From Roseibacillus persicicus (GTDB lineage: Bacteria > Verrucomicrobiota > Verrucomicrobiia > Verrucomicrobiales > Akkermansiaceae), in contig NZ_BMXI01000010.1 in assembly GCF_014651675.1 (NCBI RefSeq), positions 124,001 to 188,000 of the forward strand: 64,000 nucleotides of DNA, given 5' to 3'. Numbering within the stretch: the stretch's first letter is position 1; every line of letters starts with the position of its first letter. The notes below the pieces were generated by a model. The model was not told the origin of the DNA. It did not search any database and saw nothing but the letters and a program-made list of their open reading frames with translations. A program made the translations under genes and the position numbers. Positions 1 through 64,000 of the stretch are shown in pieces.

Positions 1-813
1 GGCTGGAGTTTCTTCCGCGGGAGTTTCGACCGCTGGCGCAGCGGGTGCGGGAGGGGTTACGGGGGAAGCGACTGGAGGTGCGATCGGTGTGGTGAAAGAT
101 GATGGCATTCCGCTTTCCGCTCCGGGAGCAGTGGGCTCGGGTGCTGGTGGCGGAGAAACTTTTTCGGGGGCGTCAACTCCAACTAGGTTGAGGCGGGTGA
201 CGGCAATTCCCTGGTCGGCGTATTCCTGATAGTCGTCAATCTTGCGCTGGTAGTATTCCTTTGCCTTTTCTTCTTCGCCGGCAGCCTTGGCGATATCGCC
301 GAGGGCGATGAGCGAGAGAGGATGCAAGTATTTGGCGGAGCTGTCGGCTACGATCGCTTCGTAGCTTGCTTTGGCTTCCTCGACTTTCCCTTGTTTGAGG
401 AGGATGCTGGCGAGGGAGAATTTCGCCTGCATGGCGGCGGGGTGATCGCTGTCGCTGGCGAGGGACTTGAGGGTCTCGATCGCTTCGCTTTCTTTTCCTT
501 CTTCCCAGAGCTGTCCAGCCATGAGGATTTGGGCGGAACCGGAGGCAGCACTGCCGGGATAATCGGCAGCGACTTTCTTGTAATCAGCAGGGCTCTCGGC
601 TTGGGAGAGGGCGTTGCCGGCTTCGCGGTGCTTGGCCTCCTTCAGCTGGCTGGTGATAACAAAGGCGGCAACCGCGACCACGATGAGAAGAGCGAGAAGA
701 ATCAGCTTCTTCATGTTCTTCTCCATGAATTGATCGAATTTTGAGGGGCCGTGCTCAATTTCGCCGAGCGGCGAGGGAGTGGCGTCTGAGATGGACTTTG
801 ATTCTTCCGACAT
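1..813 (-). CDS. Membrane-anchored TPR-like protein (partial, 3' end outside window)
   Basis: The reading frame is open to the window edge, giving 271 codons without a stop, so the C-terminus is missing. The start is the ATG at 811-813 (MSEESKS...). A short acidic cytoplasmic segment is followed by one hydrophobic helix at about residues 36-54 (KKLILLALLIVVAVAAFVI). Next come helical repeats rich in Ala, Glu and Lys that resemble tetratricopeptide units (for example GKVEEAKASYEAIVADSS), then a Pro/Ala-rich tail. This layout matches YfgM-like or tol-pal-associated TPR proteins that face the periplasm. The function is inferred only from fold. It is divergent to lpxB, with about 80 bases between the starts. 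Confidence 0.75.
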   Translation of the reverse strand, partial: MSEESKSISDATPSPLGEIEHGPSKFDQFMEKNMKKLILLALLIVVAVAAFVITSQLKEAKHREAGNALSQAESPADYKKVAADYPGSAASGSAQILMAGQLWEEGKESEAIETLKSLASDSDHPAAMQAKFSLASILLKQGKVEEAKASYEAIVADSSAKYLHPLSLIALGDIAKAAGEEEKAKEYYQRKIDDYQEYADQGIAVTRLNLVGVDAPEKVSPPPAPEPTAPGAESGMPSSFTTPIAPPVASPVTPPAPAAPAVETPAEETPA

Positions 814-892
814 GCGAGGTGTGGAATTAACGTGTCAGAGGACAGGACGCAAGCTCTTGTCGGTGCGTGTTTACAGGTTATTGTCGCCGTGG

Positions 893-1999
893 ATGGCGTT
901 GATTTATCTGGTAGCAGGGGAAGTGAGTGGTGATTTGCACGGGGCGGAGTTGGTCTCGGCGCTGAAAAGTGGCGGCAAACATGAGTTTGCAGGCTGGGGC
1001 GGTCCTCGCATGGCGGAAGTGGGGGGCACGCGCGATTGGGTGGAAAAGGCGGGGGTGATGGGGGTCTGGGATGTCTTGAAGCAGTATTCATGGTTCAAAG
1101 CCAGGTTTCGTGAAGCTATGGAGGAAATCGAGCGATTGAAGCCGGCAGTCCTCGTGCTCATTGATTACCCGGGCTTCAATCTTCGCTTGGCGAAGGCTGT
1201 GCGGGCGCGTTTTCCCGAGGTCCGAATTTTGCAATATGTTTGTCCGCAGGTTTGGGCTTGGAAGCAGAGTCGCATTCCGAAAATGGCCAAATGGCTGGAT
1301 CAGGTCGTCTGTCTTTTCCCCTTTGAGGTCGAGGTGCTGGCGAAGGGTGGGTGCCCGGGTATCTATTTGGGTCATCCCATTGTGGAGGAGTTGCGGGAGA
1401 AGGAGGAGGACCTTGTCCGTGAGGAGAATCTCATCGGCCTTTTTCCCGGTAGCCGGGGACGTGAGGTGGATCGGCTCTTTCCGGTTCTGGTTGAGGCGAG
1501 TCGCCTTCTGCGAAGAAGTCATCCAGAGCTGCGCTTCGAGGTTCCCGCGATTTCGGAAAAGCTTGCCGAGACCATGAGGGGCATGCTGGGGGAGGGGGAC
1601 GACATCACAATCAAGGTCGGATCCAGCCAGAACCTGATGCAGCGGGCGACTTGTGCGGTGATGGCCAGTGGAACCGCGACGCTGGAAGCTGCTTGGTTTG
1701 GGCTGCCGTATTGTGTGATTTATCGGGTGGCTCCCTTGACCTGGCAGGTGGCCAAGATGGTGGTGAAGGTGGAGCACATTGGGATCGTCAATATTCTAGC
1801 TGGTCGTCAGGTGGTGCCAGAGTATCTCCAGCATGACTTGAGCGCTGAAAAGCTGGCGCAGTGGGTAGTTGGTCAGATGGAAGACCCGGCAGGCAGGGAG
1901 AATCTGAGTCAGGACTTGCTTGCGGTTGCGGCAGAGCTGGGCGATGGAGGGGTGCATCAGCGGGTCGCCGGTGAGGTGGAGAAATTACTAGAAATATAG
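893..1999 (+). CDS. lpxB: Lipid-A-disaccharide synthase
   Basis: LpxB condenses UDP-2,3-diacylglucosamine with lipid X to form the lipid A disaccharide at the inner membrane. The 368-residue product has the usual family length. It opens with the typical LVAGEVSGDLHGA motif and carries the family segments VLIDYPGFNLRLAK, YVCPQVWAWK, LGHPIVEE, LFPGSRGREV and MASGTATLEAAW. The frame is open further upstream, but the ATG at 893 places the conserved N-terminus correctly and leaves room for the divergent neighbour. Its presence implies an LPS-bearing outer membrane. It ends 4 bases before the next gene, so the two are probably cotranscribed. Confidence 0.95.
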   Translation: MALIYLVAGEVSGDLHGAELVSALKSGGKHEFAGWGGPRMAEVGGTRDWVEKAGVMGVWDVLKQYSWFKARFREAMEEIERLKPAVLVLIDYPGFNLRLAKAVRARFPEVRILQYVCPQVWAWKQSRIPKMAKWLDQVVCLFPFEVEVLAKGGCPGIYLGHPIVEELREKEEDLVREENLIGLFPGSRGREVDRLFPVLVEASRLLRRSHPELRFEVPAISEKLAETMRGMLGEGDDITIKVGSSQNLMQRATCAVMASGTATLEAAWFGLPYCVIYRVAPLTWQVAKMVVKVEHIGIVNILAGRQVVPEYLQHDLSAEKLAQWVVGQMEDPAGRENLSQDLLAVAAELGDGGVHQRVAGEVEKLLEI

Positions 2000-2003
2000 T
2001 AGG

Positions 2004-2819
2004 ATGAAGGAAGCAAAGGAAAATGTGGAGAAAGCCAAGAGTCCTTGGATTTGGAAGGCTGCGGTGGTGGCTCTGCCAACGGGATTGTTGCTATCCATTG
2101 TCATCGCCGTCGCGCTGCGTATCAATCGTGGTCCTGACAATGGGATGTTGAATCTCAGCTATACAGCTGCCGAGTTGAATGTGGCCAACTTGCGCGATGC
2201 TGTGGGCAAGGCCGAGGATCTCATTGGAGTGCGGGACTTTGATACTCCGGCTGGTCAAAAGGCGATGCAGATGATGACTGCCTTTATCGAAGGCTCCATT
2301 GGTCCCAACAATATGGGGTATCAGGTGTATACCGACGAAGGAGAAGTGAGTGGTGGTCGAATTTGGAAGAACTACTGGATCGATAGTAGCAAGGAAAGGG
2401 GGGATGGCACGGTCTTGGTTGCATGTGAGTATGGTGCGGAGGATAGTTCGGCTACGGTGGCGGCGCTCATCAGTCTGGCCGAGTGGCTGCGTGGTCGCAC
2501 CTTCGAGCGGCGGGTTCGGGTCGCCTTTTGTCGAGACCTGGAGTTGACAGACTTGCAGGCGGACTTTTCTGACAAGGGACGGAATACGGTGATTAGGGTT
2601 GGGCCCCTGGGGCAGGGAACCGAAGGATTGCTCAAGACCGGAGGGGCTACCAAAGACGCCAGCGTTCCGGCCTACTATGAAATCGTGGGCAACCCCGGGG
2701 TTTCCTCCGCAGCTGATTGGAAGATGACTACCGCGTGGGAAGAGTATGAGAGTCAAGTTCGGGCGCTTTGCGAGGAAGTGCGCGACGAGGCAGTTGAGAA
2801 GGTTGTGGTGGAGCGATAG
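2004..2819 (+). CDS. Membrane-anchored protein with degenerate M28-peptidase-like domain
   Basis: This is a 271-residue protein with a basic N-terminus and a single membrane helix at about residues 17-42, so the rest is probably periplasmic. The middle part (VLVACEYGAEDSSATVAALISLAEWL followed by a VRVAFC strand) has the layout of M28 aminopeptidases. The His/Asp zinc ligands expected in GAHYDS and NDNGSG-like motifs are absent. I therefore read it as a catalytically dead or very divergent member. It lies 4 bases after lpxB. No specific role can be given. Confidence 0.6.
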   Translation: MKEAKENVEKAKSPWIWKAAVVALPTGLLLSIVIAVALRINRGPDNGMLNLSYTAAELNVANLRDAVGKAEDLIGVRDFDTPAGQKAMQMMTAFIEGSIGPNNMGYQVYTDEGEVSGGRIWKNYWIDSSKERGDGTVLVACEYGAEDSSATVAALISLAEWLRGRTFERRVRVAFCRDLELTDLQADFSDKGRNTVIRVGPLGQGTEGLLKTGGATKDASVPAYYEIVGNPGVSSAADWKMTTAWEEYESQVRALCEEVRDEAVEKVVVER

Positions 2820-2864
2820 AAAAGCCGACCTGAAAAAAAACTCGTTACCGAGTAAAACAAGGCT

Positions 2865-2892
2865 TGCACGCCTGACGAGTCTCGGGTAACGC
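2865..2892 (+). promoter_or_regulatory. Possible sigma-70-type promoter for tRNA-Ala
   Basis: TTGCAC at 2865-2870 and TAACGC at 2887-2892 are separated by 16 bases, 18 bases upstream of the mature tRNA start. The -10 element is a poor match, so this is only a suggestion from position and sequence. Confidence 0.25.
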
Positions 2893-2910
2893 TCTGCGCC
2901 CGCAAGTGAA

Positions 2911-2983
2911 GGGGCATTAGCTCAGTTGGTAGAGCACCTGCATGGCATGCAGGGGGTCAGCGGTTCGAATCCGCTATGCTCCA
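2911..2983 (+). tRNA. tRNA-Ala (anticodon GGC)
   Basis: A cloverleaf can be folded by eye. The acceptor stem GGGGCAT pairs with ATGCTCC (one G-T pair). The D arm starts AGCTCAGTTGGTAGAGC. The anticodon stem CCTGC/GCAGG has loop ATGGCAT, so the anticodon is GGC, reading GCC alanine codons. The T arm is AGCGG-TTCGAAT-CCGCT. The discriminator base is A2983 and the 3' CCA is not encoded. It lies between the M28-like gene and rsfS. Confidence 0.97.
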
Positions 2984-3039
2984 CTTTTCCGAATACGTTT
3001 TTCGCAAAAGAGGATTCTTGCGGAAAATCATTCTCACTT

Positions 3040-3411
3040 GTGAACCCCGCAGAATCCAAAGGTCTGGCTCTCGCCATCGAATGTGCGAAAGCTGCTGAAG
3101 AAATCCAGGCAGAAGATATTCGTATCCTCGACGTGCGTGGGATTTCGACCCTGACTAATTATATGGTAATCTGCTCAGGGAGTTCCATGCCCCACTTGAA
3201 GGCGATTCTTCGTGAGGTGAACAAGGGCGTTGTCTCTCGCACAGGCGATATGCCGTCTCACAGCGAGGGCAAGGCTGTCACCCGGTGGGTGGTGCTCGAT
3301 TACTTCGATGTGATGGTGCATATCCTACACCAGGAGATGCGCGAAACCTACGCTCTGGAAGAGTTGTGGGGGGACGCCAAAGAGGTTTCCTGGGCCACCG
3401 TCGAGGAGTAG
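3040..3411 (+). CDS. rsfS: Ribosomal silencing factor RsfS
   Basis: RsfS (RsfA/DUF143, Oligomerization_2 domain) binds ribosomal protein L14 and blocks joining of the subunits during starvation. The product has 123 residues. Family motifs seen are DIRILDVRGISTLTNYMVICSG, SHSEGKAVTRWVVLDYFDVMVHI and the YALEELWGDA end. The frame runs back into the tRNA, so I chose the GTG at 3040 (reading MNPAESKGLALA), which gives the usual N-terminus. No strong ribosome binding site is visible. It is convergent with the selenoprotein gene on the other strand. Confidence 0.92.
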   Translation: MNPAESKGLALAIECAKAAEEIQAEDIRILDVRGISTLTNYMVICSGSSMPHLKAILREVNKGVVSRTGDMPSHSEGKAVTRWVVLDYFDVMVHILHQEMRETYALEELWGDAKEVSWATVEE

Positions 3412-3543
3412 TTAGTCGATTTGTAGTGAGAGTCTATCTCTCTTCGGAATCGCTATCTTGAAAAGGCTGAATGGTTCCCACCAAAAAAAGCGAACCCTCT
3501 GTCGAAGGTCCGCAATAGGTGAAAAGGTGTGGGCGAGATTGCT

Positions 3544-4263
3544 TTACTCGGACGCCTCTTCTGCGATTTCTTTAATTTTGGCAAAAGCGGCATCACCAAC
3601 GTGGGTGCCTGCCACGACCGTGTTTCCGTCGCCATCAATGAGATGGTATTCGGGCACTGAATTCGTGGTCTTGTAGGCGCTCAGACCGCTTTTTTCCGCA
3701 TCTTCGGGAAGGACCGTAAGCCAGGGAAAGGACTCTTTGGCGGCCCATTTTTCAGCTTTTTCGGCCCCGTCATCCCCGTTTTCCAGAGAGATATGAATGA
3801 ATTCGACGTTGGGAAGGTCGGCGATGTGTTTCTTGTATTTTTCCACTAACTGTGGAGCTCCCGCGCGGCAGGGGGGTCACCAGGAAGCGGAGAAATAGAG
3901 GAGGTAATACTCCGGCGCTTTGGTCATGGAAACGCTCTCGAATTTTTTCCCATCGAGGCGGCTGAGGACTTTGTCGGTGAGCTTTTTGCCAATCTTTTGG
4001 TCTTCCAGGGATTCAGCAGGGGAAGGGGCCTCTTTCTTGGTCTGCCACTCTTGAATGTAGGCTCGATCGTCTTCCGAGAGCTTGTCTTGGGAGAAGATGA
4101 GGTTTTGTCCGCCAGCGAGCACGGTCACTTTGCCAGTGGCTTCGTCGAAGTTTTTGAGGTCGCCCTCAAAGGTCCGGGTTCCATCGGCGCTGGTCCAGGT
4201 GCGGGCCGAGGCCCAACCCAAACTCGCCAGAAGGCACCCCATAAGGAGGTATTTGCGTTTCAT
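3544..4263 (-). CDS. Selenocysteine-containing SHD1-thioredoxin fusion protein (candidate)
   Basis: The gene is read through an in-frame TGA at 3877-3879 as a 239-residue protein. It has a signal peptide (about residues 1-20), an SHD1-like domain (about 21-75, RTWTSADGTRTFEGDL...DKLSEDD), a linker, then a thioredoxin fold. The TGA falls exactly at the first cysteine of the redox motif: FSASW-TGA-PPCRAGAPQL, giving Sec129-Pro-Pro-Cys132. The frame stays open and keeps thioredoxin features on both sides (KAPEYYLLYFSASW before; VEFIHISLENG, FPWLTVLPED and cis-Pro segment VPEYHLID after). A hairpin follows the TGA. Periplasmic thiol-disulfide exchange is the likely role. A nonsense mutation cannot be excluded, but its precise position argues for Sec. 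The last gene of an envelope run starting at 6425. Confidence 0.85.
3842..3856 (-). promoter_or_regulatory. SECIS-like hairpin in the thioredoxin selenoprotein mRNA
   Basis: On the minus strand the bases 21-35 after the TGA form UCCAC-AGUUA-GUGGA, a 5-bp perfect stem with a 5-base loop that begins 26 bases after the TGA. The loop has G at its second position followed by U, as expected for bacterial SECIS loops that bind SelB. There is no clear bulged U in the stem. The geometry is nearly the same as in the second candidate at 31568-31584. Confidence 0.55.
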
Positions 4264-4276
4264 ATCATTCAGTTAA

Positions 4277-4329
4277 CGGGTGGCACCGGAGCCTTTGTTC
4301 ATTAAAGGGTTCATGCCACTTTCCACCCG
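4277..4329 (-). repeat. Intergenic hairpin between beta-barrel and selenoprotein genes
   Basis: CGGGTGG at 4277-4283 is the exact reverse complement of CCACCCG at 4323-4329. An alternative inner pairing, GTGGCA (4280-4285) with TGCCAC (4314-4319), is also possible. There is no clear T-run, so it may be an attenuator or RNA-stability element rather than a terminator. Confidence 0.45.
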
Positions 4330-4342
4330 ATTCTGACAGAAA

Positions 4343-4921
4343 CTAGAATTGGAGACCAACGCCAATTTCAAATGCCCAGGAATCCTCAGTCACAAACTGG
4401 TCTCCCAAGAGCGAAAAATCCTCCCGCATGAGGTAGCGGGCGCCTGCTTGCATGAGGAATCCGTTTTGAAAGTCCGCGCGGAGGCCCATGAAGACTTGCG
4501 CAACAAAGTTTGTGTCGGAATCCAGTTCGATATCAAAACGGTCGTCTACCGTCACGATTTCAGCTCCGATACCCGCTCCCGCGTATACCGAGATGGGGCC
4601 GAAGAGCTTGGCTTCCAGCTCATAGTTGGCAGTGATGTTGATGAAGGTAACGTCGCCGTCCTCGAAAACGGTTCCTCCAGGGGTGTTGAAGGAGAGGGTG
4701 GCGTCGTCCGTGTGCCCTAGAATTTCCAAGAAGGCGGTGTGGGAAAAAGCGTCGTCCTCGTAGAAGGTTCCTCGAAATTGGCCGAAGAGGTAGGCTTTCT
4801 CCGGATCTTCCAGATAGCCTCCCCCGAGCATCAATCCTCCGGAGACATTCGAGAGTTGGGCTTGTGCCGAGCTTGCGAAGGCGACTCCGGCGATGATAGC
4901 GGTAGTAATCGTTTTTTTCAT
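4343..4921 (-). CDS. Outer-membrane beta-barrel protein
   Basis: The 192-residue product has a clear signal peptide with cleavage expected after AQA (about residue 21). The body has many alternating strands with Gly and aromatic residues and ends in phenylalanine (FEIGVGLQF), the usual Bam recognition signal. Length and pattern fit small OmpA-like/OmpW-like eight-stranded barrels. No specific family was recognised. It follows the lipoprotein gene by 18 bases and probably shares its transcript. Confidence 0.75.
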   Translation of the reverse strand: MKKTITTAIIAGVAFASSAQAQLSNVSGGLMLGGGYLEDPEKAYLFGQFRGTFYEDDAFSHTAFLEILGHTDDATLSFNTPGGTVFEDGDVTFINITANYELEAKLFGPISVYAGAGIGAEIVTVDDRFDIELDSDTNFVAQVFMGLRADFQNGFLMQAGARYLMREDFSLLGDQFVTEDSWAFEIGVGLQF

Positions 4922-4939
4922 GTTGTTGAGAGTTTGGTT

Positions 4940-5512
4940 CTAGTTGCTCTTGCGATAGGAATCCGGGCGAACCGAGACTGACCGCGAAGGGGGGCGCGAG
5001 TGATGGTGACGATTATAATGCCGTCCGGAATGCCAATAGCCTCCATAGCCAACCGCAGAGCCAACCACGACAGTGCCGCCAGGGCCGGGATTGGGGCTTT
5101 CGGCATCGGCTGGGAGAAGTTTGCGGAAGCGGTCCTGAAAAAGTTGGCGGGCATCCTCGGCGGGGACTACCCGGACTGAATTCAGCTTTCTCACATTCGG
5201 ATAGTTGGCTCCGGGCTCTGCGTAGATGGTGCTGTTCGCCGCTCCTTTGAGAAAGCCGGACAGAGTGGAGCCGGAGGTAAGAAAGAAGCGGTTTCCAGAG
5301 GCATAATTGACCTGTAAGACCGCACCGTCCTCCAGCAGAACATCACTATCAATCAGTGAGCCGACGGCATGTTGGCCGGGCTCAAAGACGCGGTCCTGAT
5401 CCACAAGCCGCGAGGTCGAGCAGCTGATCAAAAGGAGTGGAGCAACCAGGATGGAGAGAATAGCGGGAAATCGCACGGTCGGTGAAACGATAATTGCGGT
5501 GAGAATATTCAT
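4940..5512 (-). CDS. Lipoprotein, unknown function
   Basis: The frame is open further upstream, but the ATG at 5512 follows GGAGAAAGAGG and gives a lipoprotein signal with lipobox LISC (Cys31). The 190-residue product has a central part that looks like a small beta domain (GSLIDSDVLLEDGAVLQV, TSGSTLSGFLKGAANSTIY). Its tail is rich in Gly, His, Arg and Ser (about residues 150-190), a low-complexity end often seen in envelope lipoproteins. The family is not recognised. It sits between two beta-barrel genes, so a role in the envelope is likely. Confidence 0.7.
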   Translation of the reverse strand: MNILTAIIVSPTVRFPAILSILVAPLLLISCSTSRLVDQDRVFEPGQHAVGSLIDSDVLLEDGAVLQVNYASGNRFFLTSGSTLSGFLKGAANSTIYAEPGANYPNVRKLNSVRVVPAEDARQLFQDRFRKLLPADAESPNPGPGGTVVVGSAVGYGGYWHSGRHYNRHHHSRPPSRSVSVRPDSYRKSN

Positions 5513-5549
5513 CCTCTTTCTCCTTTGTCTGAAGGCGATTGGAAAACAA

Positions 5550-6425
5550 TCAAAAGCGGAGGGAGCCTTCCAAGCCAAACACGAGGCTGGAGTCGTAATC
5601 TTCTTCCGTGAGGGTATCGCCAGACTCGTTCTGGAGCTCCAGTTCGCCACCTATGGTCATCCCCAGATGACCTGTTAGGCTGAAATTTTCGCTGAAGCGG
5701 TAGGTCGCGGCCAGGGCCACGCGGCTTTGGCGGGTTTCGCCCACTCCGTTGGCGGCAGCAAGAGAGTCTTCATCGAGTCTTTGTTGGTCCCGCTGATAGA
5801 GGTAGACGAGAGAGAGGCTCAAGTCATCCCGAAGGTCCCAGCGCAAGGTGGCCCCCGGCCCCAAGTTGAATCCTTCGGGCGGGATTGTAGAGAGGGTCAG
5901 GGTGTCGGTGATTTGCCAATCGAGCACGAGGATTGGAAAGACGCTCAAGTCATCCTCAAGCTGCGTGCTAAATCCCGCTCCCAATCCAATGGAAAGGTTG
6001 TCGCTGTAGCGATACCAAGCTGCCCCCAAGCCGCCATACCTCAAGGATTCCCCCCAGTCGGCTCCACTTTCGGCATTGGTTCCAACATAAGAGAGAGCAA
6101 GCCAAGTCCAATCGTTGGCGAGGTCTTGTTTGGCGATCAGGCCAATGCGGGCGCGATGAATGTCCCCCCATGGCTCCGTGGTGCGATCGTCGAACTCGAA
6201 GCTATCGAACCGGTAGCTTCCACTGACTCCAATGATGGTGTCTTCACCGAGGAAGAGAGGAGCGCTCAGACGAGTGCGAACACTGCTGCGGGAGAAGCTG
6301 CCTCCGCCATCCAAGTCGGAAGAGAGCTGATGCTCACCACCCAGAAGAAAAGGGGCGGGGGCGAGTTGTCCGTGTGCGGCGGTAAGGGAAGTCAACAAGG
6401 AAGCAAAGAGGGCGGTGCGTAACAT
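5550..6425 (-). CDS. DUF6268-like outer-membrane beta-barrel protein
   Basis: I chose the ATG at 6423-6425, which begins a signal peptide (MLRTALFASLLTSLTAAHG); the longer frame would put a hydrophilic segment before it. The 291-residue product has a pattern of amphipathic strands, conserved-looking SGSYRFDSFEF and LGLGAGFSTQ segments, and a terminal aromatic residue (LEGSLRF). This resembles the DUF6268 family of outer-membrane proteins found in PVC and Bacteroidota genomes. Family assignment is from memory of the pattern and is tentative. It is the first gene of a minus-strand envelope run. Confidence 0.65.
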   Translation of the reverse strand: MLRTALFASLLTSLTAAHGQLAPAPFLLGGEHQLSSDLDGGGSFSRSSVRTRLSAPLFLGEDTIIGVSGSYRFDSFEFDDRTTEPWGDIHRARIGLIAKQDLANDWTWLALSYVGTNAESGADWGESLRYGGLGAAWYRYSDNLSIGLGAGFSTQLEDDLSVFPILVLDWQITDTLTLSTIPPEGFNLGPGATLRWDLRDDLSLSLVYLYQRDQQRLDEDSLAAANGVGETRQSRVALAATYRFSENFSLTGHLGMTIGGELELQNESGDTLTEEDYDSSLVFGLEGSLRF

Positions 6426-6518
6426 GACGCGCCAAGTTGAACCCTGTTGCCAATCAGTCGAGGAGTTTTTCAGGCTGTCGGGCAATAATTTTTGCCCTCC
6501 TTCTCGAAATCCTCTGTT

Positions 6519-7118
6519 CTAAATGTAGGCGAGGTTAGCCGCAGTGTTTTCAATCGCCTCATTGTTTTCTAGCAACTCGGCCAAGGGATCGTATTTGGCA
6601 GTTGTGAGGGCGCTGCGCGCTGAATCCGGAAGGGTGATGGGGAAAGAGATATCGGCGTAGTGAACCTTTTGAGCGTCAATATCGATGGTGATCCGCGTTT
6701 CGGGGGCCTTGGAGACCAACTCGGCGAGGGCGGCAATATCGGCGGCACTGGCGCAGACACAAGGCATACCAAGGGTGGTGGAGTTCCCGAAGAAAATCTC
6801 AGCAAAAGACTCGGCAATGACCGCGCGGTAACCAGAGCGGTAGATGCTCTGGGGAGCGTGTTCGCGGGAAGAACCGCATCCGAAGTTGGAGCCGGAAAGA
6901 ATGATGTTCGCTCCGTCGAAGCGGCTGTCGTTGAGAGGATGGTCGGTCTTTTCGCCTGTCTCGGGGTTGACTTTGACGTCATAGAACATGCCCTCGGCGA
7001 GGTCGTCGAAGGTTACGCACTTCATAAAGCGGGCGGGGATGATGCGGTCTGTATCAATATCATGACCGAGAACAGGAACAGCAGTACCGACGACTTGAGA
7101 GATTGCAGGAAGAGACAT
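6519..7118 (-). CDS. leuD: 3-isopropylmalate dehydratase small subunit
   Basis: LeuD pairs with LeuC (iron-sulfur aconitase family) to isomerise 2-isopropylmalate to 3-isopropylmalate in leucine synthesis. The 199-residue product shows the swivelling-domain signatures DIDTDRIIPARF near the N-terminus and SGSNFGCGSSREHAPQ in the middle, followed by FAEIFFGNS. The ATG at 7118 gives the common MSLPAIS start. No leuC lies next to it in this window, so the two subunits are encoded apart or leuC is elsewhere. It is divergent to the SHD1 protein gene. Confidence 0.95.
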   Translation of the reverse strand: MSLPAISQVVGTAVPVLGHDIDTDRIIPARFMKCVTFDDLAEGMFYDVKVNPETGEKTDHPLNDSRFDGANIILSGSNFGCGSSREHAPQSIYRSGYRAVIAESFAEIFFGNSTTLGMPCVCASAADIAALAELVSKAPETRITIDIDAQKVHYADISFPITLPDSARSALTTAKYDPLAELLENNEAIENTAANLAYI

Positions 7119-7244
7119 GGACGCGGGAGCGATAAGAGGTTTTCGGCTTTTGAGCAAGCCTGCTTTGTCGCGAAACGGCTTGCAGATAGGGCCGGAACGG
7201 GGTGGGCCGGAATATTTTCGCTCGTGAAATGATTGGGTCGAGAT

Positions 7245-7946
7245 ATGGTCGGCGGGGTGAAGGTTCGGTCCCTGTGTTTCTTCTCGTGCTTAGCTTTTGC
7301 CTCGGTCGGAGTCTCGGAAGAAAGAACCTTTCGGACGATTCATCAGACGGTTTCGTTTGAAGGTGAAGCGGTCGGTTTCGATCCCGACGCCAATACTGTC
7401 ACCATCCGTCGGGAAGGCGGTCGGGAGGTGAAGTATCAGTTAAGTTTTCTTAGCAAAGAGGATCAGTCCTACATTCAGAAGCATCGTGAAACGCTCATAC
7501 TGGCCGCTTCAATTCAGATTGGTCTGACAGAGGTTGCGGGAGAGGCGAAGGCAGCCGAAGCGAAGGATGGGGAGGCGACCAAGCCGGTCGGATTCACGAT
7601 TTCTGTTCAGAATTCTGCCGAGGTGGTGAGGAAAGGACTGAACGCGGAGTATACTCTCTATTATCGCAAAGGATTGAAGGCCGGCATGGGGCCGATTTTG
7701 CAAAAAAGCGGCAGGATCAGCTTGGGTGACATTCATCCCGGGAAGTCCGTATCTGCCTCCACGGCGGCAGTTGATTTAGCTCGGGAGGAGGAATTGGGCG
7801 ATGATTGTTGTAGCGGTCGCGTCATGCCGGGAGGGGGCTGGCCGGATATGCTGTTGGGATGCAAAATCGAGCTCAAAGTCGACGGAGAGGTGGTTAAAGC
7901 TTACTACAGCAAAGGAAATCTCCCTGCTTTGCTCGCGGAGGAATGA
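7245..7946 (+). CDS. Secreted SHD1-domain protein, unknown function
   Basis: The product has about 233 residues. A signal peptide (KVRSLCFFSCLAFASVGVSEE) is followed by an SHD1-like domain at about residues 28-75 (FRTIHQTVSFEGEAVGFD...LSFLSKEDQSYIQKH). This domain is common in PVC secreted proteins and is also found in the selenoprotein at 3544-4263. The C-terminal half (about 100-230) has no family I recognise and includes two adjacent cysteines (DDCCSGRV). The start is uncertain: TTG at 7233, ATG at 7245 and GTG at 7257 are all in frame; the GTG gives the shortest signal peptide. Confidence 0.7.
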   Translation: MVGGVKVRSLCFFSCLAFASVGVSEERTFRTIHQTVSFEGEAVGFDPDANTVTIRREGGREVKYQLSFLSKEDQSYIQKHRETLILAASIQIGLTEVAGEAKAAEAKDGEATKPVGFTISVQNSAEVVRKGLNAEYTLYYRKGLKAGMGPILQKSGRISLGDIHPGKSVSASTAAVDLAREEELGDDCCSGRVMPGGGWPDMLLGCKIELKVDGEVVKAYYSKGNLPALLAEE

Positions 7947-8078
7947 CCCTGCCTAAGGTCATTGCGCCGCTCTCCGAAGGGGAGAAAGGGGCTTGATTGC
8001 TGGTTTCTCGGCAGAATGAGAAAACTTTGCTTTGATGTTTTCCCGTGTTTTTTGAAGAGTCCCACGGGTTCCAATATA

Positions 8079-10493
8079 ATGAGCGACGAGCGATACGAAA
8101 TTCGGGGGAAAATTGGTCAAGGAGGGGTTGGTGCTGTTTACCGGGCATTCGACCGCAATTTGAATCGTGAGGTTGCGATTAAAAGAGTTCTCACTGAGGA
8201 GGGGTTTGACCCGAAGAATAGTGAGGACGAGGCCACCAAAGCTCTCCTGAAGGAAGCGACCGCCCTGTGTTCGGTCCAGCATCCGCACATTGTGACCGTT
8301 TATGATGCGGGGGTGGACGATGATGGTCCCTATGTTGTGATGGAACTGCTTTCCGGTCGCACTCTCGACGAGATGGTCGAGCGCGGGACGATGACGTGGC
8401 CGGACTTTCGGGAAACGGCCATTCAGAGTCTGGAGGCACTGATTGCAGCCCAAGAGCTGGATCTCGTTCATCGCGACATCAAGCCCTCCAACGTGATGGT
8501 CACCTGGTTGCCGTCCGGAAAGTTTCAGGTCAAGCTGGTGGATTTCGGTCTCGCCAAGTTCTCGGCCAAGCCTTCTCTGCAGACCATTGACCATGGAGAT
8601 GCCGTATTTGGCTCCATACACTTCATGGCGCCCGAGCAATTCGAGCGCATTCATCTGGACCAGCGGACTGATATCTACTCGCTGGGTTGTGTCTTTTTCT
8701 TTTGCCTGACAGGGCAGTATCCCTTCGATGGAGAAACCGCTCCCATGGTGATGGCCGCGCACCTCCAGAACACCTTTACCCCACTGCAGACCTATCGTCC
8801 TGACTTGCCGGACTGGGTTTGTCAATGGGTGGAGTGGCACATCGCCCGGCAACCGGATGATCGTCCGCGCGATGCGCGTGAGGCTCTGGAGCGCTTTCTG
8901 GCCTTCGAGCAACCGGTCTCCCAGACTGCGCCAGTGGCAGTGCAGGCCGTCTCCGCCGCCAGTTTGCAAAGTCCGATGTCGCCTCAGCCGATCGATCCCA
9001 ACCTGCCTCCCAGTCGTTTGACTGGTCCAGTGCCGCTACATGCAGTGGCCTCCATGCAGGCATCCCAACCGGAAGCGGCCCCCGTGCCCGCACCCCAGGG
9101 AGTGCGTCTAATTACCGGTGCTCCCATCCCCGCGAACGAAGTGCCAACGCGGACTGATGCGGGGAATAGCGCTGCCCCTGGTCCTGTCGTCCCGCAACCC
9201 ATCACCCCTCCAGAAGGGGCCAAGCCTTCGGTCGAAACTGGAGCGCAGATGGTCCGAGAACTGACCGGACCAGTCCCGGTTCACGCCACGAGTCCGATTT
9301 CCGATTCCCCGCCGTTCCAACAGCCTGGAGCCGCCCAATCCGTCCCCCAAGCATCATCCCTCGATCCCACCATGTCAGATTCCCCCCAAGTCAATATTCC
9401 GAAAAAAGGTTCCCAGAACAACGGTATCAAGGTTGCCATCGCAGCGGTCCTTTTGGTCGCCATTGTGTTCGCCACCATCTTTTTGATCGATGCTGCCGGT
9501 AACAGTAAAAAGAAAGAAGAGCTGCAAGGGCTTATGAACCTGGCGGCGGATCCAACCACCAGAGAGATTCCTATCACGGAGGAAAACTTGGAAGGATTTC
9601 TCGCTGCTGCGGCCAGCATCGACTTTGATACTGAAAAGGGCGCGGTCTACCAGACCCTCTATCTATCGAAGGCCAGTGATGGAACCGATATTGATCGCCG
9701 CATTGCGGAATTTGCCGCCACGGAGAAGATCAGCGAGCAGATTCGAAGCAAGTTGTTTCAGGTCCTTGGGAAGCGTGGGAATGAGTCGTCCATTCCTTTC
9801 CTGGTGAAATATGCCAATGAAGGAGGCGACGAGAATTCGGTCGTTGCTGCCATTGACGCGACGGGGGAAAATCTTTCTTCGCGGTATCTCACTGACTTTT
9901 ACAAGATCATCGCAAATTCAAAGTCAGCCAACGTGCGGTCTGCCGCGGAACGGGCGATCAAGCGCCACCTGGTTTCGCAGACCAGCAACACGGCGGCGGC
10001 GAAGGATTTGCTGAAAGCCTTTGAGAACACCCTGGAACCAACCGTCAGGGAAGCCTACCTTCGTCTTCTCGGCGCGACCGGGACAGAGGAAGCCGAAGAG
10101 GCAGTGGAAATTGCGCTGAATTCGGAAGAGAATACCCTGAAGGTCTCGGGTTATGCCGCCCTCGCCAACTGGCGGGACGATTCCATGTTCGAGCGTCACT
10201 TCAGCGCCCTCCAGTCCGAGAATACCCGCTTCCTTCGCACTCACGCATTCGATTCCATGATCGCCTTCCTCAAGGGGGGAGCGGACTTCGACGAAGATAG
10301 AGAGGAAAAGATGTGGACCCAGCTTTCCAAGGACCTGCGCGATGAGCGGGAAAAGAAGGAATTCATCAGCACTCTGGCCCGGGGATCGGAAGATTGGGCC
10401 ATTGCTTTGATTGAGCCTTTCACCACGGACGAGAACGAAAGGACTTCCTTTTTGGCAGAAAAAGCGCTCGAAGCGATGGAACGGCGCAAATAG
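8079..10493 (+). CDS. Hanks-type serine/threonine protein kinase with membrane helix and HEAT-like tail
   Basis: The kinase domain covers about residues 6-285: Gly-rich loop GKIGQGGVGAVY, catalytic Lys35 (VAIKRV), HRD at 131-133 followed by IKPSN, DFG at 155-157 and APE in FMAPEQF, so it should be active. A Pro/Ala-rich linker (about 290-445) leads to one membrane helix at about 452-474. The remaining 330 residues outside the cytoplasm are helical repeats of HEAT/armadillo type. The ATG at 8079 starts directly before the kinase fold. This makes it a receptor-like signalling kinase typical of Planctomycetota and Verrucomicrobiota. Its signal and targets are unknown. Confidence 0.93.
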   Translation: MSDERYEIRGKIGQGGVGAVYRAFDRNLNREVAIKRVLTEEGFDPKNSEDEATKALLKEATALCSVQHPHIVTVYDAGVDDDGPYVVMELLSGRTLDEMVERGTMTWPDFRETAIQSLEALIAAQELDLVHRDIKPSNVMVTWLPSGKFQVKLVDFGLAKFSAKPSLQTIDHGDAVFGSIHFMAPEQFERIHLDQRTDIYSLGCVFFFCLTGQYPFDGETAPMVMAAHLQNTFTPLQTYRPDLPDWVCQWVEWHIARQPDDRPRDAREALERFLAFEQPVSQTAPVAVQAVSAASLQSPMSPQPIDPNLPPSRLTGPVPLHAVASMQASQPEAAPVPAPQGVRLITGAPIPANEVPTRTDAGNSAAPGPVVPQPITPPEGAKPSVETGAQMVRELTGPVPVHATSPISDSPPFQQPGAAQSVPQASSLDPTMSDSPQVNIPKKGSQNNGIKVAIAAVLLVAIVFATIFLIDAAGNSKKKEELQGLMNLAADPTTREIPITEENLEGFLAAAASIDFDTEKGAVYQTLYLSKASDGTDIDRRIAEFAATEKISEQIRSKLFQVLGKRGNESSIPFLVKYANEGGDENSVVAAIDATGENLSSRYLTDFYKIIANSKSANVRSAAERAIKRHLVSQTSNTAAAKDLLKAFENTLEPTVREAYLRLLGATGTEEAEEAVEIALNSEENTLKVSGYAALANWRDDSMFERHFSALQSENTRFLRTHAFDSMIAFLKGGADFDEDREEKMWTQLSKDLRDEREKKEFISTLARGSEDWAIALIEPFTTDENERTSFLAEKALEAMERRK

Positions 10494-10500
10494 TGCTCCA

Positions 10501-10515
10501 CATTCCGACGGAATG
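10501..10515. repeat. 15-bp palindrome between kinase and nucleoside transporter genes
   Basis: CATTCCG-A-CGGAATG is a perfect inverted repeat lying 24 bases before the transporter ATG. It could be an operator or a small hairpin in the leader. There is no T-run to call it a terminator. Confidence 0.45.
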
Positions 10516-10538
10516 GAGGTCCTTTAGAATCGTATCGT

Positions 10539-11741
10539 ATGACTGGACTTCTAGGGATCGCTGTTTTGCTCGGGTTGGGCTACTTGTTTTCGAAAGATCG
10601 GAAGGCCATTAAATGGCGAGCGGTGGGGGGCGCCTTTGCGATCCAGTTTCTCATCGCGGTCATCGTTCTCTTTGTCCCATGGGGGAGGGCCGCCTTACGC
10701 TGGATGAGCGAATTCGTCAGCGCCATCATCGGGGCGGGGCAGGAGGGGATAGATTTTCTTTTTGGCAATTTGGGGAATGGCTCCATCGGGTTCTTCTTTT
10801 TCATCAATGTCTTGCCCGTCATCATTTTCTTCAGCTCGCTCATTGCGGTGCTCTATTATTTGGGTGTGATGAATTGGGTCATCACTCTGTTGGGAGGCCT
10901 CGTGAGCAAGCTTCTCGGGACCAGTCATGCGGAATCCCTCTCGGCTACGGCCAATGTCTTTGTCGGTCAGACCGAGGCACCGCTTGTCGTCCGTCCTTAC
11001 ATTTCGGGTATGACCCGTTCGGAGCTCTTTGCGGTCATGGTGGGAGGACTGGCAAGCATCGCCGGCTCGGTGATGGCTGGATATGCCAGCATGGGGGTGG
11101 AGCTGAACTACCTCATCGCCGCGTCCTTCATGTCTGCGCCCGGTGGCTTGTTGTTTGCCAAGCTGCTGCTGCCTGAGACCGAGCAGCCGGTCCGCAAGGT
11201 GGAGGTCTACAAGGATGACGAGCGTCCAGCCAACGTCTTCGACGCTGCCGCGCAGGGGGCATCCAGCGGATTGAATCTGGCGCTCAATGTGGGTGCGATG
11301 TTGTTGGCTTTCATCGGGTTAATTGCGGTCATCAACCTGGGATTTGCCGAGGTGGGTTCGTGGTTTCAGGCCACTTGGTCGCTGGAAGGGCTCTTCGGCT
11401 GGGTCTTTGCGCCGGTAGTCTGGTTGATGGGGGTTCCATGGCACGAGGCTGCCAACGGCGGGAGCTTGATTGGCACGAAACTGGTCGCCAATGAGTTCAT
11501 CGCCTTCAAGTCCTTGGAGGGCTTTCAGGAAGCTGAAGCGATTTCGGGGCGTTCCCATGGTATTCTGACCTTCGCGCTTTGCGGTTTCGCCAACCTTTCT
11601 TCCATTGCCATTTTGCTGGGTGGACTCGGTGTGATGGCTCCCAACCGGCGTCCGGAAATTGCTAGGCTGGGGCTGTTCGCGGTCTATGCCGCAACCTGCT
11701 CCAATCTCATGAGCGCCTCGATCGCCAGTCTCTTTCTCTAA
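10539..11741 (+). CDS. Concentrative nucleoside transporter (CNT/NupC family)
   Basis: This inner-membrane symporter takes up nucleosides with H+ or Na+. The 400-residue product has the family's usual length and a series of membrane helices. The typical CNT segments are visible: [18 protein letters not shown] in the middle and [15 protein letters not shown] followed by [12 protein letters not shown] at the end. The gene is 45 bases after the kinase gene. Substrate preference cannot be read from the sequence. Confidence 0.93.
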
Positions 11742-11810
11742 CATTACGCTCACGGGTTAGCATTGCGAATCCCGCCGCAATGCGGTTTGCTTTCTTCCAT
11801 GGGCGAGGTG

Positions 11811-12614
11811 ATGAGAATTTTTTTCTTGGGTGATATCGTGGGTGAACCAGGGCGCGAGGCGATTTACAAACGGTTGCCCAGTCTTCGCAAGGAGGAGGAC
11901 ATCGACTTTGTGATTGCCAATGGGGAAAACATCGCCGGAGGCAGGGGGATCACTCCCAAGCTGTCCATCGATCTTCTTCGGGCTGGGATCGCAGTCGTGA
12001 CGACGGGAGATCATGTTTGGGACCAGAAAGAGATCGTGGATTACTTTCCCACGGAACCGAGACTGCTTCGACCAATCAACTGGCCGGAAGGCACCACCGG
12101 TTCGGGAAGCGTGGTCTTGGAAACGGCAAAGGGGAAAGTGGGAGTGATCAATGCGCAAGGTCGCGTCTTTATCCAGCCTCCGCTGGAAGATCCATTCACC
12201 CGCACCGAGCGGGAAGTCCAACGGCTGCGCGAAGATGGGGTGAAGGTGATTTTCGTCGATTTTCACGCCGAGGCCACGAGCGAGAAGATTGCCTTCGGGC
12301 ATCATCTCGACGGAAAAGTCTCCGCTGTTGCCGGGACCCATACCCACGTGCAAACTGCCGATGAACGAATTCTCCCCGGAGGCACCGCCGTGATTACGGA
12401 TGCCGGAATGTGCGGGCCCCACTACTCGGTTCTCGGACGGGCAGTCGACAGCGTGGTCTGGCGTTTCCGCACCGGTATGCCGACCCGCTTTCCGATTGCG
12501 AAAGGACCGGTCGAGCTTGGAGGCCTCATCGTCGATGTGGATACCGAGACAGGGCAAGCGCTTGCCGTGAAGCGCTTTCGCGAAATCATCGACGAGGCTA
12601 CGCCCGCAACTTAG
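11811..12614 (+). CDS. TIGR00282/YmdB-family metallophosphoesterase
   Basis: YmdB-type proteins are dimetal phosphodiesterases linked to 2',3'-cyclic nucleotides and RNA turnover. The 267-residue product carries the full metal-binding set: FLGDIVGEPGR at the N-terminus, NGENIAGGRGIT, TGDHVWD, FVDFHAEATSEK and GTHTHVQTADE. The ATG at 11811 follows GGCGAGGTG, a good ribosome binding site; the longer upstream extension is not family-like. It is convergent with the ThuA gene. Confidence 0.93.
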   Translation: MRIFFLGDIVGEPGREAIYKRLPSLRKEEDIDFVIANGENIAGGRGITPKLSIDLLRAGIAVVTTGDHVWDQKEIVDYFPTEPRLLRPINWPEGTTGSGSVVLETAKGKVGVINAQGRVFIQPPLEDPFTRTEREVQRLREDGVKVIFVDFHAEATSEKIAFGHHLDGKVSAVAGTHTHVQTADERILPGGTAVITDAGMCGPHYSVLGRAVDSVVWRFRTGMPTRFPIAKGPVELGGLIVDVDTETGQALAVKRFREIIDEATPAT

Positions 12615-12640
12615 GTTCAGCGATTTGCCGGACTGGGGCT

Positions 12641-13627
12641 CTATTTCTTCGGCAGATTGGGCAAGTCGATTTCCGCGCTGGGGGTGGTGTCCGCCTTCAA
12701 ATCGCCGAGGGCGAACTGTAGTCCGGCTAAGTAGTGTTTGAGAACCAGAGGGTTCCAGTAGACCTCGTCGTTGTGGCCGAGGCTGCTATAGAATACCCTG
12801 CCTTTCCCCACCGATTGAACCCAAGAGACCGGGAGATCTCCCTTCTCCCGCTTTGGTTTCCCTTTAGGTTTATCGCTTTGTTCCGGGTCTAGGTTCAGGA
12901 GGATGCGAAGTTTGTCCCGGGTGGCGGTGCCTTCCGCAAATTGATAGATCTCGTCCTGAATTTGGAATTGCTCCATGCCCTCAAAGACAGGCTTGATGAC
13001 GGCATGTTCGGGATCTTCGACCACGATGGTGACGTTCGAGCGGGCGTTCCACGGATGGCCGTCGAAAACTCCGCCAATGGTCTCGGTATAGCGATGGTTG
13101 CCTTTGCAAGAGTCGGTGGCGGCGTGGATGCCTGCCAGTCCGCCTCCTTGTTCGACGTAGCTGACCAGGTTCTCGACCAAGCGATCGTTCTGTTCCTGCA
13201 GTTGCTTCCACTGCTCATCGCTAAACTTTTTGCGCTGGGATTTGGCGTTGGGCATAAAGACGTCGCCAGTGGTGTTGAACATTAGAACGGTGTCAAAAGT
13301 CTGGAGGGCTTCGGGCTCGAAGTTCTTCAGGTCATCGCTTACGACCGCTTCGTAAGCTCCAGTGCTCTCACCGAGCCTTTCGAGGGCGACTTTGCCGACT
13401 GGTATACAGCCATGGCGGAATCCGGAGGTGGCGCTGTAGACGAGTAATCGCCGTTTGGCCGTGGGCTCGACAATGGGTTGATCCGGAAGAGCATTTTCAA
13501 TTGCAGAGAGGCTCGATTCTTTGGGAGCTGGCTCATCGTGGCTAGGGTTCCAGTCTACGGTTTGGGCTTGGAGGGGAAGGAGGAGGGAGGGGAGAGTGAG
13601 GAGCAGGCTGATGCGGGTGATTTTCAT
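12641..13627 (-). CDS. Secreted ThuA-domain protein (trehalose-utilisation-like)
   Basis: The 328-residue product has a signal peptide at about residues 1-20 (MKITRISLLLTLPSLLLPLQA) and then a ThuA-like class I glutamine amidotransferase fold. Matching segments are RRLLVYSATSGFRHGCIP, FDTVLMFNTTGDVF, YVEQGGGLAGIHAATDS and PVSWVQSVGKGRVFYSSLGH near the end. In this phylum ThuA proteins occur with sugar oxidation genes, and here the divergent neighbour is a haem-binding dehydrogenase. The exact reaction is not known for the family. The ATG at 13627 was chosen because it starts the signal peptide. Confidence 0.88.
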   Translation of the reverse strand: MKITRISLLLTLPSLLLPLQAQTVDWNPSHDEPAPKESSLSAIENALPDQPIVEPTAKRRLLVYSATSGFRHGCIPVGKVALERLGESTGAYEAVVSDDLKNFEPEALQTFDTVLMFNTTGDVFMPNAKSQRKKFSDEQWKQLQEQNDRLVENLVSYVEQGGGLAGIHAATDSCKGNHRYTETIGGVFDGHPWNARSNVTIVVEDPEHAVIKPVFEGMEQFQIQDEIYQFAEGTATRDKLRILLNLDPEQSDKPKGKPKREKGDLPVSWVQSVGKGRVFYSSLGHNDEVYWNPLVLKHYLAGLQFALGDLKADTTPSAEIDLPNLPKK

Positions 13628-13868
13628 GGATATTTTTTGAGTCAAAGACTGTTTAGTGAACGTCTGAACTGCAGAGGAGTTTGCAAACATTAGCTCGCGA
13701 GCGGGAGCGGTAGACGTCGAGACGGGGGACTTAAAGGGCTTGTGCCGATTTTCGTCAAATGGTTGCGGAGAAACGCCTAGGGGAAAGGAAGAGGAGTGAC
13801 AGAACCGTGCCGAAATTCGCGTTTTTCTAGTCCATTTTCTCGACAGAGAATTCAACCACTTTAGTCAT

Positions 13869-16478
13869 TTGAATAAGAACACAATTTCTCTCACCGGTCT
13901 TGCTCTATCGCTTCTGTCTCCTTGGACTTTCGCCGAGACCGTAGCTACCGGCGGCAATCCCGCTGGAACCGAAATCTATCAGCGCGGTTACTTGAGCCAG
14001 GAACAGGCCCTCGAATCCATCGAACTCCAAGAAGGATATTCCCTGAAGCTCGTTCTCTCCGACCCCGATATTAAAGAGCCCGTCGCGATGGCTTGGGACG
14101 GCAATGGGGTGCTGTATGTGGTCGAGATGCGCACCTACATGCAGGACGCGGATGCCACTGGAGAGCAAAAGCCCACCTCACGAATTTCGCGCCACGAGGA
14201 TGTGGATGGGGACGGAATCTACGAGAAGCATTCGGTCTTCGTCGACAACTTGCTCTTGCCCCGCTTTGTTCTTCCCTTGGACGATCGGATCTTGGTGGGA
14301 ATTACCAACACGAAAGACCTTTGGACCTATCGGGATACGGATGGCGACGGGGTGGCGGACGAGGACGTCAAGGTCTTCGAAGGAGGCCCGCGCGGTGGCA
14401 ATATGGAGCATCAGGCCTCGGGCATGATATGGAATATTGATAACTGGCTCTACTGCACCTACGAGCCCTATCGCTTGCGTTTTGTGAACGGCAAAATGGA
14501 AAAAGAGGTTTTGCCCAAGGGCGAAGGTCAATGGGGATTGGGGAAAGATAATGTGGGGCGAATTTTTTATTCGAGAGCCGGTGGTGAACGTCCCGCAATC
14601 TCATTTCAACAGCCCATGATCTATGGCCCTCTCGAATTGGATCCGAAGCTCCAGGAGGCGCCCGGATTCCGCAATGTCTACCCGATCGCGGCAGTCCCGG
14701 ATGTGCAGGGCGGATTGCGCCGAGTTGGCGAGCATGGTGGTCTCAACCAGTTCACCGGAGGGGGCGGACAGTCCATCTATCGTGGCGACCGCTTGCCGGA
14801 GGATTTGCAGGGCAACCTCATCCTTCCCGAGCCTGTAGGCCGTCTGATTCGCCGGGCGAAAGTCACCCGCGAAGATGGCTACAGCGTGGTGAGTAATTAT
14901 TATGAGGAGGACGAGTTCGTTCGTTCGACTGACGTGAACTTCCGTCCGCTCTGGTCGGCGACTTCACCCGATGGCGCGATCATGCTTATCGATATGCACC
15001 GGGGAATCATTCAGCAGGGCAACTGGACCCGTCCGGGCTCCTACCTGAGGGGGGTGATCGACGAATGGGGATTGGCTGAGAATGTTGGGAAGGGGCGCAT
15101 CTATCGCTTGGAGCACACTTCATACGAGCCTGATGTGAAGCCTCGGATGTTAGACCAATCTACTAGCGAGCTAGTAGCCCACCTCTCGCACCCCAATGGT
15201 TGGTGGCGCGATACCGCCCAAAAGTTGATTGTTCTTCGCGAAGATGGGGCTTCGACTATTCCTGCGCTGGAGAAGCTGGCTCGGGAAGGACGCTCCGAGC
15301 TGGGTCGTCTGCATGCGCTCTGGACCTTGGAAGGTCTGTCGGCCGCCAAGCCTGAGTTGCTCTTGGACGCACTGAACGACTCGTCCTCAATCGTTCGCGT
15401 GGCAGCTGTGCGAATCTCCGAGCCCTATCTCAGCAGGGACCACGAAGTCTTGGCCGGAGCGATCCTGGGGAACTCTTACTTGCCCAAGGATATCGAGATG
15501 CAGTTGCAGGTATACAATTCTATCGCTTACTCAGCGACAACCCAAGCCAAGTTGGTTGAGTTTTCCGCAAAGCTTGAAAAGGCCAAGGCGGAGCACCCGG
15601 TCTTCAAGCGCCTGGCCGGAATGCATCGCGAAGTGGCGACTGCTAGAGCAGCTTCGGCGGCGATGCGAGCCCGCAACAAGTCCTTCGGTGAAGCGATGGA
15701 TAGAGGGAAGGTTGCTTACGAGCAGCTCTGCTTTGCATGTCATGGCGCGGATGGCAAAGGGGTGCCGATGCCAGGCGCGGCCGGCCAGCTCTTGGCTCCC
15801 TCTTTCGTAGGAAACCCACGCGTCGTGGGTTCGGATCACACTCCAATCCGCACTCTCCTTCATGGCCTGACAGGCGATCTGGATGGGAAGGAATATGAAG
15901 GTCTCATGGTAGGGATGGGCAATAATTCCGATGAGTGGATAGCTGATGTCGTGACCTATGTGCGCAATTCATTTGGGAACGAAGCCCCGCAAACAAGTCC
16001 CAAGACTGTTGCCGGTTTGCGTTCCCTGCACAGCAAGAGAACAGAGCCGTGGACCCAATCCGAGTTGGAAGCCATCGCACCCAAACCTTTGTCCCGAGAA
16101 GGGTGGAAACTGACAGCCAGTCATAATCAGGAGTCCTTGCCGGAAGCCATCGATGGGAAAGGCAAAACCCGCTACACGACAGGAGTCTCCCAGAAGAAGG
16201 GAATGTGGGTTCAGGTGGAGCTGCCCGAGTCGACTTGGCTCTCGGGCGTTAAGCTCGACTATGGCCCGTCCAAAAATGATGGGCCGGAGTATTACGCTCT
16301 TTACCTCTCTGAAGATGGCAAGAATTGGAAAAAGCCGGTAGCGGTAGGCAAGGCCCTTCAAAACAAGACCGACATCTTCTTTGCTCCCCAGAAAGCCCGC
16401 TTCGCAAAGATTGAAATTACGAACGCGACCACTCGTCTCTACTGGTCTATTCACGAGCTGGAGTTGCTGGGAAATTGA
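13869..16478 (+). CDS. PVC-type haem-binding dehydrogenase with HEAT repeats and cytochrome c
   Basis: This is an 869-residue exported protein. It starts with TTG at 13869, because the next downstream candidates would remove the signal peptide (NKNTISLTGLALSLLSPWTFA). The first 420 residues form a soluble-dehydrogenase-like propeller (VAMAWDGNGVLYVVEMRTY, QASGMIWNIDNWLY). HEAT-like repeats follow at about 430-610. A cytochrome c domain has CFACH at 621-625 (haem ligand Cys621, Cys624, His625). The tail (about 735-869) looks like a discoidin/F5-8C-type domain. Such fusions are typical of Planctomycetota and Verrucomicrobiota and probably oxidise sugars in the periplasm. DUF1080 follows 66 bases later. 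Confidence 0.9.
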   Translation: MNKNTISLTGLALSLLSPWTFAETVATGGNPAGTEIYQRGYLSQEQALESIELQEGYSLKLVLSDPDIKEPVAMAWDGNGVLYVVEMRTYMQDADATGEQKPTSRISRHEDVDGDGIYEKHSVFVDNLLLPRFVLPLDDRILVGITNTKDLWTYRDTDGDGVADEDVKVFEGGPRGGNMEHQASGMIWNIDNWLYCTYEPYRLRFVNGKMEKEVLPKGEGQWGLGKDNVGRIFYSRAGGERPAISFQQPMIYGPLELDPKLQEAPGFRNVYPIAAVPDVQGGLRRVGEHGGLNQFTGGGGQSIYRGDRLPEDLQGNLILPEPVGRLIRRAKVTREDGYSVVSNYYEEDEFVRSTDVNFRPLWSATSPDGAIMLIDMHRGIIQQGNWTRPGSYLRGVIDEWGLAENVGKGRIYRLEHTSYEPDVKPRMLDQSTSELVAHLSHPNGWWRDTAQKLIVLREDGASTIPALEKLAREGRSELGRLHALWTLEGLSAAKPELLLDALNDSSSIVRVAAVRISEPYLSRDHEVLAGAILGNSYLPKDIEMQLQVYNSIAYSATTQAKLVEFSAKLEKAKAEHPVFKRLAGMHREVATARAASAAMRARNKSFGEAMDRGKVAYEQLCFACHGADGKGVPMPGAAGQLLAPSFVGNPRVVGSDHTPIRTLLHGLTGDLDGKEYEGLMVGMGNNSDEWIADVVTYVRNSFGNEAPQTSPKTVAGLRSLHSKRTEPWTQSELEAIAPKPLSREGWKLTASHNQESLPEAIDGKGKTRYTTGVSQKKGMWVQVELPESTWLSGVKLDYGPSKNDGPEYYALYLSEDGKNWKKPVAVGKALQNKTDIFFAPQKARFAKIEITNATTRLYWSIHELELLGN

Positions 16479-16544
16479 GATTGTTGGGTTGCAGTGTGAG
16501 AAGATCGGTATTGCGCTGAGACCCACAAGCTGGTTCTGTAAAGC

Positions 16545-17333
16545 GTGATTAGTTCATCTCTTGTTCTTCTCGTTTCGAGTTGGGTTGCCGCCACCGGTGA
16601 GGAAGTTTCGTTGTTCAACGGAAAGGACTTTGAGGGGTGGCGACTCATCACGCGGAAGAGTGAAGCAGGGCTGGGCGAGAAGGTTTTTTCCATCACCAAG
16701 GAAGAGGAGATCCACGTTTACCGGGATTTTCCGGACGGGTATCAGCTCGACGAGGGGAAGGATGAGACACACGCCATCATGCTCACTGACAGGTCGTTCG
16801 AGAATTACCGCTTCAGCTGGGAGTATAGGTGGGGAGCGAAGAAGCTGAATAACTTTGGCAAGTATCAATACGATGCTGGCATGTTCTATCACGTGCAGAA
16901 GGGCAAAGTTTGGCCTCAGGGATTCGAGTATCAGATCCGTTACGATCACCGTTCAGAGAAGAATCACACTGGAGACGTTTGGAACTGCGGGGTGGGTTTC
17001 GAGTGGAGCAAAGGACCAAAGAATTCCTGGCTTTCCGAAGAGGAAGGAGGACGCCCGACTCCTCATGGGGGAGGAGAGCATTTAGCGAAGGCGGATGCTA
17101 AATTCCATGCGCTCGACGGGGAGTGGAATCAGTGTGAGGTCGTCGTGATGGGAAAGGATTTTGCGATTCATAAATTGAATGGTGAAGTGGTGAATGTGAT
17201 CACCAGGTTGGCCTTTTCATCGGGGCCAATCGCAATGCAGGCGGAAACCGCCGAGATCTTTTATCGGAATATGCGAATCGAAGAGTTCGAGAAGCCACGG
17301 TCTATGGATGAGTTCCTCGTGCAGAAGGATTGA
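16545..17333 (+). CDS. DUF1080 (3-keto-disaccharide hydrolase-like) secreted protein
   Basis: The 262-residue product begins at GTG 16545 with a signal peptide and then the family start SLFNGKDFEGWRL. Further DUF1080 features are the ENYRFSWEYRWG strand, GFEYQIRYD and the C-terminal GPIAMQAETAEIFYRNMRIEEF. The domain has a concanavalin/LamG-like fold. Some members hydrolyse 3-keto-glycosides, which fits the upstream oxidising dehydrogenase and the ThuA protein. The activity here is inferred from context. Confidence 0.9.
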   Translation: MISSSLVLLVSSWVAATGEEVSLFNGKDFEGWRLITRKSEAGLGEKVFSITKEEEIHVYRDFPDGYQLDEGKDETHAIMLTDRSFENYRFSWEYRWGAKKLNNFGKYQYDAGMFYHVQKGKVWPQGFEYQIRYDHRSEKNHTGDVWNCGVGFEWSKGPKNSWLSEEEGGRPTPHGGGEHLAKADAKFHALDGEWNQCEVVVMGKDFAIHKLNGEVVNVITRLAFSSGPIAMQAETAEIFYRNMRIEEFEKPRSMDEFLVQKD

Positions 17334-17407
17334 AGCAGGCGAAGGAGCATCAAGAGAGCGAATGGAGTAGAGTCGGCCGATTAAAGTGCGTCCAGTATTG
17401 GAAGATC

Positions 17408-17902
17408 ATGAAATTCCTGCCCTTTCTGTTAATCGGATTCACTTCAGTGGTTTTCGGTTCTGAACCGATTGTTGAAATTGATACAATCGGTGAACTTGCG
17501 AGCAGCGTCGACAGAAGGGTTGTTCTGGAAGGAGTTTACCTCAATCCGGGGAAAGGATTTCGAAGTGTTGATTGTGGCTTCATGCGGCTGAGGATTCGGG
17601 ATCACAGCTTCATGACCGAGTCAAAGGGAGGGGTCTCGATCGAAGAAATCAAAAGCGGGCAGAAAATAAGATTCGAGGCTGTCGTTCGGTTTTTTAAAGG
17701 GAGAAAATCGCCCGTGAAGAACCATCCTGTGGTTCAGGAAGAACGACCGCCAAAACAGACCATCGACGGTGTGGATTACTACGTCTATCCGCCATCATAC
17801 AGTATCGCTGAGGCCAAATTAATAGAGGTCGTCGAATCCGACGAAGAAGTTCACCTCCAGGTAGTTCCCAACCCGAAGTCGGAGGAGAAGGCCGAGCCTT
17901 AA
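17408..17902 (+). CDS. Secreted protein of unknown function
   Basis: The 164-residue product has a signal peptide at about residues 1-17 (MKFLPFLLIGFTSVVFG). The rest looks like a small all-beta OB-like domain (IDTIGELASSVDRRVVLEG, SGQKIRFEAVVRFFKG). I know no family for it. The ATG at 17408 was chosen over upstream in-frame codons because it starts the signal peptide. It follows DUF1080 by 74 bases and may be the end of that transcript. Confidence 0.6.
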   Translation: MKFLPFLLIGFTSVVFGSEPIVEIDTIGELASSVDRRVVLEGVYLNPGKGFRSVDCGFMRLRIRDHSFMTESKGGVSIEEIKSGQKIRFEAVVRFFKGRKSPVKNHPVVQEERPPKQTIDGVDYYVYPPSYSIAEAKLIEVVESDEEVHLQVVPNPKSEEKAEP

Positions 17903-18137
17903 TTCCGATTCACTAGTCCAGTCCACTCGTTCAGCGCAGCCAACGAGCGTCTCCGCTGCTGAGAGGCGAGATGGGTGCTTGAACGAGAGGGAGGGAACTA
18001 AGGCTGCGGAAGCTCTCCGATAGTGTGGCTCAGCTGGACTGAACCGATGGAGGTCTCCGGGCCTGCCTTTCCCAACTAGACCTGACTTCATTCTAATGGT
18101 CCGCCACAAAGTCTTCTTTCCGAGAGCCCGGAGAAAT

Positions 18138-18156
18138 CTTTTCGACTGTCGAAAAG
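18138..18156. promoter_or_regulatory. 19-bp perfect palindrome upstream of sigma-54 promoter
   Basis: CTTTTCGAC-T-GTCGAAAAG has two perfect 9-base arms around a single T. It lies about 105-120 bases upstream of the -24 element at 18260, a usual distance for an enhancer bound by a sigma-54 activator. The binding protein is unknown; it does not match the NtrC consensus. Confidence 0.5.
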
Positions 18157-18257
18157 CATAACTGGAAAGTGCAATCGAAATCGGAATTGCTTAATAATTC
18201 CTCGAATGATTTTAGTGATTTTGATTAGTCAAGTGTTTTTTTTGACGTCGTGATGCT

Positions 18258-18274
18258 TTGGCACACCAACTGCC
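18258..18274 (+). promoter_or_regulatory. Sigma-54 (-24/-12) promoter candidate before beta-barrel gene
   Basis: TTGGCAC at 18258-18264 and CTGCC at 18270-18274 give GG (18260-18261) and GC (18272-18273) separated by exactly 10 bases, as sigma-54 requires. The expected transcript start is near 18285, about 40 bases before the ATG. Confidence 0.65.
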
Positions 18275-18324
18275 CTGTCTCTTATTATCCGGACGAGTGT
18301 TCCGTAATAATAGACCAAACTACG

Positions 18325-19056
18325 ATGAAAAAAACTATCAGTATCCTTGCCTTAGTCGGTGTCGCCGCAACATCTGGAAATGCACTTGCTGGGGACCTCA
18401 GTGCTACCCTCGCGCTTGATGCGAACTCACACTTTATCTCTTATGGTTTTGATGTTTGGGGTGGAGGGGATGAACCCGACTTTATCTTCAACCCTTCGTT
18501 GAATATTGATTATGCGGTTAACGATACCTTGACTCTGAATGCGGGGATTTGGATGGATGTGAACAATCAGACTGGTTCTTTCGAGACAGTCGAAACCGAT
18601 ATCTGGGTTGGCGCGAGCTATGACCTGGGATTTGGCTCGATTAGTGCGACTTTCCAGAACTGGCAGTATGGTGGAACCTCGGAGGAAATCCTGGACGTAG
18701 GTCTCTCATTCGATACGATCTTGAGCCCATCCATCACTCTCCACAAGCGCTTGGGAGCAGGTGCTAGCGGCGGAAACGAGGGGCTTTTCGTAGTGGGTGG
18801 AATCAGCCACGATTTTGAGCTGTCATCGTCTTTGAGCTTGGGTCTGTCTTCATCTTTGGGGATTGCAGCCACCGAGTTTCATACTGATGAGACCGGATTT
18901 GGTTTCGCTTCCTTCGGGGCGAGTTTGACCTATGCGGTGTCCGAAACGGTATCTGTTTACGGAAGTTTGACCTACTATATCACTGATGATGAGGTGGTAG
19001 GCAACGCAACCGATGATTTCCTCACTTTCGGAACCGGCATTTCTTTCAGCTTCTAA
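18325..19056 (+). CDS. Outer-membrane beta-barrel protein, probable urea/nitrogen porin
   Basis: The 243-residue product has a signal peptide ending in GNALAG (about residue 23), then repeated strands with alternating polar and hydrophobic residues, and ends in phenylalanine (GTGISFSF). It resembles general TorF/Omp-type barrels, but no named family was recognised. It lies 30 bases before urtA and behind the same sigma-54-type promoter, so it may let urea or a related nitrogen compound cross the outer membrane. This role is inferred from context only. Confidence 0.72.
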   Translation: MKKTISILALVGVAATSGNALAGDLSATLALDANSHFISYGFDVWGGGDEPDFIFNPSLNIDYAVNDTLTLNAGIWMDVNNQTGSFETVETDIWVGASYDLGFGSISATFQNWQYGGTSEEILDVGLSFDTILSPSITLHKRLGAGASGGNEGLFVVGGISHDFELSSSLSLGLSSSLGIAATEFHTDETGFGFASFGASLTYAVSETVSVYGSLTYYITDDEVVGNATDDFLTFGTGISFSF

Positions 19057-19086
19057 ATCCGGAGTTCAAGCTCACCAATCAAAGGT

Positions 19087-20337
19087 ATGAAAAAATTCAC
19101 AAGCGCCCTCGTGGCAGCGACCCTCGGTTTCGGGGGGATCGCGGCGGCGGAAGATACAGTTAAGGTCGGAGTGCTTCACTCATTGAGTGGCACGATGGCG
19201 ATCTCGGAGACTTCTCTTCGTGACATTTTGTTGTTCACCTTCGACGAAATCAATGCCGCTGGTGGCGTGATGGGTAAGAAGATTGAACCGGTTGTCGTGG
19301 ACGGAGCTTCCGATTGGCCTCTCTTTGCAGAAAAGGCGGAACAGCTTCTTGCTCAGGACAAAACGGCGGTGACTTTCGGCTGTTGGACCTCGGTTTCACG
19401 AAAGTCCGTGCTTCCCGTATATGAGAAATACAACGGACTGTTGTTCTACCCGGTGCAATATGAAGGTGAGGAGATGTCGCCAAATATCTTCTATACAGCG
19501 GAGGCGGTAAACCAGCAGGCGATTCCCGCGGTCGACTTTCTCTTGGAAGATGGGTATAAGAAGTTCTATCTGATTGGAACCGATTATGTTTATCCCCAAA
19601 CGACAAACCTGGTTCTCTTCGAGTATCTTCTTTCGAAGGGGATTCCTGTCGAGAATATTGGTGGGGGACTCCGCAAGGACGCGGATGGAGAGGTGATTTC
19701 CGCTGGTAATTACACTCCTTTCGGTCACAGCGATTTCCAGCAGATTGTCGCAGACATCAAGAAGTTCTCCGCTTCGGGTGACGCGTGCGTGATCAACACG
19801 ATTAATGGCGATGCCAATGTTCCTTTTTTCAAGGAGTTTGCGGCTTCCGGCCTGACTTCCGAGGATTGCCCGGTGGTTTCTTTCTCGCTCTCAGAAGATG
19901 AGTTCCGCTCTCTGCCAGCCAAGGATTTGGTTGGTCACTTGGGCTGCTGGACCTACTTCATGTCCAATGAGTCTGAGGCGAACAAGAAGTTCATTGCCGA
20001 CTTCCAGGCGTGGTTGCAGAAGACTGAGGTGCCCGGTATCGTGAAAGAGAACCGGGTCACTTGTTCTCCCATGGTCCTCTCCTACAACGGAGTGTATCTC
20101 TGGAAGGCTGCGGTGGAAAAGGCCAAGTCTTTTGAGCCGGAGAAAGTCATGGCTGCCCTGAAGTCCGGAGTCAGCTTCGATGGCCCGGGTGGCACAGTGA
20201 CTTCCCAGTCGAATCATCATCTCACTAAGAACGTTTATATTGGAGAAACGCTCGAGAATGGACAGTTTTCAGTCATCAAGTCGTTCGACAATGTAGTAGG
20301 TGAGCCCTTTTTGAAGGGAACATTTATGAAAAAGTAG
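19087..20337 (+). CDS. urtA: Urea ABC transporter substrate-binding protein
   Basis: UrtA is the periplasmic high-affinity urea receptor of the UrtABCDE importer (branched-chain amino acid transporter superfamily). The 416-residue product has a signal peptide ([21 protein letters not shown]) and family segments [61 protein letters not shown] and the end [12 protein letters not shown]. It is separated from urtB by about 200 bases with hairpins and a second promoter, so it is probably made in excess over the membrane parts. Confidence 0.96.
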
Positions 20338-20402
20338 TAGTCTGTCTGGTAAACGAACTCTGCACGATTCAGAGCCTACTCTTTGCCGGATTTGATGCTG
20401 AT

Positions 20403-20458
20403 TTGACCCCTGTTGATCACGTTCGCGTGTGAGGCAGGGGTTATCTCTTTCGAGATAA
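20403..20458 (+). repeat. Two adjacent hairpins between urtA and urtB
   Basis: The first pairs CCCCTG (20407-20412) with CAGGGG (20435-20440), with further pairing inside. The second pairs TTATCTC (20441-20447) with GAGATAA (20452-20458) around the loop TTTC. They lie back to back. There is no downstream T-run. They may stabilise the urtA message end or reduce read-through into urtB. Confidence 0.5.
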
Positions 20459-20493
20459 GAGTGATGATGAATTTTACTAATGAAAAACAAGGT

Positions 20494-20510
20494 TTGGCAT
20501 CATTGATGCT
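20494..20510 (+). promoter_or_regulatory. Sigma-54 (-24/-12) promoter candidate before urtB
   Basis: TTGGCAT at 20494-20500 and ATGCT at 20506-20510 give GG (20496-20497) and GC (20508-20509) exactly 10 bases apart. Transcription would start near 20521, just before the urtB start at 20538. This gives urtBCDE-ureAB its own nitrogen-responsive promoter. Confidence 0.6.
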
Positions 20511-20537
20511 GACTCAGGGTTGGGGGTTAATCACGAT

Positions 20538-22226
20538 TTGAAACGTTTACTATTCATTGTGGCGCATCTGGTGCTGGTGGCGTCCGCAGTTTCGCAAGAA
20601 ATACGGGATCCAATAGTGCCAACGACTGAGAATGAGGAAGCAGCGTCGATGGATCAGAGGCTAAGCAAGCTCTCGACGCGAGCTCTTCTTATTCAGGTCA
20701 TTTTGTCGACGGGCGAGTCCCAGACTGCAGCCATCGATGTCATTCGGGAGCGGGGGGAACCGATTATCAGTGAAGTGGTCGAAGCTTGGCGGATCGGACG
20801 AATTTCGACTCTTGGGGAAGGGGAAGAGGTTCAGGTTTTGATTCAGGTTTCGGAAGGCCAGTACGAAGACCTTTTAACGGGCAGCGCGCTGACTCCTTCT
20901 GGAGAGCCGAAGATCAATCGGGCGACCCGGAGTCTACGTAAGGTTCTCAAACGCATTGTGGACTTGCTGGATCTAAAGTCCCCGGACATGTCGAAGCGGA
21001 TTGCCGCTGCTGAGAAGCTCGGTCTCAGTCAAAATGAAGAATATCTGCCGGAACTACGTGAGCTTGTTCCCAAGCAAAGTGACAAGAAGGTCAAAGCGGC
21101 ATTTCAGGAGGCAGTGTGGATTTCGGAGCTCAAGAATGGCAGAATCGACGAGAAGATTTCAGCGGTTACGAGCTTGGGTGAGGTGAAGAGTTATCCCGCC
21201 CGGGACTTCATCGAGGCGCTTCTGAAAGAGTCGCGCGAGGCAAAAGTCGAGCGGTTGGATGAATTGGAAGCGGTAGCGGAGATCGCACTGAAGAAGATCG
21301 ATGACCACCAGAAGTTGGTGGAGGTTGCGAGCACCTTGGTCCGAGGTCTAAGCACCGGGTCTGTTCTGCTGTTAGTCTCCTACGGGCTGGCAATTACCTT
21401 TGGCCAGATGGGTGTGATTAATATGGCGCACGGGGAGTTTATTGCGATTGGGGGGTATACAACCTACGTAGTGCAGAATTTCTTTGTTGGTGTCTTCGGG
21501 GTGGAGTCGGCGGGATTCGGTTGGTATTTCATTGCAGCTCTGCCTGCGGCCTTTGTGGTCTCGGCTCTTTGCGGAGCGATTTTGGAGAAAGGCTTGATTC
21601 AGTTTCTCTACAAGCGGCCGTTGGAGTCCTTGCTCGCGACGTGGGGGGTGTCCATGGTTCTTCAGCAGGTGTTTCGTCTTTGGTTTGGGGCGGCGAATGT
21701 CGCGGTGGCTTCTCCCGAGTGGTTGTCGGGAAGTTATGAGCTGGCAGGGATCTCTCTTTCCTACAATCGGATCTCTCTCATTGTCTTTGCGTTGATTGTT
21801 GTTCTGGTGACCTGGTTGTTGTTAGCCAAGACCAATTGGGGACTTCATGTGCGGGCTACGATGCAGAATCGTCAGATGTCATCTTGTCTTGGGGTTCCGT
21901 CGTCGCGGGTCAATATGCTAACTTTTGCGTTTGGTTCGGGCTTGGCCGGTTTAGCTGGGGCCTTTTTGTCGCAGATCGGCAATGTTGGGCCCTCGATGGG
22001 GCAAACTTATATTGTGGATAGCTTCATGGTGGTAGTTGTCGGAGGAGTTGGCAACTTGTTGGGAGCGGCTCTTTCCTCAATGGGAATTGGAATGTTGGAC
22101 CAAGGGCTGCAGCCTGTTTTGGGGCCGGTGATGGGAAAAATCACGGTTCTCTTCGGGATTATTCTATTTTTGCAATTTAAGCCCGGTGGCTTGTTTGCCG
22201 CACGCTCGAGAAGCCTTGATGATTAG
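20538..22226 (+). CDS. urtB: Urea ABC transporter permease UrtB
   Basis: UrtB is one of two membrane subunits of the urea importer. The 562-residue product starts at TTG 20538, giving a signal peptide (MKRLLFIVAHLVLVASAVSQ); another TTG lies at 20520. Residues about 20-270 form the exported HEAT-like N-terminal region found in long UrtB proteins. From about 270 the LivH-like membrane part follows (LSTGSVLLLVSYGLAITFGQMGVINMAHGEF, SWGVSM-type TWGVSMVLQQ, GGVGNLLGAALSS). Ends 3 bases before urtC. Confidence 0.95.
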   Translation: MKRLLFIVAHLVLVASAVSQEIRDPIVPTTENEEAASMDQRLSKLSTRALLIQVILSTGESQTAAIDVIRERGEPIISEVVEAWRIGRISTLGEGEEVQVLIQVSEGQYEDLLTGSALTPSGEPKINRATRSLRKVLKRIVDLLDLKSPDMSKRIAAAEKLGLSQNEEYLPELRELVPKQSDKKVKAAFQEAVWISELKNGRIDEKISAVTSLGEVKSYPARDFIEALLKESREAKVERLDELEAVAEIALKKIDDHQKLVEVASTLVRGLSTGSVLLLVSYGLAITFGQMGVINMAHGEFIAIGGYTTYVVQNFFVGVFGVESAGFGWYFIAALPAAFVVSALCGAILEKGLIQFLYKRPLESLLATWGVSMVLQQVFRLWFGAANVAVASPEWLSGSYELAGISLSYNRISLIVFALIVVLVTWLLLAKTNWGLHVRATMQNRQMSSCLGVPSSRVNMLTFAFGSGLAGLAGAFLSQIGNVGPSMGQTYIVDSFMVVVVGGVGNLLGAALSSMGIGMLDQGLQPVLGPVMGKITVLFGIILFLQFKPGGLFAARSRSLDD

Positions 22227-22229
22227 ACT

Positions 22230-23375
22230 ATGAGTGGACGAAATTCATTATCGAGTCTCGCCAAACCGTTCGATAGTCGGACGGAGTGGGTGACATTCTT
22301 TCTCTTGGCTGCTTTCGTAATTATTTTTCCCATTCTAAGCCAGATGGGGATGATTTCCTCGTTTCAGGTAGGGGTGTGGGGCAAGTATCTTTGCTACGCG
22401 GTTCTAGCCATGAGCTTGAATATTCTTTGGGGGTATACCGGATTGTTATGTCTCGGGCAGTGTCTTTTCTTCGCCTTGGGGGGATATGCCTTTGGGATGT
22501 ATTTAATGCTGATGATTGGGGAGGACCCGGTCTACAAGACTGCCTTACCCGACTTCATGGACTTCCAGGGATACAAGGAACTGCCTTGGCACTGGAAGCC
22601 ATTCTACAATCCGTTTTTCGCTGTCTTCGCGGTGGTAGCGGTCCCCGGGGTGGTGGCCTTTATCTTCGGTGCTCTGGCCTTTCGCTCGCGGATCAAGGGG
22701 GTCTACTTTTCTATTTTGACCCAGGCATTGACCTACGCGGCGACCCTTCTCTTCTTTCGCAACGAGTTTACCTTCGGGGGGAATAATGGCTTTACTGATT
22801 TTAAGTTTATCTTCGGTGCGGACATTCGGGAAGAGTCTACCACCTTGGCTCTGTTTGTCGCTTCGGGGATCCTCTTGTTAGTGGTTTACTGGGGGTTGGC
22901 CTGGCTACTCAAAACAAAGTTCGGTAAAGTCCAGCGGGCGATTCGCGATTCGGAAAACCGGGTTCGCTTTTCCGGATATTCGTCCACCCACTACAAGGTC
23001 TTCATCTTTGTGCTGAGCGCAATCATTGCGGGGTTGGCGGGAGCGCTCTATGTTCCGCAGGCTGGGATTATCAATCCTGAGGAGATGAAGCCCTCGAAGG
23101 GGCTCGACATCGTGGTCTGGGTCGCGGTGGGCGGGCGCGGAACAAAGTTTGGCCCTGTGATTGGAGCGATTCTCATCAGCTTGCTGAAGAGCTGGAGCAC
23201 ACGTGCCTTTCCTGAATATTGGCTAATCATCCTCGGGCTGGTCTTTGTTTTCGTAGTCCTCTTTATGCCGGATGGAATCGTGGGATTATTTGAAAAAGCA
23301 AAAGCCTATCTGCGGGCGCGCAAGGGAGGGGAGTCGGACTCCGGAAGCTCTAACATTCCAGTAGAGGCAAAGTAA
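22230..23375 (+). CDS. urtC: Urea ABC transporter permease UrtC
   Basis: The second membrane subunit of the urea importer has 381 residues with LivM-like topology (about nine helices). Family segments include [54 protein letters not shown] and [16 protein letters not shown]. The stop TAA shares a base with the ATG of urtD, showing translational coupling. Confidence 0.96.
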
Positions 23376-24166
23376 TGGCAGTTCTTTATCGTGATACAGA
23401 CCTGACTCTGTCGGCGGAAGGTGTGAGTAAATCCTTTGATGGTTTCAAGGCCATCAACGACCTCAATTTCTACCTGGGGGACGGGGAGTTGCGCACGGTC
23501 ATCGGTCCCAATGGCGCTGGTAAGAGCACCTTCATGGATCTCATTACCGGTCGCACCACGCCTGACGTGGGTTCTCTGACTTTCCATCAACCAGATGGCC
23601 ATGATGTCGATTTGTGCAAACTGCGGGAGTATCAGATTAATCGTCTCGGCATTGCGCGCAAGTTCCAGACCCCGAGCGTCTATACCCAGCACACGGTGCG
23701 GGATAATATTCTCCTTTCCCTTAACCGTGATCGTGGGGTTCTGAGGGCGCTTTTTTATTCCGAGACACAACAGGACAGGGATGAGATCGATGAGGTGCTG
23801 GAGATTATTCGCCTGGGCGACCGGCGTGATGAGCTGGCGGGCAGTTTATCCCATGGTCAGAAGCAGTGGCTGGAGATCGGCATGCTACTGGCGCAAAAGC
23901 CGAGGGTACTTCTCGTCGACGAACCTGCAGCCGGGATGAGTGACGAAGAGACCGAGCGCACCGGTGAGTTGCTACTGAGTCTGGAGGGCAAGCATAGCGT
24001 AGTGGTGGTGGAGCATGATATGGAGTTTGTGCGACAGATTGCGCGAAAGGTTACGGTGCTTCATCAAGGGCATGTTCTGAAGGAGGGGTCCTTCGATGAG
24101 GTGGCAGGTGATCCCACTGTGAAAGAAGTTTATTTGGGAAGGCAAAAACACACCGACGCCGCATGA
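23375..24166 (+). CDS. urtD: Urea ABC transporter ATP-binding protein UrtD
   Basis: The 263-residue LivG-type ATPase shows Walker A (GPNGAGKST), the Q-loop region (RKFQTPSVYTQHTVRDN), an LSHGQKQWLEIGM signature, Walker B (RVLLVDEPAAGM) and the switch His (VVVVEHDMEFV). It works with UrtE to drive urea import. It overlaps urtC by one base and urtE by four. Confidence 0.97.
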   Translation: MAVLYRDTDLTLSAEGVSKSFDGFKAINDLNFYLGDGELRTVIGPNGAGKSTFMDLITGRTTPDVGSLTFHQPDGHDVDLCKLREYQINRLGIARKFQTPSVYTQHTVRDNILLSLNRDRGVLRALFYSETQQDRDEIDEVLEIIRLGDRRDELAGSLSHGQKQWLEIGMLLAQKPRVLLVDEPAAGMSDEETERTGELLLSLEGKHSVVVVEHDMEFVRQIARKVTVLHQGHVLKEGSFDEVAGDPTVKEVYLGRQKHTDAA

Positions 24167-24873
24167 TGACCGAACCGCAATTGACTCTAGAGGGAGTCCA
24201 AGTCTCCTACGACGAATCACTCATTCTTCGAGGTGTGGACATCTCTGCCCCGAAGAATTCCGTGGTGTCTCTTCTGGGCCGCAATGGAGTGGGGAAGACG
24301 ACCGCGCTGAAATCCATCATGGGGATTGTGCCATTGACTGCGGGCGAGATCACCTTCGAAGGAAACTCGCTCACAGGCAAAAATACGGAGAAACGTTCAC
24401 GGTCCGGGATTGGCTATGTGCCCCAGGGGCGCGATATTTTTCCCAATCTCAGTGTCTGGGAAAATCTCAAGGTTAGCATCAGTGTTCACGGACAGGCGGC
24501 GCGGGATCGCTTGGACGAGGTCTATGAGCTTTTCCCGGTTCTCGCTGAAATGAAGGAACGAAAGGGTGGCGTTCTCTCAGGTGGCCAGCAGCAGCAACTC
24601 GCCATTGGTCGAGCTCTTTTGACCAATCCCAGTTTGCTGATTCTGGATGAGCCAACGGAGGGGATTCAACCCTCGATTATTGACCAAATCGAAGACGCCA
24701 TTTTGCACCTCAAAAAGACCAGCGAAATGACCATTCTCCTGGTGGAGCAGTATCTTGATTTTGCAAAATCAGTTTCCGACCATTTTTACATTATGGAGCG
24801 TGGGTCAGTCGTGGAAAGGGGAGAGATTGCGCTTCTCTCCGATGAACTTGTCGCGCAGTATCTCAGTGTTTAG
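24163..24873 (+). CDS. urtE: Urea ABC transporter ATP-binding protein UrtE
   Basis: The 236-residue LivF-type ATPase has Walker A (GRNGVGKTT), GYVPQGRDIFPNLSV, the signature LSGGQQQQLAIGRAL, Walker B (LLILDEPTEGIQPS) and the switch His replaced in position by the usual LLVEQYLDFA of UrtE. An ATG at 24166 is also possible. It overlaps urtD by ATGA and precedes ureA by six bases, so transport and hydrolysis are co-expressed. Confidence 0.97.
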   Translation: MMTEPQLTLEGVQVSYDESLILRGVDISAPKNSVVSLLGRNGVGKTTALKSIMGIVPLTAGEITFEGNSLTGKNTEKRSRSGIGYVPQGRDIFPNLSVWENLKVSISVHGQAARDRLDEVYELFPVLAEMKERKGGVLSGGQQQQLAIGRALLTNPSLLILDEPTEGIQPSIIDQIEDAILHLKKTSEMTILLVEQYLDFAKSVSDHFYIMERGSVVERGEIALLSDELVAQYLSV

Positions 24874-24879
24874 AAGCCT

Positions 24880-25182
24880 ATGCACCTCACTCCCAGAGAA
24901 CGAGAAAAACTGATGGTTGTCGTCGCGGCCGATTTGGCGCGTCGTCGTCAGGCCCGCGGATTGAAGCTGAATTATCCTGAGGCCGTTGCAATCATCACCT
25001 ACGAGGTATTCGAGGGTGCCCGCGATGGCAAAAGTGTCTCGCAATTGATGGATGAAGGAACGCGCATCCTAACGCGCGACGACGTGATGGAGGGCGTTGC
25101 AGAGATGATACACGAGGTCCAAGTTGAGGCCACCTTTCCGGACGGGACCAAGCTGGTGACCGTCCACAACCCAGTCCAATAG
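24880..25182 (+). CDS. ureA: Urease gamma subunit
   Basis: UreA is the smallest structural subunit of nickel urease. The 100-residue product is of full length and shows [54 protein letters not shown] and the VTVHNPV end. It sits in the urt operon, five bases before ureB, but 19 kb from the catalytic subunit gene. Confidence 0.97.
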
Positions 25183-25187
25183 CGAAG

Positions 25188-25496
25188 ATGAAGCCGGGAG
25201 AATTGATTGTGAAGAAGGGGGACTCCCTCCTGGCCAACGAAGGGCTTGCGACCTTGCGGTTGGAAGTTGCGAACACGGGAGATCGGCCCATTCAGGTGGG
25301 CAGCCACTTCCATTTCTTTGAGGTGAATTCCAAGTTGGCCTTTGATCGGGAAGCAGCTCGTGGATTTCGTCTGAATATAGCTGCTGGCACAGCGGTGCGA
25401 TTTGAGCCCGGGGACGAAAAAGAAGTCGAGCTTGTTGCCCTGGCCGGTAATCGAGAGGTCTGGGGCTTGAATGGCAAGGTGAACGGTCCGTTGTAG
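25188..25496 (+). CDS. ureB: Urease beta subunit
   Basis: The 102-residue product has the family core [48 protein letters not shown] and [14 protein letters not shown]. It is a structural part of the urease trimer with UreA and UreC. In most genomes ureC follows directly; here it is followed by an intergenic region with a strong sigma-54-type promoter and another transporter. Confidence 0.97.
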
Positions 25497-25505
25497 TTCG
25501 TGCGG

Positions 25506-25559
25506 CCGGAATTTCCGGGGACGGCTGCTGCTCCAGGTGGAGTGGAGGAGGGGGAGCAG
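25506..25559. repeat. Inverted repeats after ureB
   Basis: CCGGAA-T-TTCCGG (25506-25518) is a perfect 13-base palindrome. CTGCTCC (25528-25534) pairs with GGAGCAG (25553-25559) across 18 bases. The second could form a weak transcription end for urt-ureAB, though no T-run follows. Either could bind a regulator of the promoter 40-90 bases downstream. Confidence 0.4.
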
Positions 25560-25595
25560 AAAAGATGCACGTCGGTAGGTGAGCTTTGTTCGAGG

Positions 25596-25612
25596 TGGCA
25601 CGTTGGTTGCTG
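25596..25612 (+). promoter_or_regulatory. Sigma-54 (-24/-12) promoter before NitT/TauT transporter (perfect match)
   Basis: TGGCACG at 25597-25603, four bases, then TTGCT at 25608-25612 matches the sigma-54 consensus at every conserved position. GG (25598-25599) and GC (25610-25611) are 10 bases apart. The expected start is near 25623, 55 bases before the ATG. This is the best of the four candidates. Confidence 0.85.
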
Positions 25613-25625
25613 ACTGCCTGTAGTA

Positions 25626-25649
25626 CGATATTGGAAAATCTTAATATCG
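25626..25649. promoter_or_regulatory. Inverted repeat at the expected transcript start (operator candidate)
   Basis: CGATATT (25626-25632) and AATATCG (25643-25649) are perfect complements separated by 10 bases. The site begins about 3 bases after the predicted start of the sigma-54 transcript, where a bound repressor would block it. Its layout parallels the site before the NikR-like gene, though the sequences differ. Confidence 0.5.
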
Positions 25650-25677
25650 GTCACTGAACAAACTCAAAAACACTACC

Positions 25678-26652
25678 ATGAAATTGATGAAAACAATGCT
25701 CTGCGGAGCACTCGCAATGGGCCTCAGTGGCTTTGCGCCAGCCGACACTCTGAAGATCGGCTATAGTGATTGGCCCGGTTGGGTTGCCTGGGAAATCGGA
25801 ATCAAGAAAGGTTGGTTCAAGGAGGCGGGAGTGGATGTGGAGTTCGAGTGGATGGACTATGTGGCCTCGATGGAAGCCTATGGTGCTGGCCAGATTGATG
25901 CCGTTTGTATGACCAACGGTGATGCCCTGGTCACTGGAGCAACAGCGAAGCCGTCAGTTTGTATTGTGATCAATGATTATTCCAATGGCAACGATATGGT
26001 TGTTGGCCAGCCCGGGATTGAATCGATGAAAGACATGAAGGGTAAGAAGATCGCCTTGGAAGAGGGCTTCGTGCCGCACCTTCTTGTTTTGAAGGGGCTG
26101 GAAGCTGCGGGGATGTCCGAGTCCGATATTGAGATTGTGAATACTCCCACTGACGAGACTCCCAGTGTGCTTGCTTCCAAGAAAGTGGATGCCATCTGTG
26201 CGTGGCAACCGAGCTCTGGAACCGCATTGAAGGAGGTGGAAGGCTCCAAGCCAATCTATACTTCCGCAGAAGCTCCGGGCCTGATTTATGACTGTCTGTT
26301 TGTTAGCCCCGAGACCCTCAAGAGCAATCGTGAGGATTGGGTGAAGGTTGCCAAGGTGTGGTATAAGATCGTCGATTTCCTCAAAGATGAGGATAACATC
26401 GATGAAGCTTTGGAAATTCTTTCCGGTCGGGTCAATGTGAAGCCTGACGAGTATGAGCCATTCCTCGATGGCACCTACATCATGACTATGGAAGAGGCTC
26501 TCAAGGTGTGGGAAGAAGGGGAAGGATTGAAGTCTATTTATGGCTCCACCAAGATCTCCGACGACTTCAACGTCAAGTATGAGGTCTACGAGAAGCCTCT
26601 CGAGATCGGCGTCTATCTCGACCCGAGTATCACAAAAGAAATCGCGAAGTAG
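25678..26652 (+). CDS. NitT/TauT-type ABC transporter substrate-binding protein
   Basis: The 324-residue exported receptor has a signal peptide ending in FAPAD (about residue 22), then the family start [32 protein letters not shown] and the SSUA/THI5-like [18 protein letters not shown]. Relatives bind nitrate, taurine, sulfonates or pyrimidine precursors. Relatives encoded beside guanidine/urea carboxylases are annotated as carboxylase-associated transporters and may bind guanidine. Substrate here is inferred from position. Confidence 0.88.
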
Positions 26653-26732
26653 GGTCTCTGCCCCCAATGATTTTTTCACAGGGGTCGGGAGTGTTTGATG
26701 AGATCTTCCGGCCCCTTCTTTTCTCACAATAG

Positions 26733-28193
26733 ATGATGAGCAAACGAACGAAACCTCGTGAACCATGGTTTGCGGTCGGCAAGCCACTCAGTGGCTATCA
26801 GGCTGCGATCCCAATGGCGCTTTCGTTTGTGATTCCGATTCTCATCTGGTGTTTTGCGGCTTATGCCCCGTTTCTCTGGCATGTTGATTATCGCATCACC
26901 ATGACCTCCGAGCCATCTGACAAAGAGGCTTTTCCGGCTACCTATGTGGTCGACGATACGATGGAGGAGAGCTTCTTCGAGAGCTTCCAGGATTCCATCA
27001 GACAGGATAACAAGATCTTAAAAGAGCAACGTGAGGCTGGGACCGTCGAAGTTGCCAGTGCGCGGGCAGGCCGCCGGGCAAATCAAAAGGTTCTCAAAAA
27101 TTTCGAACCGGTCATGCGGGCGAACGGTTGGTTCACAACCGAGAAAACGGAGGAGAATGTGAGCGCCTATTTCAAAGCCTACTTCGCAGCCACTTACGAG
27201 ACGTGGGGCAAGTTGGCTGCGGGAGAGTTGAAGCCGGCTTCGGGTACTCTTTCGAGAGAGAACCTGGCGATCGTAAAGGACAATTGGGCGCTCTTGAGTT
27301 CGGTCTCGCCAACCTATGATTCCGGTAACTTTCTAAGCGAACCCATCTACCGGCTGATTCCCGAGGGTAAGAAAGTGGTGGGGCGTCCAGCCTATCTTCC
27401 GGCACCGCACGAGGTTGTCGTGAGGGGGTGGCAGGATTTTCGCGGGGAATCAGAACTGGGTGAACTGAATGTCTGGGAGAAGTATGCATCCTCCCTGCGG
27501 GTGGTAATTAGTGGCTTCTTGCTCTGCGTTTTGATCGGAATTCCGTTGGCTCTTCTGGCGGGGACTTTCTCGTTCTTCGCCAGGCTCTTCGAGCCTTTCA
27601 CTGATTTTTTCCGCTACATGCCAGCCCCGGCCTTCGGGACGGTTTTAATGGCCATCTTTGGCGTGGATCAGCAACCCAAAATTGCGCTCGTGTTTCTCGG
27701 CACTTTTCCGCAATTGATTCTGATGGTGGCCAACACCACTCGGCTGTTGGAGCAGCCTATGCTGGATGCGGCGCAGACCCTTGGGGCCCGCAAGGGACAG
27801 TTGGTCTGGCGGGTGGTGGTGCCGGGGATCCTTCCCAGTCTCTACAACGATCTGCGCATCCTATTGGGCTGGGCTTGGACCTGGCTGGTCGTTGCGGAGT
27901 TGATTGGGACAAAGAGTGGCCTGACTGAAATCATTGATACCCAGGGGCGCCGTTTCCACTTCGATCACGTGTATCCCATTATCCTTTTGATTGGTCTAAC
28001 AGGTTTTCTAACCGATCAGGTTTTGGCCAACCTGCGGGACATCTTTTTTCCTTGGGCCACAGAGGGTAAGAAGTCTCCCTTGGCCCGTCTTTTCCGATGG
28101 GTTGGCAGCCGGGTGCAAGCTTGGCGCGATGTCGATCCCCCCGTTGCGCCTGTGACTGTTGAAGCCTCAACCGAAGGAGAATCTCACCCATGA
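26733..28193 (+). CDS. NitT/TauT-type ABC transporter permease with long N-terminal insert
   Basis: The 486-residue product is about 200 residues longer than usual permeases of this class. One helix at about 29-50 is followed by an extracytoplasmic stretch of about 200 residues (about 55-245), then the membrane core with five or six helices. The conserved EAA-loop [42 protein letters not shown] region is clear. The long insert may help dock the binding protein. It overlaps the ATPase gene by ATGA. Confidence 0.9.
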
Positions 28194-29086
28194 ACGAGCA
28201 GATCGAACTACCCAGCTACCTCGAGCAATCACCGGAGGTCGCCGCTCGCTTTCAACGGATTCAGGCGCGCCCGGAGGTGCTCAAGGTTGCCAATATGGGG
28301 AGGGTCTTCGACTCTAACAAAGGGCCGGTGCAGGCGCTCAATGACATCAACTTTTCAGTAAGGCGTCGTGAGTTCGTGTGTGTGATTGGCCAGTCCGGAT
28401 GTGGCAAGTCGACCTTGATTCGTATTCTGGCGGGGCTCGACCAGCCGACGTCCGGGCAAGTTCTCTGTGACGGGGAGCCGGTAACTGGGCCGGGGAAAGA
28501 TAGGGGAATGGTCTTTCAGGGCTATACCTTGTTTCCATGGTTGACGGTGAAGCAGAATGTGATGTTCGGGCCTGCGATGGAAGGGCGCAAGGGGCAGGCG
28601 GCTGAATCCGAGGCTCTGCAGTGGATCGAGATGGTGGGCTTGGAGAAATTCGCGGAATCCTATCCAAGCGAACTTTCGGGGGGCATGAAGCAGCGGGTGG
28701 CTATTGCCCGAGCGATGGCGAATCAGCCACGTATTCTATTGATGGACGAGCCCTTTGGCGCGCTTGACGCTCAGACTCGGGCGCAAATGCAGCAGCATCT
28801 TTTGCAGATCTGGCGAGCCGTTGATGCGACCATTTTGTTCATCACTCACGACTTGGATGAGGCCGTTTTGCTGGCGGATCGGATATTGGTTCTGGGGGCG
28901 AATCCAAGCCGGGTGCAGGAGGTGATTGAGGTTCCCGTGCCACGGCCTCGCACACTTGACCAGTGCCTTTCCCCCTCATTTCTGGCGACCAAGAAGAGAC
29001 TGGAAGAGCTCATTCATCCCCAGACCGAGCGGAAGGCTTCGTTCAAGATTCCGCGTTTGGTAGCCGCTGACGACGACGTGCTCTAA
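28190..29086 (+). CDS. NitT/TauT-type ABC transporter ATP-binding protein
   Basis: The 298-residue ATPase shows Walker A ([18 protein letters not shown]), Q-loop ([12 protein letters not shown]), signature [15 protein letters not shown], Walker B ([16 protein letters not shown]) and switch His ([10 protein letters not shown]). An N-terminal extension of about 30 residues ([15 protein letters not shown]) is seen. It completes the transporter with the two preceding genes, and the creatininase gene follows within 5 bases. Confidence 0.95.
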
Positions 29087-29090
29087 GGTG

Positions 29091-29897
29091 ATGAAAGATT
29101 CTCTCTATCAAGACCCCACTGTGTCTCAGTCCTGCCGACTGGAAAGGCTTTCGTGGACGGAAATTGCCGAGTTGCAGAAGAAAACCAACTGCCTTCTGGT
29201 TCCGGTTGGGGCGACCGAGCAACATGGTCCTCATTTGCCGATCAACACCGATTCAGTGATTGCGGAGAAGGTTTGTGATTACGCCTCGGGCAAGACCGGG
29301 GTGCCGGTGCTTCCAGTGATGGCTTACAGTGTCTCGGCGGGGCATACCACGAAGTGGACCGGAACGTTCTCGATGAGTCACGCGACCTTCATTGAGGCGA
29401 TTAAGGATTTGGTGGGCTTTGCGGTAGAAACTGGGTGGCGGCGGGTTGTTCTTTTAAATGCGCACATGGGGAATGATGCTTCGCTACGAGTTGCGGTCGA
29501 TGTGCTGCGGGTCAAGTATCTGGGGCAATTGCAGATTGTGGTCGTTAATTCCTTCACCCTGAGTGACGAGATTTGGCAATACTTTATCAGCGACGCAGCT
29601 GACCTCCACGCCAATAAGGGTGAGACAGATCTCATGTTACATCTTGCGCCGGATACGGTGCGGATGGAGGTGGTGGAAGACGATCCCGACCGCACCACGG
29701 CGACCGTTTTTAGCTACCCTGTCTCTCAGACCAGCCTCAATGGTGTTACCGGGAATCCGAGTGAGGGGAGTGCTGCACAGGGAGCCTGGCTTTTTGAGAT
29801 GATGGGGGAGGCTCTGGCTTCCCTGCTGGAAAGGGCGCTTGAGGAAGAGCCTCCCTTGCCGAAGTCCGCCTGGGAGGGGACCGGTTTTTCTTTCTAA
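29091..29897 (+). CDS. Creatininase-family amidohydrolase
   Basis: The 268-residue product belongs to the creatinine amidohydrolase family, whose members open cyclic amides or deformylate using a dimetal site. Metal-ligand regions are visible: [16 protein letters not shown] (Glu, His, Asp), [13 protein letters not shown] and the late segment [13 protein letters not shown] (His, Glu). ATG at 29091 follows AAGGTG. Known family substrates include creatinine and formylated pyrimidine fragments. The real substrate here is unknown, but it lies between a guanidine-type transporter and a GlnT-like ligase. Confidence 0.85.
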
Positions 29898-29919
29898 CAA
29901 AACTAATACTTTTAAAACT

Positions 29920-31281
29920 ATGAAAACGGACGAAGAGATTCTAGCCATTCAGGCCGACCTGAAGGCCCGGGGAGTGAAATATTGTGTGGGCGCCTACGTG
30001 GATATTCATGGTGTGCAGAAGGGGAAATTTGTCCCCATTGACCACTTCCTTCACTTCGCCCATGGGTCGGAGCTTTACACGGGCTATGCCCTCGATGGTC
30101 TGGGGCAAGGGCCGAGTGATGATGAGATTTCTTCGGTGCCGGACTTGGATCACATCATTCAATTGCCCTGGCAAAAGGAAGTGGCGTGGATGCCGGCGGA
30201 CAATGCCTTTCAAGGGAAACCGTATGAGGTCAATACCCGCGTGGCTTTGAAAAAGCAGCTCGCTGCCGCCGCAGAGATGGGTTTGGGGATGAATTTGGGA
30301 ATCGAGTGCGAGCTCTTTATTCTCAAGCAAGAGGAGGATGGTTCCCTAGCGATTCCGAACTCCGACGACAATCTCACCAAAGCTTGCTATGACGTGAAGC
30401 GCTTCATGGATAGGTATGAGTGGATCGACAAGATTTCCACCACGATCAACGATCTGGGCTGGGACCTCTACAGTCTCGATCACGAGGATGCCAATTCCCA
30501 GTTCGAGTTCGACTTTCAATACGCGGATGCTCTCACGATGTGTGATCGCTTCATCTTCTTCCGGTATATGGCCAAGCAATACGCGGCTGAGGAGGGTCTG
30601 ATCGCAACGTTTATGCCCAAGCCTTTTGCGGACAAGACGGGAACGGGCGCGCACTTCAATATGTCCATGTTTGACTTGGAGAGCGGCGAGAATCTGTTCA
30701 AGCGTGATCCGGCTGATGATCCGAGAGGGTTGGGAATTAGCGAAATGGCCTATCACTTTGTGGGTGGAATTCTGAAGCACGGTCCGGCCCTGTGCGCAAC
30801 CTTCGCGCCTACCGTGAATAGTTATAAGCGGCTTGTTCGGAGGGGGCTGATGCCCTATTACTCGTGGGCTCCGGTTTTCAATAGTTTTGGTCGAAATAAT
30901 CGGACGAACTCCATGCGGGTGCCGATGGGTGGGGGGCGCGTGGAAAGTCGCAATGCGGACGCGGCCTGTAATCCGTATCTGGCAGCGGCCTTGGCCTTGG
31001 CAGCTGGGCTGGAGGGGATCAGGGAGAAGATTGATCCGGGTCAGGCGCAAGAGGACAATCTCTATGAATTGTCTCATGAAGAATTGAAAGAACGGGGGAT
31101 TTCCGAGCTTCCGCAAACTTTGAAGGAAGCGGTGGCGGCCTTTGCAGGTGACCCCTTTGTTGAGCAGGCTCTGGGCAGCGAGTTGCGCCAGGAGTTCATT
31201 ACTTACAAGAGTGAGGAGTGGTTGCAATACCACCAGCGGGTTTCCCAGTGGGAGATCGAACAATACGCGCGGCTTTATTAG
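29920..31281 (+). CDS. GlnT/type III-like glutamine synthetase family ligase
   Basis: The 453-residue product matches the GlnT class (TIGR03105-like) of glutamate ligases, shorter than GlnA. Seen are GIECELFIL (metal-binding Glu), [36 protein letters not shown], the ATP loop with [16 protein letters not shown] and the [25 protein letters not shown] catalytic region. Members make glutamine or gamma-glutamyl amides such as gamma-glutamylmethylamide. It may trap an amine released by the operon onto glutamate, which is an inference. Upstream in-frame codons overlap the creatininase gene, so the ATG at 29920 was chosen. Confidence 0.9.
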
Positions 31282-31297
31282 TCACCTCAGCACTGCG

Positions 31298-31840
31298 ATG
31301 AAAAGCGAACGCCGCGATTTTCCGGTTCATTATCTTGCGACTGCTCCAGGGGAGTCGCGGCCCTTGTTGGCGAAGACCGAAAAGGCTTTTGGGATGATTC
31401 CCAACCTCGAGCGAACGATGGCGGAAGCGCCGGTTCTGTTAGAGGGTTATGGTCAGCTTTGGGAGTCTTTTGGGAAGAGTTCTTTTTCTGCGATTGAACA
31501 ACAGGTGGTGATGCAGGCGGTGAATGTGCGCCATGCCTGTGACTACTGAGTGCCGTGGCACACTTTTCTGGCGCGTGACGTCGGAATGTCTGAGGAGGAT
31601 GTTCAAGCCTTGGAGGCTGGGCGGCCTTTGACTGACGCTCGCTTGGAGGCGTTGCGTTGCTTTACGAATGCCTTGGTGGACGGTCGGGGTCATGTTTCCG
31701 AGGAGGAGTGGAGTGCTTTCGTGGATGCGGGTTGGGGTCATCAGCAGGCTTTGGAAGTTGTTTTTGCAGTTGGGATGAAGGTGATGAGTAATTTCACGAA
31801 TGCGCTGGCGGGTGTTCCGCTGGATGAGGCGGTGAAATAG
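31298..31840 (+). CDS. AhpD-like (carboxymuconolactone decarboxylase family) selenoprotein candidate
   Basis: The gene is read through an in-frame TGA at 31547-31549 into a 180-residue protein. The TGA takes the place of the second cysteine of the AhpD motif: VRHACDY-TGA-VPWHTFLAR, giving Cys81-Asp-Tyr-Sec84 with the conserved His four residues later (His88). The frame continues with normal family sequence (LTDARLEALRCFTNALV, ALEVVFAVGMKVMSNFTNAL). AhpD-like proteins with CxxU are an established bacterial selenoprotein family. The role is probably peroxide or thiol reduction, perhaps protecting the Rieske oxygenase encoded next. The nonsense-mutation alternative is unlikely at this exact codon. 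Confidence 0.88.
31568..31584 (+). promoter_or_regulatory. SECIS-like hairpin in the AhpD-like selenoprotein mRNA
   Basis: Bases 19-35 after the TGA form CUGGCG-CGUGA-CGUCGG, a 6-bp stem with two G-U pairs and a 5-base loop beginning 25 bases after the TGA. The loop has G then U at positions 2-3. Loop size, place and GU agree with the other candidate at 3842-3856. No bulged U was found. Confidence 0.55.
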
Positions 31841-31897
31841 AGGCGGCATGGAAGTTGCTCGCTCGGAGTGTGAACTATTTCTCGAATCGTAATAAAA

Positions 31898-33232
31898 ATG
31901 AGACTGACTGAAGAACGGGTGAGAGAGGCGTGTGCCATGGGGACCAAGAGACCTGCTGTGGGGGGTGCTCAGTCGAATTTGGAAGAATTGTTGGCTCAGA
32001 TTGAGGAGTCGGCGGACCTTCCGCTTCCGCAGGCCATGTCTCTGCCTTCCGCAGCCTATACTTCAGAGGAGTTCTTTCAGTGGGAGAATGAAGAGGTGTT
32101 TCGCAAGGAGTGGCTTTGCGTGGGCCACGTTTCGCAGATTCCGTTGGCGGGGGATTTTCTGAATTTGGATCTTTTGGGCGAGCCTCTCATTGTGGTGCGT
32201 GGCAAGGACGAACAAGTGCGTGTACTCTCACGGGTTTGTCCTCATCGGGCGATGGACATCATGCCAGAGGGTTTTGGGTATGATGGTCACGGGATTGGGG
32301 ATCGACGCGAGGAAGGGGGGCCGGATTGTGGTCATGCGCGGCTGTTTCTTTGTCGTTACCATTCGTGGACTTTTGAACTGGATGGGGGACTGAAGGCCTG
32401 TCCTGAGATGCAGGAGGCGGAGGATTTTTGTCGAGATGAGGTGGGCTTGAAGGAATTCCGAAGTGAAGTTTGGGAAGGGTTTGTCTTTGTGAATCTGGAT
32501 GGGGAGGCACCCATCAGTGTCGGGGAGCAATTGGCAGGATTGCAGGAGAAGGTAGCGAAGTGGAACTGCGGGGAGATGGTGGTGGTGAACGCGCAGGAGT
32601 GGGATTGTCCTTTCAATTGGAAGGTGATGATTGAGAACTTTATGGAGAGCTATCATCATGCGGGCGCGCATGCAAAGTCTCTCCAGACGATGATGCCGGC
32701 TAAGGACACTTGGACGGAGGAGGAGAAGGCTCACTACATCCGATGCCATTTGCCGATGAAGGAAAAGGTGCGCAAGGAGATTGCGGAACAGGAGGCGAAA
32801 GGTGGTCAATGGGATGCTTTTCCTAAGATTGAAGGGCTGAGTGATGAGGAGCGGCATGAGTGGGGTCTTCATCTTGGGTTCCCGACCTTTATGTTTGTGG
32901 TGCTCGCGGACTGCGCGATTTGGTATCGCTTGCAGCCAGAGTCGGCGGGACGCTGCAAGTTGGTGACGACCATGCTGGTGCCTGGCGAGACGGTTAAGGA
33001 GGAGGGTTTTGCCGAGATGTTAGAGCGGGGCGTGCGGGAGGCGACGGAATTTCATTTGGAAGATATGGAGGTCTGCACGGCGGTGCAGCGGGGGCATTAT
33101 TCGCGAGTGACGAAGCCCGGTCGCTTGAGTCACTTGGAGATGCCGGTGTGGTTGATTCAACGCTATCTGGCCGCGCGTTCGCGGGGAACGTGGCCCACTC
33201 AAGATAGGGAGCCGGCGCAGAGCCAGAAGTGA
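31898..33232 (+). CDS. Rieske non-haem iron oxygenase, alpha subunit
   Basis: The 444-residue product resembles ring-hydroxylating and amine-demethylating Rieske oxygenases (GbcA/CntA/stachydrine demethylase group). The [2Fe-2S] site is CPH and CRYH, but the spacer is 35 residues rather than about 17, because of an insert rich in Gly and Asp. The mononuclear iron site region is ENFMESYHHAGAH. It needs a reductase, and none is encoded in the window. Hydroxylation or N-dealkylation of the operon's substrate is a reasonable guess. The ATG at 31937, with GAGAGAGG before it, is an alternative start. Confidence 0.9.
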   Translation: MRLTEERVREACAMGTKRPAVGGAQSNLEELLAQIEESADLPLPQAMSLPSAAYTSEEFFQWENEEVFRKEWLCVGHVSQIPLAGDFLNLDLLGEPLIVVRGKDEQVRVLSRVCPHRAMDIMPEGFGYDGHGIGDRREEGGPDCGHARLFLCRYHSWTFELDGGLKACPEMQEAEDFCRDEVGLKEFRSEVWEGFVFVNLDGEAPISVGEQLAGLQEKVAKWNCGEMVVVNAQEWDCPFNWKVMIENFMESYHHAGAHAKSLQTMMPAKDTWTEEEKAHYIRCHLPMKEKVRKEIAEQEAKGGQWDAFPKIEGLSDEERHEWGLHLGFPTFMFVVLADCAIWYRLQPESAGRCKLVTTMLVPGETVKEEGFAEMLERGVREATEFHLEDMEVCTAVQRGHYSRVTKPGRLSHLEMPVWLIQRYLAARSRGTWPTQDREPAQSQK

Positions 33233-33241
33233 AAAGGGGAT

Positions 33242-34000
33242 ATGAACGCGGCGAACTTCGAGGGTAAGGTGGTGGTGGTGACGGGGGGCGCTTCGGGGAT
33301 TGGGGCGGCGATTTGTGAGGTTTTTCAAGAAGCGGGAGCGAAGGTTTGGTGTGCGGATTTGGAGTTGGCGGATGGCAAAGGATGGGAGTCGCGGGTTTGT
33401 GATGTTTCGGATGAAACGCAGGTGACGGCTTTCTTTGAGGAGGTCTTTGCGGAAGAAGGTCGTTTGGATGTGGTGGTGAATAATGCGGGGATTCAGCCGC
33501 TGGGAGTCAGTATTGCGGAGACCACGCCAGAGTTGATGAACAAGACGCTGGAGGTGAATGTGTCGGGAGCTTTGTGGGGGGTGAAGCAGGCTGCGGCCCG
33601 GATGACGGCGGGGGGAAGCGTGGTGAATTTGGCTTCCTTTGTGGGAACTCTGGGAGTGCCGGATGGGATGGCCTATGCGGTGTCGAAGGCGGGAGTAGCT
33701 CATCTGACGAAGTGCGCGGCGCTTGAGTTGGCAGGGAAGGGGATTCGGGTGAATGCGGTGGCGCCGGGGACGATTCGCACGCCGGCGGTGGAGGGGATTC
33801 CGGATAACCCGGAGATTCCCTTTGTGGAAGGTCGCACGCCGTTGGGGAGGTTGGGGGAGCCGGAGGAAGTGGCTCGGGTGGTGTTGTTTTTGGCTTCGGA
33901 GGCGGCGTCTTATATTACGGGGGCGATTGTGCCGGTGGATGGAGGAATCTCGGCTGGATGGGAGCGATATGAACTCAAGTTGGGGGACTTTCCGTTGTAG
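33242..34000 (+). CDS. Short-chain dehydrogenase/reductase (SDR)
   Basis: The 252-residue classical SDR has the cofactor motif TGGASGIG, an acidic residue after the second strand (CADLELAD) favouring NAD+, NNAG, the active-site Ser (NLASFVG) and YxxxK (YAVSKAG), and ends with the PVDGGISAGW motif. It probably oxidises an alcohol or reduces a carbonyl formed by the Rieske step. It lies 9 bases after the Rieske gene and directly abuts the next ATG. Confidence 0.93.
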   Translation: MNAANFEGKVVVVTGGASGIGAAICEVFQEAGAKVWCADLELADGKGWESRVCDVSDETQVTAFFEEVFAEEGRLDVVVNNAGIQPLGVSIAETTPELMNKTLEVNVSGALWGVKQAAARMTAGGSVVNLASFVGTLGVPDGMAYAVSKAGVAHLTKCAALELAGKGIRVNAVAPGTIRTPAVEGIPDNPEIPFVEGRTPLGRLGEPEEVARVVLFLASEAASYITGAIVPVDGGISAGWERYELKLGDFPL

Positions 34001-34660
34001 ATGAGAGAGATTTCGGAATTGGTGCCATTGCCTGCGGGCGAGTTTTGGATGGGTGGGGAGCAAGATGATAAGTTCGTCACCGACGTGGAGCGGCCTCGTC
34101 ATCGGGTGACGATTTCGGCAGGGACTTCGCTGGGTCGGTTTCCGGTCACAGAGGGAGAGTTGTTAGGAAATGGAAAAAGGATTCCTGCAGTGGGGATTTG
34201 TTGGGAAGAGGCCAAGGAATTTGCGCAGTGGGTGGGTGAGCAGGCAGGCGGGCGGGGGCGTTTGGCAACGGAGGCGGAATGGGAGTGGGCTGCGCGGGCT
34301 GGGCAGACGGTGGCAAGGACTCCCACTGCGGAGGAGGCTAATTTTCTCTATAGTGAAGATGGGGAGAAGGTGGGAGAGGGGGCGCTGAGCGAGGTGGGGA
34401 GGTATTCTCTGAATGAGTTTGGGTATGGAGATTTGTTTGGGAATGTTTTGGAGTGGGTGGAGGACTGTTGGCGGCCGAGTTATGAAGGCGCTCCCAAGGA
34501 TGGGAGTGCTTGGGTGGGGTCAGGAACCCGGAAGGTGGTTCGGGGAGGGGCTTGGGACCACTTGCCGCGATTGCTGAGGGCGAGTTGGCGTGATGGGATG
34601 CTAGCGGAGGCTCGTCAGGATAATCTGGGTTTTCGAGTGGCAGTCGATTTTCGAAAGTGA
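34001..34660 (+). CDS. SUMF1/formylglycine-generating-enzyme-like protein without catalytic cysteines
   Basis: The 219-residue product carries the SUMF1 fold: FWMGGEQDDKF, ERPRHRVTIS, PVTEGE, ICWEEAKEFAQWV, GRLATEAEWEWAARAG, NEFGYGDLFGNVLEWVEDCW and VVRGGAWDHLPRLLRASWRDG...LGFRVA. In true sulfatase-activating enzymes the segment after RGGSW holds the copper-binding cysteine pair; none is present here. It should not activate the sulfatases at 50-61 kb and may be a scaffold or an oxygenase-like relative. No signal peptide. Confidence 0.85.
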   Translation: MREISELVPLPAGEFWMGGEQDDKFVTDVERPRHRVTISAGTSLGRFPVTEGELLGNGKRIPAVGICWEEAKEFAQWVGEQAGGRGRLATEAEWEWAARAGQTVARTPTAEEANFLYSEDGEKVGEGALSEVGRYSLNEFGYGDLFGNVLEWVEDCWRPSYEGAPKDGSAWVGSGTRKVVRGGAWDHLPRLLRASWRDGMLAEARQDNLGFRVAVDFRK

Positions 34661-35526
34661 TGAAGGTTGATTTTGTTCCGTTTCTGCCACCCGGGTTGCA
34701 TCCTGGGATGGATGCTTTGGCTCGAGGCTTGGCGAGAGGGGTTTCTGAGCGAGGGGGAGAGCTGCGGTTACGGACTGGGACGATGGGGGAATCCGTGCGG
34801 GCGAGTATTGGGGAGGGGGTGGATGCGATTTATCTCTTTGTGACCGATCCGTTGGAGGCTGAGGAGGAGGTGAAGGAAGCGCTGGCGGAGGGGATTCGAG
34901 TGATGACCTTTCATCTGCCGGCCTACGAGGTGACGGCTTCGGTGTTGGTGCCGAATTTCTATCAGGGCGTGGAGCTTGCGACTCAATTGGCGAGGAGGCT
35001 TGAGAAGAGGGCTCGCGTAGCGATTTTGGGTGGGCCGGAGATTCTCGATGACGAGGAGCTTGTGCTGGGATGTCTTGATGGTGCGCGACGAGCGGGCTTG
35101 GAGGTATTGAATGATCCTTTTGCAAGCCAGTATCGCAATTTGGAGGATGTGAAGGGGGTTTCGGGTGCGGTTGTTGAGCGGTTGATGGGGGACCTTTATC
35201 CTTTTGATGGTTTGATTGTTTTCAATGATGAGACCCTTCATGATGTGGTGGCTTATCTGAAGGAGAAGAGTCTCGCGGGGAGCTTTCCCATTGTTTCGCG
35301 CAATGGCAGTCCGGCGGCGATTGAGTGTATTCGGCAGGGTCTGTCGACTGCGACTCTTGATTATCATTTGCCTGAGATTGGAGCGTTAGGCGCTGGTCTG
35401 TTAGATGGCGGGGGGGCGCTTGTGATGGCTCCGGCGGGTCAGGTTTATGATTCCTCGAATCTGGAAATGGCCATTTCGTGGGAGGTGCGGGCTCCATTCG
35501 ATATTTCTTTGAATGTTATTTCTTGA
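34660..35526 (+). CDS. Cytosolic periplasmic-binding-protein-like protein
   Basis: The 288-residue product has the type I binding-protein fold (LacI-C/RbsB-like): repeated alpha/beta units such as EGVDAIYLFVTDPLE, LEKRARVAILGGPE, YPFDGLIVFNDETLHDV and IECIRQGLSTATLDYH. It lacks both a signal peptide and a DNA-binding domain, so it probably senses or carries a ligand in the cytoplasm. It starts at ATG 34660, one base inside the stop of the SUMF1 gene. I know no close characterised relative. Confidence 0.65.
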   Translation: MKVDFVPFLPPGLHPGMDALARGLARGVSERGGELRLRTGTMGESVRASIGEGVDAIYLFVTDPLEAEEEVKEALAEGIRVMTFHLPAYEVTASVLVPNFYQGVELATQLARRLEKRARVAILGGPEILDDEELVLGCLDGARRAGLEVLNDPFASQYRNLEDVKGVSGAVVERLMGDLYPFDGLIVFNDETLHDVVAYLKEKSLAGSFPIVSRNGSPAAIECIRQGLSTATLDYHLPEIGALGAGLLDGGGALVMAPAGQVYDSSNLEMAISWEVRAPFDISLNVIS

Positions 35527-36503
35527 TGAAAAAATCAGTTGTTATTCTTGATTTGGGCACGGTTTACCTCACCGAGAGCCAGCAGGCTTGGCTGGCAAGG
35601 ATGGGGGAGGCTGTGATTTACGACCGTACTTCGTCGGAGGAGATGCTGGATCGACTTCATGGGGTGGAGATTGCGTTGACGACCAAATGTCCCTTTGATG
35701 CGGCGCTGCTCGATCAGCTTCCGGATTTAAAGTATATTGGGGTGTTAGGAACGGGTTACGATATGATTGATGTCGCGGCTGCCCGTGAGGGCGGGATTAC
35801 CGTTGCCAGTGTGCCGACTTATTGCACCGCCGCGACGGCACAGCATGTTTTCGCGCTTTTGCTGGCGATGACGAATCATGTCGGTTCGTTATCGACGGGA
35901 GTTCGGCAAGGGCGATGGTGTGAGGCGGATGATTTTTCCTATTGGGATAAGCCGTTGGAAGAGTTGGAGGGAATGAGCCTAGGAATTGTGGGCTTTGGGC
36001 GCATTGGTCGGAAGGTGGCGAAGTTGGGGGATGCCTTTGGGATGGAGGTCATTGTTCGGTCTCGGTCGGGAGAGGAGTTTCGAGAGGGCTATGTGGCGAG
36101 ACCGCTAAATGAGTTGTTGGGCATGAGCGATGTGGTGACCTTGCATTGTCCCCTGACCTCCGAGACGCATCAACTGATGAATGAGGAGCGGCTCGCGTTG
36201 ATGAAGAAGGGGAGTCGGCTTATTAATGCGGGTCGTGGCAAGTTGGTGGATGAAGCGGCATTGGCGGAGGCGTTGAGGTCGGGTCATCTTCGGTCTGCGG
36301 CCGTCGACGTTTTGAGTTCCGAGCCGCCGAGTCCTGATAATCCGCTTTTGAACGCATCTAACTGTATCGTGACGCCTCATGTGGCTTGGGCGACCACGGC
36401 GTCGATTGGGAGGCTGTTAGATGCGGTGTTGGACAACCTTGAAAGCTATTTGAAGGGAGAGCCGAAGAACGAGGTGCTCGACTTTGAGAAGGAGGAAGGA
36501 TGA
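35526..36503 (+). CDS. D-2-hydroxyacid dehydrogenase (glycerate/hydroxypyruvate type)
   Basis: The 325-residue product has the D-isomer 2-hydroxyacid dehydrogenase layout: substrate loop LGTGYDMIDVAAARE, NAD motif GIVGFGRIGRKV, catalytic Arg (INAGRGKLVD), Glu (DVLSSEPPSPDNPLL) and His (VTPHVAW). Relatives reduce glyoxylate or hydroxypyruvate. A C2 or C3 oxo-acid product of the upstream oxygenase/SDR steps would be a fitting substrate, but this is inferred. Its ATG overlaps the previous stop codon. Confidence 0.92.
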   Translation: MKKSVVILDLGTVYLTESQQAWLARMGEAVIYDRTSSEEMLDRLHGVEIALTTKCPFDAALLDQLPDLKYIGVLGTGYDMIDVAAAREGGITVASVPTYCTAATAQHVFALLLAMTNHVGSLSTGVRQGRWCEADDFSYWDKPLEELEGMSLGIVGFGRIGRKVAKLGDAFGMEVIVRSRSGEEFREGYVARPLNELLGMSDVVTLHCPLTSETHQLMNEERLALMKKGSRLINAGRGKLVDEAALAEALRSGHLRSAAVDVLSSEPPSPDNPLLNASNCIVTPHVAWATTASIGRLLDAVLDNLESYLKGEPKNEVLDFEKEEG

Positions 36504-37309
36504 TGAAACTTCGAACTTTTCAAACTCTGTGGGGATGGGAGGGGAGTGCGGAGGAGGCTTTGTTGGCAGCTCGTGGTAGAGGCTTTGATGGTTTGGAAGG
36601 ACGGATGCGAGAGGGGTGGGAGGATATCTTTTGCGAGAGCGATTATATTGCCGAAATCGTGACTGGGGATGATTATGCGCCAAAGATTCGAAAGGGAATC
36701 AGAGAACATGGGGATGACTTGCGCCGAGGAATCGAAGCGAGTTTGAGAGGGAAACCCCGTTTTGCGAATGTGCTGGCGGGGTGCGACTGGTGGTCTTTTG
36801 CGGACAAGGTGGCTTTTGGAGAGATGTTTCTCGAGATGGAGAAGGAGTATCAGTTGCCGCTGTCGTTGGAGACTCATCGCAGCCGGATAACCTTTCATCC
36901 TTGGGTCACGCGAGACCTGTTGGCTGAGCTGCCCGAGTTGATGCTGACTTGTGATTTTAGTCATTGGTGTTGTGTGACGGAGCGGTTGGTGATGGATGAG
37001 GAGCCAGAACTATTACGGCTCTTAGCTTCCCGCTGTCGGCATGTGCACGCTCGAGTGGGCTACGACCAGGGGCCACAGGTTCCGGCTCCCAGATTGGAAA
37101 AGTATCGCGAGGAATTGGAGGCGCATCTGCGTTGGTGGAAAAGCTTGTGGGATTTCTTGAAACTGCATGAGCGAGATGAGTTCACGATGACCCCTGAGTT
37201 CGGACCCGATGGCTATCAGCAATCGAGTCCAGAGTCCGGAGAGGTCTTTGCTCCGCTGGGGGAGATCAATAGCTGGATGGGAGACTGTCTCCGGGCGGTC
37301 TTTCGCTAG
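36500..37309 (+). CDS. Sugar-phosphate-isomerase-like TIM-barrel protein
   Basis: The 269-residue product has the AP_endonuc_2/xylose-isomerase-like fold. Possible metal ligands are Glu in LSLETHRSR, Asp/His in LTCDFSHWC, His in CRHVHARVG and Glu in MTPEFGPDGY. GGAGGAAGG precedes the start; ATG at 36503 is equally possible. It is the last gene of the coupled operon before the guanidine module. The substrate is not predictable from the sequence. Confidence 0.8.
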   Translation: MMKLRTFQTLWGWEGSAEEALLAARGRGFDGLEGRMREGWEDIFCESDYIAEIVTGDDYAPKIRKGIREHGDDLRRGIEASLRGKPRFANVLAGCDWWSFADKVAFGEMFLEMEKEYQLPLSLETHRSRITFHPWVTRDLLAELPELMLTCDFSHWCCVTERLVMDEEPELLRLLASRCRHVHARVGYDQGPQVPAPRLEKYREELEAHLRWWKSLWDFLKLHERDEFTMTPEFGPDGYQQSSPESGEVFAPLGEINSWMGDCLRAVFR

Positions 37310-37320
37310 CCGGAATCAGG

Positions 37321-37337
37321 TTGGTATGATTAATGCT
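37321..37337 (+). promoter_or_regulatory. Sigma-54 (-24/-12) promoter candidate before NikR-like gene
   Basis: TTGGTATG at 37321-37328 and ATGCT at 37333-37337 give GG (37323-37324) and GC (37335-37336) exactly 10 bases apart. The expected start is near 37348, inside the palindrome at 37347-37368. Confidence 0.55.
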
Positions 37338-37346
37338 GGATTTCGT

Positions 37347-37368
37347 ATTACGCGTCAACTAGCGTAAT
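37347..37368. promoter_or_regulatory. Palindromic operator candidate before the NikR-like gene
   Basis: ATTACGC (37347-37353) and GCGTAAT (37362-37368) are perfect complements separated by 8 bases, ending 4 bases before the ATG. It covers the predicted transcript start and the ribosome binding region. Autoregulation by the ribbon-helix-helix protein encoded next is the simplest reading. Confidence 0.6.
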
Positions 37369-37372
37369 CACC

Positions 37373-37834
37373 ATGGCAGAGCGGGAACAAGTAGACCGAA
37401 TTAGCTTATCGTTACCGGCAGGGTTGCTGGAGAGATTTGATATGCTGGTAGATGAAAGAGGCTTCGATAGTCGTTCGCAGGCGGTAGGGGAACTGATCTC
37501 GCGCGAGCTGGATCGTTACTCGGCTTCGCAGGGGCGGCAGATCATGACGGGGACCATTGTATTGGTCTACGGCCATACCAACGGTGATCTGAAGCGACGC
37601 TTGGCCGATATTCAATACGACCACATCGCGGAGGTGATTGGGTCTCTGCACATCTTACTCGAGAAAGAGCATACCATGGAGGTGGTGATTGTGCAGGGGA
37701 AGGCCAACAAGTTGCGAAAAATTGCCAATGAGTTGATTACGTGCAAAGGGGTGACCAGTGGGTCGATGACCCTGACCTCGTCGCTGATGCCGCCGGTGCA
37801 ATATCCGGCAGAGGTGGATGATCTCACCGTATAA
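37373..37834 (+). CDS. NikR-like ribbon-helix-helix regulator lacking most nickel ligands
   Basis: The 153-residue product has an N-terminal ribbon-helix-helix ([19 protein letters not shown]...[14 protein letters not shown]) and a C-terminal ACT-like domain as in NikR. In E. coli NikR the high-affinity nickel site is His76, His87, His89 and Cys95. By my alignment ([20 protein letters not shown]) only the His87 equivalent is kept; the others are Tyr, Leu and Thr. It may therefore sense something other than nickel, or use another site. It heads the guanidine module. Confidence 0.85.
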
Positions 37835-37838
37835 TGCC

Positions 37839-38561
37839 ATGGACTCAAATATCATTTATCAAGAAAAGCTGACTGGCGCGGGGATGTGGTCCAAGGTTAT
37901 CGGTCGAGGCAAAGTCTTGCGCCTGACGGATCTGGAAGGAGGGGCCAATGTCGGGATGTTACTCTACAACGCGCTGGAGCGAACCGAACGCTACAACATG
38001 CCGGATACCTTGAAGGGGCAGCAGGTCTTTTACCTGACTGAAGGAGTCTGTCTGCATTCCGATATGGGAAGGTTGCTGGGCTCGGTGGTGCGGGATACCA
38101 TGGGCTGGCATGATACCGTCTGCGGAGTGACCAACGAGGGAGTGGTGCGGGAGAAGTATGGCGAGTTGAGCTATCAAGAGGGAAAAAACGATTTTTACCG
38201 AAGTGGCTTCGAGTGCTTCCTGATTGAGTTGTCCAAGTGGGGACTGAGCGAACGCGACTTGGTTCCGAATATCAATTGGTTCAGCAAAGTCGTCTCGAAT
38301 GAGGAGGGGGGGCTTTCCTTTGTGCCAGGAGCTTCATCGGCAGGTGCCGTGGTCGAGATTCGTTTCGAGCTCGATACTCTAGTGGTGCTGAACACTTGTC
38401 AGCATCCCTTGGACCCTGATCCAAACTATGCACCCAAACCAGTTTTGATGGAGGTCTTTCCTGCCGAACCGGTGGGTGAAGACGATCCTTGCCTGAACTC
38501 TCATCCGGAGAACGGACGCGCGATGGAGAACACCGTGAACTACAACACCCTACGATTCTAA
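37839..38561 (+). CDS. DUF1989 protein, carboxyguanidine deiminase subunit (UAAP1 type)
   Basis: The 240-residue product belongs to the urea-carboxylase-associated (DUF1989) family. Two such proteins form carboxyguanidine deiminase (CgdAB), which converts carboxyguanidine to allophanate and ammonia. Seen are [49 protein letters not shown] and [13 protein letters not shown]. The ATG at 37839 was chosen because the longer frame overlaps the regulator. Together with the next two genes it makes this a guanidine rather than only a urea pathway. Which CgdA/B label applies was not assigned. Confidence 0.85.
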
Positions 38562-38562
38562 G

Positions 38563-39210
38563 ATGAAACAGGTCGCAAGCAATTTGAATCCAGATCAAGC
38601 GGTGATGCGCGAGGTTATTGGAGCGGGAGACTATTGGTGGGAAGTGGTGAAAGCAGGTCAGGTGATTCGAATCATTGATTCCGAAGGCAATCAGGCCGCC
38701 GATACTCTCTTTTATTCGGCCTTGGATTCAGCTGAACGCTACAGCGCGGCGGATACTATCCAGCGGCAGGGAGCTCTTTATCTGACGGCTGGTTCGACGC
38801 TCTACTCGAATCTAGGAAGCGAGATGTTAGAGATCATAGCAGATACCTGTGGTCGGCATGATACCGTGGGAGGAGCCTGTTCACGGGAGAGCAATACGAT
38901 GCGCTATTCATTGGAAAAGGAGCCGATGCATGCTTGTCGCGATAGCTTCATCCGGGGCGTGCAGGAGATGGGCGGAGACAAGCGGGATGTGACCTGCAAT
39001 ATTAATTTTTTCATGAACGTGCCAGTGACTCCTGAGGGAGGGCTACGATTCGAGGATGGGATTTCAGCGCCGGGTCGCTATGTGGAGTTGAAGGCGCTGA
39101 TGGATGTGATCATTCTGATTTCCAATTGCCCTCAGCTCAACAATCCTTGTAACGGGTGGAATCCGACGCCGATAGAGGTCGTGATTTGGGAGGGAGGCGA
39201 CGATGTTTAA
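38563..39210 (+). CDS. DUF1989 protein, carboxyguanidine deiminase subunit (UAAP2 type)
   Basis: The 215-residue partner of the preceding protein shows [57 protein letters not shown] and a late [17 protein letters not shown] region, all typical of the second DUF1989 subfamily. It starts one base after the preceding stop and overlaps the carboxylase gene by 8 bases, indicating coupled translation of complex partners. Confidence 0.87.
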
Positions 39211-42200
39211 GAAGGTTCTCATTTCCAATCGCGGTGAAATTGCGCTCCGCATTAGCCGTACCCTCCGAAAGATGGGGATTCAGGTGGTGGCTGTTTATTC
39301 CGAGGCTGACCGCAGCGCGCCACATGTTTTGGAGGCGGATGAGGCCTATCTCTTGGGCCCCAGTCCGGTGTCGGAGAGTTATCTCAATGTTGAACGTCTG
39401 TTGGCGGTCATTGCTGAGAGCGGCGCTGAGGCTGTTCATCCCGGTTATGGTCTTCTGAGTGAGAATTCGGCTTTTGCCGATCAGGTGGAGGCTGCTGGCT
39501 GTGTCTGGCTGGGGCCTACTGGCCAGCAGATGGAGCAATTCGGAAAGAAGCATGCCGCGCGTGAGTTGGCGGAACGGACCGGAGTGCCTCTTTGTCCGGG
39601 GACAGATTTGCTGGTTTCGGTAGGTGCTGCGGTGGAAGCGGCGGAGGAACTGGGCTATCCCGTAATGCTGAAAAGTACTGCCGGTGGAGGGGGGATCGGA
39701 ATGCAGGTCTGCGCGAATCGGGGTGAGTTGGAGGCCGCTTTCGCAACCGTGGTCAGGTTGGCGGAAAGCAACTTTGGCGAAGCCGGGGTCTTTCTCGAGC
39801 GCTATGTGGTTGATGCCCGGCATATTGAGATTCAGATTTTTGGCGATGGAGCAGGCAAGGTGGTGAGTTTAGGTGACCGGGATTGTTCGGCGCAGAGACG
39901 GAATCAAAAAGTGATCGAGGAGACCCCGGCGCCCGGGATTAGTTCTGAGCAGCGGGCTGAAGTGACAGCGGCGGCAGTGAGCCTGGGGAGTGGAGTGAAC
40001 TACCGTTCTGCGGGAACTGTGGAGTTCATCTATGATACCAAGCGGCAGGAGTTTTATTTCTTGGAAATGAACTGCCGTCTTCAGGTCGAGCACGGCGTGA
40101 CCGAGCTGGTGACGGGGGTTGATATCGTGGAATGGATGGTGCTGCTCGGAGCGGGAGACAGTCCTATCGCAAATGTGGAAACCGTTCCTTGCAAGGGGGC
40201 GGCGATTGAGGCGCGAATCTATGCCGAGGATCCTGGCAAAGACTATCGGCCGAGTTCGGGGATGATCACCGAGGCAATCTTTCCGCATGGGGTACGCTGT
40301 GATACTTGGATTTCCGCCGGAACAGAGGTGAGTGCTTTCTATGATCCACTGCTGGCGAAGGTCCAGAGTTATGGGAAAGACCGGGATGAAGCGGTAGCGA
40401 TTTTGGCGCAGGCGATCTCTGAAACTCGCATCGGAGGAGTGCGCACCAATTTGGCCCTGGTGGGTGAGATTCTGGAAAGTTCAGCCTTCCGTGAGGGAGG
40501 GGTAACAACCCGCTGGTTGCCAACGCTGACCTATGCCCCAAGGACCTTCGAGGTCTTGCGAGGAGGAACCATGACAACCGTGCAGGACTGGCCTGGACGC
40601 TTGGGCTACTGGGATGTGGGAGTGCCGCCCTCGGGGCCCATGGATTCTGTTGCCTTTCGCTTGGCTAACCGCTTGGTGGGGAACGCAGAGGGAACTGCCG
40701 GTTTGGAGATCACGATGGCAGGACCAAGTTTGCGATTTGGTTGCGGGGCGACGGTGGCTCTCACTGGGGCGGAGATGCAGGCGACCTTGGATGGCGAACC
40801 GGTAGAATTCTGGAAAACCTTCAAGGTGGAGGCCGGTCAGACACTGGATATTGGAGCTTCAAAGGATGCGGGTTGTCGAAGTTATCTCGCGATTGCCGGC
40901 GGGATTGATGTGCCAGAGTATTTGGGGAGCCGTGCCACCTTCACCCTCGGGCAATTCGGCGGGCACAGTGGTCGGGCGTTGGTGGCTGGCGATGTGTTGG
41001 ATATCTTTGAGGAAGGATCGGGTCAGGCTGAGAAAGTTGAGCCTTTGGTCTACCCGAATCATTGGGAGATCGCGGTGCTATATGGTCCCCATGGTGCGCC
41101 GGACTTCTTCACGGAGGAGGATATTGAAACTTTCTTCGCTACGGATTGGGAAGTGCATTTCAACTCAGCGCGCACCGGGGTCCGCTTGATTGGGCCGAAG
41201 CCCAAGTGGGCCCGTCCCGATGGCGGGGAAGCCGGATTGCATCCTTCGAATATTCATGACAATGCCTATGGCATCGGGGCGGTCGATTTCACTGGAGACA
41301 TGCCGGTCATCTTGGGGCCGGATGGACCGAGCCTGGGTGGATTTGTCTGCCCTGCAACCATCATCGAAGCTGATGTCTGGAAGATGGGGCAGCTGCGCCC
41401 GGGCGATACCATTCGTTTCTTGCCTGTCTCCATGGCGGAGGCCGACCGGCTGCGCGGCGAACCAATTGGTCAAGCTGTGGTGGCACCCGATTCGATCGAG
41501 TGTGAGAACCCGGTCATCGCGACTACCGAAGTGGACGCCGTGCCGGTTGTGGTGAGGCGAACCGCCGATGAATATGTCTTGTTAGAGATTGGGGAGATGG
41601 AACTCGACTTGCGGCTGCGCTTTCGGGTTCACCTTCTTTATGAATGGTTGAAGAAGGAGCCGCGCTCCGGCTTTGTCGATCTCACGCCCGGGATTCGCTC
41701 CCTGCAGGTTCACTACAATCCAGGCGCAACCTCGGAGGGTGAAGTGGTGGCCCTTTTGTTCAAAGGGTTGCAGGAATCGCCGCCGCTGGCCGAGGCCGAG
41801 GTGAGCTCGCGGGTGGTTCACTTGCCGCTTTCCTGGGATGATCCAAGCACCCAGTTGGCGATTGAGCGCTATGCCTCCGGGGTTCGTCCCGATGCTCCCT
41901 GGTGTCCGAGCAACATCGAGTTCATCCGGCGAATCAATGGCCTCGACTCCATTGATGAGGTGAAGGAAATTGTCTACGACGCCGATTATCTGGTGATGGG
42001 ATTGGGCGATGTCTATCTGGGGGCTCCGGTGGCGACTCCTTTGGACCCACGGCATCGTTTGGTCACGACCAAATACAATCCGGCACGGACGTGGACTCCT
42101 GAGAACGCGGTTGGAATTGGTGGAGCCTATTTGTGCATTTATGGGATGGAAGGTCCGGGAGGATATCAGTTTGTGGGGCGAACGGTGCCGATCTGGAATC

Positions 42201-42760
42201 GCTATCAGTCCACACCGGTTTTTGTGGAAGGAAAGCCCTGGATGCTGCGCTTCTTTGACCGGATCAAGTGGTATGAAGTTTCGGCTGATGAGCTGATGAC
42301 CTTGCGAGAACAGGTTTTGACTGGTCAGTTCGTGCCGAAGGTCGAGGAAGGTCGTTTCAACCTCGGTGAGTATATTGACTTTCTAGAAAGAGAAGCGGAT
42401 TCCATTGCGGACTTCAGGACCCATCAGCGAGCGGCCTTCCAAGAAGAGCGCGAGCGTTGGGAGGCGGCGGGGTTGAATGTGGTAGATGCCGAAGAGGTCA
42501 TCGAGGCCAGTGCGGAAGTGGTTGTGCCAGAAGGCTGCGTGTTGGTGGAAGCTCCCATGGCAGGCAGCGTCTGGAAGATCGAGGCTGAAGAGGGTGATAC
42601 GGTTTCCGCTGAGGAGACGGTGGTCATTCTCGAAGCGATGAAGATGGAGATGGCGGTTCCCTCGGTGGGGGCTGGAAAGGTGGAACAGGTTTTAGTGACA
42701 GCGGGTGGTCAAGTGAAAGCTGGCGACGGGCTGATGATTGTGAGAGTGGAGGCAAGTTGA
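39203..42760 (+). CDS. Biotin-dependent guanidine/urea carboxylase
   Basis: The 1185-residue enzyme carboxylates guanidine (or urea) with ATP and bicarbonate. Domains: biotin carboxylase at about 1-450 ([41 protein letters not shown]), KipA-like at about 455-770 ([25 protein letters not shown]), KipI-like at about 780-1000 ([15 protein letters not shown]), then a biotinyl domain at about 1110-1185 with Lys1147 in EAMKMEM. The two DUF1989 neighbours favour guanidine as substrate. Substrate choice is reported to depend on an Asn/Asp residue in the carboxyltransferase domain, which I could not place with certainty. Overlaps atzF by 4 bases. Confidence 0.93.
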
Positions 42761-44496
42761 TGAAGACGATAAGGGATTACCGCGAAGCGTATCAAGAAGG
42801 GCAGTCAGCAAGCGAAGTCTTGCGCCCGGTTTGGGAAATTGAGGCCGAGGCTGTTTTCATCCGTAAGGCGACTTGGGCGGAAGTGGACGAGCAGATTGCG
42901 GCCCTGGGTCCTCCTGAGGAGTGTCCCTTGTGGGGGATTCCTTTCTTGGTGAAAGATAATATCGATGTGGCGGGATGGGAGACCACGGCTGCGTGCCCGG
43001 ACTATGCCTACGTTGCCGAAGAAGATTCAGCAGTGGTTGCGCTTTTGCGAAAGGCGGGGGCCATTTGTTTGGGAAAGACGAATCTCGATCAGTTCGCCAC
43101 AGGATTGGTGGGGGTGCGCACACCCTATGGAGTTCCAAAGAACCCTTTCGACGAGGGTTACTTGCCCGGGGGCTCCAGTTGTGGTTCGGCAGTAGGGGTG
43201 GCGCTCGGAATGGCGGCGTTTTCTCTGGGCACTGATACCGCCGGGTCTGGAAGGGTCCCCGCGGCATTCAACGAACTGGTAGGGCTGAAACCTACGCGGG
43301 GTTTTCTTTCTACTAGAGGAGTCGTAGATGCCTGCAAGTCTCTCGACTGCGTTTCCATATTTGCCAATAGCTGTGGGGATGCGGACGAGGTTTTGCGAGT
43401 GGCGGCGAAATTAGATTCGGAGGAGGCCTGGAGCCGGGAGGTGCCTGCGGAGTGGCCTCGCATCGGGCGGCAGTTTCAATTCGGAGTTCCAGCCCTTTCC
43501 CAATTGGAATTTTTTGGATGGGACGAGGCTGCGGATCTTTTCACCAATGCGGTGGCGGAGCTCGAGGAAATGGGAGGGACTGCGGTCGAGATCGATTTGG
43601 AGCCGTTTGTGGAGGCTGCCAAGTTGCTCTATGAGGGGCCGTGGGTCACGGAGAGATTCGTCGCCATCGAGGAATTCTTGAAAGACAAGCCAGACTCGGT
43701 TTGGCCAGTCACGCGTGGAATCATCGCAGGGGGCGAGAAGCCCTTGGCGTCTGATTTCTTCAAAGCCAGTTACCGTTTGGCCGACTGCAAGCGTCGCGCC
43801 GATCAGGCGATGGACGGTTTGGATTTTGTGGTGCTTCCGACGACTCCGCGGAACTTTACTTTGGAGGAAGTGGAAGCCGAACCGGTGCTGCGCAATTCGC
43901 AATTGGGAACCTATACGAACTTCATGAACTTGCTGGATTACTCGGCTTTGGCCTTGCCTGCAGGACGATATCAGGGGCGCTTGCCGTGGGGAATTACGCT
44001 CTTTGCTCAGGCGGGGCTTGACCGGGGTTTGTTGGAGTTGGGTGCGCTCTACGAAGAACATATCGGGAGAGATGAAGCGCCCTATTTCGGGGATGACTGG
44101 GATGAGGTGGCGGTTGCGGTTTGCGGGGCTCACTTGGAAGGTATGCCGCTGAACTGGCAGCTGACCGAGCGCGGAGGGCGCTTCGAGTTCGCGGGTAAGA
44201 CAGCGGACTGTTACCGGATGTATCTGATTCCTGCAGGGGATGGTTTGCCTGAGCGTCCGGCCTTGGTGCGAGTGGCGGAAGGGGAGGGTGCGGCTATTGA
44301 CTTGGAGGTCTGGTCTTTGACCAAGAATGCCTTTGGAGAATTCGTTGCGGGGATTCCGGCACCCTTGGGTATGGGGAAGGTGAAGTTGGAAGACGGGAGT
44401 GAAGTTCCGGGCTTCATTGCGGAAGCACGCGCTAGCATAGAAGCGCGAGACTTGACCGAATTCGGAGGTTGGCGCGGATGGGTGGCCTCGAAATAG
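42757..44496 (+). CDS. atzF: Allophanate hydrolase
   Basis: AtzF hydrolyses allophanate to ammonia and CO2. The 579-residue product has the amidase-signature triad: Lys66 (FLVKDNID), cis-Ser in GGSSCGSA (Ser140/141) and nucleophile Ser164 (DTAGSGR). The C-terminal domain of about 130 residues, needed for carboxylate removal in AtzF, is present (about 450-579). It completes the guanidine module and is coupled to the carboxylase by an ATGA overlap. The ureC gene follows after 58 bases. Confidence 0.94.
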
Positions 44497-44554
44497 TCAA
44501 TTGCGGGATTTATTCCAAAGGCCCGATGGATTAGAAGCTGCTTAGGAAAACGTT

Positions 44555-46327
44555 ATGCCACTGAGAATATCGAGACAGACCTACGCCGAGCACTACGGAC
44601 CCACTGTGGGTGACCAGGTGCGATTGGGTGACACCGAGTTGTTTATCGAGGTTGAGCGGGACTTCATTGCGGAGGCCGCTGGCTATGGCAATGAGGTCAA
44701 GTTCGGTGGCGGGAAAGTGATTCGCGATGGCATGGGGCAATCGTCGACCGCGCTGGATGCCGAGTCGCTCGATCTGGTCATCACCAATGCCACCATCATC
44801 GATGCTGAGTTGGGGATTATCAAGGCGGACATCGGGGTGCGGGGCGGTCGCATCGTGGGGATCGGGCACGCGGGAAATCCGGGGATTCAGGACGGAATCG
44901 GTTCCTTGATTGCGGACCCCGCGACGGGAGAATTCGATTCCATGATCATTGGGGCGGGCACCGAGGCTATTGCGGGGGAAGGGGCCTTGGTGACAGCGGG
45001 TGGAATCGATGCCCACATTCACTTTATCTGTCCCCAACAAATCGACGAAGCTCTCGCCAGCGGGGTGACCACGATGTTGGGCGGCGGAACCGGTCCCGCA
45101 ACGGGAACGAACGCCACCACCTGCACCCCGGGCAAGTGGAATATCCACCGCATGATCGAGGCCGCGGATGAGTATCCCATGAACTTGGGATTTTTAGGTA
45201 AAGGCAATTGTGCGACGCCGGAGCCTTTGCGCGAACAGATTTTGGCCGGAGCGATTGGATTGAAGCTGCACGAGGACTGGGGGACGACCCCGGCCGCGAT
45301 TGATGTCTGTCTCTCGGTAGCCGACGAACTCGATGTGCAGGTGGCGATTCACACCGATACGCTCAATGAGTCGGGCTTTGTGGAAGATACTATTGCCGCG
45401 ATCGGAGACCGGACGATTCACACCTATCACTCCGAGGGCGCGGGTGGGGGCCATGCTCCCGATATCATGAAGGTGTGCTCCTTCTCCAACGTGCTGCCGT
45501 CTTCGACCAATCCGACCCGACCGTTCACGGTCAACACGCTCGACGAGCACCTCGACATGTTGATGGTTTGCCATCACCTCGACTCCAAGATTCCCGAGGA
45601 CGTCGCTTTCGCTGAGTCCCGCATCCGTCCCCAGACTATCGCGGCGGAGGACATTCTTCACGACCGGGGAGCCATCTCCATGATTGCCTCCGACAGTCAG
45701 GCCATGGGCCGGGTGGGGGAGGTGGTCTCGCGCACGTGGCAGACGGCGCACAAGATGAAGGTGCAGTTTGGAGCCCTGAGCGACGAAAGCGGAGAGCATC
45801 CGGCGGCAGACAACTTTCGGGCACTGCGTTATGTTGCCAAATACACCATCAACCCGGCTCTGACCCACGGAATGGCAGGGGAAGTGGGCTCTTTGATGGT
45901 CGGGAAGCTGGCGGACATCGTGCTTTGGAAGCCGGCCTTCTTTGGGGTTAAACCGGAGTTGATTCTCAAGGGCGGAATGATCGCGATGGCCAATATGGGT
46001 GACCCCAATGCCTCCATTCCCACCCCGCAGCCGACTTTCTATCGACCGATGTTTGGCGCGCAAGGAAAGGCGAAGTTTCGCACTTGCGTAACCTTCGTGA
46101 GCCAAGCTTCTTTGGACGCAGGATTGGAGAGCGAGCTTTCCGTCGGCAAGAAGCTGGTCGCGGTTAAAGAGACGCGTTCAGTGAAGAAAGAGGACATGCT
46201 CTTCAACGCGAGTTGCCCCCGCATCGAGATCGATCCGGAGAGCTATACCGTGATGGCGGATGGAGAGATTTTGACTTGTGAACCCTTGGAAGAAGTCCCT
46301 CTCGGACGCCGTTACTTCCTCTTCTAA
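44555..46327 (+). CDS. ureC: Urease alpha (catalytic) subunit
   Basis: UreC holds the dinickel centre that hydrolyses urea. All key residues are kept: His154 and His156 ([11 protein letters not shown]), carbamylated Lys237 (GLKLHEDWG), His239, His266 ([10 protein letters not shown]), His292 ([15 protein letters not shown]), flap Cys/His in LMVCHHLD, and Asp in ASDSQAMGR. Numbering is shifted by +20 from Klebsiella, partly because of an insert before the active site ([15 protein letters not shown]). An AGGAAAA site precedes the ATG. The 590-residue length is slightly above the usual 567-570. ureAB lie 19 kb upstream. Confidence 0.97.
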
Positions 46328-46330
46328 AAG

Positions 46331-46759
46331 ATGTCGAAAGCTATTCTGTTAGACCAAATTGCGGAGGAAGAAGTGGCGGACGCGGTCGCGCTCCCTGTCG
46401 CTCGCATTGTACTGTGGACGCGGCGTTGGCGGGGGACGGCGAAGGATGGCACGGTAGTGGCGGTTGCGTTGGAGAAGGCCGCCGCCAATGGCAATATTCT
46501 GCTGGGAGGCGGGCGGGCTTTTCGCATTGAGCAGATGGAGGAGGAAGTGGTGGCCATCGCCATGCCGCAGGACCCTTCCATGGCGGCCAAGATTGGATGG
46601 TATCTGGGAAATCGGCATCTTCCCATCGAGGTGCGCTCGACCGAAATTTTATTGGAGCTCTTTCCTACCCTAACAGATTCGCTGGACCGAATCGGAATCG
46701 CCTATCAGGTCCGCACCGATCTCTTGAACTGTCGCCCGCACTCGGAGCACACCCACTGA
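46331..46759 (+). CDS. ureE: Urease accessory protein UreE (nickel chaperone)
   Basis: The 142-residue product delivers nickel to the UreG/UreF/UreD complex. It shows the peptide-binding N-domain and the metal-binding C-domain (NILLGGGRAFRIEQMEEEVVAI, WYLGNRHLPIEV). The tail RPHSEHTH is a short His-rich end that can bind nickel. It lies 3 bases after ureC. Confidence 0.92.
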   Translation: MSKAILLDQIAEEEVADAVALPVARIVLWTRRWRGTAKDGTVVAVALEKAAANGNILLGGGRAFRIEQMEEEVVAIAMPQDPSMAAKIGWYLGNRHLPIEVRSTEILLELFPTLTDSLDRIGIAYQVRTDLLNCRPHSEHTH

Positions 46760-46770
46760 ATGAGCGCAAG

Positions 46771-47457
46771 ATGAGCACCACCAAACCAGATACCAGTTGG
46801 CTCGGTCTCGTGCTGCCCTTTGCCGATACCGCTGCACCGGTCGGGGGCTACGCGCATTCCTACGGGTTGGAAGGGCTGGTTCAAGATGGGGCGGTGAGAA
46901 CCTTGGAGGAGTTTCGCCTGTTCCTGCGCCGCGACGTGTGGGCCTCCCTGCAGAAGGTCGATCTTCCTCTCATGGAGCTGACCTACGCTGCGGCAGAGTG
47001 CGAAGACTGGAGCGAAGTGCGAGCTATTGATGAGCTGGCGTGGGCGCTGCGTCCGACGCGGCAATTGCGGGAGGCAGCAGGCAAAGTGGGGCGCCAGCAG
47101 TGGCGGCTTTTTCAAAGAACGTGGGGCAAGGATGAGGAAGAACCGGATTGCTTTACAAGCTATCAAGCACCGGTGGTTGCGGGGGTGGTTTTTTCGGCAC
47201 GCGGAGTTCCCTGTGAGGGTGGGGTTCGCATTCTGGCCTACCAAACCTATTCCGCCCTGTTGCAATCGGCGCTCAAGCTCCTGCCGGTGGGGCCCATGGC
47301 GGTGCAGGAATTGCTCCATGAGATGATGCTTTTGTTAGAAAGCCGCGAACAGGATTCGAGGCCGGTGCGGAAGGAGGATTTGGGAACTTTTAATCCCTTG
47401 TGGGATATCGCGGCCAGTCGCCATGAACGGGCGGAGGCGCGACTCTTTTTATCATGA
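46771..47457 (+). CDS. ureF: Urease accessory protein UreF
   Basis: The all-helical 228-residue product joins UreD and UreG during nickel insertion. Typical starts and segments are seen: [56 protein letters not shown] and the [12 protein letters not shown] end. The ATG at 46771 was chosen because the frame upstream overlaps ureE. It overlaps ureG by ATGA. Confidence 0.92.
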
Positions 47458-48071
47458 AAAAGAAAGCAGTGAGAGTGGGCATCGGAGGACCGGTAGGTTC
47501 GGGGAAATCGACCCTTTGTCTGGAGCTTTGCCGTCGCTATGGCGAAAGCAAGAACATGGCGGTGATCACCAATGATATCTACACTCGAGAGGATGCGCGC
47601 ATGTTGATTCGGGAGGGTGCCTTGCCCGAGGAACGAATCGTCGGAGTGGAGACCGGGGGCTGTCCGCACACTGCCATTCGCGATGATATTTCCATGAACC
47701 TCGATGCGGTGGAAGAGCTGGAAAAGCGACTTAAGGGATTGGAGTTGATTTTGATTGAAAGCGGAGGGGACAACCTGACCGCGACCTTTTCGCCCGAGTT
47801 GGTGGACATCTTCATCTACGTGATTGATGTCACCGAGGGCGATGACATTCCGCGCAAGGGTGGGCCGGCCATCGCAGGTTCCGATTTGCTCCTGGTCAAC
47901 AAGGTGACGCTCGCACCCTATGTGGGGGCCAATGTCGAGCAGATGAAGGCAGACTGTCTATCCAAGCGAGGCGAACGGCCCTTTATTTTTTCCGATCTGA
48001 AAGCGGGCGAGGGGAAGGAAGCGCTCTTCAACTGGTTCGATCGCGAGGTTCTCTTTACTGATGTCGGGTAG
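47454..48071 (+). CDS. ureG: Urease accessory GTPase UreG
   Basis: The 205-residue SIMIBI GTPase has the P-loop [19 protein letters not shown], the nickel-binding CPH in [31 protein letters not shown] and a late [13 protein letters not shown] segment. It supplies the GTP-driven step of nickel delivery. It overlaps ureD by 11 bases. Confidence 0.97.
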
Positions 48072-48879
48072 TATCCAGAGCGCGATGGACTTGCGCTTTC
48101 GTCACGACGAGTCGCGTGACGTCACCATCTTGGCCGAACGGCGGGCAGGGGGATTGTGCCATGTGAGCAAGCCGTATTGGAATGGGCGGACCCTCGCCCT
48201 GCATTTGGTAAATCCCACGGCGGGGATTTTCGGAGGGGATGAATTGCAGATGCGGATCGAGGTCGAAAAGAACGCGCGGGCGACGCTGAGTTGCCCGAGC
48301 GCGAACCGCTTTCACGCGATGAGAAATGCCTCCGCACGCATCGAGCAGGACTTTGTCGTGGGCGAAGGGGCGTGGTTGGACTTTCGGCCCGAGTGGGTCA
48401 TCCCGCAGCAGGGTAGCGAGGTGGAGTTGAACACGCGCATCGAGGTGGCGGAGGGTGGACGGTTGGTCTTCGGCGACCTGCTGGCCCCGGGTCGCGTCGC
48501 GCATGGCGAGGGGCTGGACTTCCGGTTTTTCGGCACTCGCTTCGAGCTCCGGGTGGGTGGTCGTCTGGTGGTGCAAGAGCGGATGGAACTCGAGCCTTCT
48601 CGAGGAGCGTGGCCTTTCGAAGTTTCCGGTTGGAAGCATTGCTTCTATGGTGCTTGGTGGCTGGTCAATTGCCCTTTGGGAGCGGAAGAAATTGCTCGCA
48701 TCGAAAGCCTACAAAATGAGGGCCTGAAAATCGGGGTGAGTGAACTGGATGACCAGGTGATGGTGATACGCTTGTTGGCGGCACGGAGCTTGCTGCTGAA
48801 GACGTCCAGCGAAGCTTTGCGTGAAGAGCTTGCCTTGCTTTTTCCATTGCTTTCGAGGGAGGAACGGTTGTTAACTTGA
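48061..48879 (+). CDS. ureD: Urease accessory protein UreD
   Basis: The 272-residue product has the UreD beta-sheet pattern with [60 protein letters not shown] and [13 protein letters not shown]. Placing ureD last, after ureG, differs from the Klebsiella order but occurs elsewhere. The short His-rich membrane protein follows after 7 bases. Confidence 0.93.
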
Positions 48880-48886
48880 ACCACAA

Positions 48887-49087
48887 ATGAATAAAATGTT
48901 TTCAAAAATCAGCGTCGGAGTGATGAGTTTGCAAATGGCCTTGGTAACTGTAGCCAGCGCCCACCCTGGACCTGCAGGTCACACCCATGATGACGAGTGG
49001 CCTTTTGGGGCTGTTGCTTTATTGGGTGTTGCGATGGGGGTTGTCGTCGTGTTCGGCGTTCGATTGGCCATGAGTAAGAAAGGGTAA
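48887..49087 (+). CDS. Small His-rich exported membrane protein
   Basis: The 66-residue product starts with MNKMFSKISVGVMSLQMALVTVASA, a likely signal peptide. After cleavage the chain would begin HPGPAGHTHDDEW, which has three His and two Asp close together, then one membrane helix (FGAVALLGVAMGVVVVFGVRLAM). The His-rich start recalls HupE/UreJ metal transporters, though only one helix is present. Its place directly after ureD suggests nickel binding at the outer face of the inner membrane. This is inference; no family was recognised. Confidence 0.6.
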   Translation: MNKMFSKISVGVMSLQMALVTVASAHPGPAGHTHDDEWPFGAVALLGVAMGVVVVFGVRLAMSKKG

Positions 49088-49203
49088 GGTCGCTTCGACC
49101 TTTTCTGGATGTGAGCACCACCGCTTGGAGGGCGGGGTAGACTGTCCCTCGTCGGTTGGCGACGAGTGATCCAGCCAATGGTTCCAAACCTGTCGCATCC
49201 AAG

Positions 49204-50169
49204 ATGAAAAAGAATATTTCCGCGCAAATCCTGTTCCGAGCGGTGATCGGGTTCGCAGGGTTCGCCTCCTTGCTCGCTGCCGACGAGGCAAAGCCGCAAC
49301 CCCTTTGGAAAAAGGGCATTTACCACGAGTCGGTTCCGGAGCCGACGAACGAGAACGTGCGTTATGGCCCCGAGCATCGCAACGTCCTGGATTTCTGGAA
49401 AGCTCCTTCCGATAAGCCGACCCCGGTCGTGATCTCGATTCATGGCGGGGGCTGGAACGGGGGAGACAAGGTGCAGTTGCATAGCTTCGTCGATTCCGCC
49501 AAGCTCTTGGAATCGGGGATCTCAGTAGCCGCGATCAACTATCGTTTGATCAAGCACTGCCGCGACCTGGACCCTCCGGTGCAAGGACCGCTTTCAGATG
49601 CGGCGCGCGCGGTGCAGTTCATTCGCAGTCGGGCGGAGGACTGGAATATCGACAAGACCCGCATCGCGGCCACCGGTGGTTCGGCGGGGGCCTGCACCAG
49701 TCTCTGGCTGGCCTATCACGATGACCTCGCGGATCCGACTGCCCGGGACCCGGTCGCCCGGGAGTCCACCCGCTTGATGTGTGTGGCCGCCATCCGCGCA
49801 CAAACCACTCTCGATCCCAAGCAGATGAAAAGCTGGATTCCAAACAGCAAGTATGGCGCGCACGCCTTTGGTCTGGAGGGTTTCGAAAAGTTTCTCGCCG
49901 AGCGGGACCGGTTGCTTCCGGTTATCAATCAGTATTCCCCGGTCGCGCTTTTGGATGCGGGGGACGCCGATACCTATTTGTTCTATCCCATTGTTCCCCC
50001 GGCGGGGAAAGTGGAAAGGGACCCAACCCACTCGGCAGTCTTTGGGGTTGAGCTCCAGAAACACTGTTTGGAAAAAGGAGTTCCTTGCGAGCTGGTCTAC
50101 CCCGGCGCTCCCGAGGTCAGGCACGAAGACGCAACCGCATATCTCATCGACCGGCTCAAATCGAAGTGA
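49204..50169 (+). CDS. Secreted alpha/beta-hydrolase (BD-FAE/carboxylesterase-like)
   Basis: The 321-residue product has a signal peptide (about residues 1-26) and an alpha/beta-hydrolase fold with oxyanion motif HGGGWNGGDK, nucleophile region ATGGSAGACTSLWLA (GxSxG) and late Asp/His candidates (LVYPGAPEVRHED). It fits secreted esterases that remove acetyl or other groups from polysaccharides. It is convergent with the sulfatase gene and may belong functionally to the glycan cluster. Confidence 0.82.
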   Translation: MKKNISAQILFRAVIGFAGFASLLAADEAKPQPLWKKGIYHESVPEPTNENVRYGPEHRNVLDFWKAPSDKPTPVVISIHGGGWNGGDKVQLHSFVDSAKLLESGISVAAINYRLIKHCRDLDPPVQGPLSDAARAVQFIRSRAEDWNIDKTRIAATGGSAGACTSLWLAYHDDLADPTARDPVARESTRLMCVAAIRAQTTLDPKQMKSWIPNSKYGAHAFGLEGFEKFLAERDRLLPVINQYSPVALLDAGDADTYLFYPIVPPAGKVERDPTHSAVFGVELQKHCLEKGVPCELVYPGAPEVRHEDATAYLIDRLKSK

Positions 50170-50204
50170 GCAGACTCTGTTAGGATTCTTGAGGGTGTCA
50201 GGGT

Positions 50205-53201
50205 TCAGTTCTGATTACTCGCTTCCCAAGCTTCGAAGAGAGCCCGAAGCTCCGCCTTCAGGGCGATGATTTCGGGATCGTTGCTACTCGCCTGATTGGA
50301 GCTCTCTGATGGGTCAGTCGCGAGATTGATGAGTCCTTCTCGCCCCAGCAGTCTCGGATTGAAGGTGATTTGTGAGGTTGTGATGTTGATCCCTTTGTCG
50401 GAGAAAAGAAGCTTCCAGTCGCCCCGTCTAACCGCCCAGTAGTCGTTGAACCGCCAGAAGAGTGTCCGGTCTGTTTTCAGGATGGGCCGGTTTTCCCGCA
50501 GGGGGCTCAAGAGGGGAAAACCGCGTAGTTGGGGAGCTTCTTCCACGCCAGCTGCCTCCAACAGGGTGGGGACCACATCCAACGTGGAGACGATCTCGTC
50601 ATAGACCTGGTTGGCGGGCAGGACCTCAGGCCAGCTCATGAGCATGGGCACCCGAATGCCTCCCTCGAACATATTGTATTTCGAGCCGGAAAGCGGTTGG
50701 TTGTTGGCTCCAGTCAAGGCTTCGCCACCGTTGTCGGAGAAATAGACGATGAGCGTGTTGTTCAATTGGCCGGTGCTTTCCAGCGAATCTAACAAACGTC
50801 CGATCTGGTCATCAAAGGCCTTCAAGTGGGCGCGGTAATACTTGCGCATATCCGCATCAGAGATTGGTCCGATGGGAGCTGGTCTACTATATTCGTAGTA
50901 GTAGGTGTTGTAGTTGGCAGGGTTGCCGGGCACGTTGGTTGTTGGGTCGTAGATGGGGAGTTCCGCTACGCCTACCTCGTCGAGGTAGCTCTTGGGAACC
51001 TGGTGGATCAGAGCGTGCACCGAGGCGTGGGAGAGGTAGAGGAAGAAGGGTTCGCTCTCCGCTTCTTGCTCTTCCACAAAGTCGATGGCGCGATCCGTGA
51101 ATTCTTGCGTCTGCCAGATCCCGTCAGCGAGGGTCTCGTAGTTGGTGGGGGCCTCGCTGTTGAGAAACTGTCCCAGGTGGGCGCTGGCCTCACCCGGCCA
51201 AGCTGGGATTGAAGAGTCGGTAATGGCTTGGGAGTGGAGGAAGAAGTCGTGGGCGTGGGCGTTGAAGCCGAAGAACTCGTCAAAACCATGGTTGCCAGGA
51301 TACTCGCGGCCTGTTGGGTAGAAGAGGTTCTGGCCAAAGTCGTTCTTGCCAATCATGGCCGTGGTGTATCCGGCTTCGTCCAAGTATTCCGCGAGATGTT
51401 TGGAAGTGGCGGGCAGCCCGGGGACCCATCCGCCGGACGGATCCCATTCGTTCTGATATCTTCCTGTTAGGAATCCGGTGCGAGAGGGACTGCAGACCGG
51501 GCTGGTGGTGTATGCTTGGGTGAAGCGAACACCGCTGGCCGCGATTCGGTCTAGATTGGGAGTGGCGATATCCGGTTGAGAATGCGCGTAGGCCGAGAGA
51601 TCAGCGTAACCGTGGTCGTCTCCTACGATCATCACGATGTTGGGCTTCACGGGAGAGCCTTTGGTTGCTGTGACTTGATAGAATCCACGCTCCGCAGGTG
51701 GTGTGCTGTCGGTGAGAGAGAGTTTGCTGTCGAAGGGGAGGGGGGAACGGCTGTCGACGGTGGTGGAGGTGTGCGAGGACTCGAGATCGGATAGTCTTTG
51801 GAGCTCATAGCCACGTAACTTCTTACCCGTGACCACCGTGCTGACGCCGTCGTCGGTGACCTCAATCGAATCAACCTGCAGATAGTCGTTCGCGTTTCCG
51901 CGGTCGGTCCCCGCTTCCGCTTCTTCCAAGTCGCTCGAACCATCACCGTCGGTGTCGTGATTGCTGGTTCGGATTTCCTCAATGGCTTCCTTATCCAGCA
52001 GTCCCTGATAGATGCGAAGGTCATCAACGAACCCGTCAAAGGGGCGGTCTAGCGCACGGGATCGACCTGCGACCAAATCGTTGGCGAGGCTTTCCCCTGG
52101 GGTCACGGCGCCGAAGTCTTCCAGCAATCCATCGACGAAGAGTTGAATACTCCCGAGGGTATTCGCGTGCGTCACGGTGAGGTGGTGCCATTTATCGTCA
52201 GTGAGAAGTGAGCGCGAAAAGAGGGTCTTGCTTCCAACGGTGAAGGCAACCCGTTCGCCCACGAGGGAAACCCCCATCCCACCGTTGCCATTCGAAGCAT
52301 CAAGCAGGACGCTGCCGTCTCTCCAACTCAGTGTGGTTCCCTCTGTCCCCAGCTCCGGGGTGCGAAACCAGAAAGACAGCGAGTAGCTAATCGGGAGTTC
52401 CATGGGAATGGTGAGTCCTCCGTCTTGAGTCTGAAAAGACTGCCCGACCCCAAAGCCCGACCCATACGAGAGCTCCACATCGGGAATGGCGCCTGTTCCG
52501 GGAGCGAGCGAGTCTTCGCTATTGCCTTCCGCCTGGTAGGAGGCGAGCAAGGCAAGCGGAAGATCCAACTCACCCTCACGATAGGCGGTGAGGGTGACAT
52601 CATCGATGATGGTGTATTCATCCCGGTCGCCCGTATTGAGTAGCCGCAATTTTACGGAGTTCCCGATCCAAGGGCTTCCCGCCAGCACGGGATCGGAGAT
52701 GAAGGTGAGGTCCTGATAGGTGCCAGTTGCGGTCAGGTAGCGAAGGCTCGATAGCAATCGCCTGGAAAAGCCCGTGCTCGAATTGGGGTCTTCGATTGGG
52801 TTTCCATTGCTATCGACGACCTCCAGGATGCACTGCAGGGCGTCTTCACTGATATCCAGATTGAAACCAGATCGGGCGGCTAACTTGACGCTAAAGACGT
52901 CTCCTTCTGCCACAGTCCACTCAGCCGCTGGAATGGTCTGGGCGGGGTGGATGCGTGTTCCGGAGCCTTGATATCCATTGACGAAACCGCGCAAGCTGCC
53001 GCTCTTGGGGTTTGTGGGGAGCACCAGATCGATTGCGTCGGCTTCCGGAAAATAGCTTTCCCAAAAGGGCGTAGTCGCGAAGGAATTACTGTCCACATCT
53101 TCGAATCCACCATTCCGAACCGTAGGAGATATGAGGACGGTCTGAGCCAACGTCGCGGAGCTGAACGCGGATAGGAAGAGAGTCGTTGCGAGGGAGTTCA
53201 T
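50205..53201 (-). CDS. Multi-domain secreted sulfatase
   Basis: The 998-residue product has a signal peptide, a beta-rich N-terminal part, a LamG/concanavalin-like domain (about 230-410), a short linker with DTDGDGSSDLEEAEAG, a small FYQV-type module (about 445-520) and then a formylglycine-dependent sulfatase domain (NIVMIVGDDHGYADLSAYA, Cys570 in PVCSPSRTGFLTGRYQ, IGKNDFGQN, YFSDNGGEA). Cys570 must be converted to formylglycine. It should cleave sulfate esters from an extracellular polysaccharide. Its start overlaps the GH2 stop by ATGA. Confidence 0.93.
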   Translation of the reverse strand: MNSLATTLFLSAFSSATLAQTVLISPTVRNGGFEDVDSNSFATTPFWESYFPEADAIDLVLPTNPKSGSLRGFVNGYQGSGTRIHPAQTIPAAEWTVAEGDVFSVKLAARSGFNLDISEDALQCILEVVDSNGNPIEDPNSSTGFSRRLLSSLRYLTATGTYQDLTFISDPVLAGSPWIGNSVKLRLLNTGDRDEYTIIDDVTLTAYREGELDLPLALLASYQAEGNSEDSLAPGTGAIPDVELSYGSGFGVGQSFQTQDGGLTIPMELPISYSLSFWFRTPELGTEGTTLSWRDGSVLLDASNGNGGMGVSLVGERVAFTVGSKTLFSRSLLTDDKWHHLTVTHANTLGSIQLFVDGLLEDFGAVTPGESLANDLVAGRSRALDRPFDGFVDDLRIYQGLLDKEAIEEIRTSNHDTDGDGSSDLEEAEAGTDRGNANDYLQVDSIEVTDDGVSTVVTGKKLRGYELQRLSDLESSHTSTTVDSRSPLPFDSKLSLTDSTPPAERGFYQVTATKGSPVKPNIVMIVGDDHGYADLSAYAHSQPDIATPNLDRIAASGVRFTQAYTTSPVCSPSRTGFLTGRYQNEWDPSGGWVPGLPATSKHLAEYLDEAGYTTAMIGKNDFGQNLFYPTGREYPGNHGFDEFFGFNAHAHDFFLHSQAITDSSIPAWPGEASAHLGQFLNSEAPTNYETLADGIWQTQEFTDRAIDFVEEQEAESEPFFLYLSHASVHALIHQVPKSYLDEVGVAELPIYDPTTNVPGNPANYNTYYYEYSRPAPIGPISDADMRKYYRAHLKAFDDQIGRLLDSLESTGQLNNTLIVYFSDNGGEALTGANNQPLSGSKYNMFEGGIRVPMLMSWPEVLPANQVYDEIVSTLDVVPTLLEAAGVEEAPQLRGFPLLSPLRENRPILKTDRTLFWRFNDYWAVRRGDWKLLFSDKGINITTSQITFNPRLLGREGLINLATDPSESSNQASSNDPEIIALKAELRALFEAWEASNQN

Positions 53202-56200
53202 TGGTCGTTGATTTCTTTCTTGGGAAGGAGGGGTTCGAGGTCTGCGAGTGAGGAAAAGGGGCCATTGTGGCTATTGAGCACGCGAAGGCTGAGCGATTGG
53301 CCGGTGAAAGGCTTTGTGAAAACAAGAGGGAACTCGGTGGAATTGAGGGGGACGGTCGCCCTCGCCAACTCTTCCCCATCGGGTGATAGCGCGACCACCT
53401 CCTTGAGTTGGCCGTTGGGATTGCCATCCTGACGTTGGGTTAGAACGAGTCCTGCGAGAGTGACCTCATCGGCGAAGTGAAGCTTCAGGGTATGCGGGTG
53501 TGGCTGAGATTTTCGCGAAAATTCGGTGTGCCAGATCTTCTTGTTAGAGCCGTCTGTTAGGTGTTCGGCGGGAAAGTTGGGTTCGGCACTGGAGGCCGAA
53601 ATGGTGAGCCCGAGTTGCTGGGCCAGGGTGGGTTGCCTCAGGAGTTGGTAGACTGCGTCAGGAGTGAGTGAATGCTTGGGCTGGAAGTCTTCGCTCTCGA
53701 AGTAGCGGACCAAAGAGTGACGCAATTGGCGGGCGGCGGGGCGTTGGTCCAAGTCGCTTTTGAGGTCGAGTCCGCAGGCGAGCAATCGACCGCTTCCGAC
53801 TTGGGCCTCGAAGACGAAGCCCAGTCGTCGGGCAGTGAACCAATCATCGATGAGCTCCACCACCGGCTTGATCTCGGGATGGGCTTTAAGGATGAAGGGG
53901 CGAGCATTCTTCTGAATTTCCCACCATTGCCAGTTGGAGTGGGTGTCAGTCGGAAAGTAGCGGAAGGCTGGATGCTGCGGGTCGAGCGAAAGGCCGAGAG
54001 TATGGGGGGCTTGCCAAGTGGTGTAGGCCGTGTTCCAGAAAATCGGGGAGAAGCCCTGAAGAAGGGGGTGCTCGGGATCATCCCCGATTTGGTCTGCGGG
54101 GGGCATGAAAAAGACATCTTTGCCGTCGGCGAGGGCCCGCACGGTCTCTTCCCAGTTGTCGATGATCAAGGGCTCTTCGGCCTCGGCCAAGTTGGCGGGA
54201 TAGACAAAGAGATCCCAGCTGTTTGAAATTTCGGTGCCCGAAATCCCGACGGTGAAGGTGAGCTTGGTAGGGGCCTCCATTTCGCTGAGCGAGGTCTCCA
54301 TCGTTCCCAATTGATGCAGCTGATAGGGAGCCAGCGATTGCCTCGGGAGTTTGCCGGAAGAAAGAACCGCTTCTCCCTTCTTGAGAGTCCAGTAAGGTTG
54401 GCAATTGTTCAAGGGGAGGGGCGCAAAGTGTGAGAGCTCGAGTTCCGCAGTCAGTTTCTCATCGTTGCGAAAGACCATTTGGGGGAGGCGGGCGAGCGCC
54501 ACCGTAGGCTGGCAAAACTGGCGGAACTCTTGGGCGGTGACATAGGGCTTGGGGTCCCAAAAGACATCGACAACTCCGACCGGAGCCGTCCCTTGACCCG
54601 AGAAGTCCTGCAGTCCCAAAAGCTGGAAACCACCCAAGCCCGGGGTCCGGAGAGCGGCTTCGATATCGTGTTTGTATGCGAGGACCTGCAGACGTCCGGA
54701 GTCGTGCAAGAAGGTTTCCGCTTCCTCTCCCAAGCCATTCTTTTTCGCGAGGTCGCGAAAGATTTCATAGTTCTTGGATTTGAAAAATCCGTCGAATTTT
54801 TCGATGATCTTGAAGTCGGGGTAGGCGCACCATTGGCCTGACTCGTGGGCTACAATCGGTGCATCAGGCCGATTTCTAACAATCTGTGAAAAGTCGAAAG
54901 AGGTCGAGGGCGCGATGGCATTCAGTCGCGAACGCAAGCCCTCTCCCCATTGTTGAAGGCGGGGATTGGGGATGGAGTGAAAGTCTGAACCCGGCATCGC
55001 AGTCCAACCGGAGCCGGTAGTGTAGAGGCGTCGCTTGTCCTCTTGCTGCCACTTGGCCACCCATTGTTGCAACCATTTGGCATGGTTGGGGCCGTGCGGC
55101 TCGTTGCCGTGGGCAATGAGGAGGAAGCTGGGATGATTCCCAAAGTGCTCGATCATACGCGCGGTCTCCCGCTGTGACCACTCGTCGAGAGGGCGTCCGC
55201 TGCCGATGAAGGAATCGTTGTGTGACCAAGTGGAGACCTCCGGCTGGAGGTAGACTCCAACCTCGTCTGCTGCTTGGAAGGCCGCTTTGGGCGGACACCA
55301 GGAGTGAAACCGAATGTGGTTGAGCCCATATTCGCGGCAGGTTTCCATCACCTTTTTCCACGAAGGGAGATCTGTGGGGGGATGCCCGGTCTTGGGAAAG
55401 ATAGCGCAGTCCAGCGCCCCCCGGAGATAGAGCGGTCGTCCATTGATGGTGAAACCTCCGTTCTGAGAGGAGACTTCGCGAAACCCAAAAGTTTCCTTAT
55501 GAACGTCGATCGTTTTTTCCTCATTCAGGAGGGCTACGGAAACCTCGTAAAGTGCGGGATTGAATTCATCCCAAAGCTCGACTTTGCCTGAGAATTCGAG
55601 GTCAAGTTTAAGACTGAGTTCACCGTCCTCGTTGAGAGGAATATTTGCAACTTTCTTTGGCTCTTCCGTATTGTTCTTGGCGGTAACGGTTGTCACCACC
55701 TTCATGCCTTTCTCCGCGCGGCCCAGGATAGTGAGGGAAAAGCTCCCGTCGATTCTGGGGTCAACGCGAATCGTCTGAAGATGATTTTCGGGGATGAATT
55801 CCAGTTTGAGCTCGCCCACCACTCCATTCCAATTGCCTTGGGTGTGGTCGGTGACACTGTGCGCCGCGGTGCCGGGGTGAACAGGTTGGAGGCGGTTGTC
55901 GATGCGCAGAGTCAAGGAGTGCTCGCCCGGGGGAAGGTGTCCGAGTGAGAGTTCTTGGGGCGTGCCCAAGGCTTCTCCGGCGGCTTTCTTTTCGCCATCA
56001 ACCCAGACGGTGGTTTGCCAATGGGCTCGCTCGAGATGAAGGCGGTAGCTGCCTTTTTGATCGCTGGCAGGGACGGTGAAGGTTTTCTGATACCAGGCCG
56101 GACCGACGTAGTAGCGGGGAGGCTGGAGAAAGAAGGGGAACTTGAAGTTGTCAGCTGCCTGATACTCCGCAAACATCTCACGATAGATCCATCCGCCTCC

Positions 56201-56425
56201 TGTCCATCGGGTGTTAATGTTGGGAGGCTCTCCGAAACCCTGTGCCGTCATCATCCCTGGCAACTGGAGATGATCTTTGAAAGAGACTTTGCCGGGATCA
56301 GAGAGGTCTATTTCCCCGGCGGTGGGGAGATGGAACTTCCATTCACCCGCCAAGTCGATTTCTTGTGCTGGGATAGAAGTCAATGAGGCTGCTAGAGATG
56401 CGATAAGAGTAAGCGGGCGAAACAT
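53198..56425 (-). CDS. Glycoside hydrolase family 2 enzyme with C-terminal F5/8C-like domain
   Basis: The 1075-residue exported enzyme has a jelly-roll sugar-binding domain (about 20-215), an Ig-like domain and a TIM barrel. The predicted acid/base is Glu442 (LIAHGNEPHG) and the nucleophile Glu528 (VAHESGQW). The C-terminal 150 residues resemble a discoidin-type domain (SSAEPNFPAEHLTDGSN...HTLKLHFADEVTLAGLVLTQ). Family members are beta-galactosidases, beta-glucuronidases and mannosidases; the linkage cannot be read here. The ATG at 56425 starts the signal peptide. Confidence 0.9.
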   Translation of the reverse strand: MFRPLTLIASLAASLTSIPAQEIDLAGEWKFHLPTAGEIDLSDPGKVSFKDHLQLPGMMTAQGFGEPPNINTRWTGGGWIYREMFAEYQAADNFKFPFFLQPPRYYVGPAWYQKTFTVPASDQKGSYRLHLERAHWQTTVWVDGEKKAAGEALGTPQELSLGHLPPGEHSLTLRIDNRLQPVHPGTAAHSVTDHTQGNWNGVVGELKLEFIPENHLQTIRVDPRIDGSFSLTILGRAEKGMKVVTTVTAKNNTEEPKKVANIPLNEDGELSLKLDLEFSGKVELWDEFNPALYEVSVALLNEEKTIDVHKETFGFREVSSQNGGFTINGRPLYLRGALDCAIFPKTGHPPTDLPSWKKVMETCREYGLNHIRFHSWCPPKAAFQAADEVGVYLQPEVSTWSHNDSFIGSGRPLDEWSQRETARMIEHFGNHPSFLLIAHGNEPHGPNHAKWLQQWVAKWQQEDKRRLYTTGSGWTAMPGSDFHSIPNPRLQQWGEGLRSRLNAIAPSTSFDFSQIVRNRPDAPIVAHESGQWCAYPDFKIIEKFDGFFKSKNYEIFRDLAKKNGLGEEAETFLHDSGRLQVLAYKHDIEAALRTPGLGGFQLLGLQDFSGQGTAPVGVVDVFWDPKPYVTAQEFRQFCQPTVALARLPQMVFRNDEKLTAELELSHFAPLPLNNCQPYWTLKKGEAVLSSGKLPRQSLAPYQLHQLGTMETSLSEMEAPTKLTFTVGISGTEISNSWDLFVYPANLAEAEEPLIIDNWEETVRALADGKDVFFMPPADQIGDDPEHPLLQGFSPIFWNTAYTTWQAPHTLGLSLDPQHPAFRYFPTDTHSNWQWWEIQKNARPFILKAHPEIKPVVELIDDWFTARRLGFVFEAQVGSGRLLACGLDLKSDLDQRPAARQLRHSLVRYFESEDFQPKHSLTPDAVYQLLRQPTLAQQLGLTISASSAEPNFPAEHLTDGSNKKIWHTEFSRKSQPHPHTLKLHFADEVTLAGLVLTQRQDGNPNGQLKEVVALSPDGEELARATVPLNSTEFPLVFTKPFTGQSLSLRVLNSHNGPFSSLADLEPLLPKKEINDQ

Positions 56426-56429
56426 GGAG

Positions 56430-56939
56430 TTATTCTTCGAGAAGTTTGAGGGCTTCTTTGAGCGCTTTACCAAACTCGTTGCCCATCGAGGCGTCTTGCC
56501 AAGCCATCGTTCCATCCGGATTGAAGACTGCAGCGTGGGGCATTCCCTCGTGGTAGATTGGTAGCCAGCCGTGCTTGCGGACGATGATGCTGGGGTGAAT
56601 GCGTTCGAGCTCTTTAAGTATATCGGCGTCCTTTTGTTCGTTCTGACGGTGAATGAGGACGATGACCAGCTTGGTCTTGTCGCGTTCGGCCTTTTTCGCA
56701 ATGCGGTTGAGGTCCTTGAGACGGGCGAGGCAGTCTTGGTTCGTGATGCCAAATTCCTCAACGACTACGACGTGCCCGGCCAGCTTTTCTTTGTCGAGTT
56801 GTGGCCGTTTGTCCCCCTCAAGAGCCTCGCCCCAATTGACGGTCGAGATTGGGTGTTTGGTAATATCCTTTGGAATTTCAACTGCCGAGAGGGAAACCAT
56901 GGAAAGGAGAAGGCTGAGAATGAAGGGGAAAACTTTCAT
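56430..56939 (-). CDS. Secreted thioredoxin-like protein with single active-site cysteine
   Basis: The 169-residue product has a signal peptide and a thioredoxin-type fold (HVVVVEEFGITNQDCLARLKDL, KTKLVIVLIHRQ, MPHAAVFNPDGTMAWQD). The motif reads N67-Q-D-C70, so the first cysteine is missing and dithiol exchange is not possible. It sits between GH2 and SGNH genes with 3-4 base gaps, so it is part of the glycan operon. It may be a chaperone or monothiol protein. Confidence 0.75.
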   Translation of the reverse strand: MKVFPFILSLLLSMVSLSAVEIPKDITKHPISTVNWGEALEGDKRPQLDKEKLAGHVVVVEEFGITNQDCLARLKDLNRIAKKAERDKTKLVIVLIHRQNEQKDADILKELERIHPSIIVRKHGWLPIYHEGMPHAAVFNPDGTMAWQDASMGNEFGKALKEALKLLEE

Positions 56940-56942
56940 GAA

Positions 56943-58382
56943 CTACTGGGGATAGGTGACTGCCATGCGGTAGAAGCGGCGCTGGTGGAGGGAAAGAGAA
57001 TCAGAGAGCTCGGCCGCCTCCGTCTGGGCGAGGGGGCCGAGGTTGTCGACGGTTTGCCAAGATTCAGCCAACAGGCTTTGCGAAGCTTCAAGGGCATATT
57101 CGTGTCCTCTAAGGGCGAGCACAGGAAAGGTGATCGTCTGGTCGTTGACTTCGAATGCCGGTGCCGATAGGCGGGCTCCCGCGCCGTTGTCGACCTGCTG
57201 ATACTCGAAGGAAACAAAGCTAGCCTGATTTGCCGCGTTGGCACCAGAAAAGCTAAACTCGAGATTGTTCCCATAGGAGACTGCTGGATTGGCGAAGGTG
57301 ATTGCGCGCACTTCCCCGTTGTCCCAAGGCAACGACAGCGTGAGGACCTTGTTGACCGCATCCCAATTGCTCACGCCAGCTGCGCCATTGACGGTGGCAA
57401 TCGAAACTCCGGGATCATCGGCGAGTCCGGTGATATGGATATCACTCGTGGTCCAGCGCAGCGAAAAGCCGTGGAGCTGGGTGTCGGCGGCGAGGTTGAC
57501 CTGCAGGGTCTCATCGCCGTCATAGGAATTCACCTTGTTGCCGGAGCCTCCGCTGTCGCCAAAGAAGTTTCCCTGACCGCTGAAGGTGTTGGTGGTGGTG
57601 AAAGTGACCAAGCCATCCTCGGTGGTGAAGGTGTTGGTTGATCCATCGATGGGAAAGTCTGAAGTCCCGACGCTAGTCAAGTCGCTCAATCCACGTAGAT
57701 AGGTCTCATAGATCTCATCGGCCGCGAGTTGGTGACCGGTTAGATTGGGATGATTGCCTTGGCTGAGGAGAGCGCCCTCCGCAGTTCCAGCGTCCAACTC
57801 TTCCTGCCAAGCGGCCGAGACATCGGCGAGCATCACATCTTCTTCTTCCGCGAGAGTGCGGATCAGTTCAGCCCGAATTGTCAGGGGATCATCGGGATCG
57901 GTGAAGTCGGCATTGCTAGCCCCGGTAGGAGTAATGAGAACCAAAGGGATGCCGGCGTTCTTGGCGCTTGCTATCATACTGCGCCAAGCGGTCTCGACAT
58001 CGGCAATGGGGAGAGGCCGGTCATTGAGCGCGTAGTCAATGAAGATGAGGTCCGGACGGTGGGGGAGGACATCAGTCTCGAATCGGGCCGCGCCCGCCAC
58101 CGCATTCTCTCCGCCGATTGACGTGGTGATCACGTTGAACACCGCCGACTGATAGCGCTCGGCCATTGCGACGCGAAAGAGATGGGGGTAGGACTCGAAG
58201 GGCTTGACGCGGGGGGTGAGGTGATAGCCTGAGGGAACACTGTGCCCGTGGAAGACGATGTTGACGGTCCGGTTGTTCGGCCAGACTTTTTGCAACTCAG
58301 CATCAATGGCCACCGTGTCGTCAGCATACAAGAGGGGGAGGCAGACGATAGTGCCCAAAAGAAGAGGGATAGGAACCTTCAT
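56943..58382 (-). CDS. SGNH/GDSL-type hydrolase with accessory beta domain
   Basis: The 479-residue exported protein has an SGNH domain (about 20-235). Block I reads FHGHSVPSGY (GHS in place of GDS), block III YALND, and block V QGNHPNLTGH, where the usual Asp of the DxxH pair is Gln. Residues about 240-395 form a beta-rich domain shared with the sulfatase and PEP-CTERM protein nearby, and the end carries the YALEAS...RRFYRM module. Acetyl-esterase activity on a polysaccharide is the likely role. The altered Asp leaves activity uncertain. Confidence 0.83.
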   Translation of the reverse strand: MKVPIPLLLGTIVCLPLLYADDTVAIDAELQKVWPNNRTVNIVFHGHSVPSGYHLTPRVKPFESYPHLFRVAMAERYQSAVFNVITTSIGGENAVAGAARFETDVLPHRPDLIFIDYALNDRPLPIADVETAWRSMIASAKNAGIPLVLITPTGASNADFTDPDDPLTIRAELIRTLAEEEDVMLADVSAAWQEELDAGTAEGALLSQGNHPNLTGHQLAADEIYETYLRGLSDLTSVGTSDFPIDGSTNTFTTEDGLVTFTTTNTFSGQGNFFGDSGGSGNKVNSYDGDETLQVNLAADTQLHGFSLRWTTSDIHITGLADDPGVSIATVNGAAGVSNWDAVNKVLTLSLPWDNGEVRAITFANPAVSYGNNLEFSFSGANAANQASFVSFEYQQVDNGAGARLSAPAFEVNDQTITFPVLALRGHEYALEASQSLLAESWQTVDNLGPLAQTEAAELSDSLSLHQRRFYRMAVTYPQ

Positions 58383-58386
58383 AAAT

Positions 58387-61300
58387 TTACGGGAATTCTG
58401 TTATCACTCGATAGAACCGGCGACCGAAAAGGCCGTCCGAGTCGCTAAGTGGGAGCGAGTCGTCGATTGTTGTCCAGGAGTCTGGCTCCAAGTTGTTAGA
58501 CGCCTCCAGGCGGTATCGTCTTTCGGCTGCAGGCGTGAACTGGAAGGAGAAGGTCCCATCATTCATGTCAAAGGTAGGCGAGAAAAAGGAGGTAGACTCC
58601 CCGGCGTCAGTTCCTTGAATCGCTTCATCGAGGTCGGATTGACCGTCACCGTCAGCATCGTTGTTAGGAGTCACCAAGGGAAGAGGGGGCTCTTCAGCAA
58701 GGGTGTTGACGTTACGGGGATAGTTCGCATCCAAGTTTTCCAATCCTTGGGACAGGAGCCAGGACATGACTGCATGCCGGTCGGCCTCCGAAGCGGTTAG
58801 GCTGTTGGTTTCGCTAGGATTATTGGCGAGGTTATACAGTTCCCACGACTTGTTGGCGTAGGTGTAGATCAACTTCCAGTCGCCCATTCGGATGGCAGAG
58901 TAGGGTTCGCCGATTTGGTTTGCGGGTGACCAATGCGGATAGTGGAAGGTGACCGGGTGTTCGCGTTTGAAGGGCTGGCCTGTTAGAAGAGGACTGAGGT
59001 CCTGTCCGCTGACATCGTGACCTGCCGGCGTGGGCACTCCTGCTTGACTGAGGAGGGTGGGGAAGAGGTCGTGGGTGACGATGGGCTCGGGGCTGATTCC
59101 CTGGGTGACGGTTCCGGGCATCCAGAAGATCCAGGGCTCGCGAATACCACCCTCGTAGCTGCCCCCTTTTCCATCTCGCAAAGGTCGGTTGGAGGTGGCG
59201 GAAAGCAACCCGCCATTGTCGGCGGTAAGAACGACCAGGGTATTGTCGGCAATGGAATCGTCGGTGAGAGGATCGCCATCAGGGTCTTCGAGGGTGTCGA
59301 GAATCGCTCCGAGTGAACGGTCGACGTGTTCAATCATGGCCGCGTAGGTGGGATTGTCCTGGCCTTGCCAATCCATGCCGGGATTGTTTGCCAATTTGTC
59401 CTGATACTTTGCCACGGTGGCGGCTGGGGCTTGGATCGGGGTGTGGACTGCGTAGTGCGAGAGATACATCGCGAAGGCGGTGTCGCTCGCCGCAGCATCT
59501 TTGATTTGCTCGACTGCTTGCTCGGTTAGAACGTCGGTGAGGTAGCTGCCCTCAGGGGCGACTTCGGGTCCAAGGTTGGGGAGGGCCGAGAAGCCATTGG
59601 CAGAGGCGAAGTAGCGCTCGGGAGCCGGAGGGGTGCCAAACTGATTGCCTCCAATGTTGACGTCAAAGCCGTGATTGAGAGGCTCGGCTTCGGGTTCGGT
59701 CCCGGAGCCCAAATGCCATTTTCCAACATGGATAGCGCGATAGCCACAGTCCGAGAGAACTCCTGGCCAGTTGGGCAGGTCGGTGGGCAATTTTTTGACC
59801 CACTCGGCTTCCCGCACGACCTGACCGGCATCGCCGCTGCCGGTGATCCAATCAGTCAACTTGTTCAATGCCGGGGCTTGTCCAGACATCAGGGCGCCGC
59901 GAGTGGGGGAGCAGACGGGCGTCGAGGCATAGCCGTTGGGGAAGTAGAGTCCCTGCTGAGCCATGCGGTTCATGTTGGGAGTCTCATAAAACACCGAGCC
60001 GGTGCTGGCTCCGTTCTGCTCCCAATCCGCCCAACCAAAGTCGTCCAGGAAGAAGACCACGATATTCGGGTAGGGCTGATCACCGATTGCGATAGTGAGG
60101 CTTTCGCTATCGGTAATGGGAACCTCATCACTCGCGGTGAGCGTGTAGGTTGTTTTTTCCGTTGGGGTCACTGTTATCGAAGTTTGACCGGTCACATCCA
60201 GACCTCCGGGTTCAAGGATTAGACTTGTGGCATTTTCAGTGGTCCAGCTGAGTGTCACCTCGGAGCCTGCGGGAATACGGTTCTGCGGCGAGGCTTCGAA
60301 GGCGAGAATCGTCGGGCGAGGAGGGGCCTCAGCCAGCTCGGCGATGTTTCTTCCGCCGATGGCACTGTCGTAGATACGGAACTCGTCGATCAAGCCGTCG
60401 AACCCAAGAGCTGCGCCAGGCGTCGCCGAGGAGCCAATCGCAAAGAGTGCGGCCGCAGTGTCGAGGGTCACGGTTGTCGCGCCACCGGCTTGGGGGGTGA
60501 GGAGAGAACCGTCTAGAAAGATGTCCACATCGGCGAAGGTGCTGGCATCCGCATTCACGCGAATGGCCACGTGGTGCCAACCGGCATCGGTTCCGTCGAA
60601 GTCGTAGTTACTTCCGTAGGTAATGAAGCCTCCGAAGTGTCGCAGTCTGATTCCGCCTCCTTCCAAGCCGACATCAAAAGCTCGTCCTGCGCTTCCCGCG
60701 CCATAGCCGAAGAGTTTGCTTTGCCCGGTGCTGGAAGACTGGTTGAACCAGAGGGAAAAGGTTCTCGCACTCGTGCCGCTCGGAACCACGCCGGAAGGAA
60801 TGGTGACAATCCCGTCGGGATCGTCGTCAGCAGCAAACCCGAAGGATTGCTCAAAGAGACCGGACTGCGAAATTGTCGGTGCACTGGCCGAGCTGACCAG
60901 CGTGCCGGTGTGATTGTTAGGGGAGAGGTCGGTTAGGCTGGAACCCGAAACCGTGGCGTCGTCGAAGCTGTAGTGAACCAGTGGATCGGGGAGGGGAAGG
61001 GCTGGCTCTTGGTAGGAGAACTGGGTAAAGGTCGCCTGACCTTCACCGAAGCTGAAGACGAGGGTCGCTCCTTCCGAGGCGCTCGCATTGGCAAACGAGA
61101 CCAGGCGCTCAGTGCCTGCGTCCCAAGGGGTGGTGAGGGTCAACTCCTTCAGCGACTCGTTCCAACTGGCGCTCCCTCCCGTCAATCCGATTGTGGTGCC
61201 AGGATCGGAGGCAAAGCCGGTGATGGTGATCGTGGTGGTCGTCCACCGGAGGGTGAAGTCTGAGAGGCTCGTGCCCGGATCGAGCTCAATCGTGAGCTCT

Positions 61301-61530
61301 TCATCATCATTGTAGGCGTTGACCAGATTGGCAGTCGCCCCAGCGCCGCCATCCCCCATGAAGTTTCCAGTCCCGCTGAAAAAGTTGGTGGTGGAAAAAG
61401 TGAGGAGAGAGTCCGCTGTGGTGTATGTGGCCGTGACTCCATCGTTCGGGAAGCTGGTCACAGGAAGAGTCACTGCACCCAGTTGGCCGACAAGAGAGAG
61501 TTTCAGAAGGTAGGGAAATAATGGCTTCAT
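58387..61530 (-). CDS. Multi-domain secreted sulfatase with N-terminal accessory domain
   Basis: The 1047-residue product begins with a signal peptide, then the shared beta-rich domain (about 30-180), a LamG-like domain (about 185-390), an Ig-like domain (about 395-475) and a sulfatase domain (NIVVFFLDDFGWADWE, Cys540 in TPVCSPTRGALMSGQ, HVGKWHLG, VLTADNGGL). The end has DADGDGQSDLDEAIQG and the YRLEAS...RRFYRV module. Like the other sulfatase it needs a formylglycine-generating enzyme, which is not seen here. It lies 4 bases before the SGNH gene. Confidence 0.93.
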   Translation of the reverse strand: MKPLFPYLLKLSLVGQLGAVTLPVTSFPNDGVTATYTTADSLLTFSTTNFFSGTGNFMGDGGAGATANLVNAYNDDEELTIELDPGTSLSDFTLRWTTTTITITGFASDPGTTIGLTGGSASWNESLKELTLTTPWDAGTERLVSFANASASEGATLVFSFGEGQATFTQFSYQEPALPLPDPLVHYSFDDATVSGSSLTDLSPNNHTGTLVSSASAPTISQSGLFEQSFGFAADDDPDGIVTIPSGVVPSGTSARTFSLWFNQSSSTGQSKLFGYGAGSAGRAFDVGLEGGGIRLRHFGGFITYGSNYDFDGTDAGWHHVAIRVNADASTFADVDIFLDGSLLTPQAGGATTVTLDTAAALFAIGSSATPGAALGFDGLIDEFRIYDSAIGGRNIAELAEAPPRPTILAFEASPQNRIPAGSEVTLSWTTENATSLILEPGGLDVTGQTSITVTPTEKTTYTLTASDEVPITDSESLTIAIGDQPYPNIVVFFLDDFGWADWEQNGASTGSVFYETPNMNRMAQQGLYFPNGYASTPVCSPTRGALMSGQAPALNKLTDWITGSGDAGQVVREAEWVKKLPTDLPNWPGVLSDCGYRAIHVGKWHLGSGTEPEAEPLNHGFDVNIGGNQFGTPPAPERYFASANGFSALPNLGPEVAPEGSYLTDVLTEQAVEQIKDAAASDTAFAMYLSHYAVHTPIQAPAATVAKYQDKLANNPGMDWQGQDNPTYAAMIEHVDRSLGAILDTLEDPDGDPLTDDSIADNTLVVLTADNGGLLSATSNRPLRDGKGGSYEGGIREPWIFWMPGTVTQGISPEPIVTHDLFPTLLSQAGVPTPAGHDVSGQDLSPLLTGQPFKREHPVTFHYPHWSPANQIGEPYSAIRMGDWKLIYTYANKSWELYNLANNPSETNSLTASEADRHAVMSWLLSQGLENLDANYPRNVNTLAEEPPLPLVTPNNDADGDGQSDLDEAIQGTDAGESTSFFSPTFDMNDGTFSFQFTPAAERRYRLEASNNLEPDSWTTIDDSLPLSDSDGLFGRRFYRVITEFP

Positions 61531-61556
61531 GTGTTTGGAGAGATTTGTGGGATGGG

Positions 61557-61608
61557 AAAAGCCCTGCAACCAAGTCCGCTACCGGACAGATTGTTGCAGG
61601 GCTTTTTT
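61557..61608. terminator. Bidirectional intrinsic terminator
   Basis: GCCCTGCAAC (61561-61570) is the perfect complement of GTTGCAGGGC (61593-61602), flanked by AAAA on the left and TTTTTT on the right, with a nested GTCCG/CGGAC stem in the loop. It should end the PEP-CTERM transcript reading leftward (U4 tail) and would also act rightward (U6). Confidence 0.85.
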
Positions 61609-61628
61609 GGATTGCCTAGAGAATGGAA

Positions 61629-62291
61629 TTAACGGCGACGACGTAACAGAGCGAGACCGCCAAAGGCTAACAAGGCCATTGAGCTAGGCTCCGGAATGGT
61701 GTCGTATGTAATTGAGCCGATAGGGAGCTGTGCTCCTGCCTGAGTCGTGTCAGAGATAGTCAAAAGGAGAGTCTCTCCTGCGCTTGCCGCCGGATCGAAG
61801 CTGATGACGGTAGCTGTCGAGAAAAGAGCTCCGGGCAGGTTCAGCCGAACGGTGTCGACTCCGTCCCAAACAGCGAACAGGCTCGCGTCTGAGACCGAAA
61901 AGGTCACTCCGGGATCCGAATTGAATCCGGAAATGAAGACTCCGTCAGATGCTCCTCCATCGGCACGTGCAAAGTTGTAGGCAATTTGGGTGAGGCCGAC
62001 GGTAGGGGCGAAGACCATCGTCAACTCTTCGCCATTGTCATTGGTTGCATCCGTGTCGGAATCATCGAAGGCGTTGTTATTACTTCCTCCGGGAATGCCC
62101 AGAAAGTTGGCGTTCCCGCCGAATGTGGCGGGCGCTCCTCCAATCGAGGGAGTGAGTGTGACGTCACCATTGGCGAACGAAGTGTTAGTGGTGACTCCTC
62201 CGTGGATATCGCTGGGGGTGAGCGTGGTTGCGGCACTGGCAAGGCCGCAAGACGCTATCGCGACGAAGGCTGTATATGGTAATTTTTGCAT
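61629..62291 (-). CDS. PEP-CTERM sorted exoprotein
   Basis: The 220-residue product has a signal peptide (about 1-20) and ends with the PEP-CTERM signal: IPEPSSMALLAFGGLALLRRRR, made of the PEP motif, a hydrophobic helix and an Arg cluster, which exosortase processes. The body is a beta-rich domain similar to those in the SGNH hydrolase and second sulfatase (GGNANFLGIPGG, ISGFNSDPGVTF). It is separated from the sulfatase by a strong terminator. A surface or matrix role is probable. Confidence 0.88.
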   Translation of the reverse strand: MQKLPYTAFVAIASCGLASAATTLTPSDIHGGVTTNTSFANGDVTLTPSIGGAPATFGGNANFLGIPGGSNNNAFDDSDTDATNDNGEELTMVFAPTVGLTQIAYNFARADGGASDGVFISGFNSDPGVTFSVSDASLFAVWDGVDTVRLNLPGALFSTATVISFDPAASAGETLLLTISDTTQAGAQLPIGSITYDTIPEPSSMALLAFGGLALLRRRR

Positions 62292-62327
62292 CTGTTTCAG
62301 GTTTGTTACTGGTTTATCTGGTCGTTG

Positions 62328-64000
62328 TTATTGGGCACTCACGCGGTAGAAGGCTTTGCCTGCTGGCGCGGAGGGATCGGATACTGGAGTCGTTCCAGCG
62401 CTGGCTGTGAAGCTCGCGCCCACCGAGGTCCAGTCGCCGTCTAGGGTTAAACTGCGTTCCAGCTGATATTCACCAGCTGTATTGGTGGTGAAGTCTGCGG
62501 TGAAGGTCGTGCCGGTCCGGGCTGGATTTTCCAGAACAAGGACAGGGCCGCTTTCCGCTTCCACAATTTGCACTCCAAAGATTCCGAGGGTGAAGTTGTT
62601 CGCATTCACGGTCGTCGTGACGTCGAAGCTTTCCCCACTCAGACCACGGAAAACCGCGTAATTTGCTTGGGGGAAACCATTGGCGGTATCGCTTGTCTCC
62701 AGATAGGAACCCGGCTCTCCAGCTGCGGGAACCACTGCGGTGGTGAATGAGTAGGTCGTGCCTGCTGCCGCGATGGTGCCTCTACGTCCATTGACCTCCG
62801 AACCAAAGTAAACGTAGGCATCATAGGTGCCGTAGGGAATACCTGTTAGGGATACAGTGGCGTCGGGATTGTCTCCGGCTTCGAGAGAGCGACCGAAGAT
62901 GAAGGAGTTGAAGAGACGTCCGTAGGGAGTTTGATTGTCGGGAAAGGTCGACCACGCTCCAGAACCTGCTGCAAAGTCGACACCGACTCCGGTCGCTCCA
63001 TTGCCAATCACATTGCCGGATGAGTCGATGATTTGGCCGGCATTGGGCGTGCCAATTTTGGCAATGTCGCCGCTTGCCGCAGCAATATTGTTATCCAAGT
63101 CGATGGAGCGGTTCCAGTTCATCTGCTCCACTCCGGGAGCTCCCGCAAACATGGAAGTAGTGAAGTCCACGTTGCCTCCTGTTCCGGTAACCGAATTGAA
63201 GGCGATCGCAAAGCCATTGGGATTCGGGCCTCCTGGAGAGGAGATCGAGAAGGGATCGCTTCCGTTGGCCATCTCGTAGGCTGTGGAATATCCGTCGCCG
63301 TCCGCGTCCAAATCGAACACCAAAGGATTGGTACCGGTGTCGGAGGCACTCACGAAGACGCCCGTTCCAGTCTCGACTCCATCGAGCAATCCGTCTCCAT
63401 CGGTGTCTGCGATGCGCGGATCGGTTCCGGGATCGGAGGCATCGACGAAGATACCTGTGTCGCTTTCGACATTATCGTTGTAGCCGTCTCCGTCGGTGTC
63501 CGGCAGAGTGGGATTGGTGCCATTGTAGTATTCGTCAATGTTGCTGATGGTATCGTTGTCGAAGTCACCATTGGCTCCCTGGGTAGGGGAGGTTGGCGAT
63601 CCGTCATTGGGGTCGAGGCCGACCTCCAACTCATAGACGTCTCCCATCCCGTCTCCATCGCTGTCGATTGATTCGACAATCTGGATAGCTGCAATTCCGC
63701 CGTTGTCGACTACTCGAAGGAGCTCGATCGTTGCGTTCGGGCCTTCGAGTCCTTGAAAGACAACATGGGTTGCTTCTGGATAGTTTTCGGAAGAGTTGTC
63801 TGCAAAGTTGCTCCGGTCGAGAGAACGCGACCAGACGGGATCCTCGCCGTTCTGGTAAATCCGAGTAGTGCTTAGGGTATACTCGTTGACAACTGAGATG
63901 GGAGTGGCCTCAACCTCGCCGACAATGACCCGTCCTACACTTCCGGAGAAAGCGACCGGGTAAACGACGATGTCATAGCGGGGATAGGGAATATCTTCCA
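62328..64000 (-). CDS. Large secreted protein with calcium-binding repeats (partial, 5' end outside window)
   Basis: The frame is open to the window edge (556 residues seen), so the N-terminus is missing. About residues 115-250 hold repeated thrombospondin-type-3-like calcium motifs (DSDGDGMGDVYE, DTDGDGYNDN, DTDGDGLLDG, DADGDGYSTA). A beta-rich domain with a bound-looking MNWNRSIDLDN and FNSFIFGRSLEAGDNPDA follows. The end is the YQLERS...FYRVSAQ module also found in the sulfatases and SGNH protein. It is probably a surface-exposed adhesion or polysaccharide-binding protein. Confidence 0.85.
   Translation of the reverse strand, partial: EDIPYPRYDIVVYPVAFSGSVGRVIVGEVEATPISVVNEYTLSTTRIYQNGEDPVWSRSLDRSNFADNSSENYPEATHVVFQGLEGPNATIELLRVVDNGGIAAIQIVESIDSDGDGMGDVYELEVGLDPNDGSPTSPTQGANGDFDNDTISNIDEYYNGTNPTLPDTDGDGYNDNVESDTGIFVDASDPGTDPRIADTDGDGLLDGVETGTGVFVSASDTGTNPLVFDLDADGDGYSTAYEMANGSDPFSISSPGGPNPNGFAIAFNSVTGTGGNVDFTTSMFAGAPGVEQMNWNRSIDLDNNIAAASGDIAKIGTPNAGQIIDSSGNVIGNGATGVGVDFAAGSGAWSTFPDNQTPYGRLFNSFIFGRSLEAGDNPDATVSLTGIPYGTYDAYVYFGSEVNGRRGTIAAAGTTYSFTTAVVPAAGEPGSYLETSDTANGFPQANYAVFRGLSGESFDVTTTVNANNFTLGIFGVQIVEAESGPVLVLENPARTGTTFTADFTTNTAGEYQLERSLTLDGDWTSVGASFTASAGTTPVSDPSAPAGKAFYRVSAQ

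Follow-up and report, generated by a model that had tools for sequence, protein, structure and literature searches.

In the degradation of aniline and 1-naphthylamine, a glutamine-synthetase (GS)-like ligase and a Rieske dioxygenase are encoded in one catabolic cluster. A GS-like ligase together with a Rieske oxygenase is also found in the locus described here, but none of the nine genes encodes a Rieske beta subunit or a glutamine-amidotransferase-like hydrolase, and a creatininase-like hydrolase is present instead. The other close precedent is MgdH/MgdL, responsible for methylguanidine demethylation in Vreelandella boliviensis, where its genes belong to the gca operon (PMC12508155). That system has a 2-OG/Fe(II) dioxygenase, a lyase (MgdL) and guanidine riboswitches. 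N-(hydroxymethyl)guanidine is described there as stable, and the natural sources of methylguanidine are called elusive.

MgdH/MgdL and our locus both combine an added oxygenase with a guanidine carboxylase operon that includes an ABC transporter, CgdA/CgdB and allophanate hydrolase, and in both the proposed end product is guanidine. Our locus differs in having a Rieske oxygenase, a SUMF1-like protein, a TIM-barrel protein, a short-chain dehydrogenase (SDR) and a NikR-like regulator instead. None of the nine genes encodes a 2-OG/Fe(II) dioxygenase Pfam domain, and no guanidine riboswitch was found at the gathering threshold in the window or in seven related loci, nor between 18000 and 49000 of the window at E up to 3. 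In this study we established the gene set, its layering, its linkage to guanidine genes, the protein families and the conservation of active sites; the locus is best read as a Rieske-based equivalent of MgdH/MgdL.

Composition and layering of the locus

The window, a stretch of 64,000 nucleotides from Roseibacillus persicicus, contains nine ORFs of interest, all on the plus strand, whose families according to profile searches and, for the last one, a structure model match those named in an earlier sequence-only reading. These ORFs and the neighbouring genes are:

25678..29086, + strand: NitT/TauT ABC transporter (binding protein, permease, ATPase; Pfam NMT1, BPD_transp_1, ABC_tran)
29091..29897, + strand: creatininase-family hydrolase (PF02633, 199.8 bits)
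29920..31281, + strand: GlnT, type III glutamine-synthetase-like ligase (TIGR03105, 637.1 bits, cut-off 469.6)
31298..31840, + strand: AhpD-like protein with CxxU motif, in-frame TGA at 31547-31549 (PF02627)
31898..33232, + strand: Rieske oxygenase alpha subunit, CntA/Stc2-like (PF00355 and PF00848)
33242..34000, + strand: SDR (PF13561)
34001..34660, + strand: SUMF1/FGE-domain protein (PF03781, 137.3 bits)
34660..35526, + strand: Peripla_BP_4 binding protein (PF13407)
35526..36503, + strand: D-2-hydroxyacid dehydrogenase (PF02826/PF00389)
36500..37309, + strand: xylose-isomerase-like TIM-barrel protein, 269 aa (structure model)
37373..37834, + strand: NikR-like ribbon-helix-helix regulator, heading the guanidine genes (PF08753/PF01402)
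37818..39210, + strand: CgdA and CgdB (UAAP1, UAAP2), carboxyguanidine hydrolase subunits (TIGR03425, 312.9 bits, and TIGR03424, 325.8 bits, both above cut-off)
39203..42760, + strand: guanidine ('urea') carboxylase, gca (TIGR02712, 1799 bits, cut-off 1304)
42757..44496, + strand: allophanate hydrolase (TIGR02713, 724 bits, cut-off 511)

The last five of the nine genes are coupled, as had been described: the SDR gene ends at 34000 and the SUMF1 gene begins at 34001, and overlaps follow of one base between the SUMF1 and Peripla_BP_4 genes (34660), one base between the Peripla_BP_4 and D-2-hydroxyacid dehydrogenase genes (35526) and four bases between the latter and the TIM-barrel gene (36500-36503). 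The flanks are likewise as reported before, with the NitT/TauT transporter upstream (25678-29086) and the guanidine genes downstream (37373-44496); urt and urease genes lie outside both. The arrangement is far beyond chance, since other genomes carry most of these genes in a comparable order.

A scan with exact peptide patterns drawn from the window protein, and hence biased towards close relatives, gave 38 related loci, 33 of them labelled Verrucomicrobiota. Genes were mapped onto stretches with tblastn at E 1e-8, where diverged copies can escape. The control consisted of 20 gca places from 19 genomes, out of 36 places that exceeded the cut-off (one of these genomes, G131, has a Rieske gene on a separate contig). 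The nine genes had been taken for a single system; they are real and most recur together, but they do not form one evolved unit. The cluster is layered, with a guanidine core, then the creatininase-like/GlnT pair and then the Rieske module. The first layer consists of the NitT transporter, the NikR-like regulator, CgdA/CgdB, guanidine carboxylase and allophanate hydrolase; a relative of the NitT binding protein was found in 19/20 control gca stretches without Rieske, and the NikR-like regulator in 18/20. The second layer, the creatininase-family hydrolase and GlnT, was present in 7/20 control stretches that have no Rieske gene. The third has the Rieske and TIM-barrel genes as its core and also contains the SUMF1-like gene (29/39 related stretches vs 0/20 controls), often with an SDR (22/39 vs 0/20), a deacetylase-like hydrolase, AhpD, a GFA-family gene (PF04828, inside the cluster in 7/39) or a second transporter. 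By tblastn mapping this layer was absent from all 20 controls, bar a GFA gene in one. At genome level the TIM-barrel gene occurred in 38 of 40 Rieske genomes, compared with 1 of the 18 genomes that have gca but no Rieske gene. The binding protein (1/39 related stretches, L045, with no evident signal peptide in either the window or L045) and the 2-hydroxyacid dehydrogenase (0/39) are local additions in the window and drop out of the shared system to which they had been assigned.

Association with guanidine breakdown

TIGR02712, TIGR03425, TIGR03424 and TIGR02713 all scored above their cut-offs in the window with an importer upstream, as expected of a guanidine carboxylase pathway locus. The best NCBIfam match of the NitT/TauT transporter, TIGR03427, stayed below its cut-off (159.5 bits vs 333.9); the transporter, which belongs to the first layer, is a probable guanidine importer.

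The tie to guanidine degradation seen from the sequence alone also holds between genomes. Guanidine carboxylase above the curated cut-off was found in 33/40 distinct Rieske-carrying genomes (G131, which is the genome that carries L033, was counted once), vs 35/288 genomes in the phylum sample (Fisher p ~2e-20, uncorrected for phylogeny, with three Rieske genomes removed from the background and G166 on both sides as a gca-less genome). The seven Rieske genomes without gca above cut-off include two that have contig-end fragments of it, and in some of the 33 with gca, e.g. G131, gca and the Rieske gene are on different contigs. Guanidine genes lie inside 15/39 related stretches, with many stretches stopping at contig edges, and the recurring gene order interleaves the module with gca, cgdA and cgdB. 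Five Proteobacteria-labelled MAGs have the Rieske gene without the rest of the set; in four of the five gca is above cut-off, and four of the five have a TIM-barrel relative elsewhere. The case that would have spoken against the earlier reading, related operons that lack guanidine genes and act on some other, known substrate, was not encountered.

The Rieske module and its possible reaction

The model of the Rieske protein (pLDDT 87) is closest in fold to CntA and next to Stc2 (stachydrine demethylase); the identity across the modelled chain is 20 to 24 percent. With the CntA residue assignments of PMC7948474, Glu250 occupies the position of the bridging E205, and Glu250, His253, His258 and Asp389 are invariant in all 33 alignment rows (the window's copy and those of 32 out of 44 Rieske places, L056 included, one being dropped for a stop and the rest for size); the first three were aligned to CntA and Asp389 was placed by conservation alone. 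The protein thus shares the fold, the bridging glutamate and the His-His-Asp iron site with CntA/Stc2, and as in those systems there is no beta subunit gene among the nine. In contrast to CntA, its two Rieske ligand pairs are separated by ~18 additional residues and Phe248 stands where CntA has Tyr203, and unlike CntA/Stc2 it is found without an adjacent reductase and in a guanidine context. No reductase is present among the nine genes, the single FAD_binding_6 match of the genome being a fusion protein elsewhere. With the model for glycine betaine monooxygenase (GbcA, NF058607) the Rieske protein scored 131.9 bits, below the cut-off of 670. In the tree of the 33 rows several of the deeper splits are weak, and long branches come together. 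In one clade most of the Verrucomicrobiota members have permease 2/SBP2 genes ahead of the Rieske gene, but so do members of the clade of the window (L008, and SBP2 only in L009), so that transporter type sorts the clades uncleanly. Some clusters contain two Rieske types, and therefore one reaction may not fit all.

Formylglycine-generating enzyme has a copper-binding catalytic cysteine pair. No Cys was found among the (nearly) invariant columns of 29 aligned SUMF1-like sequences (window plus 28 of 30 places; L034 was dropped for a stop in range and L019 left out). The TIM-barrel protein has no Pfam or NCBIfam match. Its model (pLDDT 90.8) gave Z 19.6 to Art22, and since the fold search reached only the broad xylose-isomerase-like superfamily, no reaction was assigned. 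The alignment of this protein covered the window and 27 of 29 mapped places. Gammaproteobacterial relatives of this protein adjoin a GS-like ligase gene in convergent orientation.

The likeliest reading, already proposed in the sequence-only reading, is that of a Rieske N-dealkylase delivering guanidine. We put at about even the chance that the Rieske module supplements the guanidine carboxylase pathway by N-dealkylating an N-alkylguanidine, for which we infer the substrate and step order; methylguanidine is the lead candidate, and the module probably trims larger guanidine-containing molecules to guanidine for nitrogen use. The reading draws on the gca linkage, the absence of the third layer from the controls, the CntA/Stc2-like model, the GFA gene and the precedent of MgdH/MgdL with unrelated enzymes, and is weakened by the 7/40 Rieske genomes without gca above cut-off, by the five Proteobacteria-labelled MAGs with an isolated Rieske gene, by the clusters with two Rieske types and by the lack of a reductase among the nine genes. 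The CntA-like Rieske protein would hydroxylate an N-alkylguanidine after its import (methylguanidine or its dimethylated counterpart being the most likely) at the carbon adjoining the nitrogen, giving a hemiaminal, which for methylguanidine is unusually stable. In some versions a lyase (candidates are the TIM-barrel or the SUMF1-like protein) could split the hemiaminal into guanidine and aldehyde, and a GFA-family protein would deal with formaldehyde, while in SDR versions it might be oxidised to an N-acyl (formyl) guanidine, from which a putative amidohydrolase (deacetylase-like or creatininase-like) would release guanidine and acid; any naming of a lyase or amidase within the module is provisional. 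For the amidohydrolase step there is the example of an enzyme annotated as creatinine amidohydrolase that turned out to be a formamidase (PMC9478397). The carboxylase, CgdA/CgdB and allophanate hydrolase would then turn the guanidine into ammonia. If true, the Verrucomicrobiota module is a second, independent oxygenase solution for guanidine release and extends Rieske chemistry to guanidinium substrates, and it yields a small testable gene set.

Alternatively, the Rieske protein might split the C-N bond of a longer guanidino compound (a guanidino acid, or an agmatine-like or homoarginine-like molecule) to guanidine and a semialdehyde or oxo-acid, to be processed by the SDR and the local 2-hydroxyacid dehydrogenase. 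Cleavage of carnitine to trimethylamine and malic semialdehyde by CntA, the closest solved relative (PMC12445004), is in line with this, as are the SDR in 22/39 stretches and the dehydrogenase in the window; the absence of the latter from all 39 stretches, and the GFA-family gene in seven, which points rather to formaldehyde, make us regard it as unlikely.

GlnT, the creatininase-family hydrolase and the AhpD-like protein

The nearest solved structure to GlnT is 9qur, a glutamate-methylamine ligase. Like GmaS (PMC7948447), GlnT is a type III ligase with shared catalytic residues (Asp177, Glu186 and Arg312 in 40/40 rows) and has no Asp where GS has the ammonium-site Asp50. Unlike GmaS, it is linked to gca and has an altered amine pocket, with Gln175 replaced by Ser and Asn188 by Asp in 39/39 linked copies; the single off-locus copy (L087) retains the methylamine-ligase Gln and Asn. 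With these two residues changed, the amine capture formerly suggested for GlnT is unlikely in the methylamine sense, and we ranked it low after comparing the pocket with methylamine ligases. Methylamine-using bacteria are tracked with gmaS as the marker gene (PMC7948447), and the gca-tied residue switch, which separates these genes from methylamine ligases, matters for such use.

Of 276 genomes in the phylum sample, 11 had GlnT above cut-off; every one of them also had gca, and in 10 of the 11 GlnT lay in the gca locus. This linkage and the changed pocket would fit a scheme in which GlnT first joins a guanidine compound or amine to glutamate, the conjugate is oxidised by the Rieske protein and glutamate is set free by the creatininase-like hydrolase, a type of glutamylation with a precedent in 1-naphthylamine degradation (PMC11335346). 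The creatininase-like/GlnT pair, however, occurs without Rieske in 7/20 control stretches, and Rieske-SUMF1-TIM units occur without GlnT in L033 and L044 (the L033 genome, G131, has GlnT on a different contig), and we consider glutamylation as the first step improbable. We are similarly doubtful that the GlnT clade represents a gamma-glutamyl-guanidine (or glutamyl-methylguanidine) ligase, forming with the hydrolase and the Rieske module an undescribed route of glutamate capture, oxidative trimming and guanidine release under the control of a NikR-fold protein that no longer senses nickel.

There is also little probability that the locus is a nitrogen-scavenging island in which the Rieske protein acts on an unrelated quaternary amine of betaine type, co-located merely as a nitrogen source. 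The nearest solved relatives do use carnitine and stachydrine, a second NitT transporter is frequent (SBP2 in 14/39 and permease 2 in 13/39 stretches) and urea genes are close by in the window and in L012, L020 and L034, but interleaving with gca is seen repeatedly and the association with gca across genomes is strong.

The creatininase-family hydrolase scored 133.6 bits with TIGR04448, under the curated cut-off of 235. In the creatininase-like copies, the position of the metal ligand CrnA Glu122 is G in 28/31 and T in 3/31, and that of Tyr121 is Tyr in only 1/31. With a sub-cut-off score and a changed metal-site residue in 31/31 copies, the amide opening earlier attributed to a creatininase is unproven, and we ranked creatinine ring opening by a true creatininase low. 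Degradation of creatinine or creatine by such an enzyme, followed by oxidation to methylguanidine and guanidine, is accordingly very improbable, even though the hydrolase belongs to the family and methylguanidine is reported to form abiotically from creatinine (PMC12508155); a route from creatinine via creatol to methylguanidine was also considered.

The predicted fold for a SECIS after the TGA of the AhpD gene was no better than that of shuffled sequences (z 0.50 and -0.80). The TGA (31547-31549) aligns to Cys codons in seven relatives and to TGA in L018, tRNA-Sec and SelA were found in the genome, and the in-frame TGA very probably encodes selenocysteine.

The locus and its guanidine genes

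All nine genes described in the sequence-only reading (encoding a creatininase-like protein, GlnT, AhpD, a Rieske protein, an SDR, a SUMF1-like protein, a binding protein, a 2-hydroxyacid dehydrogenase and a TIM-barrel protein) were found to be present. They are preceded by a NitT/TauT transporter and followed by genes encoding a NikR-like regulator, CgdA and CgdB (carboxyguanidine hydrolase), guanidine carboxylase (gca) and allophanate hydrolase, the last four of which exceeded curated cut-offs in the profile search.

G000:C10:124001-188000: the window, in a draft genome of 5.28 Mb
window 37373-37834: NikR-like regulator, leading the guanidine genes

The carboxylase was detected with the TIGR02712 'urea carboxylase' model, which we take to cover mostly guanidine carboxylase, a reading that is supported by the adjoining CgdA and CgdB. 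The Opitutia MAG G131 contains two carboxylase-type genes (loci L063 and L072): the first lies 3' of a urt urea-transporter operon, with no CgdA/B in the stretch, and may encode a true urea carboxylase; the second lies in a full guanidine locus. Matches to the Rfam family 5_ureB_sRNA (window 44720-45050, minus strand, antisense to ureC, and L020:1195-1481) probably reflect the conserved ureC coding sequence.

Conservation of the cluster

A scan with the Rieske protein of the window as query yielded 38 loci, 33 of Verrucomicrobiota type and 5 labelled Proteobacteria (labels as in the MAG records). The window genes were mapped on 39 stretches (L008-L045 and L056) and compared with a control of 20 stretches around gca from 19 genomes, 18 without a Rieske match and one (G131) with the Rieske gene on another contig.

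Table. Gene occurrence in the related stretches (minima, because many stretches stop at contig ends) and in the control gca stretches; a dash marks no count
Gene; related; control
SUMF1-like; 29/39; 0/20
TIM-barrel; 29/39; 0/20
GlnT; 25/39; 7/20
creatininase-like; 24/39; 7/20
SDR; 22/39; 0/20
deacetylase-like; 21/39; 0/20
CgdA/B; 15/39; 19/20
SBP2 (second NitT transporter); 14/39; 0/20
permease 2 (same transporter); 13/39; 0/20
NikR-like; 12/39; 18/20
guanidine carboxylase; 12/39; -
AhpD; 8/39; 0/20
GFA; 7/39; 1/20
binding protein; 1/39; -
2-hydroxyacid dehydrogenase; 0/39; -
Rieske; -; 0/20
SBP1 (first NitT transporter); -; 19/20
allophanate hydrolase; -; 16/20
LuxR-type regulator; -; 1/20

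The TIM-barrel gene was found genome-wide in 38 of 40 Rieske genomes (absent from G311 and G320); among 18 genomes with gca but no Rieske gene, one has it (G035, with a lower score). From this distribution and the control counts it follows that the cluster is built in layers, with the guanidine genes as base, the creatininase-like protein and GlnT on top of them, and the Rieske module last. A GFA-family gene also lies in a guanidine locus that lacks a Rieske gene (L070:13471-13839, G248).

A near-complete order was found in L020: transporter, creatininase-like, GlnT, AhpD, second GlnT, Rieske, SDR, SUMF1-like, deacetylase-like, TIM-barrel, NikR, CgdA, CgdB, carboxylase and allophanate hydrolase. 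Some clusters carry two Rieske and two GlnT genes. The deacetylase-like gene is not in the cluster of the window; its product (L008 copy) is closest to 3rxz, followed by peptidoglycan deacetylase and PuuE allantoinase, and it tends to co-occur with the SDR (with the five stretches labelled Proteobacteria set aside, 19 of 34 have both, 3 the SDR alone, 2 the deacetylase alone and 10 neither).

Of the 41 Rieske genomes searched, 34 have a guanidine carboxylase above the cut-off (33/40 with G131, the genome of L033, counted once). The negative genomes were G166, where the Rieske match is only 32 percent identical, G293 (gca in two halves at contig ends), G312 (gca in fragments), G304, G306, G309 and G319. 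In the phylum sample of 288 genomes, the carboxylase was found in 35, and the Rieske protein (at E 1e-30) in 4, one of these 4 being the source genome. The association has a Fisher p of about 2e-20, a guide only, as it ignores phylogeny.

In the NikR-like proteins the position of the nickel ligand Cys95 is Cys in no aligned row covering it, and the His of position His89 is lost in most rows (presumably E. coli NikR numbering). No guanidine riboswitch was found in the window (at the gathering threshold, or at E up to 3 over 18000-49000) or in 7 related loci (gathering threshold); guanidine, or some other ligand, may instead be sensed by the NikR-like protein.

The Rieske enzyme and its proposed role

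The predicted Rieske model (pLDDT 87) is closest to carnitine monooxygenase CntA, followed by stachydrine demethylase. The bridging Glu205 and the ligands His208, His213 and Asp323 of CntA (PMC7948474) correspond to Glu250, His253, His258 and Asp389, none of which varies over 33 rows; Asp389 was placed by conservation, as the CntA alignment ends short of it. The enzyme differs from CntA in having Phe248 at the position of Tyr203, which is essential to ligand recognition in CntA (PMC7948474), and a spacer between the pairs of Rieske ligands that is longer by about 18 residues. The Rieske tree contains several clades, and L022, L023 and L035 each carry two genes from different clades.

In the published MgdH/MgdL system, methylguanidine is demethylated via an oxygenase added to the gca operon, and the hemiaminal formed is sufficiently stable for a lyase of its own to act on it (PMC12508155). 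The Rieske module would suit this function too, by means of another type of oxygenase, and the SDR and an amidohydrolase could, we infer, provide a second hemiaminal route through an N-acyl guanidine. The word Rieske does not occur in PMC12508155, and no description of this cluster was found in the literature searched, a collection with few subscription papers or preprints.

FAD_binding_6 has a single match in the source genome, in L109 (G000:C6:57752-57946 region); it belongs to an apparent fusion, judged by eye, of membrane desaturase-like, Rieske ferredoxin-like and reductase domains, next to an aldo-keto-reductase-like gene.

Partner proteins

Type III GlnT exceeded the cut-off in 11 of 276 phylum-sample genomes, all 11 with gca. 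Ten of the 11 copies lie within the gca locus, although G048 has its carboxylase gene on a different contig, at the edge. Catalytic and pocket residues named for the gamma-glutamylmethylamide synthetase GmaS (PMC7948447) were transferred by alignment and read in 40 rows. The catalytic Asp177, Glu186 and Arg312 (GmaS numbering throughout) are retained in 40/40. In GlnT from gca or Rieske loci, Gln175 is replaced by Ser and Asn188 by Asp (39/39 rows), with Thr at the position of Ala48. At 175, 188 and 48, the sole copy outside such loci (L087, in G066) carries Gln, Asn and Ala, and two solved methylamine ligases align with Gln and Asn at the pocket positions. Because the pocket differs from both, the linked clade probably uses another acceptor. 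Asp188 may also be an ancestral glutamine-synthetase state and is therefore no pointer to guanidinium on its own.

In the creatininase-like protein, Glu34, His36, Asp45 and His120 (presumably creatininase numbering, as for Glu122) are retained in every copy covering them, and Glu122 is not. A formamidase described elsewhere had initially been given the annotation creatinine amidohydrolase (PMC9478397). The in-frame TGA of AhpD falls at a position where 7 relatives have Cys and L018 has TGA, and the source genome encodes tRNA-Sec (anticodon TCA) and SelA; no SECIS was recognised for this TGA.

The confident model of the TIM-barrel protein most resembles sugar epimerases and proteins of the IolE/UlaE/AsbF types, and its E124, D152, H181 and E233, invariant in the alignment, may bind metal. 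Relatives adjoin a glutamine-synthetase-like ligase in gammaproteobacterial MAGs (L102-L105), in L102 near an agmatine-deiminase-like (Pfam PAD_porph) gene. By eye, the binding protein (window 34660-35526) and its relative L045:11356-12219 have no evident signal peptide; these periplasmic-binding-protein homologues, which adjoin Rieske-module genes, are possibly cytoplasmic.
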